Assembly: GCA_016191015.1 (NCBI GenBank)
Contig: JACPPM010000226.1
Location: forward strand, 1-37,565
Source: Acidobacteriota bacterium
Lineage (GTDB): Bacteria; Acidobacteriota; CAIWXX01
Length of the DNA: 37,565 bases
Reading direction: 5' to 3'
The number at the start of each line of letters is the position of its first letter. The first letter of the stretch is position 1. Position numbers and translations under genes: made by a program. A model generated the notes under the pieces. The model searched no databases, was not told the origin of the DNA, and worked only from the letters and a program-made list of their open reading frames with translations. Shown here in pieces: positions 1 to 37,565 of the stretch.

Positions 1-1
1 C

Positions 2-1075
2 GGCGTGGTGGGCACGGAACTGGGCATCGAGATGGCCGACCGCGGCCACGCGGTTCACTTCATCACCTCCTACATCCCCATGCGGCTGCGTCCCAGCAAG
101 CTCATCACGTTTCATGAGGTGGAGGTGATGAGCTATCCGCTGTTCGAGCATGCGCCGTATGTGCTGGCGCTCGCCTCGAAGATGGCCGAAATCGCGCACT
201 ACGAAAAGCTGGATGTCCTCCATGTTCACTACGCCATTCCACACGCCGCGGCCGCGTACCTCGCCAAGAAGATCAACGCCAACAAGCTCAAGATCGTCAC
301 CACTCTGCACGGCACCGACATCACCCTGATCGGCAACGACCGGACGTTTCTGCCGGTGACGAAGTTTTCAATCGAAGCGAGCGACGGCGTCACCGCTGTA
401 TCTCGGTTTCTGAAACGAGTCACGCTGAAAGAGATCAAGGCACGCAAGGACATCCGGGTCATCCCCAACTTCATCAATACCCGCGTCTATCGCCGGGCAG
501 GCGATGAGAGCTGTCGACGCAAGATCGCTCGTGGCAACGAAAAAGTGCTCATCCATGTGTCCAACTTCCGCCCGGTCAAGCGCATCGACGATGTCGTCAT
601 GATCTTCAAGCGGGTCCTTCAGAAGGTGCCCTGCCGCCTTCTGCTGGTGGGGGACGGTCCTGAACGGAGCCGGATCGAGAGCCTGGTCCGGCACGAACGT
701 CTGCAGGAACGGGTCCATTTCCTGGGCAAGCAGGAATCGGTCATCGAGCTGTTCTGCTGCTCGGATCTTCTCCTGCTCCCGTCTGAGACGGAGAGCTTCG
801 GCCTGGCGGCGCTGGAAGCGATGAGCTGCTCGGTGCCCGTGATCGCATCGCGCGTGGGGGGCCTTCCCGAAGTCGTCGCTCATGGCGAAACCGGGTATCT
901 CCATCCCGTCGGCCAGGTCGAGGCGATGGCGGATTCCGCCGTGGCTCTGCTGAAGAACGACCGTGCGTGGCACAGGATGAGCACGATGTGCCGGCTTCGG
1001 GCCGAACGGAGTTTCTCGGTCGAGCGTATCCTTCCGAGATACGAGAAATTCTACTCCGAGATACTCAACGGCTGA
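2..1075 (+). CDS. bshA: N-acetyl-alpha-D-glucosaminyl L-malate synthase BshA (5' truncated by window edge)
   Basis: A GT-B fold, family 4 glycosyltransferase that joins GlcNAc from UDP-GlcNAc to L-malate, the first step of bacillithiol synthesis in the cytoplasm. The visible frame opens inside the N-terminal glycine-rich segment (GVVGTELG, then RGHAVHFIT), so only about 15-20 residues and the true start are missing. BshA-like signatures are HVHYAIPHAAAAYLAK, TLHGTDITLIG, a VSNFRPVKR segment opening the second Rossmann domain, LLVGDGPE, and the ESFGLAALEAMSCSVPVIAS box that binds the donor nucleotide sugar. It ends 12 bp before the convergent def gene. No bshB or bshC is in view. A different family 4 glycosyltransferase is possible, but the first motifs are those typical of BshA. 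Confidence 0.86.
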   Translation, partial: GVVGTELGIEMADRGHAVHFITSYIPMRLRPSKLITFHEVEVMSYPLFEHAPYVLALASKMAEIAHYEKLDVLHVHYAIPHAAAAYLAKKINANKLKIVTTLHGTDITLIGNDRTFLPVTKFSIEASDGVTAVSRFLKRVTLKEIKARKDIRVIPNFINTRVYRRAGDESCRRKIARGNEKVLIHVSNFRPVKRIDDVVMIFKRVLQKVPCRLLLVGDGPERSRIESLVRHERLQERVHFLGKQESVIELFCCSDLLLLPSETESFGLAALEAMSCSVPVIASRVGGLPEVVAHGETGYLHPVGQVEAMADSAVALLKNDRAWHRMSTMCRLRAERSFSVERILPRYEKFYSEILNG

Positions 1076-1087
1076 GGGTCCCCGCTC

Positions 1088-1651
1088 TCAACCGCCGATC
1101 ACGTAGTCGGCGAGACCGGCAAAGAGCGTTCGCTGTGCGTCGAAGACTTCGCGCAAGACGATCGACTCGCGGTCGAGTGCCCGGTCGATGGCGAGGATGC
1201 CGTCGAGGTGGTCGATCTCGTGCTGCACGAGCTCGGCCACGGCTTGTCCCACATGCTCCCATTCCTGAGTGTCCCCACGCTCGTCCCGAAAACGCACGCT
1301 GAGGGAAGCCGCGCGTCGCAGGCGCACCAGGAGGCCTGGAAAGCTCATGCAATCGTCCCACATCGTGAACGTCTCGTCGCTGGTCCACGTCACCTCGGGG
1401 TTCACGATCAGACGCGGGCCGTCACCGAGATCCATGGCAATGAGCCGCCGGTGGATGCCGATCTGAGGCGCCGAGATCGCCCTTCCGAACCCGTATTTCT
1501 CACGAAACTGCACGAGGGTGGAATGGAGTCTGCGTTGATCGAGCTTGAATCCCCGCGCAGAGAAATCCCGGATCGGTGTCGAGGGCTTTCGCAGGCGCGG
1601 ATCTCCCAGAAGAAGAACCGTCGCCGATTGTACTCGCGCCTCGCCCTGCAC
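1088..1651 (-). CDS. def: Peptide deformylase with a divergent motif II
   Basis: Metal-dependent amidase that removes the formyl group from the N-terminal Met of nascent proteins. The protein has 187 residues, a normal length. Motif I is GFGRAISAPQIG (residues 54-65). Motif III is QHEIDH (143-148), with metal ligands His144 and His148 and catalytic Glu145. Motif II, normally EGCLS, reads DDCMS (99-103), so the metal ligand Cys101 is kept but the preceding Glu-Gly is changed. The start is GTG at 1651; an in-frame stop lies just upstream, and a GGAG sits only 2 nt before it, which is unusually close. It is 10 bp downstream of the FG-GAP gene on the same strand and may be read through from it. 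No methionyl-tRNA formyltransferase gene is adjacent. Confidence 0.88.
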   Translation of the reverse strand: MQGEARVQSATVLLLGDPRLRKPSTPIRDFSARGFKLDQRRLHSTLVQFREKYGFGRAISAPQIGIHRRLIAMDLGDGPRLIVNPEVTWTSDETFTMWDDCMSFPGLLVRLRRAASLSVRFRDERGDTQEWEHVGQAVAELVQHEIDHLDGILAIDRALDRESIVLREVFDAQRTLFAGLADYVIGG

Positions 1652-1661
1652 AACTCCTAGT

Positions 1662-3827
1662 CTACTTCATCACCAGGTCGATGCGCATGGCTCCGCCGCC
1701 GAAGGTAATCTTCTTCTGAGCTTTCCCGGCTCGCCGTTTTCTGGCCTTGATCGTGTATCGTCCGGGCGCAGCGCCCTGAAGGCTGTACTCGCCGCTGCCC
1801 GCCGATTTCGTCCACAGAGCTGTCCCCGAAAGGCTCACCCGAGCCCCCGCAACGGCGCGCCCGCGCTTGTCCGTCACGGTCCCATAGATCCGCGATTCCC
1901 CGCTGCTGCTCACAGCCACGGCCACCGTGTCCGGACCGCTCGATTCCACGCCGTCGTTGACGATGAGCGAGAACACGATGCTCCCAGTCGCCGATGGAGC
2001 TGTAAACGAGGGGAGTGCGGTGTCGGCCGCGGTGAGGGTGACGGCGGACCCAGAGCTTTGGGACCAGGCATACGTCAGCGCCGAGCCGCGCCTACTGATG
2101 CTTGCCGTTCCATCCAGCTGCACGACGGCTCCGTACGCCGCGCTCTGATCGGGGCCCGCGTCGGCGATCGGAGTGAGCGAACCGCCGCCCGTCACCGTCG
2201 TACCGCCGGCGCGCTTGTAGCTTCCTCGCCCCGTGCCCCACAAAATGCGCGCGTTCGACGTCCCCGGCAAATCGTAGGCGATGAGCCCCGAGTGAGCCGT
2301 CCCCGCCACCAGCTCGAGATCGGCATCACCATCGATGTCGGCCAAGGTCGGCGCACCCAGCATGCCGTTCCAGTCTCCCGAGAATGGAGCCGGGATATCG
2401 ACCTGCTGCAGGACGTTGCCCCTGTAATCCAGGATGTGCAGGCGCCCCACACGATTCCCACCCTTCTCGGGCCAGGAACCAAACACGACCTCCGCCGTCC
2501 CGTTCCCATCCAGATCTGCGACCACCGGCTCGGACGCGAAACGAATAAACCCCTCTCCCGCTTGCGTCACCGCGTACGGCCAGCTGCCGTGCTCGCTCTT
2601 GTCCAACCAGTACGCATGCAGCTTTCCGTCGTAAGAGGCGAAGAGGATCTCCATCTTGCCGTCGCCGTCCAGATCGGCGATGACAGGATTCGGCAGGGCC
2701 GATTCGATCAGGTTGTAGTCCTCTGAGAGCGGCGCGCTGCCGGGCCCCGGGGATGGGATCACTGTCCAGTCGTAGCCGCCGGCGGCCCAGCGGGTACGGT
2801 CCGCGTTGAGAACGTACGGCATCTGATAGAGCGAGGTGTAAGGACTCGTGCCACAGTTGTACACATTCCCCACGACGATCGTCTCGAGGATCGAATCGCC
2901 GTTGACGTCCATGAGGGAGGGGGCGCTGTCGGCGAAATTCGGACGATGCTCGATCCCGCAATTGGCCCACCCGCGGACATCGACCGCGTCGTCGACGTGG
3001 ACGCCGACGCGACTCCAGAATTTGCCGCCTCCAAAGTGCCCTCCATTCGCCAGAATCTGGCTGCCGTCATCGTTGTAGGCCGTGATGTAGTGGACGTCGC
3101 TCGGGCCGATGATCTCCGACCGGCCGTCTCCATCGATATCACCGGCCGCAACGTTCTCGTTGTAACAACCCGCGGCGTAGCCGTTACCGGATGAGTCGGG
3201 GAAATGCTGTGGCCACCCTGATCGGACGGCACCCGTGTGTTCATAGACGAACCACTGGTTGTCCGATCGCGTTGAGGCGACGATGATCTCCAGATCGCCG
3301 TTGCGATCGAGGTCGTCGACGGCGAGGCTGCGGAGCTCGCTGCCGGGCGTCGGCTGCTTCGGCCAGCCTGGGTAGAAATACCCATCATGGTTATAGACAC
3401 CGACCCAGCCCCCGCTGTGCGCCGTGACAATCTCCATATCTCCGTTCCCGTCGATATCGGCCACGACGACACCCGGCCACGTGCGCCCGACGTCGCTCGC
3501 CGACGGCTCGCTGCGATCGTGCCCCGAGGCCACCTTCCATTCGAGCGAACCCGTAGCGCCATCGACCACAAAGATGCTGTAGGCGGACCAGATCACCTCC
3601 GGCCGGCCGTCGGAATCCAGGTCCGCAACCGCCGGTGACGCGTACCAGCCCGTCTGACACCATGAGGAGTAGCATCCGGCTCGCTGCCATTTCAGCGCAG
3701 GGGTCCCGATCGCGGCTTGAGCAGTTCCCGTCGCGAGAAAGGATGCAATAACCGTCAGGAGCAGACACATGACTGGTATCTTGAGAGTAGCACAGCCAGG
3801 GCGGCGGCCCGCGGTGACGCCGATCAC
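1662..3827 (-). CDS. Secreted FG-GAP beta-propeller protein with PKD-like and carboxypeptidase-regulatory-like C-terminal domains
   Basis: A 721-residue exported protein. A GTG start at 3827 has a GAGGG 9 nt upstream and gives a signal peptide with a basic n-region and a hydrophobic core (residues about 17-38, ending ATGTAQA). An ATG at 3770 is an alternative but removes the basic residues. Between about 68 and 505 there are eight calcium-loop repeats of the form (V/A)D(L/I)DGDGxxE(I/L), for example VADLDSDGRPEV, VADIDGNGDMEI, IADLDGDGKMEI and LADIDGDADLEL, as in integrin-like FG-GAP/VCBS propellers. A PKD/Ig-like domain follows (about 560-645: ADAGPDQSA, then LDGTAS, YAWSQSSG, FSLIVNDG). Last is a carboxypeptidase-regulatory-like fold (about 647-721: IYGTVTDKRGRAVAGARV). 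It is probably an extracellular or surface binding protein; the ligand cannot be told. Confidence 0.85.
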   Translation of the reverse strand: MIGVTAGRRPGCATLKIPVMCLLLTVIASFLATGTAQAAIGTPALKWQRAGCYSSWCQTGWYASPAVADLDSDGRPEVIWSAYSIFVVDGATGSLEWKVASGHDRSEPSASDVGRTWPGVVVADIDGNGDMEIVTAHSGGWVGVYNHDGYFYPGWPKQPTPGSELRSLAVDDLDRNGDLEIIVASTRSDNQWFVYEHTGAVRSGWPQHFPDSSGNGYAAGCYNENVAAGDIDGDGRSEIIGPSDVHYITAYNDDGSQILANGGHFGGGKFWSRVGVHVDDAVDVRGWANCGIEHRPNFADSAPSLMDVNGDSILETIVVGNVYNCGTSPYTSLYQMPYVLNADRTRWAAGGYDWTVIPSPGPGSAPLSEDYNLIESALPNPVIADLDGDGKMEILFASYDGKLHAYWLDKSEHGSWPYAVTQAGEGFIRFASEPVVADLDGNGTAEVVFGSWPEKGGNRVGRLHILDYRGNVLQQVDIPAPFSGDWNGMLGAPTLADIDGDADLELVAGTAHSGLIAYDLPGTSNARILWGTGRGSYKRAGGTTVTGGGSLTPIADAGPDQSAAYGAVVQLDGTASISRRGSALTYAWSQSSGSAVTLTAADTALPSFTAPSATGSIVFSLIVNDGVESSGPDTVAVAVSSSGESRIYGTVTDKRGRAVAGARVSLSGTALWTKSAGSGEYSLQGAAPGRYTIKARKRRAGKAQKKITFGGGAMRIDLVMK

Positions 3828-3871
3828 ACGGCCCGATGCCCTCGATGCGCGGACGCGTTGCGTCGCACTCA

Positions 3872-4082
3872 GGGCTGCGGCAAAGTGGAGGCGCCGACTC
3901 GGGCGAGGCCGTTCCGTGCGAAACCGCAGATGGCGCAGATTTCCGCTCAGATTACGCGGATTCTTCCAGCATTCAACCGACGAGCAACTTGCTCCTCACG
4001 CTCGGGTCCGCGCGAAGCAATCGGCGACATCTGCAAGTCAATCTGTGAAATCTGCGGCTTCCGGGACTTTGCCGTAGCCTTG
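3872..4082. repeat. Interspersed element A, copy 1 (MITE-like, CGCAGAT motifs)
   Basis: Non-coding element filling most of the gap between the divergent genes at 3827 and 4139. CGGCAAAGT at 3878-3886 is mirrored by ACTTTGCCG at 4066-4074, a perfect 9-bp inverted pair. Inside it, CCGCAGAT (3924-3931) is mirrored by ATCTGCGG (4050-4057), and further CGCAGAT-like units follow each arm at roughly 9-12 bp spacing. It aligns end to end with the element at 10291-10493 and shares its plan with 21910-22110. No protein is supported here. Confidence 0.75.
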
Positions 4083-4138
4083 ACGTCTCACTTTTCCCCC
4101 ATTCTCTAATCTCGCCTTTTGATTCATAATCTCCCGGA

Positions 4139-4579
4139 GTGACTCGCGACCAGGTCTTGTTTTTCATTCTCGCTCTGCCAGCCGCCGCGCTCCTGAACGC
4201 CGGGTGGCATGGGCTCGCGCTCCATCGCTTCCTCGTCGGGCACATCGCGATCGCATCGAGCAGAGACCTCGACGATTTCCGAAACCTTGTGAGGAGCCAG
4301 ATGCGGGCGGCCCTTGTCCAGATCTTCCTCCTGGTCGGGCCGTATATCCTGTTCTTTCTAGCGCTGTACCTCAGAGTTCTCACGTCGGCCGATCTTGCCC
4401 TGGTGATCCTGCCGGGAGTGCTCATTGGTGTCGCGGGCGCCGCGATGAAGAAGCTCGAGTCGCGCGTACAACAGCTCCCTGTCGCCGATCCGCTCCTCGA
4501 GAAGCAGCGCGATGCCCTGGTCAGGCGCTGGACCCGGAGCCCCTTCTTCCGAGAGGATGAATCCGGGACACGATCGTGA
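4139..4579 (+). CDS. Small membrane protein of unknown function, coupled to the sulfatase-like gene
   Basis: A 146-residue protein that I do not recognise. Three hydrophobic segments are visible (about residues 4-23, 58-81 and 83-103), followed by a charged cytoplasmic-type tail rich in Arg, Glu and Lys. The GTG start at 4139 is the first usable one; GGAG overlaps it, so initiation may be weak or the true start may be slightly further downstream. Its stop overlaps the start of the next gene in a GTGA arrangement (4576-4579), so the two are very probably translated together. A role in anchoring, or in supplying substrate to, the sulfatase-fold lipoprotein is inference only. Confidence 0.7.
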   Translation: MTRDQVLFFILALPAAALLNAGWHGLALHRFLVGHIAIASSRDLDDFRNLVRSQMRAALVQIFLLVGPYILFFLALYLRVLTSADLALVILPGVLIGVAGAAMKKLESRVQQLPVADPLLEKQRDALVRRWTRSPFFREDESGTRS

Positions 4580-7098
4580 AGCCGCGACTCCCGGAGGCAG
4601 ACCATGTTCGGTCTCCGCTCCCTGCGTGTGCTGCTCTCATTGCAGCCTGCGCGGGCCTCCTCGGAGGGTGTCACAACGGCACGACAACGCACAGCCGCCT
4701 GGCGCTCGATCCTGCCTCCGCACCATTCCTGCTGGCGAGGCACCCGGAAGCGCTCGTGTCGCTCGATCTTCCACTGGATTCGCGCGGCGGGGTGGCCCCG
4801 CCCGATCGGATTCCGGTGGACGGGCCATTCAAGACCGTGAATTCCGACAGCTCCTCCGTGACATGGGAAACACGCCTTCCCGTTCGGCCCCGGTCAATGG
4901 CTTTCGCGAACGCTCCTGAGGGCATGATCGTCGAGGCCTCTGGAAAGACGCTGCTCTTCGACTCCGGGAGTGGCGATGCCGGGACGTGGTCCTGCGACGA
5001 GAGCAGACTGCGCATCTCGCTCACAGGAATGAGCCCGCCCGCACCGGGCACGATCGCCGTGCGGTACGCCCGCGCCGGCGAACGCGAGAGAGCACTGAAC
5101 CGCCGGTGGGCAGGCGCCGCCAGCAGCAGCAGCGCTTTCGCGATCCGGTCTGTGTGGCGGGACGGAACGAGCAGATTCGGGATCCTCCTGCCTGCTCCGG
5201 CGAGGGCCACGTGGCGCCTGCACGTACCGACGCATGCGGTGCTCATCGGTGACGTGGGGCTCCTCGAACCTGAGACGCGGGACCTCCCGCCATCCGATGG
5301 CGCGTCGTTGCGGGTCACCGTGCGAGACGCGGAAGGCGACGCGATCGCCCTGGAAACGCAGGTGCGAGCGGGAGGTTTTCATGAGGTCAAGGCCGACCTG
5401 TCACGATGGGCCGGGCGCGACATCCAGCTCACCCTTGCCACGCACTCAGGAGGTACCGCGATCAGCGACTACGTTTTTGTGGCAGAGCCGCTTGTCCGCG
5501 CAGGCACAGCTCAGGCCCCACGCGTGGTGATGATTTTCGTCGATACGCTTCGCAAGGATCACCTCGGCACATACGGATACGCGCGCGAGACCACGCCGGC
5601 CATCGATGCGTGGGCGAAGGAGGCGACAATCTTCGAGAACGCGCGCGCCGTGGCTCCGTGGACCCTCCCCTCAGTTCGGGCGCTTCTATCGGGTGGATCT
5701 CCGACGCAATGGGGAGCCCGTCCCACCCTTCCCGCCCTCCTGGCGCGCGCGGGCTGGACAACGGCTGCTTTCGTCGGAAACGTGTACTTGTCCTCGAACT
5801 TCGGCATGGATGCGGAATGGGGATCCTATCACTGCGAGAACTTTCCGCGGGCGCAAGCGCAGGTGGATCGCGCGCTCGGCTGGTTGCGGGCGCATCGCGG
5901 CCGCCCGGCCCTCGCGATGATCCACCTGATGGACGTCCACGTGCCCTACAAGGAGCCGGCATCGTACCAGCGCCTCTTCGCGGGAGAACATCCGCCATCG
6001 CTCCGGCGCGGATTCGTGAAGTCCGATGTTCTCGCGGCCGTCCGCGGCCCTGATGGCGATGAGGTGCGCCGGTACGTGCAGGATCGATACGACGGATGTA
6101 TCCGATACGTCGACGATCAGGTTGCCCGTTTGCTTCACGATCTCACAGACGATGACGCGGTGATCCTCTTTGCAGATCACGGCGAGGAGCTCTGGGATCA
6201 CGGCGGCTACGAGCACGGGCACTCCCTGCATGATGAAGTGCTTCGCGTGCCGCTCATCATCCGCTCGCCGGGGATCCGGCGTGGGCGGATTGAGGAGCCC
6301 GTGAGCCTGCTCGACGTGGCGCCCACCATCCTCGACCTGGCCGGAGTCCGCGCAGTCGCCATGCCGGGGATCTCCCTGGTGGACCTCGCGACGCGTGATG
6401 GCGGGACCCGCGATGCCGTTCGATCGAGGAAGCTGGGATTCGGATGGATGCTGTACGGTTCCGAGCAGTGGGGTGTGCTGCGAGACGGGAAGAAGTACGT
6501 GTCGGGCGGTGGGCGCGAGCGTCTCTTCGACGTGGTGGCCGATCCGGCCGAGAACCACGACCTTGCGACCGGCAGACCGGGAGTGGATCTCCCATCCTGG
6601 CGTCGTCTTCTTGGTGAGGTTCTGGGTACGCCGGTTCGGCAGGCGCTGCGGATGGTCCCGGAGCGCCTCAGCGCGGGCGATGATCTCGAAGTGGAGCTGC
6701 GGGTGCCGGGAGGCGTGGCCAGTGCGTGGGCGAGCCCGGACCCGCGGCTTCAGGGCATCGTGGAGGTGCGCTCGAAAGACGAAATAGTCCGGGCCGTCTG
6801 GCGAGGCGAGAAGAGACTCGTACGCGAGGTCTTCGTCGTACCATCGCGTAACATCCAGGAGGTTCTGCCCGGGATCGTCGTCAGGGTGAGCAGAGGGGGC
6901 AACGTCGTCGAGGCGCGACCTTCCCGAGTGATGGCACCCGGTACGGGTCTGAGCCTCGTGTCAGCGAGCGCGGCAGGGGCCCTGGTCACGGTGTCTCTCG
7001 CCCACGTGCCGCAGCCGCAGGCCGGCGCGCTTTCCGTGGAAGGCTACGATGCCGAGAGCGCCGAAGCGCTCAGAGCCCTCGGATACCTGGACCAGTAG
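4576..7098 (+). CDS. Sulfatase-superfamily lipoprotein lacking the formylglycine cysteine
   Basis: An 840-residue lipoprotein. The signal peptide ends in the lipobox LGGC, with Cys32 as the likely lipidated residue. Residues about 35-310 form a beta-rich N-terminal region of unknown type. The alkaline-phosphatase/sulfatase fold starts at PRVVMIFVDTLRKDHLGTYGY (metal ligand Asp323). It continues with APWTLPSVRALLSG (360-373), MIHLMDVHVPY and FADHGEELWDHGGYEHGHS (Asp534 and His535 metal ligands). At the nucleophile site the CxPxR motif is replaced by TLPSVR, with Thr363 in place of Cys or Ser, so formylglycine cannot form. A Thr nucleophile is used by phosphatases and phosphoethanolamine transferases of the same superfamily, so phospho-ester chemistry is as likely as sulfate removal. 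The C-terminus (EALRALGYLDQ) is typical of sulfatase-like proteins in this group. The start is a GTG coupled to the upstream gene. Confidence 0.82.
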   Translation: MKPRLPEADHVRSPLPACAALIAACAGLLGGCHNGTTTHSRLALDPASAPFLLARHPEALVSLDLPLDSRGGVAPPDRIPVDGPFKTVNSDSSSVTWETRLPVRPRSMAFANAPEGMIVEASGKTLLFDSGSGDAGTWSCDESRLRISLTGMSPPAPGTIAVRYARAGERERALNRRWAGAASSSSAFAIRSVWRDGTSRFGILLPAPARATWRLHVPTHAVLIGDVGLLEPETRDLPPSDGASLRVTVRDAEGDAIALETQVRAGGFHEVKADLSRWAGRDIQLTLATHSGGTAISDYVFVAEPLVRAGTAQAPRVVMIFVDTLRKDHLGTYGYARETTPAIDAWAKEATIFENARAVAPWTLPSVRALLSGGSPTQWGARPTLPALLARAGWTTAAFVGNVYLSSNFGMDAEWGSYHCENFPRAQAQVDRALGWLRAHRGRPALAMIHLMDVHVPYKEPASYQRLFAGEHPPSLRRGFVKSDVLAAVRGPDGDEVRRYVQDRYDGCIRYVDDQVARLLHDLTDDDAVILFADHGEELWDHGGYEHGHSLHDEVLRVPLIIRSPGIRRGRIEEPVSLLDVAPTILDLAGVRAVAMPGISLVDLATRDGGTRDAVRSRKLGFGWMLYGSEQWGVLRDGKKYVSGGGRERLFDVVADPAENHDLATGRPGVDLPSWRRLLGEVLGTPVRQALRMVPERLSAGDDLEVELRVPGGVASAWASPDPRLQGIVEVRSKDEIVRAVWRGEKRLVREVFVVPSRNIQEVLPGIVVRVSRGGNVVEARPSRVMAPGTGLSLVSASAAGALVTVSLAHVPQPQAGALSVEGYDAESAEALRALGYLDQ

Positions 7099-7113
7099 CT
7101 GGATCACGTCACA

Positions 7114-7137
7114 CCGGCCGCCTGTCGAGCAGGCCGG
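7114..7137. terminator. Possible stem-loop between convergent genes
   Basis: CCGG at 7114-7117 pairs with CCGG at 7134-7137, and CCTG (7121-7124) pairs with CAGG (7130-7133) around a TCGAG loop. It sits in the 42-bp gap between two convergent genes, where a shared terminator would be expected. There is no T-run on either side, so it is not a classical intrinsic terminator. Confidence 0.3.
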
Positions 7138-7140
7138 GCC

Positions 7141-7815
7141 TCAGTCGGCTTTCGTCTCCCCTGGGGCACCTCGCCGCTCCGCGCGCAACCGCTCGATCAT
7201 CTGCACATACTCACGGTCGAGCATCGGATGGTTTCGCGCTTCGGGATCGAGGCGGGCCAGTTCGAGTAAATCCATGTCGATCGTGCTCCCGACGACGCGC
7301 GCCGGGTTTCCGCTCACGATGCCGTGAGCCGGTACGTCTTGCCTGACGACAGAGCCGGCCGAGACCAGTGAGTAATCTCCGATTGTCACCCCCGGCAGGA
7401 TCACGGAGCCGGCCCCGATGAAGGCGAACCGGCCAACCGCGACAGGTCCGGTGACAAACCCGGGCTTTTCTCCCTCCGGCACATCAACGTACTTGCGACC
7501 GAGCAGCCGGATCGCGATGTGGGAGCTGTGAGTGAACAAACCGACCCAGGCTCCGATTTGTGTTCCTTCGCCGATCGCGAGTCCGGCGGTTCCGTCCAGG
7601 ACGCTGTAGTGCCAGACAAAAACATGATCGGCGATGTCGATCTTCCCAGGGTGGAGCAGGACCACGGTGTTGCTCAGGCGCGTGTTCGCGCGAATCACCC
7701 CATCGCAATTCCGGTACCGGTAGATCATCCCGGGCGCGCACCACTCCCGGACGACCCCGCGCGCCTTGGTCTTGAGCGACTCCGGAACCAAACGGTTTAT
7801 CAGGCGCCACATCAT
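7141..7815 (-). CDS. Left-handed beta-helix (hexapeptide repeat) acyltransferase
   Basis: A 224-residue acyltransferase of the LbH/WbbJ type, which moves an acyl group from CoA or ACP to a sugar hydroxyl or amine. Hexapeptide strands are clear: LAIGEGTQIGAWVGLF, VAVGRFAFIGAGSVILPGVTIGDYSLVSAG, closing with SGNPARVVG, a common end of sugar O- and N-acyltransferases. FTHSSH (about residues 113-118) may hold the catalytic His. Two adjacent ATG codons start at 7815 and 7812; the GGAGG upstream spaces better to the second. It is the last gene of the minus-strand cluster, 14 bp after the reductase. Because a dedicated acyl carrier protein and ligase lie in the same operon, the acyl donor may be that ACP. 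Confidence 0.85.
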   Translation of the reverse strand: MMWRLINRLVPESLKTKARGVVREWCAPGMIYRYRNCDGVIRANTRLSNTVVLLHPGKIDIADHVFVWHYSVLDGTAGLAIGEGTQIGAWVGLFTHSSHIAIRLLGRKYVDVPEGEKPGFVTGPVAVGRFAFIGAGSVILPGVTIGDYSLVSAGSVVRQDVPAHGIVSGNPARVVGSTIDMDLLELARLDPEARNHPMLDREYVQMIERLRAERRGAPGETKAD

Positions 7816-7829
7816 GCACCTCCGCAGGA

Positions 7830-8549
7830 TCAGCAGACGCCCCCGAGGTAGATGATCTGACCCGTGACGAAGTCGCTGGCCTCGCTGATCAGGAAATCTG
7901 CGACGTTGCTGATGTCCCGGTACTCCCCCATGCGGCGGATCGCGAGCTGGTCAAGGAGCCGCTCGATCTTCTCGGTCGGCACGTGCCGGATCAGGTCGGT
8001 CATCACCGGAGCCGCGCCGATGGCATTCACGGTGATGTTGAAGGATCCGAGCTCCTTGGCGGCCACCTTGGTGAGCTCTTCGACTCCGGCCTTGCTCGCG
8101 GCATAGACGGCCTCGCCCGGGAGGGCGAGCGGGCGAGCGACGGTGGTAAAGTTGACGATCCGCCCCCATTTCCTCGCGATCATCGCCTTGCCGGCCTCGC
8201 GCGTACAGAGAAACGATCCGACCAGATTCGTGCGGATAATGCTCTCGGCCGTGCTCGTGGGCATCGTGATGATGTGATTCATCGACGCGACACCGGCGTT
8301 GTTGATGAGAACATCGAGTCTCCCGAAGCGGTGGACGACACCCTTCATCAGTGCCGATACGTCGCGTTCGTCCGTCACGTCCGCCTGATAATGAGCGTAG
8401 AGATCGTGTTTCAACGACGATGCGCCGCGGCTGCATCCGGCCACGGCATGCCCGTGGCCAAGGTAATGCTCGGCTAGATGCAGACCGATTCCTTTGCTGG
8501 CGCCGGTCACGACGATGACTCTTCGCTCCGTCTCGCCTGAGGTCATCAC
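7830..8549 (-). CDS. Short-chain dehydrogenase/reductase, FabG-like
   Basis: A 239-residue classical SDR that uses NAD(P)H. It has the cofactor motif TGASKGIG (residues 15-22), NNAG (83-86), active-site Asn108, and the YxxxK pair Tyr149 and Lys153 in YAASK. The catalytic Ser expected before VA is Thr136 (IVNFTTVA). Thr can sometimes replace Ser, but this is unusual. The C-terminus ends FVTGQIIYLGGVC, like FabG relatives. Its ATG overlaps the stop of the ACP gene by 4 bp, so ACP and reductase are coupled. The likely job is to reduce a keto group on an ACP-bound acyl chain before transfer. Confidence 0.88.
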   Translation of the reverse strand: MMTSGETERRVIVVTGASKGIGLHLAEHYLGHGHAVAGCSRGASSLKHDLYAHYQADVTDERDVSALMKGVVHRFGRLDVLINNAGVASMNHIITMPTSTAESIIRTNLVGSFLCTREAGKAMIARKWGRIVNFTTVARPLALPGEAVYAASKAGVEELTKVAAKELGSFNITVNAIGAAPVMTDLIRHVPTEKIERLLDQLAIRRMGEYRDISNVADFLISEASDFVTGQIIYLGGVC

Positions 8550-8857
8550 CTTACGTCTTCCGCTCGCCGTTCCTGCATCAGCACGTTCACGTGCTCTCTC
8601 AGCGTCTTGACCGTCAGGAACGGGCTGCGCTTCGCTGAGAACGCCCTCTCGGAAACGATCGTGACGTCGTGGCCGAGCTGGGCGAGGCGCATCTCGATCG
8701 TGGCGACGAGAGCCACGAGGGCGAGGGAGTCGAGAAGTCGCAGAATCGGCGTGCTCTCGCTCAGCTCCGGCAGCGCAACCTGATGGATCTCCGCGACCTC
8801 TCTCAGAGCCGAGACGATGATCCCCTGCGTGTCGAAGGCAGCCCTGGCTTCACTCAT
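8546..8857 (-). CDS. Acyl carrier protein-like protein
   Basis: A 103-residue carrier protein. The phosphopantetheine site is LLDSLALV with Ser44, followed by helix II (ALVATIEMRL), as in ACP and PCP domains. It is longer than housekeeping AcpP (about 78 residues), with an extra C-terminal tail rich in Arg and Glu. It overlaps the ligase upstream and the reductase downstream by 4 bp each (ATGA type), so the three products are probably made together. It is most likely a dedicated carrier loaded by the neighbouring AMP-forming ligase and not the fatty-acid-synthesis ACP. The overall sequence is divergent, so the assignment rests on the DSL motif and the context. Confidence 0.75.
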   Translation of the reverse strand: MSEARAAFDTQGIIVSALREVAEIHQVALPELSESTPILRLLDSLALVALVATIEMRLAQLGHDVTIVSERAFSAKRSPFLTVKTLREHVNVLMQERRAEDVR

Positions 8858-10206
8858 GATGACGTTCCTTCCCCGAGCCTGACCTTCTTGAACCGCGATC
8901 CGTAGCCGATGCTCTCACGGATGTGGATCTTCACAGGCCACTTGAACTTCTCCAGCCTGTCTCGACAGGCGAGTCGGATGCTCCGGACGAGCGCATCACC
9001 CGCAGCGCTCGGGTCCGCCGCGACATCGGCGACCACAATTTGCCCCGTGATGGGGTTCGGCTCCCCGCGAACCAGCGCGTCCTGCACCCCCGGCACATCC
9101 ATGATCACGTTCTCCACCTCCGCCGGCAACACCTTCTGCCCGCCGACATTGATGATCTCCTTCAGCCGCCCGACGATCTTTAGATAACCGTCGCGGCTCT
9201 CCTCTACAAGATCCCCGGTCGGGTACCATCCGCCTTCCGCCAGGGGGCTCGCCTCGTTGAGGTACCCGAGCATCTGTGATCTGCTTCTGATCCACAGCTC
9301 GCCGTCAACCACCTTCCACTCGGTGCCCGGGTCATCGATTTTCAAGAAGAGGCTCTCCGAGGACAGCGAGGCGGTGGTAGCGATTCCCGTCTCGCTCGTT
9401 CCATAAGTCTGCAGGAAGCGCGCAGACCGGAACGTCTCACGTAGCTTCCTGAGGAGCGACTGGGGCATGGGCTCGGTTCCATAGGTGATGAGTTTCAAGG
9501 AAGACAGGTCGTACCGCTCATGGCAGCGGGCCAGGAGCAGGAGATTCAGGAAGCTCGGGGATGTCGGCAAGACCTGTACCTTGTGTGCGGCGATCAGGGC
9601 TGCCACGCTTTCAGGATCGCGTCGTTCCGGAATCACGAGGGTGGCGCCCATCGCGAGACTATTCAGAAGCGTGTTCAACCCTCCGATATGGTCGAACATC
9701 AGAAACACAACGAAGGTCAAGCGCCTCGTCCGGCGGTCGCTGGAACCGCCGATCAGGGTCTCCAGGTCGTGAACGATCGCCTTGGGCGCTCCCGTCGACC
9801 CTGAGCTGAAAAGGACCAACCCCGCGTGACCGCGCTGGGCCAGGAATTGAAGAAGCGGATGCTCAAGGGGGCGTTCCGAGATGCGTTCGAAGGAGAGGCC
9901 GGTTTCAAGGGCGGTCACGGCAACCTGCACTTCGGCCGCGGCACGTCGCGATCGAACCTCGTTCTCTACGTTCGTAGTAATCGGTACGATCGTCTTCCGC
10001 TCCAGTGCCAGCGCGATGAACAGGCCGATGGCATGCGGACTGTAATCTCCATGAATCGAAAAGACAGAGGAGGCGTTGTGCGCCGATATCGCAGCCCGGG
10101 CAGAGACGATCTGCTGCACGAGCCACGCGTACTCGTATGACCTGTTCTTGTAGACAAATGCCGGGACGGCGGGGATCGCGGCAAACCTCTCTACCAACCA
10201 CTGCAT
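8854..10206 (-). CDS. AMP-forming acyl/aryl/aminoacyl ligase (ANL superfamily)
   Basis: A 450-residue adenylating enzyme, near the short end of the family. It activates a carboxylic acid as acyl-AMP and then passes it to a thiol, here presumably the ACP encoded next. Motifs are the P-loop FSSGSTGAPK (133-142), YGTSETG (268-274), the TGD motif at 330-332, the hinge GRLKEIINVGGQKV (346-359), and the C-terminal lysine region GSRFKKVR (436-443). The substrate cannot be read from the sequence. The start ATG at 10206 has only a weak upstream purine stretch. It is the first gene of the cluster, with repeat element A copy 2 upstream between it and the methyltransferase gene. Confidence 0.88.
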   Translation of the reverse strand: MQWLVERFAAIPAVPAFVYKNRSYEYAWLVQQIVSARAAISAHNASSVFSIHGDYSPHAIGLFIALALERKTIVPITTNVENEVRSRRAAAEVQVAVTALETGLSFERISERPLEHPLLQFLAQRGHAGLVLFSSGSTGAPKAIVHDLETLIGGSSDRRTRRLTFVVFLMFDHIGGLNTLLNSLAMGATLVIPERRDPESVAALIAAHKVQVLPTSPSFLNLLLLARCHERYDLSSLKLITYGTEPMPQSLLRKLRETFRSARFLQTYGTSETGIATTASLSSESLFLKIDDPGTEWKVVDGELWIRSRSQMLGYLNEASPLAEGGWYPTGDLVEESRDGYLKIVGRLKEIINVGGQKVLPAEVENVIMDVPGVQDALVRGEPNPITGQIVVADVAADPSAAGDALVRSIRLACRDRLEKFKWPVKIHIRESIGYGSRFKKVRLGEGTSS

Positions 10207-10290
10207 TCAGATCTGTCCGGAGTGGTGACTCATCTGCATGGAGTATGGGACGCGGGCGCCACAGCTGTCAACGGGCGCATGACCCCGTCC

Positions 10291-10493
10291 GGGACTGCGG
10301 CAAAGTCGAGGCGGTGATTCGGGCCAGTCCGTCCCGTACGAAACCGCAGATGGCGCAGATCTCCGCGCAGATTCTTCCAGCAGTCAACCGACGAGCGACT
10401 TCCTCCTCACTCTCGGCTCGGCACGCAACCATCTGCGCCATCTGCGAGTCAATCTGTGCAATCTGCGGTTTCCGGGACTTCGCCGTAGTCTTG
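10291..10493. repeat. Interspersed element A, copy 2 (MITE-like, CGCAGAT motifs)
   Basis: About 200 bp, alignable over its full length with the copy at 3872-4082 in the same orientation. CGGCAAAGT at 10298-10306 is mirrored by ACTTCGCCG at 10477-10485 (one mismatch). GAAACCGCAGAT at 10340-10351 is mirrored perfectly by ATCTGCGGTTTC at 10461-10472. It occupies the gap between the methyltransferase stop and the ligase start, both on the minus strand. No coding potential is evident. Confidence 0.75.
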
Positions 10494-10509
10494 GCCCGCG
10501 GCACTGTCC

Positions 10510-11346
10510 TCAGGATTCCTGATGGCGGATGGATTCCCCCTCGGCGATCACACGCTGGGGATTCACTTTGATGGTGTATCCCATGTTGGAATATGTGAGC
10601 CCGGCGAGTGTTCCGTTTCCGGATCCATAGAAGCCGGGTGGGTCGCAGCCGATCTCCCTCTTCCACCACTCTCTGTCGTAGAAGAGCGCGACGACGGGAA
10701 CCGACCAGGGCTCGTGGCAAAAGAAACTGCACCCTTCCTGAAGTCGCGGCCACAGATGCCGGAGGCAATCGCTCACGGAGCTAGCCAGATCGACGTCCTC
10801 AAAGATCAGCACGAGCGGACCGGGCGCGAGACGAGGGAGACTCTCGGCGTAAAAGCCCTTCACGAACTCGCACGCTCCGATTTCGCCCCAGCTGGCCACG
10901 TTCCGTTTCACGCCGTCGATGCCACCCTCCGCCAGAAATTGTCCCCTCTCCCACTTATAGTAGCCGCCGGCTGACGCGTGGAGGACAGCGCGTTCGTCGT
11001 TTAGCGGGGCGGGCAGCCCCTCGAACGAATCGCAGACGATCAGGCGTCGCCCGGCCATGGCGCACGCGATCGAGAGGTTGATGGTGCTCGCCCCGTTGTA
11101 GCACCCGCATTCGACCACGTCACCCGGTGTTGCCGGGGGCACGCGAAAAACCGCGTCGACGAGCAGGAGGTGCTGTCGCCACGTCGTTAGAGACCGCACC
11201 CTGTGTGCGTTTACGAAGATCCGCCGCGCGAACAACAGCTTCCGGATCCGTCCGATACCGTATCCGGCTCCACTTCGACCGGCAACGAATCTCAAAACCA
11301 GGGCGCTGTCCGAGAGGAGTGCGATCAGGTGACTCAGGAATCGCAT
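10510..11346 (-). CDS. TylF/MycF-type macrocin O-methyltransferase family protein
   Basis: A 278-residue SAM-dependent O-methyltransferase of the family that includes TylF (macrocin O-methyltransferase), whose members often methylate sugar hydroxyls in surface glycan clusters. The SAM-binding motif is VVECGCYNGAST (77-88), followed by CDSFEGLP (105-112) and an acidic metal-binding stretch LIFEDVDLASS. The open frame extends 36 codons further upstream, but the ATG at 11346 has GGAGA 7 nt before it, and the extra residues look non-coding, so I chose 11346. It is on the same strand as the ligase/ACP/reductase/acyltransferase group, separated by repeat element A. A glycan substrate is inferred from the family and the neighbours. 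Confidence 0.8.
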   Translation of the reverse strand: MRFLSHLIALLSDSALVLRFVAGRSGAGYGIGRIRKLLFARRIFVNAHRVRSLTTWRQHLLLVDAVFRVPPATPGDVVECGCYNGASTINLSIACAMAGRRLIVCDSFEGLPAPLNDERAVLHASAGGYYKWERGQFLAEGGIDGVKRNVASWGEIGACEFVKGFYAESLPRLAPGPLVLIFEDVDLASSVSDCLRHLWPRLQEGCSFFCHEPWSVPVVALFYDREWWKREIGCDPPGFYGSGNGTLAGLTYSNMGYTIKVNPQRVIAEGESIRHQES

Positions 11347-11550
11347 GGCCAAATCTCCAAAGCCCGTCGTGACCGATCCATATGATCTCCACCCTTCGCG
11401 AGATGCCGGGTGAGAACTCTGTGACTGTACCACGAGACGCGGCTGCAGCCACAATTCCGGATGATAACATCACGACAAAAGGCCGATCCGTCACAAAGAG
11501 ATCGGATCCCGTGCGGTCGCGGCGACAGAATGATAAAGTAGCAGGTCACA

Positions 11551-12672
11551 ATGGCACGACCGCGGGCACGCGCATTCATTCTGGTCTGGGGCGTCTGGAC
11601 ACTCCTGGCCCTCTTATGGACGGGGCGGGAGATTCTCTTGCGGGGCGAGTTTGGAACAGAGTGGAAACGGAGTCTCTTCTGGAACCTGTTCAACTGGTAC
11701 GTCCTGGGGTCGCTCACGCCGCTCGTCATCTTGTTGACGCGGTCCGCTCGCCTGGGTCTTCACTCCTGGCCTCGTGTCCTCGCCGTCCATCTCGCCGGTC
11801 TTTGCCTCTTTACAGGCATCGCGGCAGGAGCTTACGTGCCCCTGGCCCGGCTCGTGGCGCATCTTGTCGACTTCGACAAAGCGATGGCTGCTCTCATCTC
11901 CGGAGGCACCGCAAAGGTCATCCTCGTCACGGGACCCTTTGATGCGATCATCTACGCAGCGATCGTCTCAGCCGCGTACGCCGTCGACTACTCGCGCCGA
12001 TATCGGGAACGGGAATTGCTGGCCTCGCAACTGGAAGCACAACTGGCTCAGGCCCAGCTGCAGGCACTCAAGACGCAGCTCCACCCTCACTTCCTCTTCA
12101 ACGCGCTCAACGCCATCTCTGCGCTCGTGCAGAAGGACTCGGATGCCGCCGATCGGATGATCGCGCGTCTGGCCGACCTTCTGCGTCACACGCTGAGGAC
12201 CAACGGCAATCAGGAGGTGACACTACAGAGCGAGCTGGCGCTTCTCGAAAAGTACGTCGAGATTCAAAAGGCGCGCTTTCAGGACCGTCTCGATGTCAAC
12301 TACAGCGTCGACCCTAACACCCTCGACGTCCTCGTCCCCAACCTGATCCTTCAACCGATCGTCGAGAACGCGATCCGACATGGGATCTCGGACAGCCCCA
12401 CGGGCGGGCAGATCGAGATCCGCGCGTCGAGGTCGGCCGGGTCTCTGACCGTGGAAGTAGTGGACAACGGGTGCGGGTTTCGCTCCGTGGAGGACGCGCT
12501 TCACGGGGAAGGGGTGGGGCTCGCCAACACCCGTGTCCGACTGCAGCGTCTCTACGGAGGCGATGACAGGTTGATCGTGAAGAACGATCCTGCGGGCGGC
12601 GCGGTGGTGCGCCTGAGCATACCGATCCGTGAGCGCGGCGAGCCTGTGGGCACTGGTGGACCTGGGAGGTGA
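11551..12672 (+). CDS. LytS/YehU-type sensor histidine kinase
   Basis: A 373-residue membrane histidine kinase. The N-terminal half carries about four hydrophobic segments (roughly residues 8-30, 44-63, 76-100 and 120-146) with little room for a periplasmic sensor domain. A coiled linker (ASQLEAQLAQAQLQALKTQ) leads into the His_kinase domain, with the phosphoacceptor His180 in LHPHFLFNALN. The ATPase part has PIVENAIRHG (Asn273), DNGCG (305-309) and GVGLANTRVRLQRLYG. The next gene encodes a LytTR response regulator 3 bp downstream, so the two form one operon and one signalling pair. A moderate AGG ribosome site precedes the ATG. The signal is unknown. Confidence 0.92.
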   Translation: MARPRARAFILVWGVWTLLALLWTGREILLRGEFGTEWKRSLFWNLFNWYVLGSLTPLVILLTRSARLGLHSWPRVLAVHLAGLCLFTGIAAGAYVPLARLVAHLVDFDKAMAALISGGTAKVILVTGPFDAIIYAAIVSAAYAVDYSRRYRERELLASQLEAQLAQAQLQALKTQLHPHFLFNALNAISALVQKDSDAADRMIARLADLLRHTLRTNGNQEVTLQSELALLEKYVEIQKARFQDRLDVNYSVDPNTLDVLVPNLILQPIVENAIRHGISDSPTGGQIEIRASRSAGSLTVEVVDNGCGFRSVEDALHGEGVGLANTRVRLQRLYGGDDRLIVKNDPAGGAVVRLSIPIRERGEPVGTGGPGR

Positions 12673-12675
12673 ACA

Positions 12676-13452
12676 ATGGCGATTCGCACGCTGATCGTGG
12701 ATGATGAGCCTCTGGCCCGGGACAGGGTCGCGGGGCTCCTCAAGGATCAGCCCGACATCGAGTGCATCGGGATGTGCTCCGACGGGCCGGCCGCCGTGGC
12801 AGCCATACTGCAGCGCTCCCCGGATCTGGTATTTCTCGATGTTCAGATGCCACGGATGGACGGGTTTGCGGTCCTGCAATCGATTCCTCCGGACAAGATG
12901 CCCGTCGTTGTCTTCGTGACCGCATTTGACGAATACGCGCTCCGCGCCTTCGAGGTCCACGCGTTGGACTACCTCCTGAAGCCGTTCGATCGCGCGCGAT
13001 TCATCGAAACGCTCGATCGGGTGCGAGATCACCTCCAGAATCGTGCCGGTCGGGATATCGAGCAGCGTCTTGCAGCGCTTATCCGGAGCGTGAATCCTGC
13101 ACACGAGTACCTCGAGCGCTTCGTCGTGAAGTCCGACAGGCGAATCTTCTTTATCAAGACTCAGGAGACCGACTGGATCGAGGCCTACGGCAACTACCTC
13201 CGCCTGCATACGGGGAAACAGTCACATCTCATCCGGGAAACCATGAACAGCATCGAGAGCAAGCTGGACCCGAGGAAGTTTATCCGCATCCATCGATCCA
13301 GCATGGTGAACATCGATCGCATCAAGGAAATGCGCCCGTGGTTCCATGGTGAGCACATTGTCGTCCTTCAGGACGGCACGGAGCTCACCCTGAGCCGGGG
13401 CTACCGTGACAGGCTGGAGGGACTCCTGGGTGAGCGCGAAGGAAGTACCTGA
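12676..13452 (+). CDS. LytTR-family response regulator
   Basis: A 258-residue DNA-binding response regulator. The receiver domain (about 1-120) has acidic pocket DDE (9-11), phosphoacceptor Asp55 in VFLDVQMP, Thr82 and Lys102. The LytTR DNA-binding domain (about 145-250) shows FVVKSDRRIFFIKTQETDWIEAYGNY, FIRIHRSSMVNIDRI and LTLSRGY, all typical. The start ATG has a strong GGGAGGTG site that overlaps the end of the kinase gene. Its partner is the upstream LytS-like kinase. Targets cannot be assigned; LytTR proteins often autoregulate or control cell-surface and transport genes. Confidence 0.94.
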   Translation: MAIRTLIVDDEPLARDRVAGLLKDQPDIECIGMCSDGPAAVAAILQRSPDLVFLDVQMPRMDGFAVLQSIPPDKMPVVVFVTAFDEYALRAFEVHALDYLLKPFDRARFIETLDRVRDHLQNRAGRDIEQRLAALIRSVNPAHEYLERFVVKSDRRIFFIKTQETDWIEAYGNYLRLHTGKQSHLIRETMNSIESKLDPRKFIRIHRSSMVNIDRIKEMRPWFHGEHIVVLQDGTELTLSRGYRDRLEGLLGEREGST

Positions 13453-13455
13453 CGC

Positions 13456-13573
13456 GGCGGAGCGGCAACCTGCATTGGTTGCTTCTCGCCGCGCGTGAGA
13501 GCGTCCGGCCCGCTTCGCGGGCCTGGAGGGTGGAGCCGGAGCCCTTGAGCGAAGCGAAGGGGTGAGAGCGTTC
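13456..13573 (-). repeat. Interspersed element B, copy 1 (three-hairpin repeat)
   Basis: Read on the minus strand, it starts GAACGCTCTCAC, has a core hairpin GGCCCGC-GAA-GCGGGCC, then GGACGCTCTCACGC, and ends in a hairpin GCAACC-loop-GGTTGC (13465-13482). A second copy lies at 36039-36130 on the plus strand with the same order of parts. The terminal hairpin is kept with a different loop and a longer stem there, so structure looks conserved as well as sequence. It lies downstream of the response regulator gene. Confidence 0.65.
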
Positions 13574-13690
13574 TTCCGAGCCACTCTGATCGTCCGAGGC
13601 GACCGCTCCGTTCCTGCATCCCTCTTCTCCTGCTTTCCTGGAGCAGCTCGGAAGGTCTTGCCCCCTCAAATGTTTTGCCATTTCGCGTAA

Positions 13691-13730
13691 GCACCCAGCA
13701 CCCAGCACCCAGCACTCAGCACTCAGCACC
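13691..13730. repeat. Heptamer tandem repeat (GCACCCA/GCACTCA)
   Basis: Three copies of GCACCCA, two of GCACTCA and a partial sixth unit, a strict 7-bp period, ending 8 bp before the stop of the minus-strand VWFA gene. It may be a simple-sequence tract. Confidence 0.85.
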
Positions 13731-13738
13731 TGATCGCG

Positions 13739-15892
13739 TCAGGGCGCCCGGAGCGGGATCCACTCGGCTACCGACTGATGCGACTGGTTATCTCCGGCCT
13801 CGATCTTCAGCCAACGGGAACCCTTCGGGAACTCTCCGCCCTGCACCTGGAAAAGAAACTCCACCGCCGACTCTGACGGCTTATACCAGGGCTCCAGTAG
13901 CCTGAACCGTGGTGCTGTGAGAACCTTGCCCGCCTCATCGAGGATCTCCCAGTTCATGTGCACGTCTGGTCTTTTCGTCGTGGGGTCCGATGAGAAGTTA
14001 TACAGCTTGATCAGCAAAGCCCTGGTCCTTCCATCCTGAAGGTCGGGATAGATTTCGGCCGGGGAATACTTCCCGCGATACGAGACGGGAAAATCGTCCC
14101 CCGCCTGTCCGGCGCGTGGCGGCGGGTTTCTCGGGTCGTAGCCGATGACATTGAGCCAGTTCGATTTCTGCACGACGAAGAATGGAGTGGCCATCGCGAG
14201 CATGCCCGTGCTGGCGCGTGGAGTGATCTTGAGCGTTGACGTTCCGACATCGCCGGTCAAGTTGTTTCTCACCAGCACTCGGATCTGATAGTCGACGCCG
14301 GGGCGGAGGAGCATGGTATCGCAGTATCTGAGGCCGTTCTCCTGCAGCCTTCCCTGCGTTTCGGCGACCGGCACTTTGCAGAGCCCGTGAGCATAGGATT
14401 CGATCCTGCCTTCCGGACCTGAAGCGAACGCGTAGATCTCGATCGGCAGATCGACCTCCTCCTGCTCGAATTGTCCGCCGGGAACCTGGACGGAGATCGC
14501 GACCGGACACTGCCCGCGGCGCTCAGGGAAGACCATCCCTTGCGCCGAAAAGCTGACAGAGTCTCGCGCGATATCGTTGTCTATGATTTCGGCAAGCTGA
14601 AGTCGTCTCGCCTCTACCGAAAGGTCGCGGAAGGGACGAGCATCGTTGTATCCCCTGCGATAAGTGAGATCGATTCCAGCCCGGTCGATCTCAACCCGGA
14701 TCGAGTGGTAGGCAGGGTCTTTCTTCGGTGGGCGTGGAGGTGGAGAGTAGGTGAGAAGATAGAAGGACTCGCTCAACTGCAGGATCTCCGCCAGTGCCTC
14801 ATCCAGCACGTTCATGTTCTTGAAGAGTCGTCCGCCCGTGTCCTTCGCGAGCGAATAGAGCGATGCCTGTCGTCGTCCGGCCGCCTGAGGGTTGGCGGAA
14901 GAATGGTCCGGGAACTCCAGGTTTGGATCACTCGCCAACCCGGTCGCATCGACCGGGAAGACGCGGCAGTCGGATGACGCGAAGTACTTGACGGTCTGGT
15001 CGAGCATGCTGGCGAGGTTGCGCGTCTGCCCCACACCTCCCACCGGGATGCCCGCGAATTCGCCGATCGCCGCCATCTCGCCTTCGGCCGCAAGCTCTCG
15101 CATATCTCGCGCACCAAACACCTTCGTGTCGAAGCCTCCGGAAAAGAATATGAGCAGCTTTCGACCCGGAAACTGCTCGAGCGCCCGCGCGAAGGCGCGC
15201 ATCGTGTCCAGATACCTTTCGACCGCAGTCTTGTAGGCCTCGTCCGAGGTGAGTTTGGCCATGGCGGTCATGTCCTTGGCCCATTGCGCGATCGCCGCAT
15301 TCCTGGCATCGCGCTCCGATCCGTTGGCGAGCACCAGGGCATAGAGGCGGGGATCGATCGGCGCTCCCAGCATATTTTGATTGAAGAACCCGGCCGAATC
15401 CGCGGCGGTGTCGAACCCCCGCTCCAGTCCGAGCGATTCGATCGCGGCGAGGAGCAGACGTCGATCTGATGTGAAGTTCGCGACCATCGAGACGCCTCGG
15501 CCTGCTGTCAGTGCATAGACCGCCGCCTGGTCCCCCTCCGGCAGTTGACGCTGGACGAATGTCGCGGCCGCGTCCCGAGCGCGCAGGAGCGCGCCGGGGG
15601 TGTTGAACGTCGCGTCGAATAAAAGGATGAAGTTGCGTCGCACCGCGGCCGCCGGGAGATTCGTCTCGCCTCGCCGGCGCAGATCTATCGGGAGGAAGAG
15701 ATCAACCTCCTGCTCCTTTCCGTCCTCGTACACGCGAACCTCCTCTTTGCGGAGGTCTCCCACAGCCCCGCCGTCTTTGCCACGCGCGGTCAGGGCCACT
15801 TCGACAGCGAGCACACCGGCTCGCTCCTTTGCATCCTGCCCGGACAGAGGCACGGCCACCAGCGCGGCAAGCACCGCCACCCACCCCTTCAT
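13739..15892 (-). CDS. Secreted VWFA-related domain protein, Acidobacteria type
   Basis: A 717-residue exported protein. The signal peptide is short and hydrophobic (MKGWVAVLAALVAVPLSG, cleaved before Gln). The ATG at 15892 is preferred over a GTG at 15898 because GGAGG lies 8 nt upstream of the ATG but only 2 nt before the GTG. A VWFA-related domain (about 25-370) begins with AVEVALTARGKDGGAVGDL and RVYEDGKEQEV, then NFILLFDATFNTPG, where the MIDAS DxSxS is degenerate (DATFN). KLLIFFSGGFD and YLLTYSPP follow, as in the VWFA-related family abundant in Acidobacteria. The C-terminal half (about 410-717) is beta-rich and not recognised. It is probably a periplasmic or surface adhesion or scaffold protein. 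No operon partner is adjacent. Confidence 0.88.
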   Translation of the reverse strand: MKGWVAVLAALVAVPLSGQDAKERAGVLAVEVALTARGKDGGAVGDLRKEEVRVYEDGKEQEVDLFLPIDLRRRGETNLPAAAVRRNFILLFDATFNTPGALLRARDAAATFVQRQLPEGDQAAVYALTAGRGVSMVANFTSDRRLLLAAIESLGLERGFDTAADSAGFFNQNMLGAPIDPRLYALVLANGSERDARNAAIAQWAKDMTAMAKLTSDEAYKTAVERYLDTMRAFARALEQFPGRKLLIFFSGGFDTKVFGARDMRELAAEGEMAAIGEFAGIPVGGVGQTRNLASMLDQTVKYFASSDCRVFPVDATGLASDPNLEFPDHSSANPQAAGRRQASLYSLAKDTGGRLFKNMNVLDEALAEILQLSESFYLLTYSPPPRPPKKDPAYHSIRVEIDRAGIDLTYRRGYNDARPFRDLSVEARRLQLAEIIDNDIARDSVSFSAQGMVFPERRGQCPVAISVQVPGGQFEQEEVDLPIEIYAFASGPEGRIESYAHGLCKVPVAETQGRLQENGLRYCDTMLLRPGVDYQIRVLVRNNLTGDVGTSTLKITPRASTGMLAMATPFFVVQKSNWLNVIGYDPRNPPPRAGQAGDDFPVSYRGKYSPAEIYPDLQDGRTRALLIKLYNFSSDPTTKRPDVHMNWEILDEAGKVLTAPRFRLLEPWYKPSESAVEFLFQVQGGEFPKGSRWLKIEAGDNQSHQSVAEWIPLRAP

Positions 15893-16490
15893 CCGCACGT
15901 CCTCCCGAAGAGCTCAGGCGGGCAAAAGCCGCCTTCCCTACTCACCCAGCTTCTCTACGGCTCCCCCCGAAACCGATGCATGTGGCACACGCAATAGGCA
16001 CCACGCTGTGCGGCCTCTGATGCGGAACCATGCTCGGGATATATATGACGTGCCGGTCGTGCGTGTCAACCGCACCGGACGGGCTTGAATTCGAGAGCAT
16101 GTGCCGCGCGGGTGGTGGCGGGCGAGTCTTCCTGGCGAGGCCCATGTCCCTGCGCAGCCAATTCATTCGATCACATCGACCCGGTCCCCGGCCAGACTGT
16201 GGTCGGCATCCGATGTTGCCATTTGTAGCGAGCTGCAAGGGACGAGTTGCCCTGCCCGCGGGACGAGACGGCCTCCGCTGGATGGGCGGCGGACACTCGT
16301 GCGCGAACCACACCATCCTCGCCGCGACCCGCCCCCGCACGACACCAGCAATGACGGGCAGCGATGGTCCCGCGATTGTAGCATCCGAGCCTTGCAATGG
16401 GCGACCTCGTCACGAATCCCTCGCGTCGCGGGCTGGATCGGCCTAGTTTCGTATCAGAGACGAGCCGTACTGAGGTTGGAGGAAGTCGAA
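15893..16490. other. Intergenic region without a supported gene
   Basis: About 600 bp between the divergently transcribed VWFA and AraC-family genes. Open frames on both strands here have Arg/Pro-rich, low-information translations and no ribosome site. An AT-richer patch (GGATATATATGACG, near 16037-16050) could hold a promoter. No inverted element of the kinds seen in the other gaps was found. Confidence 0.5.
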
Positions 16491-17504
16491 ATGCTTCGGG
16501 AGACATCGTGGAGTGCCGCGGCAGGAGGAGCAGCAGCGGCAATGACGGCGGCGCAGTGGCGGATCGTTGCGGATGTGGGTGGGGTTCGGGTCTGGGATGT
16601 TTCGTACGCCCGCTCGCCGGATTTGACGGTGCGTCGGGGGCAGCACCGCAGTCGCTGCGTCATGATCGTACGCCGCGGTGCATTTTCGTATAGTGCCCGC
16701 GAGCGGACGCGGGTGGTCGGACCCGGCGGGATCCTCCTCGGCAGATCCGGGGAACCGTACATGGTCTCGCAGGAATTTGATGAAACGATCCAGCTCACAA
16801 CCATCGAGTACGGCGCGGAGGTGTCTGGCTCCGAGGCCGTGTCACGGATGACGCTCGATACGGCCATTCAGGATCGTATGCTCCAGTCTCCAGTGCTGGC
16901 ACAGAGTCCTCGACTCGAAGCCTTGCACCGCCTCATATGGAAGTCGGCCATGCGCCCCGACAGGGGAGGGAGTCTCCCGGCGGTGGCCAACCTCGTCGCC
17001 GCCGTGGCGGCCGAGGAGGCAGATGTGGTGACCGGCGACGAGCGCCGTGTGCACTCGAGGCGGTCGAGTCGCTTGTGGGTCCGGGCCGCCATGCAGAGCA
17101 TCGAGCAACAGATGACGGAGCCACCCGGCCTCGCCGCCCTGGCTCGCACGTTCGGCTTGAGCCAGTTTCATTTCCTGCGGGCGTTTCAACGACACACCGG
17201 GCTCACCCCCCACCAGTATCTCATTCGCGCGCGAATTCGCCGTGCGATAGCGCTGCTTCTCGAGACGCCGCTCTCCGAGGCTCAGATCGCAACCCGGGTG
17301 GGCTTCCGCGCTCTTTCTCAATTCTCGAGCGGGTTCCACAAGTGCGTCGGATGTACCGCGGGTGCGTACCGGCGTGCCTCGGTCCCGGAGATCTGTGACA
17401 CGATCGCCCGCGCCACTCGCGTGGCTCTCAGTAGTCGAAGGCCTGCTGCATGGGCCACCCACGACTCTTCCTCCTCTCCCGCGGAAACGCGGGCTCTGGC
17501 GTAG
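16491..17504 (+). CDS. AraC-family transcriptional regulator
   Basis: A 337-residue regulator. The frame stays open 130 codons further upstream, but that part is Arg/Pro-rich and non-coding in character; the ATG at 16491 has GGAGG 8 nt upstream, so I start there. The N-terminal half (about 25-150) resembles a cupin-like AraC sensing domain (RGQHRSRCVMIVRRGAFSYSARER, VGPGGILLG). The C-terminal double helix-turn-helix is clear: LAALARTFGLSQFHFLRAFQRHTGLTPHQYL, then LSEAQIATRVGFRALSQFSSGFHKCVGCTAGAYRR. The TonB-dependent receptor gene follows 255 bp downstream on the same strand and is a candidate target. The ligand is unknown. Confidence 0.9.
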   Translation: MLRETSWSAAAGGAAAAMTAAQWRIVADVGGVRVWDVSYARSPDLTVRRGQHRSRCVMIVRRGAFSYSARERTRVVGPGGILLGRSGEPYMVSQEFDETIQLTTIEYGAEVSGSEAVSRMTLDTAIQDRMLQSPVLAQSPRLEALHRLIWKSAMRPDRGGSLPAVANLVAAVAAEEADVVTGDERRVHSRRSSRLWVRAAMQSIEQQMTEPPGLAALARTFGLSQFHFLRAFQRHTGLTPHQYLIRARIRRAIALLLETPLSEAQIATRVGFRALSQFSSGFHKCVGCTAGAYRRASVPEICDTIARATRVALSSRRPAAWATHDSSSSPAETRALA

Positions 17505-17644
17505 GCCAACGAGCAAGATTCGGCAAGTGCTGGTCGGCCAGCGCTCCAGAATCCCGTACCGCTTCGGCATTTTGAATGATGAGAGCAATCTGCAGAGAGA
17601 CAATGCGCTGATAACTCACTGCAGCACGCTGGCACACGCCTTGC

Positions 17645-17698
17645 ACTACCCCGATCCGAGCTCAGCAAGAACAGGAGGTCCTGACAGATTGGGGTAGT
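17645..17698 (+). promoter_or_regulatory. Inverted repeat upstream of the TonB-dependent receptor gene
   Basis: ACTACCCC (17645-17652) is mirrored exactly by GGGGTAGT (17691-17698), 38 bp apart, 62 bp upstream of the receptor start. It could be an operator or a leader-RNA stem. The evidence is only the symmetry and the position between an AraC regulator gene and its possible target. Confidence 0.3.
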
Positions 17699-17759
17699 TC
17701 ATCACGTGCACAGCATGATCGGATCGAGTTAACCAACATCGAAAGGAGAGAGTTACACC

Positions 17760-20681
17760 ATGAGAGATCGCTGGCTTCCAGCCGTCTTTGTGATCGCCAT
17801 ACTCGCCGTGGTGCCGTGGCCGTTGCATGCGCAGCAGAACACAGGCGATATCTACGGGCAAATCGTCGATGAAACGGGAGGTGCGATGCCGGGCGTGACG
17901 GTGACGCTGACAGGCTCATTGATCGGCACGCAGACCCAGACATCTGGGATCAACGGCGATTTCCATTTCATCCGCCTGTCGCCGGGAGAGTACGACGTAC
18001 AATGCGAGTTGGACGGGTTCACGACCGTCCGGCGCGAACAGCTCAAGGTGGTGACCGCCGGCGCCGTCAACCTCCAGATCACTATGAAACCAGCCCCGGT
18101 CGACGAAATCATTACTGTCATCGCCGAACAGCCGATCCTCGATACGAAGAAGACCGGGGTCGGACAGAACATCACGAATGATGTTCTCGCCAACATCCCC
18201 ACCGCCCGTGACCCGTGGGTGGTTCTGTCGATGGTATCCGGCATCGTGGTCGACCGGGTGAATATCGCAGGAGCTGAAGGAGGGCAGCAGTCCGAGTTCA
18301 CGAGCCGCGGCGATGTCGGCGGCGACAACGCAATGTGGAACATGGACGGTGTCACGATTACAGACATGGCTGCGGTTGGGTCCTCGCCGACCTACTACGA
18401 CTTCGATGCATTCGAAGAGATCCAGGTCACGACCGGCGGCAACGATCCATCGCAGGCCACAGGCGGGATGGGGATCAACTTCGTGAGCAAGCGCGGTGGG
18501 GACATCCCCAAGGGATCGGCACGGTTTATCGTGACGAGCAAGGGGCTGCAGGGTGACAACACGAAGGACCTGCAATCGAACGCCAACCCCGGCGGGTCTG
18601 ACAAGCTCGACGGCTTCATCTGGAACCCCGGCTTCAAGCGTCCGATCCTGATCAAGTCGAGGGACTACGGAGTCGAGGTGGGCGGGCCCTTCAAGAAGGA
18701 GACCGCTTGGTACTGGGGCGCAGTCGGCGTTCAGGACATTCAGTCACAGGCCGTGACCGGCGCGGCTGACAACACGCAGCTCGAGAACATCAGCTTCAAG
18801 GCGAACGCGCAAGCCGGAGAAGATAATACCCTCACCTACATGTACTATCGCGGTGACAAGATCAAGCGAGGTCGGAACGCGGGCGCCACCAGGCCCCCCG
18901 AGACCACCTGGAACCAGTCCGGACCGACGAACATTCACAAGATCGAGGTGAGCAGGGTCATCAGCCCGAACTTCTATGTGAATGGCAAGATCGGAATCGT
19001 GAAGGGCGGGTTCTCGCTCACGCCCCAAGGCGGCCTCGACACCTCCGCCTGGCGAGACATCAATCGGGTCTGGCACGGGTCGCAGCAGTACCTCTCCACC
19101 GATCGTCCACAGATGCAGATCTCGGCCGACAACAACTATTTCAAGACCGGCTTCGGTGGCAACCACGAGTTCAAATTCGGGTTCTCCTACCGCAAGGTGG
19201 AAACCGAATCGGTGAGCCTGTGGCCGGGTACGGGCGCTTCGACACGCGTGTCATCCGCCTATACATGGGCCCGCGTGACACGGCCGGGCAACGCCCACAT
19301 GGAGAACAGGTACCTGGGCGTCTACGTTGGCGACACTTTCACGCGCAATTGGTTGACATTAAACCTCGGCGTGCGTTTCGACCGGCAGAACGGAAGCCTG
19401 TTGGAAGCCACGACCTCGGGGAGCCCCATTCTCCCTGACCTCATCCCCGCGATGACCGTGGCGGCGAAGGACGCGCCGTTCTCCTGGAGCGACATATCGC
19501 CGAGACTCGGATTGACCTACGACGTGTCCGGCGACGGCAAAACCCTCGTCCGCGGAAGTTTTGCGAAATACGCTGATCAGATGTCCGGCGGAGACCTCGC
19601 CTTCCTCTCGCCCATTCCCTTCGCCAGCGGACTCGACTACTACTGGACCGACAGCAATGGCGATCACATCGCCCAGCGCGATGAGCTCGATCTGAGCTAC
19701 GGACCGATCGGCACCTACTACTTCGATCCGGACAACCCTACCAGCACCGAGACAACCACCAACGTCGATCCGGACCTCACAGCCGCAAAGCGGACCGAGT
19801 TCATCGTGGGTGCCGAACGCGAGATCATGCCCAATTTCGCCGTTGGCGGTAACTTCGTCTGGCGAAGGGCCGACAATCAGAAATGGCTCGTCGGAACCGA
19901 CTACAGGAATCCCAACGCGACGTACACGTACGAGGACTATGAGCTTGCCGGATATGTCGAAGGCACGCTCCCGGACGGCACTCCGTACAAGATGCCGTAC
20001 TACAAGCTGCGTGCGGCTCGCGCGGATCTCGACGGGGCGGGTGTGTACACGCTGTGGACCAACCGGCCTGACTACTACCAGCAATACACGGGGGTCGAGC
20101 TGTTCGCCACCAAGCGGTTGAGTGACAGGTGGATGCTGAACGCCTCGTTCAACTACCAGCGCGACCGGGAGTACCTGAAGAGCAACAAAGGCATCGCGAA
20201 TCCATCGCCCGGCAGCGGCACGGATGCTATTGATGGCCGCGACGTTGCCTTCCGGTCCGGCAGCAGCGGCAAGAACGGTTACTGGATTGCAACGCCGAAA
20301 TGGCAGTTCAACCTCAACGGTCTCTACCAGCTCCCGCTCGGAGTCACCGCCTCCGCAAACCTCATCTCACGGCAGGGGTACCCGGTCGTCTACACCGAGG
20401 ACGTCGACGGCGTCGATCCGGGGGAGAGCACCAAAACGGTGCAGGCAGTGAAGATCTACGACAAGAAGCTGCCGGACATGATCGAGCTGGATCTCCGGAT
20501 CTCCAAGGCCGTCTCCCTCGCCGAGAAAGGCAACCTCATGCTCGACCTCGATGTGTTCAATATCCTCAACAGGAACTCACCGCTTCACGTCCAGGAAACC
20601 CTTGCGATCCCCGACACGAACCAGGTCCAGGACCTGATGTACCCGCGGACCGTCAGGTTCGGAGTTCGCTACACATTCTGA
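17760..20681 (+). CDS. TonB-dependent receptor with N-terminal carboxypeptidase-regulatory-like domain
   Basis: A 973-residue outer-membrane receptor of the Oar-like type common in Acidobacteria. The signal peptide (about 1-24) ends PWPLHAQQ. A carboxypeptidase-regulatory-like domain follows (about 30-110: IYGQIVDETGGAMPGVTVTL, GINGDFHFIRLSPGEYDV). The plug domain (about 112-245) includes ITNDVLANIPTARDPW, NMDGVTITD and FEEIQVTTGG. The rest is a beta-barrel with alternating aromatic strands, ending RFGVRYTF, a C-terminal aromatic as required for barrel assembly. A strong AAGGAGAG ribosome site precedes the ATG. It imports or binds an unknown substrate, possibly a glycan, peptide or siderophore. 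It may be controlled by the upstream AraC protein, and transcription likely stops at 20701-20732. Confidence 0.93.
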   Translation: MRDRWLPAVFVIAILAVVPWPLHAQQNTGDIYGQIVDETGGAMPGVTVTLTGSLIGTQTQTSGINGDFHFIRLSPGEYDVQCELDGFTTVRREQLKVVTAGAVNLQITMKPAPVDEIITVIAEQPILDTKKTGVGQNITNDVLANIPTARDPWVVLSMVSGIVVDRVNIAGAEGGQQSEFTSRGDVGGDNAMWNMDGVTITDMAAVGSSPTYYDFDAFEEIQVTTGGNDPSQATGGMGINFVSKRGGDIPKGSARFIVTSKGLQGDNTKDLQSNANPGGSDKLDGFIWNPGFKRPILIKSRDYGVEVGGPFKKETAWYWGAVGVQDIQSQAVTGAADNTQLENISFKANAQAGEDNTLTYMYYRGDKIKRGRNAGATRPPETTWNQSGPTNIHKIEVSRVISPNFYVNGKIGIVKGGFSLTPQGGLDTSAWRDINRVWHGSQQYLSTDRPQMQISADNNYFKTGFGGNHEFKFGFSYRKVETESVSLWPGTGASTRVSSAYTWARVTRPGNAHMENRYLGVYVGDTFTRNWLTLNLGVRFDRQNGSLLEATTSGSPILPDLIPAMTVAAKDAPFSWSDISPRLGLTYDVSGDGKTLVRGSFAKYADQMSGGDLAFLSPIPFASGLDYYWTDSNGDHIAQRDELDLSYGPIGTYYFDPDNPTSTETTTNVDPDLTAAKRTEFIVGAEREIMPNFAVGGNFVWRRADNQKWLVGTDYRNPNATYTYEDYELAGYVEGTLPDGTPYKMPYYKLRAARADLDGAGVYTLWTNRPDYYQQYTGVELFATKRLSDRWMLNASFNYQRDREYLKSNKGIANPSPGSGTDAIDGRDVAFRSGSSGKNGYWIATPKWQFNLNGLYQLPLGVTASANLISRQGYPVVYTEDVDGVDPGESTKTVQAVKIYDKKLPDMIELDLRISKAVSLAEKGNLMLDLDVFNILNRNSPLHVQETLAIPDTNQVQDLMYPRTVRFGVRYTF

Positions 20682-20700
20682 GCGCGCCTCCTTGCCTCTT

Positions 20701-20732
20701 GGCCCCGGGCGCCCCGCGCCCGGGGCCCTTTT
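20701..20732 (+). terminator. Rho-independent terminator of the TonB-dependent receptor gene
   Basis: A perfect 12-bp GC stem (GGCCCCGGGCGC / GCGCCCGGGGCC) with a CCC loop, followed by CTTTT, starting 19 bp after the receptor stop. Confidence 0.88.
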
Positions 20733-20959
20733 CATTCTCGGCCTGCTCCCGCGCCGTCCAGCGCGGGAGCCGGGGGAGAGATCTCGTCGGGAGCGCGGCG
20801 AGATGCCGCGGGTCGCGGATTCGATCCTCCTCAGTGTCTCCCCTGAAGCAATCCTCTTCGCGAAGCGTGCGAAATCACGACCGATGCGGAGATCTTTGGC
20901 CGCACGCGCGATTCCCAGGAGCTCGTCCTCAATTGGGCGCCTGATCCGGGTGATCTCGG

Positions 20960-21157
20960 TCAGAGCGTCTTGAAACAACAATCGCGTAGGCGCATGAGAA
21001 GATCAGAGAGTGCGAGCGCCCGCTGCAGTCGCTGCGAGGGGGTCGTTCGTGACATAGTCTTGCGGATCGCCTCATAGCGGTCCTCGTCGAACGCACACGG
21101 CCGTCGTGCCCGCCGTGGCGGTGTGCCCCTCCGCTTCCTGCCGCCTTTGGTGTCCAC
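20960..21157 (-). CDS. Possible small gene or frameshifted remnant, unknown function
   Basis: A 65-residue frame starting at GTG 21157. After a basic N-terminus it reads FDEDRYEAIRKTMSRTTPSQRLQRALALSDLLMRLR, which looks like real protein (amphipathic, balanced composition) and recalls small proteins often found next to nucleotidyltransferase or toxin genes. At its end another minus-strand frame takes over with LFQDALTEITRIRRPIEDELLGIARAAKDL and runs to about 20800, which would fit a frameshift in a once longer gene. No ribosome site is convincing. The VapBC pair lies upstream on the same strand. This could be a decayed accessory gene or chance. Confidence 0.33.
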   Translation of the reverse strand: MDTKGGRKRRGTPPRRARRPCAFDEDRYEAIRKTMSRTTPSQRLQRALALSDLLMRLRDCCFKTL

Positions 21158-21239
21158 GAAATGATTGTGACCCGACCCGGACAATCCCCCAACGCGAGTG
21201 TACCAAAGCCGCCGCCCTAGCCTCATGGGGGCGCGGGAT

Positions 21240-21638
21240 TCAGACGAGGAGGACGAGCGGCACGTGCCTCGCGATGTGCTTGAAGTTGCGGTCAGTCGAG
21301 AGGAGTTGAAGCTCGTGTCGAATGCACAGTTGAGCGATGAGAGCGTCGATCGTGCCCACCTGGACGCCTTTTCTCCTGCACAGGTTCCGCAACTTGGCTG
21401 CTTCGACATGATCCTGCACGTCGGGTGTGATGAAAGGAAGAACCGCGAAATGCCGCATGATCTGATTGCTGGCCATGGGACCCTCGAACCCTTGCAGAAG
21501 TTCCTGGAGGATCAGCCCTGTGGTGAGGACGGTGTCACCCATCTTGAGCGCCCGTGCGAGGAGCGCGACATCGGGAGCTGAGGCTGCATCGCGCCGGAGA
21601 GCCAGCGACCACACGCTCGTGTCAACGAGGACGTTCAA
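21240..21638 (-). CDS. vapC: VapC-type PIN-domain ribonuclease toxin
   Basis: A 132-residue PIN-domain endoribonuclease, normal VapC length. The four acidic catalytic residues are present: Asp6 in NVLVDTSVW, Glu46 in ILQELLQG, Asp98 in GTIDALIAQ and Asp116 in LSTDRNF. The start is TTG at 21638, inside the last codons of the antitoxin gene (17-bp overlap), and gives the usual MNVLVDTSVW N-terminus; frames extending further upstream simply re-read the antitoxin. VapC toxins cut specific RNAs, usually tRNA or rRNA, when freed from VapB. The weak TTG start and overlap would keep toxin translation below that of the antitoxin. Confidence 0.9.
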   Translation of the reverse strand: MNVLVDTSVWSLALRRDAASAPDVALLARALKMGDTVLTTGLILQELLQGFEGPMASNQIMRHFAVLPFITPDVQDHVEAAKLRNLCRRKGVQVGTIDALIAQLCIRHELQLLSTDRNFKHIARHVPLVLLV

Positions 21639-21834
21639 TCCGAGATCGCTCTTTCTTGTAGTTGAAGTTGGGATTCCACTCGAGCTTCCCGAAAAGGTCC
21701 AGGAGCTTCTTCTGCTCCCTTCGCGCAACGAACTCCTCGAGCGCCTTGGTGACGGCGGCCCTCTTGGTCCTCAAACCGCTCACGCGCACGGCCCTGTCGA
21801 GGAGATCAGGGTCGATGGACAGGTTCGTCGCCAT
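21622..21834 (-). CDS. vapB: VapB-type antitoxin
   Basis: A 70-residue antitoxin. The N-terminal half (TNLSIDPDLLDRAVRVSGLRTKRAAVTKALEEFV, up to about residue 40) resembles the DNA-binding region of VapB antitoxins with RTKRAAV before a helix. The C-terminal half (LLDLFGKLEWNPNFNYKKERSR) is a typical toxin-wrapping tail with aromatic residues. A GGAGG lies 7 nt before the ATG. It binds the PIN toxin encoded next, neutralises it, and the complex usually represses its own promoter. Confidence 0.9.
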   Translation of the reverse strand: MATNLSIDPDLLDRAVRVSGLRTKRAAVTKALEEFVARREQKKLLDLFGKLEWNPNFNYKKERSRIERPR

Positions 21835-21909
21835 GTGTCAACCTCCACACATGATCTTGCACAAACAGCGGAGTCGTGTCAATGGAAGGGGGATCGCCCA
21901 TCAGGGCCT

Positions 21910-22110
21910 CGTCAAAGTACCGAGCTAGCCGCAGATTTCGCGGATTCTTCACGCAGATTCCGCCGATGGGTTCGCGAGGCCGGTGGAATTCGCTTTGAGG
22001 AGCGCTCTGCGATGAGTCATGATCCCATCTGTGTAATCCCTCCGGAAATCTGCGTCATCTGCGGTTTGCTCCGATCGACTTCACCCGGACTTTGCGGTGC
22101 GACTTTGACG
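21910..22110. repeat. Interspersed element A, copy 3 (MITE-like, CGCAGAT motifs)
   Basis: Fills most of the gap between vapB and the sigma factor gene. CGTCAAAGT (21910-21918) is mirrored exactly by ACTTTGACG (22102-22110), and CCGCAGAT (21929-21936) by ATCTGCGG (22057-22064). The middle differs from copies 1 and 2, but length (201 bp), end sequence and the placement of inner motifs match. Confidence 0.7.
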
Positions 22111-22167
22111 TTCCCCTGGATCGCCCATATCCACGAGCATGTATCCCAGGACGTTGAAACTGGTGTG

Positions 22168-23448
22168 TCATCGCGAGTTGCACGGGCCTAGCGCGGCCAG
22201 CCGGCCATCCAGAAAACGGCGGACCGGCTCGGTGCAGGGGAAGCTAAGCGCCGCAGCGTAGTAGGAAGCAGCTTTCTCGCGGTCGCCCAGCTCCTCCCAC
22301 AGCTCGGCCAGCGTCGCCGGCAGCAGCGGGTAGCGTTGGAGCGCAGGATGATCGACGATCTCTTCGATCGCGTGGATCCCCGCCTCTGGGCCGCGAAGCT
22401 GGGAGAGCGCGACGGCCCGGTTGAGCGCGACGACGGGCGAAGGGTTGATTTCCATGAGCCGGTCGTAGAGGCTCAGAATCTGCTCCCAGTCGGTTTCAGC
22501 GTAGCTCGCGGCGAGCGCATGAGCAGCGGCGATGCCTGCCTGGAGGTGGTACTCGCTGATCTCGCCACCCGCTTCGCTCGACGCGAGGCGTCGCAGCCCC
22601 TCGAAGATCAGATCCCGGTCCCAAAGCGTCCGATCCTGGTCGCGGAGAAGCAGCAGGTCGCCTCGGGAGCTGGTCCGAGCGGGCAGGCGTGCGGATTGAA
22701 GGAGCAGGAGCGCGAGCAGGGCATGAGCCTTCGGCGTGCCAGTATAGGGGTGGTTCGCGACGAGCGAGGCCAGCCGCACGGCTTCTTCGCACAAATCGTC
22801 GCGAACGAGCCACTCGCCTTCGAGCGCACTGTAGCCTTCATTGAAGAGGAGGTAGATCGTCTCGAGCACCGACTCGATTCGTCCGGGCAGCTCGCCGGGT
22901 TGGGGCATTTCGATCGGGAGGTTCGCGTCGCGGATCAGACGCTTGGCGCGGACGAGGCGCTGGGCCACGGCGGGCTCGAGCGACAGGAATGCGCGGGCGA
23001 TCTCCCGGACGCCGAAGCCACCGACGGTCTTCAAGGTGAGGGCCACGCGCGATTCGCGCGGTATCGCCGGATGGCAACACATGAACATCATGGCAAGCTC
23101 GTCGTCCGCCAGTGCGCCGGCGGGCCGAGGGTGGTGGTCGAGCGGCGGCGCGAATTCCTTCTGGAGCTCAGCAGTCTTTGATGCCAGTGTGGAGTGGCGC
23201 CGGAGGTGATCCAGGGCGCGGTTCTTGGCGACCTGGATGAGCCACGCGGCTGGGTTTTCGGGAACGCCGCGGAAGGGCCAGAGCTGCAGGGCCTTCAGGA
23301 GTGCTTCCTGCACGACCTCCTCTGCCAGATCCATGTTGCGCGCGCCGAGAATCCGCGTGAGAGTCGAGATCATCTGTCCCGCCTGGCGGCGAAACAGATG
23401 CTCGACCAGCTCGGGAACCGGAGCGCCGTCAGAGTCGGGCATGTGCAT
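22168..23448 (-). CDS. ECF42-type RNA polymerase sigma factor with C-terminal extension
   Basis: A 426-residue sigma-70 family factor, far longer than a usual ECF sigma (about 180). Region 2 is seen in LAEEVVQEALLKALQLWPFRGVPENPAAWLIQVAKNRALDHLRR. Region 4 is LTLKTVGGFGVREIARAFLSLEPAVAQRLVRAKRLIRD. The long C-terminal part starts with ESVLETIYLLFNEGYSA and contains TPR-like helices (AGIAAAHALAA; NPSPVVALNRAVALSQLRG; LAELWEELGDREKAASYYAAAL), the layout of ECF42 factors. These have no classical anti-sigma factor and are encoded beside DGPF/YCII proteins, as here: the partner is 18 bp upstream on the same strand. A second in-frame ATG lies two codons in; neither has a strong ribosome site. Confidence 0.9.
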   Translation of the reverse strand: MHMPDSDGAPVPELVEHLFRRQAGQMISTLTRILGARNMDLAEEVVQEALLKALQLWPFRGVPENPAAWLIQVAKNRALDHLRRHSTLASKTAELQKEFAPPLDHHPRPAGALADDELAMMFMCCHPAIPRESRVALTLKTVGGFGVREIARAFLSLEPAVAQRLVRAKRLIRDANLPIEMPQPGELPGRIESVLETIYLLFNEGYSALEGEWLVRDDLCEEAVRLASLVANHPYTGTPKAHALLALLLLQSARLPARTSSRGDLLLLRDQDRTLWDRDLIFEGLRRLASSEAGGEISEYHLQAGIAAAHALAASYAETDWEQILSLYDRLMEINPSPVVALNRAVALSQLRGPEAGIHAIEEIVDHPALQRYPLLPATLAELWEELGDREKAASYYAAALSFPCTEPVRRFLDGRLAALGPCNSR

Positions 23449-23466
23449 GTCGTGGGATCCGCGCGC

Positions 23467-23814
23467 TTATGTGGGCTCGATCTCCCGCACCTCGATCGAC
23501 CCGAACTCCATGTGCGGGCATTCACTCGCGATCGCCAGCGCCTCCTGATAGTCCTTCGCGTCGACCATGAAATACCCTCCGACAACCTCCTTCGTTTCGA
23601 CGAAGGGGCCGTCCGTGACAACGGCCTTCGATGCCACCTGTCTCAGCACTCGCCCCTCTCCATCCCGAAGCTTTTCGCCCTGCAGAACCTTCCCGGCCGC
23701 GCGCATCCGCCGGCTCCACGATTGATACTTCTCCAGAATCGCCTGCAGCTCCTCAGGGCTGAACTGCGGCGCCGAGCTGCTATCCTCGCGTAGAAACAAC
23801 AGGTACCTTGCCAT
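23467..23814 (-). CDS. YCII/DGPF domain protein, ECF42 partner
   Basis: A 115-residue protein of the YCII-related, DGPF type. It opens with MARYLLFLRED and holds VVTDGPFVETKEVVGGYFMVDA (65-86), which contains the DGPF signature, then IASECPHMEFGSIEVREI. An AGGAGA site lies before the ATG. DGPF proteins are the conserved neighbours, and probably the regulon, of ECF42 sigma factors; their biochemical role is not settled. It is the first gene of the two-gene operon, with the sigma gene next. Confidence 0.92.
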   Translation of the reverse strand: MARYLLFLREDSSSAPQFSPEELQAILEKYQSWSRRMRAAGKVLQGEKLRDGEGRVLRQVASKAVVTDGPFVETKEVVGGYFMVDAKDYQEALAIASECPHMEFGSIEVREIEPT

Positions 23815-23829
23815 GTCAATCTCCTCTCT

Positions 23830-24551
23830 GTGTTAGTCCCGCCGGGGCCTCACGGGTTTAGCACCCCTTCCGCCCTTCCATCTCGTAGACGAACGACAGC
23901 CGCGATCCTCGACATCGTATCGTCACGCCTCAAGCGAGTGAGGCGGGTGTCCAACCGTGAACCAGTTGCGGGCAAGTCCGCTACCGGTCTAACGCAAAGA
24001 CGCAACGACGCGAAGTCACCAGAATCAGTCCGGAGCGTCTTTGTATGTGAAAGGGGCTCGGTTGGAGCCCGCATCCCGCTTGTCTCCGTCCGCAAAACCC
24101 TGGTCACAATTGCCACACAGACCATCAAGTGGATTCCGTGGAGGGAACTCGAGCTCTTTGAGGATGTCACGCACGCCCAAGCAGTGATATCCCGGCGCCA
24201 GCGAACGCCGCCACAATCGCGCCACAATCCTCCCCGGTCTCTCCACACGTTCGTCGCCACGGAATCACCGCCGGGTCTCATATTGAATCCGTGAACGCGC
24301 CCACGACTGACTGCGGGCTGACAAGCACTCCTCCCTCCTCGCACCGACCCGCCATGGGGATCAGAAACGACGCCCCAGAGGCACAGAGCAACCCCTCCTC
24401 CTCCCTCCTCGATCCTCCGAGTCATTACATGATCCCCTCTCTGTGCCTCTGCGGCAACATCCCGTGACGACGCATCAACCGAAGATCTCGCCCTTTTTCC
24501 CCGTTCTCGATCCTCCGCCCGTCCGCGGAGCCCCTCATCCTCTCCGCCCAG
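23830..24551. other. Intergenic region with short inverted-repeat elements
   Basis: About 700 bp without a supported gene. It contains CAAAGACGC (23995-24003) mirrored by GCGTCTTTG (24035-24043); CAGAGGCACAGAG (24376-24388) mirrored by CTCTGTGCCTCTG (24439-24451); and a direct repeat CTCGATCCTCCG at 24408-24419 and 24507-24518. The open frames seen on both strands have no ribosome site and no recognisable domain. Confidence 0.6.
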
Positions 24552-24579
24552 TTGCGACCCCCTCGCGAATTCCTGTACT
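24552..24579 (+). promoter_or_regulatory. Candidate sigma-70-like promoter of the macroglobulin operon
   Basis: TTGCGA (24552-24557) and TGTACT (24574-24579) are 16 bp apart, each matching 4 of 6 consensus bases, 36 bp before the first start codon. This is a weak match, and promoter consensus in this phylum is not well fixed. Confidence 0.28.
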
Positions 24580-24615
24580 CTTGCCCCACGTGATCCTTGC
24601 AGCAAGGGAGCTCTC

Positions 24616-27600
24616 ATGCACATCAGACTCTTAGCGCCATTCTCTCTCGCGTTTTTCTCCGCAGTCGCCGGCGGTCACTCCATCTGGGCCGCAGTCGCCG
24701 AAGCGCCACCGGCTGAGCTGAGTCGGACCAAATTCGATGCGCGTGGCCGGCAGGAGGCGATCCTTACCGTGAACCAATTCGGTCGCTACGCGCTCTCGAC
24801 CAGAAGCGGCCAGGGCACATCGCTCCAGGTCGTCGATCGGATGATGGGCCCGGCGGACATCGCAGGGGAGGCCGGGGTGAGAGATGGCAGAGTCGACGCT
24901 TTCTTCGAAGCGGGCACGTACAAAATCGTCACCCGCTCCCACAAAGACGGGCGCGGAACGGTCGATCTCAACGTGCGCTCCTTCAAAGAAATCAATCAGC
25001 CTCAGGCGCCGCTCCTGATCGAGTACAAGCCGATCGACGCCACCCTCGAGGACTGTCAGCAGATGTCCTACTGGCTCGAAATCAAGGAACGACGTTTTGT
25101 CTACATCGAAGCCGAAGGGCGCGATCTTGCCGACGTCCGCCTCTGGCAGGACGGCACATGGCTGCTCGACGTGGCGCCGGATACGACTGTGCGGGAGAGC
25201 GTTGGAGGCCACCCTCAAACCTACTGCGCGGTCGTGGCTGATCTGAATCCCGGACTCTACCTCGTCACCGCCTACGGCGGCGTGCCGCAGCCCTGGGCAA
25301 AAGAAACAAATGAGCATCCCTTCCACCTGCGCTACGGCGTGCCGGTCTTGCCGACGAATTCCGACACTCTGACGCGCCTCTCTTCATTCGGCATGGACCG
25401 CTACTTCGTCCCGAAGGAATGCGACTTCTTCTTTCTGCAGCTTCAGGAGAAGAAGGACTTCCGGTTGCAGGTACAGCCTGCTACGAGCGGCGATCATTTT
25501 GGAGAGCCCCGGTACAGCGCCGTGATCAACAAGAAGTCACAGGACCCGGAATGCCTCGTCACCAAAGACGACGGCTCACTCCCCGCCATCGTCACGGTCA
25601 GCGGTCCTCCCGGAGAGATCTATGAGCTGCAGATCTTCCAGCGCCAATGGCGCCTCGCCTTCGATCGGCCCGGTGACCACTGGCTTTCCACGATCCACTC
25701 GGGGCACGTGGAAGACAACATCGATGCCACGGGCTTCCTGGTGGCGGAGGTCTCCGGATCGCCCGACCGGCCTGCCACTTTGGCCACCGCCGACGTGATC
25801 GCGCTCGGATCGGGAAAGAACTGGTCGCGACGGTTCAATCTGCTCGGCGACGAAGACATCTTCTTCTTCATTGAAGAGGCCGGGGACTACGAAGTGAAAT
25901 CCGCCGGGACGGCCGCCTCATTCCGCTTCGTCCCGGCGATCCAGCATCACGTGGAAGGGTTCGAGGCGCCGGCGATGAAGGCGGGCGGCGGCCTCTTCTC
26001 GCTCGACCGCGGCATGTGGCTCCTCGAGATCCACGCGGATCAGAAGGGCATCTTGAAGGTGGCGGTGCAGAAAGCAGGCGGCGTCATGAGCCGCCTGTTC
26101 GAGATGCTCTCATCCGACGAGCCGTCCGACTTTCAGCCCGCCAAAGGCAACGTTCAGTTGAACAAGATCCAATATGATCCGAAGCTCACGTACACACTCT
26201 GGACCAACACGCAGTTCGGCGTCGAGCATGGGTTGATCGTGCGCCCGTACCCACTCAGCCTCGCCGACGCTCTTCCCGTTGTCCTGCGGCCGGGTCAGGA
26301 GCAGACGATCGAATTCACCACCGCCGAAGATTCCCAGCTCATCATCACAACCGGTCCGAGGCCCGTCTACTCGCTGACTGTCGACGGACGCGGATGCCAG
26401 GAGAGCTGCCCCGTGGCGCAAGGTCCACACACTCTCGTCTTCAAGAACAACGGAACGAAGACCAGGCTGTTCTCACTCCGCACCGTTCCGACGCGCCTGC
26501 TCCCGGACAGCAGCCCCCGCTACCTCGACAGCACGGCCCTGCAAGCTCTCCCCAAATTCCCGGTGCTGGCGGAGCAGTCGCCGCAGTACGCCGACTTCGG
26601 CGTCGCGGAGAAGAAGACCTTCATCTTGAACGTTGCCTCGCCGGCTCTTTACAAGATCGAAACAACGGGCCTTTTGAAAACCGCGATCTCGGTTCGTACC
26701 CGATCCAGGATCAAGCTGTTCTCTGCGGAAGCCAACGGCATCGCTCGCAACGCGCTCGTCCAGCAGTATTTGAAAGAGGGTGAATATCAGGTCACCGCGC
26801 AGACGCTCGATCGCTCAGCGGGCCACGCCGGCATCAGATTGGTCCGGACTGATGTGGTCGACGGAGGCGCGTTGACCATCGGCAAGATGGCCAAGAACGC
26901 GGTTCCGGCTGGCTCGGCGGTACAATACACCTTCGAAATCCCCAAGATCGCCGGCTACCAGATCACCACGATCGGCCAGAACAAGTCGTACCATTGCAGA
27001 CTCGAAGACAAGGACAACTGGCCGCTGAGAGATCCCAACGGCGCAACCGGCTTCACCGACGACTACACTCCAGGCACCTATCGGTACATGACCCTCCCGT
27101 GGGACGTCGATACGCTTCGGGTGACAAGGCTGGAGGAAGTAGTGCCGCCGCGGCAGGCCGAGGGACACGGCCCGCACGCCCTACAGCTCGACGTTCCACT
27201 CGAGAACACATGGCGGGAGAGCCCTGCGGGTTCCGCGAGACAACGCGATCTCTATGACATCACGATCCCCGCGCGGCTCGATGCCACCATCACGCTCGGT
27301 AGCGATCAGATGCAGGGGTTTCTGAAAAAGAAAAACGGCGAAGATTACGTCATGGTCGATACCGCACCGCCGGGCAAGGCGTGGACGGGTGCGCTCGACA
27401 TGGGCGACTATCGCCTCGAGGTCGAATGCAGCCGGCCCAACGATCATCTCTCGTACTCGGTCCTCGTGAGCGCCGCCCAGCTCGTCGACGGCTCCGCCCG
27501 GACAATCAGTGCGCCCGGAACGATCGAGGTCAGTGTCGGAACGGAGGGGACGGTCGAGCTGTCGTCCGAGGGGACGCTGGATGTCCGCGGGGCCGTGCTG

Positions 27601-29901
27601 TCCGGCCCCGGCGGAGACATGATCGACACAAACGATGATTCTTTCAACGATTGGAACTTCACGATCGCGCGCCGCCTCCCGGCCGGCAAGTACGTGCTTC
27701 AAGTTGATCCAGTCGGGAAGCAGAGTGGGGATACGACGGTCGCGATGCGGATCCCGGCGGAGGTCAGGCGCGAGGCCGCAGCGATTCCAGGAGACCAGAC
27801 GATCGCGCTCGAAGGAAAGATCAACATCCTCCCGATACCGCCATTGGGAGGCCGCGACCTGCTTGATGTGCGAGCCAGTGGCTCGTCGTTCCTCGGATGT
27901 GTTCTCGAGAGAGTCGATGGTGCCAATGTCACACCCGTGGCCCAGGAGATCGGCCGCGCATGCCGATTGACGGCCGCGGTCGACGCTTCCGCCGCCTACC
28001 AGATCAGGTTGTGGTCGGCGGACCATCAGAGCGAGACGGCGAGACTTCAGATTCAGGCCCTCGCAGCCGGTGTCGTGCCCTTCGCCGATCTGGAGCGTTC
28101 GGTCGAGCTGGTCCCGCAGACGTCCGCGGGCGCCCATGTAGCGGCGGTGACGCTCGACGTGCCCGCCGCCGGGACGTTCCGCGTCGAGCGCTCGGGCGAT
28201 CTCCGCTACGGCACCTCATCCGATCCGTCGCTGACTCCTGCCGAGAGCGACCTGATAGCGCTTCCCGCAGGACTCGTGAAGCTGGCATGGGACTGCAAGG
28301 GCCCGAGCCCGGTGCGGATCAAGGCGAGCAGGTATGTCCTGGATAGTACCCCGGCAGGCGGCTACAGGACCACCATCTCGCGATCACAGCCGCAATCGAT
28401 CGATCTGGCGAACGGCCTCGGTGGCGTGACGGTCCTCACCGCTGAGTCCGTCACCGCTCTCCCGGCTTGCGCGTTCACGGCCGCCGGCGATCGACTCGGC
28501 GCCTATTCCATGACTCAGACCGCCTGCGTGTCCGTAGCGTCTGCCGGGACGCCGTTGAAGGCCAGAATCTGGGACGCGTCATCCACCGGCCCGGCTTCCT
28601 CGCTCTTCACAATCAGGCTGCACAACTTCGGCAAGCCGGGTCAGCCCACGGCACCGCTCCCTCCAGGTCAGATCCTCGAGAAGCTCAACGGCAGCGACCA
28701 GCGCCTCTGGACGCTCCCCGCCGGCGGCAAGCAGATCGATGTGACTCTCGACCCCGGCCTGGTCGCCTTCACCTTCGATGGGAGCGGCGTCTCCGATGTC
28801 GCCTCAGCTCGCGACACCTCCATACAGCACACCTTCGTCACCACCGCCGCGCAGCTCGGTATCGTCAACACTTCTCCGAATCCAGCCTCCTGCAAGGTGA
28901 CGATCCTGAAGAGGGACCCGCAGTCCTTCGAGCTCGAGCTAGCTGCCGGGGAGCCGTTCGAAACCGTCGCGTCTCTCGCCGGCTCGTTCCGGCTGCGGCT
29001 GCCCGCCACTCTCTCGCAGACCCCCGAAGCCGTACTCTCCGTCGCGGGCAACGGCGTCGTCGGCGAATGGACCGACGAACAAGGCGTCGTGCACACCGGC
29101 GATACGTTCGAGGTCGGCGGACATCAGGGATTCGTGACGATCACGCACGCGCCGGGTCTGGTCAAGGCATGGATCGCAGAAAAAGGCGCGCACCAGCGCG
29201 GCCGCTGGGGATCGCTGCCCGAAGCTCCCATTGTTCCCGCGCAGAACGACAGCGCCCTTGTGCTCGACGCCGACGTCCACTGGTACGGCATCAGCCTCTC
29301 GAACCCGTCGGTCATCCATCTGGCCGGCACGCAGCCGGCGGTCGTGGCCATCAGCCGGCGGCTCGAGAATGGCCCGCCGCCGGCGAGCGTCTCCGCCTTT
29401 CTGCAATTGACGGGCCGGAACGACCCGTTCGTGCGAGTGGTCGAGGCCCTTCCGGTCGACCACTTCCTCCTCCCGGGCAACTACGTGATCGGTGTCCGCG
29501 CCATACGCGGCGGCAGGCTCTCGGGCACGATCACCTGTTCGGCGCAGCCCATCCGCCCGATCGGCCCGGACGAATGGATCCTCGCGGGCGGAGAGGCCGA
29601 GACGTTCTACTTCGAGGTGCACGAGAAGAGTTGGATCGGGATCGGAGTGAAAGCCGATCGCGATGCCGTTGACTGCGCGCTCCTGACGAAGGAGGAGCGG
29701 CTTCTCGGCCGGGGGATCCAGCAGTTCGTCCAGATCGATCCGGGCACGTACCTGCTTCGCCTCACACTGCCGCCCGGTGAAGCGCCCGTCCACTACAAGC
29801 CCGTCGTTCTCGGTCTCGAGCCGCCCGGCATCGGACCTCCTCTAGACTACCTGCGGGAGTTCTTTGTCCAGATCGGCCTGACTGAAGGAGGTGCGCAATG
29901 A
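24616..29901 (+). CDS. Very large secreted protein of unknown family, probable alpha-2-macroglobulin partner
   Basis: A 1761-residue exported protein that I do not recognise. GGGAG lies 5 nt before the ATG, and the first ~27 residues form a signal peptide. There is no lipobox and no further membrane segment, so it should be periplasmic, outer-membrane-bound by contact, or secreted. The whole length is beta-rich and built from repeating units of one plan: a strand such as YTFEIPKIAGYQITTIG or FILNVASPALYKIETTG, then 40-60 residues later a strand with (L/F)xxGxYxL, such as FEAGTYKIVTR, LKEGEYQVTA, LDMGDYRLEV, LPAGKYVLQV and IDPGTYLLRL. This recalls pre-peptidase C-terminal (PPC)-like beta-sandwich domains, with perhaps ten or more copies. 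No protease or other catalytic motif was seen. Its stop overlaps the macroglobulin start (ATGA, 29898-29901), so the two are coupled. A role as scaffold or ligand binder for the macroglobulin is inference. Confidence 0.85.
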   Translation: MHIRLLAPFSLAFFSAVAGGHSIWAAVAEAPPAELSRTKFDARGRQEAILTVNQFGRYALSTRSGQGTSLQVVDRMMGPADIAGEAGVRDGRVDAFFEAGTYKIVTRSHKDGRGTVDLNVRSFKEINQPQAPLLIEYKPIDATLEDCQQMSYWLEIKERRFVYIEAEGRDLADVRLWQDGTWLLDVAPDTTVRESVGGHPQTYCAVVADLNPGLYLVTAYGGVPQPWAKETNEHPFHLRYGVPVLPTNSDTLTRLSSFGMDRYFVPKECDFFFLQLQEKKDFRLQVQPATSGDHFGEPRYSAVINKKSQDPECLVTKDDGSLPAIVTVSGPPGEIYELQIFQRQWRLAFDRPGDHWLSTIHSGHVEDNIDATGFLVAEVSGSPDRPATLATADVIALGSGKNWSRRFNLLGDEDIFFFIEEAGDYEVKSAGTAASFRFVPAIQHHVEGFEAPAMKAGGGLFSLDRGMWLLEIHADQKGILKVAVQKAGGVMSRLFEMLSSDEPSDFQPAKGNVQLNKIQYDPKLTYTLWTNTQFGVEHGLIVRPYPLSLADALPVVLRPGQEQTIEFTTAEDSQLIITTGPRPVYSLTVDGRGCQESCPVAQGPHTLVFKNNGTKTRLFSLRTVPTRLLPDSSPRYLDSTALQALPKFPVLAEQSPQYADFGVAEKKTFILNVASPALYKIETTGLLKTAISVRTRSRIKLFSAEANGIARNALVQQYLKEGEYQVTAQTLDRSAGHAGIRLVRTDVVDGGALTIGKMAKNAVPAGSAVQYTFEIPKIAGYQITTIGQNKSYHCRLEDKDNWPLRDPNGATGFTDDYTPGTYRYMTLPWDVDTLRVTRLEEVVPPRQAEGHGPHALQLDVPLENTWRESPAGSARQRDLYDITIPARLDATITLGSDQMQGFLKKKNGEDYVMVDTAPPGKAWTGALDMGDYRLEVECSRPNDHLSYSVLVSAAQLVDGSARTISAPGTIEVSVGTEGTVELSSEGTLDVRGAVLSGPGGDMIDTNDDSFNDWNFTIARRLPAGKYVLQVDPVGKQSGDTTVAMRIPAEVRREAAAIPGDQTIALEGKINILPIPPLGGRDLLDVRASGSSFLGCVLERVDGANVTPVAQEIGRACRLTAAVDASAAYQIRLWSADHQSETARLQIQALAAGVVPFADLERSVELVPQTSAGAHVAAVTLDVPAAGTFRVERSGDLRYGTSSDPSLTPAESDLIALPAGLVKLAWDCKGPSPVRIKASRYVLDSTPAGGYRTTISRSQPQSIDLANGLGGVTVLTAESVTALPACAFTAAGDRLGAYSMTQTACVSVASAGTPLKARIWDASSTGPASSLFTIRLHNFGKPGQPTAPLPPGQILEKLNGSDQRLWTLPAGGKQIDVTLDPGLVAFTFDGSGVSDVASARDTSIQHTFVTTAAQLGIVNTSPNPASCKVTILKRDPQSFELELAAGEPFETVASLAGSFRLRLPATLSQTPEAVLSVAGNGVVGEWTDEQGVVHTGDTFEVGGHQGFVTITHAPGLVKAWIAEKGAHQRGRWGSLPEAPIVPAQNDSALVLDADVHWYGISLSNPSVIHLAGTQPAVVAISRRLENGPPPASVSAFLQLTGRNDPFVRVVEALPVDHFLLPGNYVIGVRAIRGGRLSGTITCSAQPIRPIGPDEWILAGGEAETFYFEVHEKSWIGIGVKADRDAVDCALLTKEERLLGRGIQQFVQIDPGTYLLRLTLPPGEAPVHYKPVVLGLEPPGIGPPLDYLREFFVQIGLTEGGAQ

Positions 29902-32900
29902 CCGTCCGCTTCCCGCTCACAACCAGAGACACAATCATGATCACCGCACTGCCGCTCCTTCTGGCAGCTCTGGCCGGCGCCGCGACCCCAGTCAATCCGA
30001 CTCCCGGCAAGCTCACGATCATTCCGGAGACCTTCGTGCGAGGGTACGACCCCGTGACAGTGTTCTTCGCCGGCGCGACCGGTCCCGGCACGGACGTGCC
30101 TGAGGACCATCCTGAGAAATACGTGAAAGTCTCTCCGTCGCACCCGGGCGAATTCCGCTGGATCGACCCGAGCACCCTGATCTTCAAGCCGGCTGTCCCC
30201 TGGCCGCCGCTCATGCGCTTTCGCTGGACGGCCGGGAGCACGACGAGAACGCTGACGACCATGATGATCCAGCCCGTGGCCATCACACCGTCCGATGGGA
30301 CGACGGGTCTGGATCCCATCGAGGAGCTCACGATTGCGTTCCGCGAGCCGATCGACGTGAAGGATCTCGCGAAGATGGTCACCTTCGAGATCCGAAGATT
30401 GCCCGGTGTCGGGAAGGGGAATGCGCGGTGGCTGACCTCGGAGGACTACGCGATCAAACCCGTGGAACGCGGGTCGCTCAAAGACCAGGCGAGCTACGTC
30501 TTCAGATTCACACGGCCGATCGAAGCCGGGATGAAAGCTGTCCTCCACATCCGGCTCTCGCTGGACGACACCTCTCCGGATTCACTCGTCGAGTACTCAT
30601 TCTCCACAAAAGAGGTGTTTCGCATCCTGGCGGCGGGGTGCGTGGCCGAATCCGAATCGACACCGCAGTCGTGGAGAGAGCGGCCATCATCTTATGAGGA
30701 AGAGGAATACGAGGAGGAAGAGTATGAGGGCGACGACGAGGATGAGGAGTACGAAGAAGAAGAGCAACCCGAGTACGACTACAGCCCATCATACGGCCGG
30801 AACATACTCCTCCCACTGACGACTTCGGGAACGAAATACACGAAAGAGCAGGCCGTCAACGGCGGGACCGGTACGCCGAAGATCGCCATCCAGTTTTCGG
30901 CAGAAATCGCACCGCTGTCACTGTCGGCCGTGAAGTCGCTCGTTCGCTTCTCGCCAACGATCCCGGAGATGAGCTTCACTCAATCAGGTCCGTATCTCTA
31001 CATCACGGGCAAGATGGCGAAAGAGACGGTCTACACCGCCACCATCTCGCCGTCGCCGATCAAGGACAAGACCGGCAGGTTGCTCACAATCGAAGGCCCC
31101 TCGCAGTTCTGTTTCTATTTTCCGCCACAGGCTCCATTCCTGCGCTGGTCGCAGAGCCAGGGGATCATCGAGCGATACGGGCCTCAGATGTTTCCGATGT
31201 CGGGTCGCGGCGACACGCGCGTCGACCTGCGAATCTACAAGGTCGATCCGCTGGATCGCAACTTCTGGCCGTTCCCCGAACAGGCCGTGATTGTGAACGA
31301 GATGGAGGCGCCCCCGGGGCCGGGTGAGGAGCCCGAGCCGGCCGAAAAGCTGCACGACTACCTTCACGCGGATCAGCTCGCCCTTCGCCTCAAAAACATC
31401 GGCGCACCGCCCGTTTCGAAGATCGTCACGGTTCCACTGCGCAAGGAAGGCGGCACGACTCAGTTCGGATTGGCGCTCAAGGAGCACCTGCAGGCCATTT
31501 CCGGTCCGGCTGAGCCCGGCACGTACATTGTCGGTGTGAGACGGCTCAGCGAGGAATCGCAACGCACCTATGTACGCGTCCAGGTGACGGATCTGAGCCT
31601 GACCACGGTCGAGGAGGAAAGGGCGATCGAGTTCCTGGTGACCTCGCTGAAAACAGGCTCGCCCGTCCCCACCGCGACGGTGCTGGTCGAAGGAATTCCG
31701 GAGGGATCGAAAAGCAACGCGTACGAGGCTCTGATCACCGGTGTCACCGACGAGCGCGGGTTGTTCCGTTGGGAGCACAAAGGCCGGATCAAGGCGGATC
31801 TCCGACGGATCATCGTGAGGAACGGCAAGGATACGCTCGTCCTCATGCCGGATGACCCGCCGTACTCGTTCGCCGACAATCATTGGTACGGCCCGCACGG
31901 CACCTGGCTCGAATGGATCACGAATGATCCGTACAAAGACCCGGAAGCGTCGACTCGCATGTGCCACATCCTCACCGAACGGCCGGTCTACCGGCCTGAG
32001 GAAGAGGTCCACATCAAGGGCTACCTGCGCCTGCGCGAACGGGGCCGGCTCACAATCCCGGCGTCCCGCAAGTACGAGATCCTGATCACTGCGCCGGGTG
32101 AGAAGCTCTGGACATTTCCCGTGGAGATCACCGCTGAAGGGAGCTTTTATTTCAAGTTTCAGGAGAAGGAGCTGCCGACCGGCGTCTACACGGCAACTCT
32201 CAGGGACATCGAGGATCAGGAGGAATACGGATCGGTAGACTGGAAAATGGAGGCCTACAAGATCCCGCGCTTTGAGGTGTTGATTCACGGACCGGATCGC
32301 GTGCCGATGGACCGCGAGCTCGAAATGTCGGCCACCGCCAGCTACTACGCGGGTGGCAGAGTCGTCGGCCAACCCGTGCTGTGGCGCGTCACGCAGTTCC
32401 CGTATGCGTATGTGCCCGAGCAGCGAGCGGGGTATCTGTTCTCTTCGGATGAGCGGTTCAGCAGACCGGGGCGCTTTACCAGCACGGGGGCGATCGAGAA
32501 AAGCGACAAGACCGACGACTCGGGCGCCACGAAGATCTCGGTGAATCCAGCGCTGGAAATCGACGCGCGGCCACGGCAGTACATCTTCGAGGTCACGATC
32601 ACCGGCGCCGACGATCAGACCGTCTCCCAGACACGCCAGGTCCTGGCTCTCCCGCCGTTTGTGCTCGGGCTCCAAGTCGACCGCTTCATCAAGAACAGCA
32701 AAACGATCAGCCCGAAGATTATCGCGATCGACGTCGACAACAACCTGCTCGCAGGACAGGAGGTCTCCGTGCGGCTGCTCGCTCGCGAGTGGCATTCGCA
32801 CCTGCGTGAGACCGACTTCGCCGACGGTATTCCGAAATATGTCACCGATATGGTCGATCGCGAGGTCTCGACGACAACGATCTCAACAACAGACAAGCCG

Positions 32901-35828
32901 GTGTCTCTCGATCTCAATGTCGACAAGGCCGGGATCTACGTCGTCGAGCTCTCGTCGCGCGACAAGATCGGCCGGCTCCAGCTCGTCACCGCCGATCTCT
33001 ACGTGGCCGGCGACGAACCTGTGACTTGGAAGAAACCCGATGCCAACGTCTTCGAAACGACGACCGACAAGAAAGAATACGTGGCGGGCGAAACGGCGCA
33101 GATCCTTCTGAAAAGCCCCTTCCAGCAAGCGTCGGCCCTGGCCGTCATCGAAGGTCCCGACGGCAACATCTACCAGGAAATCCAGGTCACGGGCGGCAAG
33201 GCGGTCTTTACGCTCCCGATCAAGAACGAATACAACCCGCGCGTTCCGGTGCACTTCGTCCTCATGCGCGGCCGGATCTCTTCGGGGCTCGCGGCGGGCA
33301 GCAATCTGGATCTCGGGAAGCCTCAGACGATGGCCGCCACGCAATGGCTCAAGGTCGACCCCGCCGACAACAAGATGAATATCGAGCTCAAACATCCCGA
33401 GAAAGCCATGCCCGGCCAGACGATCACAATGCAGATCAAGCTCGCAACACCGGGCGGCAAGCCGCTCCCGGGTGAAGTCACGCTGTGGCTTGTGGACCAG
33501 GCCGTTCTCTCTCTCGGAAAGGAAAAGCGGCTCGATCCGCTGCCGTCCTTCATCAAGGATGTGGGCTCGCATATCTCCGTGCGCGACACGCGCAACAAGA
33601 TCATCGGTGAGATCGCCACCGTCGAAGGCGAGGGCGGCGGCGGGGCCGAAGAGGAACCGGACCTGCTCGGGAAGGTCACGATCCGCAAGGAGTTCAAGAC
33701 CGTCCCCTACTACAACCCGCGCATCATGGTGGACAAGACCGGTGTGGTCGAGATCCAGATCAAGCTCTCGGACGATCTCACGAACTTCAAGGTGCGCGCG
33801 GTGGCCTGCAGCGGACCCGACCGATTCGGGTTTGCGAAGTCCACGATCGCGGTGCGGCTGCCGGTGATCGTGCAACCGGCGCTGCCGCGGTTCGTGCGGA
33901 TCGGCGATGAGCTCGTCGCGGGTGGGATCGGACGCATCGTCGAAGGCGAAGGGGGGCCGGGGAGCTGCCAGGTTCAGGTCGACGGCGCAACGCTCGGCGG
34001 CGGCACGACCCGCTCCCTGCAGTGGATCAAGGACAAGCCGGAACGACTGTACTTCCCGATGACAGTCGGGGTGCCGGCGGGCGGCAAGAAGGACAATCTC
34101 ACACTCCGGCTCGCCGTCAAACGAGACTCCGATGGGGCGGCCGACGCCTTCGAAGTGAGTATCCCTGTACTGTCGGACCGCGATCCGGTGAGGCAGGAGA
34201 TCTTCAAGCGACTCGAGCTCGGAAAGAGCGCCTCGTTCCCGGCGGTGACCGAGAAGACGAGGCCGGGCAGCTTCAGCCAGTCTCTGCTGATCACGGATCA
34301 GGAGGCGCTGTTGAGGATGATCAGCGGGCTCGATTACCTCTATAGCTACACCCATCTGTGCACCGAGCAGCGAGTCAGCCAGACGTACCCGGCGATCGCG
34401 CTCAAGGGTATCTACGACACGTTCAAGATCAGGGCGCCCGAAGAGAAAATCAACGAGCTCCTGACGTACACGTTCGACTACCTGGGCAAGACGCTCCAAC
34501 CGAACGGGCTGTACTCGTATTGGCCCGGCGGCAAGGGCTACGTGACGCTCACGGCGCAGGTGGTCGAGTTCCTGGCTGAGGCGAAGAGGAGCGGCTATCA
34601 GTTCCAGCCAAAGCTGCTCGAGCGACCCGTGGCGGCGCTGAAGCAGGCGCTGCGCTCGGACTACGCGTATTTCATCGACGGATGGGCATGGATGGAGCGA
34701 TCCGAGGCTCTGATGGCGCTCAGCGCGGCCGGCGAGTTCGACGCGTCATACGGCAGTGAGCTCGGCCGGAAGGCCGGCTTCCTCGACCTCTACAGCGAGG
34801 CCAAGGTGCTGTCGGCCTTCACGTTCGGCCAGAAGGCGAGCAAGAGCGTCACCGATGGGCTGCGCAAGGACCTCTGGGATAACACGGTGATCAAGCTGAG
34901 GGATGGACACGAAGTCTATGGCGGCTTGCAATCGCGCATCAAAAGCTGGGGAGGGCTCGTGCTCACCTCCGAGATCAAGACGCAGGCGGCCATGATCCGC
35001 GCTCTCTATCCGACTGACGCGCAGAACCCGAAGATGCAGCTCATGCTGAGCGATCTCATCGAACGCGGCCAGAAGGACGGGTGGGGAAACACCAACACCA
35101 ACTCGGCGGCGCTGCTGGCTCTGCGCGACGTGTTGATGTCGACGAAGACCGACCGGAAGCCCGCTGACTTCAAGGTGTCGTTCGGGGACAGCAGGGAGAG
35201 CCTGCACATCGGACCAGACCAGCCAACCGCCTCCATCACGACACGCGACGCGCGGCCGGCGGCGATCGAAATGACGCAGGGGCATGGCAATGTCTTCGCG
35301 CGGATGACGGTGACATATGTGCCGGCGGCCACAGGCGAGACGGTGGCTGCGAAAAGCGACGGGTTCGTCGTGCGCCGCGAGATCGTCCGCGTGAGTCACG
35401 ATGCGTCGCCATCAGTCAAAGAGTGGATCGAGAAGGCGGGGGTGACGTTTGAGCACACCGTGGGTGATGTGGTCGAAGAACACATCCAGATCGTGAACCC
35501 CGAGGACCGCAACTACGTGGCGGTCGTGGGGCCGTTCGCGGCGGGGATGGAACCGCTGAACCCGAACCTGGCGACCGCACCTCAGGAGGCCAGACCGGCC
35601 GGGACGAACACGCTCGAGGCTACATACGCGATGTACCTCGATGACGAAGTCCGTTTCTACTTCGAAACGCTGCCGAAGGGGACGTACGACTTCTACTTCA
35701 GGGTGCGAGCGAGCACCGAGGGGTCGTTCGTGCATCCGCCGGCACGGGCCGAGATGATGTATCAGCCGACAGTGCGGGGAAACTCCGTGGGCGCGCGGTT
35801 CGTGATCCACGCGACGAAGGAGCAGTGA
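29898..35828 (+). CDS. Bacterial alpha-2-macroglobulin family protein with CTEQ thioester motif
   Basis: A 1976-residue periplasmic protease trap. A strong AAGGAGGTG site precedes the ATG; an in-frame ATG at 29937 would give a more compact signal peptide (MITALPLLLAALAG). There is no lipobox, unlike the E. coli lipoprotein YfhM. Macroglobulin domains fill the N-terminal two-thirds, with the usual LTERPVYRPEEEVHIKGYLR segment at about 690. The core A2M region includes EVTLWLVDQAVLSL and DLTNFKVRAVA. The thioester site is Cys1488-Thr-Glu-Gln1491 in THLCTEQ, followed by the alpha-toroid domain (DGWAWMERSEALMALSA; DGWGNTNTNSAALLAL). The C-terminus is a receptor-binding-like beta domain. Residues 266-299 are an odd acidic, Tyr-rich insert. 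The gene is coupled to the upstream 1761-residue protein, and pbpC follows, the known partner that remakes peptidoglycan where a trapped protease has breached the wall. Confidence 0.92.
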   Translation: MTVRFPLTTRDTIMITALPLLLAALAGAATPVNPTPGKLTIIPETFVRGYDPVTVFFAGATGPGTDVPEDHPEKYVKVSPSHPGEFRWIDPSTLIFKPAVPWPPLMRFRWTAGSTTRTLTTMMIQPVAITPSDGTTGLDPIEELTIAFREPIDVKDLAKMVTFEIRRLPGVGKGNARWLTSEDYAIKPVERGSLKDQASYVFRFTRPIEAGMKAVLHIRLSLDDTSPDSLVEYSFSTKEVFRILAAGCVAESESTPQSWRERPSSYEEEEYEEEEYEGDDEDEEYEEEEQPEYDYSPSYGRNILLPLTTSGTKYTKEQAVNGGTGTPKIAIQFSAEIAPLSLSAVKSLVRFSPTIPEMSFTQSGPYLYITGKMAKETVYTATISPSPIKDKTGRLLTIEGPSQFCFYFPPQAPFLRWSQSQGIIERYGPQMFPMSGRGDTRVDLRIYKVDPLDRNFWPFPEQAVIVNEMEAPPGPGEEPEPAEKLHDYLHADQLALRLKNIGAPPVSKIVTVPLRKEGGTTQFGLALKEHLQAISGPAEPGTYIVGVRRLSEESQRTYVRVQVTDLSLTTVEEERAIEFLVTSLKTGSPVPTATVLVEGIPEGSKSNAYEALITGVTDERGLFRWEHKGRIKADLRRIIVRNGKDTLVLMPDDPPYSFADNHWYGPHGTWLEWITNDPYKDPEASTRMCHILTERPVYRPEEEVHIKGYLRLRERGRLTIPASRKYEILITAPGEKLWTFPVEITAEGSFYFKFQEKELPTGVYTATLRDIEDQEEYGSVDWKMEAYKIPRFEVLIHGPDRVPMDRELEMSATASYYAGGRVVGQPVLWRVTQFPYAYVPEQRAGYLFSSDERFSRPGRFTSTGAIEKSDKTDDSGATKISVNPALEIDARPRQYIFEVTITGADDQTVSQTRQVLALPPFVLGLQVDRFIKNSKTISPKIIAIDVDNNLLAGQEVSVRLLAREWHSHLRETDFADGIPKYVTDMVDREVSTTTISTTDKPVSLDLNVDKAGIYVVELSSRDKIGRLQLVTADLYVAGDEPVTWKKPDANVFETTTDKKEYVAGETAQILLKSPFQQASALAVIEGPDGNIYQEIQVTGGKAVFTLPIKNEYNPRVPVHFVLMRGRISSGLAAGSNLDLGKPQTMAATQWLKVDPADNKMNIELKHPEKAMPGQTITMQIKLATPGGKPLPGEVTLWLVDQAVLSLGKEKRLDPLPSFIKDVGSHISVRDTRNKIIGEIATVEGEGGGGAEEEPDLLGKVTIRKEFKTVPYYNPRIMVDKTGVVEIQIKLSDDLTNFKVRAVACSGPDRFGFAKSTIAVRLPVIVQPALPRFVRIGDELVAGGIGRIVEGEGGPGSCQVQVDGATLGGGTTRSLQWIKDKPERLYFPMTVGVPAGGKKDNLTLRLAVKRDSDGAADAFEVSIPVLSDRDPVRQEIFKRLELGKSASFPAVTEKTRPGSFSQSLLITDQEALLRMISGLDYLYSYTHLCTEQRVSQTYPAIALKGIYDTFKIRAPEEKINELLTYTFDYLGKTLQPNGLYSYWPGGKGYVTLTAQVVEFLAEAKRSGYQFQPKLLERPVAALKQALRSDYAYFIDGWAWMERSEALMALSAAGEFDASYGSELGRKAGFLDLYSEAKVLSAFTFGQKASKSVTDGLRKDLWDNTVIKLRDGHEVYGGLQSRIKSWGGLVLTSEIKTQAAMIRALYPTDAQNPKMQLMLSDLIERGQKDGWGNTNTNSAALLALRDVLMSTKTDRKPADFKVSFGDSRESLHIGPDQPTASITTRDARPAAIEMTQGHGNVFARMTVTYVPAATGETVAAKSDGFVVRREIVRVSHDASPSVKEWIEKAGVTFEHTVGDVVEEHIQIVNPEDRNYVAVVGPFAAGMEPLNPNLATAPQEARPAGTNTLEATYAMYLDDEVRFYFETLPKGTYDFYFRVRASTEGSFVHPPARAEMMYQPTVRGNSVGARFVIHATKEQ

Positions 35829-35864
35829 TTCGCCGGGGTACTGATCGTGACCGTACGAACTGAC

Positions 35865-36148
35865 CCACCAAGACACCAAGGCACAAGGAAGACGCCGGCC
35901 TTGTTGTCTAGATTCGTGGTTGTTTGCAGGAAATGGCGAAAAGTTCGAAGCAGGGACATTTTTCGGACTCTTCTCAAAACGGCAGGGAGGGAGGACTGCA
36001 CGAACGCATCCGACATCTCTGATACTCAGGGTGGCACGGAACGCTCTCACGCTCCACGCTCCAGGCCCGCGAAGCGGGCTGGACGCTCTCACGCCCGGCG
36101 AAGCCGCAACCGCGTGGTTGCGGCTTCGCCTCCTTGGTGTCTTGGTGG
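35865..36148. repeat. 284-bp element with perfect 17-bp inverted ends
   Basis: CCACCAAGACACCAAGG (35865-35881) is mirrored exactly by CCTTGGTGTCTTGGTGG (36132-36148). It starts 37 bp after the macroglobulin stop and contains element B copy 2. Its right end runs into the frame of pbpC. It has the look of a small non-autonomous insertion, but no target-site duplication was identified. Confidence 0.65.
36039..36130 (+). repeat. Interspersed element B, copy 2 (nested)
   Basis: Same parts as 13456-13573, on the opposite strand: GAACGCTCTCACGC, the core hairpin GCCCGC-GAA-GCGGGC, GGACGCTCTCACGC, and a terminal hairpin AAGCCGCAACC-GCGT-GGTTGCGGCTT (36101-36126), an 11-bp perfect stem. It lies wholly inside the 284-bp inverted-end element. 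Confidence 0.65.
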
Positions 36149-37565
36149 TTGGCGGCGTTCGGGTCTTGTTGTTGCATCGGTCGTGATCCTGATCGCGGTC
36201 GCATCCACCTGGCAGGGCTTGCGCGTCGGGATGACGCTGGAAGCGCCGGCGCCGACGCTGCTGTTCGAGGATGTGCGCGGGCGATATTTGGCCGAGATCA
36301 GCCAGGACGAACGGCGCAATGGGTACTGGCCGGTGCCCGAGGAGATCCCGCCGAAAGTGCTGGCGGCGACGCTGGCTGCTGAAGACGCGCGCTACTACGA
36401 ACATGGAGGCGTGGACGCGCGCGCCGTGCTGCGAGCGCTCTATCAGAACGTCAGCAATCGCCGTATCGTCTCGGGTGCCTCGACGATCGCGATGCAGGTC
36501 GCTCGGATTGAACGGCCCGGCCGAAGGTCGCTCGTGAACAAGCTCAGTGAGGCCGTCGTTGCCGGTGGGCTCGTTCGCAAGTACGGCCATGACATAGTCT
36601 TGCGGCACTACTTGCTGATTGCCCCGTACGGCAACCAGAACTACGGAATCGTGTATGCGGCAAGGCGGTACTTTGCCAAGCCGCTCGCGGATCTGACCTG
36701 GGCCGAGGCGGCTTTGCTGGCGGCCCTTCCAAAATTGCCCGGGCGGATGAACCTGTATAAGTTCGATGGCTGGCACGCGGCGACACAGCGCGCGCGGTAC
36801 GTGCTCGATCGCCTCTGGCAGCTCGACGTGATCGACGATCGCGAGTACACCGAGGCGATCATGCTCCTGCCGCAATTGCGGCCGTCGGTGAAGGAGACGC
36901 GTCCGCCTGCGTGCCTGCATGCGATTCTGCAGATCCGGGAGTACCTCGAATCGCATCCGGCCGCGTGGAATCAGCCTACCCGGCGCCCGATCGTGCGCAC
37001 ATCGATCGACCTCGATCTGCAGGACGAAGTCAGCTCCATGGCCTGGGAAATGATGCAGGGGTTCCGCCGGGACGGCGCCGGGAATCTCGCCGTGATCGTG
37101 GCGGAACGAGCGAGCGGCAACATCGTTGCCTACCTGGGCTCTGAGGATTACTACGACAAGGAGAACAAGGGAGCCATCGACTACGCCGATGTGCCCAGGT
37201 CGAGCGGCAGCACGCTCAAGCCGTTCATCTACGGGCTCGGGATGCAGGTCAAAGGCTACACCGCGGCGACACTGCTGACTGACACGGGTCTGGCGCTGGA
37301 TGCCCACGCGGGTGCGTACACGTTCAAGAATTACGACGAGTCGTTTCAGGGGCCGATTCTCTATCGCAACGCGCTCGGCAACAGCCGCAACATTCCTGCG
37401 GCGCAGGTGCTGCAGGCCGTCGGCATCGATGTCGCATACCGGCACTTCTGCGATCTGGGCCTGATCCGCGTGCGCGAAAACCCGGCGCGCTACGGGCTCG
37501 GCATGTCGATCGGTGGGCTCTACGTGACTCTCGCGGATCTGGTGAGGGCCTATGGCATCCTCGCC
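36114..37565 (+). CDS. pbpC: Penicillin-binding protein 1C, 3' truncated by window edge
   Basis: A bifunctional peptidoglycan glycosyltransferase/transpeptidase of the PbpC type, anchored in the inner membrane. A hydrophobic anchor preceded by RR (WRRSGLVVASVVILIAVAST) needs a start well upstream of the GTG at 36183; the GTG at 36114 is the best in-frame candidate, but it lies inside the repeat and has no ribosome site. The glycosyltransferase domain has catalytic Glu90 in AAEDARYYEHGGVD, SGASTIAMQVAR, and Glu146 in NKLSE. The part that usually reads LExxxSKxEILxxYLN is degenerate (LVRKYGHDIVLRHYLL). The transpeptidase domain shows Ser366 in SSGSTLKPF (Lys369 the general base) and the SRN motif at 424-426. 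The KTG motif lies beyond the window. It follows the macroglobulin gene, its usual partner. Confidence 0.88.
   Translation, partial: MVAASPPWCLGGWRRSGLVVASVVILIAVASTWQGLRVGMTLEAPAPTLLFEDVRGRYLAEISQDERRNGYWPVPEEIPPKVLAATLAAEDARYYEHGGVDARAVLRALYQNVSNRRIVSGASTIAMQVARIERPGRRSLVNKLSEAVVAGGLVRKYGHDIVLRHYLLIAPYGNQNYGIVYAARRYFAKPLADLTWAEAALLAALPKLPGRMNLYKFDGWHAATQRARYVLDRLWQLDVIDDREYTEAIMLLPQLRPSVKETRPPACLHAILQIREYLESHPAAWNQPTRRPIVRTSIDLDLQDEVSSMAWEMMQGFRRDGAGNLAVIVAERASGNIVAYLGSEDYYDKENKGAIDYADVPRSSGSTLKPFIYGLGMQVKGYTAATLLTDTGLALDAHAGAYTFKNYDESFQGPILYRNALGNSRNIPAAQVLQAVGIDVAYRHFCDLGLIRVRENPARYGLGMSIGGLYVTLADLVRAYGILA

Follow-up and report, generated by a model that had tools for sequence, protein, structure and literature searches.

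A giant putative partner protein co-inherited with a divergent subfamily of bacterial macroglobulins

Bacterial macroglobulins resemble human complement and alpha-2-macroglobulin, and their placement and targets are debated. In the window analysed here, i.e. the whole stretch of 37,565 nucleotides of an Acidobacteriota contig (JACPPM010000226.1), the gene for a protein of 1761 amino acid residues directly precedes a macroglobulin gene. This arrangement raises the question of whether the large protein is a dedicated partner of the macroglobulin and, if so, which role it may play. The features concerned are the following.

24616..29901, + strand: giant partner gene, 1761 residues (ORF with ATG start)
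24616..24693, + strand: hydrophobic N-terminus of the partner, putative ordinary signal peptide, not of lipoprotein type (by inspection; similar segment in all homologues)
26539..26844, + strand: putative beta-sandwich unit, partner residues 642-743, compared with the PPC domain of Bacillus anthracis collagenase (5sv5; VIA-align)
27148..27474, + strand: putative beta-sandwich unit, partner residues 845-953, compared with the ColG collagen-binding domain s3b (2o8o; fold match)
27634..27660, + strand: NDDSFNDWNF-type motif in a PPC-like context, nine homologues sharing D1007, D1008 and D1012-F1015 without exception
29885..29901, + strand: ribosome-binding site AAGGAGGT and ATGA stop-start overlap between partner and macroglobulin genes (sequence)
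29898..35828, + strand: macroglobulin gene, 1976 residues, partner-linked subfamily (ORF with ATG start; Pfam and subfamily profile)
34359..34370, + strand: CTEQ thioester motif, residue 1488 of the macroglobulin (sequence)
35847..37565, + strand: pbpC, encoding penicillin-binding protein 1C, with its 3' end outside the window (TIGR02073, Transgly)

Stop codon of the partner gene and start codon of the macroglobulin gene share the ATGA, which is preceded by AAGGAGGT. The earlier note had described the 24616-29901 gene as coupled via this overlap to a thioester-type macroglobulin gene followed by pbpC, and open reading frames and domain matches agree with this description. Pfam domains bMG10 (1e-29), A2M_BRD (1.7e-19) and A2M (7.6e-10) were identified in the macroglobulin, and Transgly (1.1e-44) and a partial TIGR02073 PBP_1c match (1.9e-98) in the pbpC product. 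The latter stays under the cut-off because pbpC is truncated at the window end; the true pbpC start is probably located inside the frame that opens at 35847. The same genome harbours more macroglobulins on four other contigs, with this partner beside none of them. A 2042-residue ORF (L016), considered as a candidate second partner near another of these macroglobulins, reads as an RHS-type protein.

The 1761-residue protein matched no family above threshold in Pfam or NCBIfam, no entry of the PADLOC anti-phage library and no phage record, and PDB sequences searched with the window partner and with a nine-homologue profile yielded nothing notable. Homologues are present in Acidobacteriota, Myxococcota-side genomes and Rhizobium. 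The whole partner length is alignable across distant genomes, from 50 % down to about 25 % identity, and the 1761-codon frame is therefore not a chance one. The hydrophobic N-terminus suggests that the partner is exported, and no recognisable anchor was detected on it. Profile comparison revealed internal repeats, and in the homologue alignment the N-terminal half is far less variable than the C-terminal half; W1013 and N1014 of the NDDSFNDWNF-type motif are still invariant among 27 homologues. None of these 27 proteins contains an enzyme domain detectable by Pfam or NCBIfam. Each of the five Rhizobium partners inspected has an N-terminal LprI-type domain (one of them with a Pfam E of 7.3e-8), and the window partner shows no Pfam match to this domain.

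Two further matches among the homologues were set aside. Por_Secre_tail matches, the Pfam one at residues 941-990 of L066, were considered as a sign of type IX secretion; the L066 match is internal rather than C-terminal and was therefore rejected as a cross-hit. Likewise, an MG2 match in L066 (5.4e-6) is under the cut-off and was not counted as evidence for a macroglobulin domain. With the sorting-domain-like match of L066 internal, and neither a lipobox nor a sorting signal found, the suggestion that the partner presents the macroglobulin at the outer membrane is unsupported.

For AlphaFold2, the partner was modelled as two overlapping halves (pLDDT 80 and 79), both of which are predicted to form a chain of beta-sandwiches, with the best-tested units matching the collagen-binding/PPC fold (PF04151 for PPC). 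Residues 845-953 matched ColG s3b in each overlapping model independently (Z 13.2 and 12.9, rmsd 1.9 A, 98 aligned residues), residues 642-743 matched 5sv5 (VIA-align Z 12.5, rmsd 3.3, 100 aligned), and one modelled unit is comparable to the beta-sandwich of PliG (4dzg), a periplasmic g-type lysozyme inhibitor (Z 10.8, rmsd 3.2), which, unlike the partner, is a single small domain. On the sequence level, weak Pfam PPC matches were found in some homologues (best E 8.2e-5 in three of nine and 1.4e-4 in three of 27) and none in the window partner; the scores listed, 21.4 and 20.9 bits, are under the curated Pfam cut-off of 25.9. From PPC and collagen-binding domains as known, the partner differs by its long tandem chain and the lack of a catalytic domain. 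The description of the partner as unrecognised holds as regards the libraries searched, although its building block, a PPC/collagen-binding-like beta-sandwich, represents a known type. This fold is widespread and matches to it reveal no function; PPC domains are mostly known from secreted bacterial enzymes. Foldseek also retrieved macroglobulins for both halves, as if the partner were a hidden macroglobulin (TM-score 0.05-0.09, rmsd of about 40 A over the whole chain). This was rejected, because chains of beta-domains match chains of beta-domains and the single-domain matches are to PPC/collagen-binding domains.

Whether the two genes belong together beyond this contig was addressed in 680 genomes of two phyla (396 Acidobacteriota and 284 of a second, Myxococcota-side phylum). 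Partner and macroglobulin subfamily occur in the identical 34 genomes and are both missing from the other 646: the same 19 of 396 Acidobacteriota (subfamily scores of at least 1876 bits; next best 540) and the same 15 of 284 in the second phylum (next best 558 bits). The subfamily profile was trained on linked macroglobulins, and linked ones outside the training set (Rhizobium, G355) score 1940-1990 bits. The macroglobulin gene is located immediately downstream of the partner gene in 32 readable loci (18 Acidobacteriota, 14 Myxococcota-side) as well as in five of five inspected Rhizobium plasmid loci, and the ATGA-type overlap is widely repeated among the loci, even where partner identity has fallen to about 25 %. 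Only in G397 are the genes unlinked, on separate contigs, with the macroglobulin gene still adjoining pbpC. An adjacent pbpC was found in 24 of the 32 readable loci, the partner being kept in the remaining eight. The association of partner and macroglobulin is thus nearly absolute. The survey had been set beforehand as a possible refutation, should homologues mostly lie away from macroglobulin genes, and it did not refute the pairing: with the exception of a single readable locus, homologues adjoin macroglobulin genes, and the genome sets are identical, which strongly supports a dedicated partner of the macroglobulin. Gene neighbourhood and co-occurrence speak for shared function rather than for contact.

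The linked macroglobulins themselves form, as judged from their sequences, a divergent subfamily of their own. In the macroglobulin tree a branch with support 94 places them on one side; three partner-free rows with very long branches (L135, L136 and L139) are ORFs in the wrong frame, and the split between linked and free members does not depend on them. The window macroglobulin scores 3288 bits against the subfamily profile, and partner and macroglobulin distances correlate with r = 0.96. The thioester cysteine is missing in 14 of the 34 linked macroglobulins, in genomes where the partner is still present. Judged by sequence pattern, the window macroglobulin possesses a signal peptide without lipobox, and the lipobox pattern is absent in 33 of the 34 linked members, the window protein included (L019 is ambiguous), while it is visible by eye in at least six partner-free relatives.

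Compared with known systems, the locus resembles Type I macroglobulin-PBP1c pairs (E. coli ECAM/YfhM, Salmonella Sa-A2M) in the bait region, bMG10, the CxEQ motif in the window and the adjacent pbpC. It differs from them by the giant third gene coupled upstream, the separate macroglobulin subfamily and the frequent thioester loss, though pbpC is often retained there. In contrast to the linked members, E. coli ECAM carries a lipobox (PMC3328433). The Type II mag operon of Pseudomonas likewise co-encodes its macroglobulin with exported partner proteins (MagA, MagB, MagF), and MagD is bound 1:1 and kept stable by operon-encoded proteins (PMC5764988). The present locus encodes a single partner of 1761 residues where mag encodes several smaller proteins, and, whereas Type II macroglobulins lack CxEQ, it combines a CTEQ-bearing window macroglobulin with pbpC.

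We regard it as an even chance that the partner is a constitutive subunit which binds and positions the unlipidated macroglobulin in the periplasm, for joint envelope defence with PBP1C. The partner, predicted to be a long chain of PPC/collagen-binding-like beta-sandwiches, would be co-translated with the macroglobulin and exported to the periplasm, where it would bind the product of the next gene and keep it placed, stable and cleavable, a holding role akin to that of the lipid anchor of ECAM or of MagA, MagB and MagF for MagD. PBP1C would repair peptidoglycan, so that the pair and PBP1C could together guard the envelope when proteases or enzymes that break the wall cross the outer membrane. 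Beyond the gene pair, its coupling, the near-perfect co-inheritance, the repeats, the separate subfamily and the missing lipobox match in 33 of 34 linked macroglobulins, all of which are sequence-based, we infer export, physical binding, periplasmic location, scaffold role and defence function. More tentatively, the pair may represent a third macroglobulin architecture, an obligate two-protein complex in which the partner provides attacker recognition as well as placement and which works even after thioester loss.

The partner could instead be a recognition arm and act side by side with the macroglobulin, not as a passive scaffold: its tandem units would capture damaged wall or hydrolases of an invader, such as lysozymes and proteases, and hand the attacker to the macroglobulin. 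This fits the PPC/collagen-binding-like units, which are of a binding type as in ColG, the presence of PliG among the fold matches, the LprI-type domain of the five Rhizobium partners and the more variable C-terminal half, as a target-facing part could be. PliG, however, is one among many beta-sandwiches of similar Z, and the window partner yielded no inhibitor motif. LprI domains, known from Mycobacterium tuberculosis LprI and Salmonella ScwA, are limited to the Rhizobium homologues, where they are fused to the partner, and ScwA plays no part in resistance to lysozyme (PMC7933661). We consider the recognition arm possible and rather unlikely.

Less probable still is a release of both proteins to act outside on proteases of prey, host or competitors, the partner then serving as a carrier that is adhesive or binds a matrix. 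The ordinary putative signal peptides without lipid anchor on either protein (one macroglobulin being ambiguous) and the secreted enzymes in which PPC-type domains are typical would agree with it, but pbpC, the gene for a wall synthase of the inner membrane, is linked in 24 of 32 loci, which favours the periplasm, and a signal for secretion across the outer membrane was not detected, the sorting-domain-like match of L066 being internal. A transient folding or protection factor, shielding e.g. the bait region or thioester during macroglobulin synthesis rather than serving as a lasting subunit, would suit an upstream, translationally coupled gene and strict co-occurrence. Yet such a factor would be as big as its client, it is retained after thioester loss, and the G397 pair persists without coupling, so that we hold this reading to be slightly more doubtful again. 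For an incidental neighbourhood of a PPC-repeat protein with unrelated role, no support was found; G088, G134, G167 and G309 also encode unrelated proteins with a single PPC-like unit. This reading is very improbable, being refuted by identical genome sets in two phyla, by co-retention in the unlinked G397 and by gene order and coupling conserved across roughly 25 % identity.

On the preferred reading of a constitutive subunit, a protein that nearly equals the macroglobulin in size, shares its exact set of genomes and has escaped annotation would be a part hitherto missing from the macroglobulin system. No report on a macroglobulin partner of this kind was found in the open-access literature, and the pair suggests that some soil and water bacteria possess a self-protection system with a subunit not yet described. 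The Rhizobium plasmid versions offer culturable, genetically tractable hosts. One of these plasmid loci is on a predicted conjugative plasmid.

The operon comprises three genes on the forward strand:

24616-29901, + strand: partner gene, ORF of 1761 residues (P0001)
29898-35828, + strand: macroglobulin gene, ORF with Pfam matches to bMG10 (1e-29), bait-region domain (1.7e-19) and A2M (7.6e-10)
35847 to window end, + strand: pbpC (TIGR02073, 1.9e-98), truncated where the contig stops

The arrangement described in the earlier note, i.e. three genes at these places with an ATGA overlap and a thioester-type macroglobulin followed by pbpC, is confirmed by ORFs, Pfam and TIGR02073. Sequence inspection revealed the partner stop and macroglobulin start to share ATGA, preceded by a clear AAGGAGGT, and the two genes are thus translationally coupled; the thioester motif of the macroglobulin is CTEQ. 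Searches of Pfam, NCBIfam, PDB sequences and PADLOC yielded nothing above threshold for the 1761-residue partner, and the clear match to an unrelated family envisaged in the earlier note did not emerge. The operon represents a macroglobulin-PbpC system in which one major component has so far gone undescribed. Further macroglobulin genes of the same genome locate on four other contigs, without a P0001 homologue beside them. Contig C85 (L016) of this genome harbours an RHS-type 2042-aa ORF (1669-7797) between a macroglobulin gene and a macroglobulin fragment (132-914, contig start). Divergent from the operon lies a gene for an ECF-type sigma factor with DUF6596 (22168-23448, - strand), and a sigJ gene of Rhizobium loci L094 and L097 resembles it in position. 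Adjacent genes at 11551-13452 (+ strand) encode a His_kinase and LytTR response-regulator pair.

The genome resembles that of an acidobacterium, as the nearest partner homologue, in the same family, originates from an Acidobacteria MAG. Homologues spanning the full length are present in Acidobacteria, Aminicenantes and (delta)proteobacterial MAGs, the latter being Myxococcota by tree labels except for L023 (labelled Pseudomonadota), and on 7 Rhizobium plasmids. Rather than lying mostly away from macroglobulin genes, which the earlier note took as counting against its reading, they generally adjoin them: the macroglobulin gene is located immediately 3' of the partner gene on the same strand in 18/18 Acidobacteriota loci with enough sequence and in 14 Myxococcota-side loci, and all five inspected Rhizobium loci show the order partner, MG2-domain protein, transglycosylase. 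ATGA-type stop-start overlaps occur at a large share of loci, even with partners diverged to ~25-30 % identity. Of 32 judgeable loci, 24 have pbpC next, hence the link of the partner with the macroglobulin is tighter than that with pbpC; pairs without downstream pbpC are L013/L019, L026, L059, L060, L101, L102, L104 and L105. In L097 (Rhizobium sp. C104 plasmid, 11416-25391) the genes for partner, macroglobulin and transglycosylase are all fragmented together, indicating either that the unit as a whole is decaying or that sequence quality is poor. Two Aminicenantes loci display a frame break in the macroglobulin gene (L055 = L020, 5275-11059) and an internal stop in pbpC (L054 = L025, 13971-16439).

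Partner and macroglobulin subfamily are co-inherited. Some macroglobulin is present in 220 of 396 sampled Acidobacteriota genomes; the partner occurs in 19 of the 396, spread over 12 families, and exactly these 19 score 1876 to 3288 bits with the profile built from linked macroglobulins (A2; next best 540). In the phylum of locus L027, the 15 partner genomes (out of 284) are the same 15 possessing the subfamily, the lowest score being 713 bits (gene cut by a contig end) and the next genome reaching 558. Both phyla together, the subfamily is found in 34/34 partner genomes and 0/646 others; counting by the 12 Acidobacteriota families is fairer than Fisher p-values across genomes, which ignore shared ancestry. 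The A2 profile was trained on linked proteins, and linked macroglobulins outside this training set fall on the same side of the score gap (Rhizobium, 1963-1993 bits; genome G355, 1944). Genome G397 provides a natural experiment: its partner gene (contig C17) adjoins an IS630-like transposase ORF at a locus (L024) devoid of a macroglobulin gene, and the matching macroglobulin gene and pbpC reside together on contig C6, hence the pair outlives linkage. In this region of C17 (L024, 9896-19666), an additional incomplete copy, derived from the C-terminal third, lies behind the partner gene.

In the macroglobulin tree, linked and partner-free proteins are separated by one branch (SH-aLRT 94), three partner-free rows (L135, L136, L139) being wrong-frame ORFs. 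The main macroglobulin groups recur in the partner tree, and distances of both proteins correlate at 0.96 over 29 loci. The thioester cysteine is kept in 20/34 linked macroglobulins, including every readable Acidobacteriota one, and replaced in 14 (SSEQ, SAEQ, STEQ, NVEQ, others), including all Rhizobium; partner retention is therefore independent of the thioester, and the neat pairing set out in PMC5764988, where the thioester goes with PBP1c and its absence with the mag operon, fails in this subfamily. No lipobox pattern was detected in 33/34 linked macroglobulins (L019 ambiguous); by eye, one is visible in no fewer than six of the partner-free relatives (L130-L134, L140). The window system differs from the ECAM type, which has a lipobox (PMC3328433), by its missing lipobox and its partner, and the thioester of its macroglobulin places it outside the Pseudomonas mag type.

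Two overlapping AlphaFold2 half-models of the partner (residues 30-1062 and 745-1755, nine-row alignments; mean pLDDT 79.9 and 79.3) are almost wholly beta, their pTM of 0.61 and 0.47 rendering the domain arrangement untrustworthy. Residues 845-953 resemble the ColG collagen-binding domain s3b independently in both models (Z 13.2 and 12.9, rmsd 1.9 Å, 98 aligned), and residues 642-743 the PPC domain of a collagenase from B. anthracis (fold search, Z 12.5). Sequence searches lend this fold weak support, with matches to Pfam PPC in 3/9 homologues (best 8.2e-5) and to the NCBIfam DVUA0089-family in 7/27 (best 3.4e-5). Profile-profile comparison disclosed internal repeats (e.g. 652-766 versus 951-1065, E 2.2e-13) and more related stretches near 31-145, 583, 721 and 1549-1660. 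From length, some 15-17 units of ~105 residues are estimated, the fold search barely covering the C-terminal third. Conservation is clearly higher in the N-terminal half (mean column identity 51 %) than in the C-terminal one (43 %), and an N-terminal segment resembling a signal peptide, judged by eye in all homologues, suggests export. Long acidic or Gly-rich C-terminal tails, absent from the window protein, characterize the partners of L098 (e.g. DYDDYDEDMEEW), L057, L060, L059 and L026. One Acidobacteriota genus has a single PPC-like stretch (profile 959-1016, E ~2e-6) in ORFs of 1250-1450 aa that show no relation to the partner outside it (L069-L072; genomes G167, G088, G134, G309).

Pseudomonas MagD is bound 1:1 and kept stable by co-encoded proteins (PMC5764988). 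The partner would most plausibly be a constitutive, co-translated subunit, which would contact, position and stabilize a macroglobulin devoid of a lipid anchor, a need shared with MagD, presumably in a periplasmic defence system. According to the main rival, the chain of binding-type domains would recognize the attacker; the data are compatible with both readings. In Rhizobium, 5/5 inspected partners begin with an added LprI-type domain of ~100 residues (in L093 with a Pfam LprI match of 7.3e-8, in the other four by alignment and inspection); one is named 'lysozyme inhibitor LprI family protein' by NCBI. LprI was first known from a mycobacterial lipoprotein conferring lysozyme resistance, whereas ScwA, a periplasmic LprI-domain protein from Salmonella, affects peptidoglycan hydrolases and plays no part in lysozyme resistance (PMC7933661). 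Considering ScwA, the fusion supports a cell-wall setting rather than lysozyme inhibition as such.
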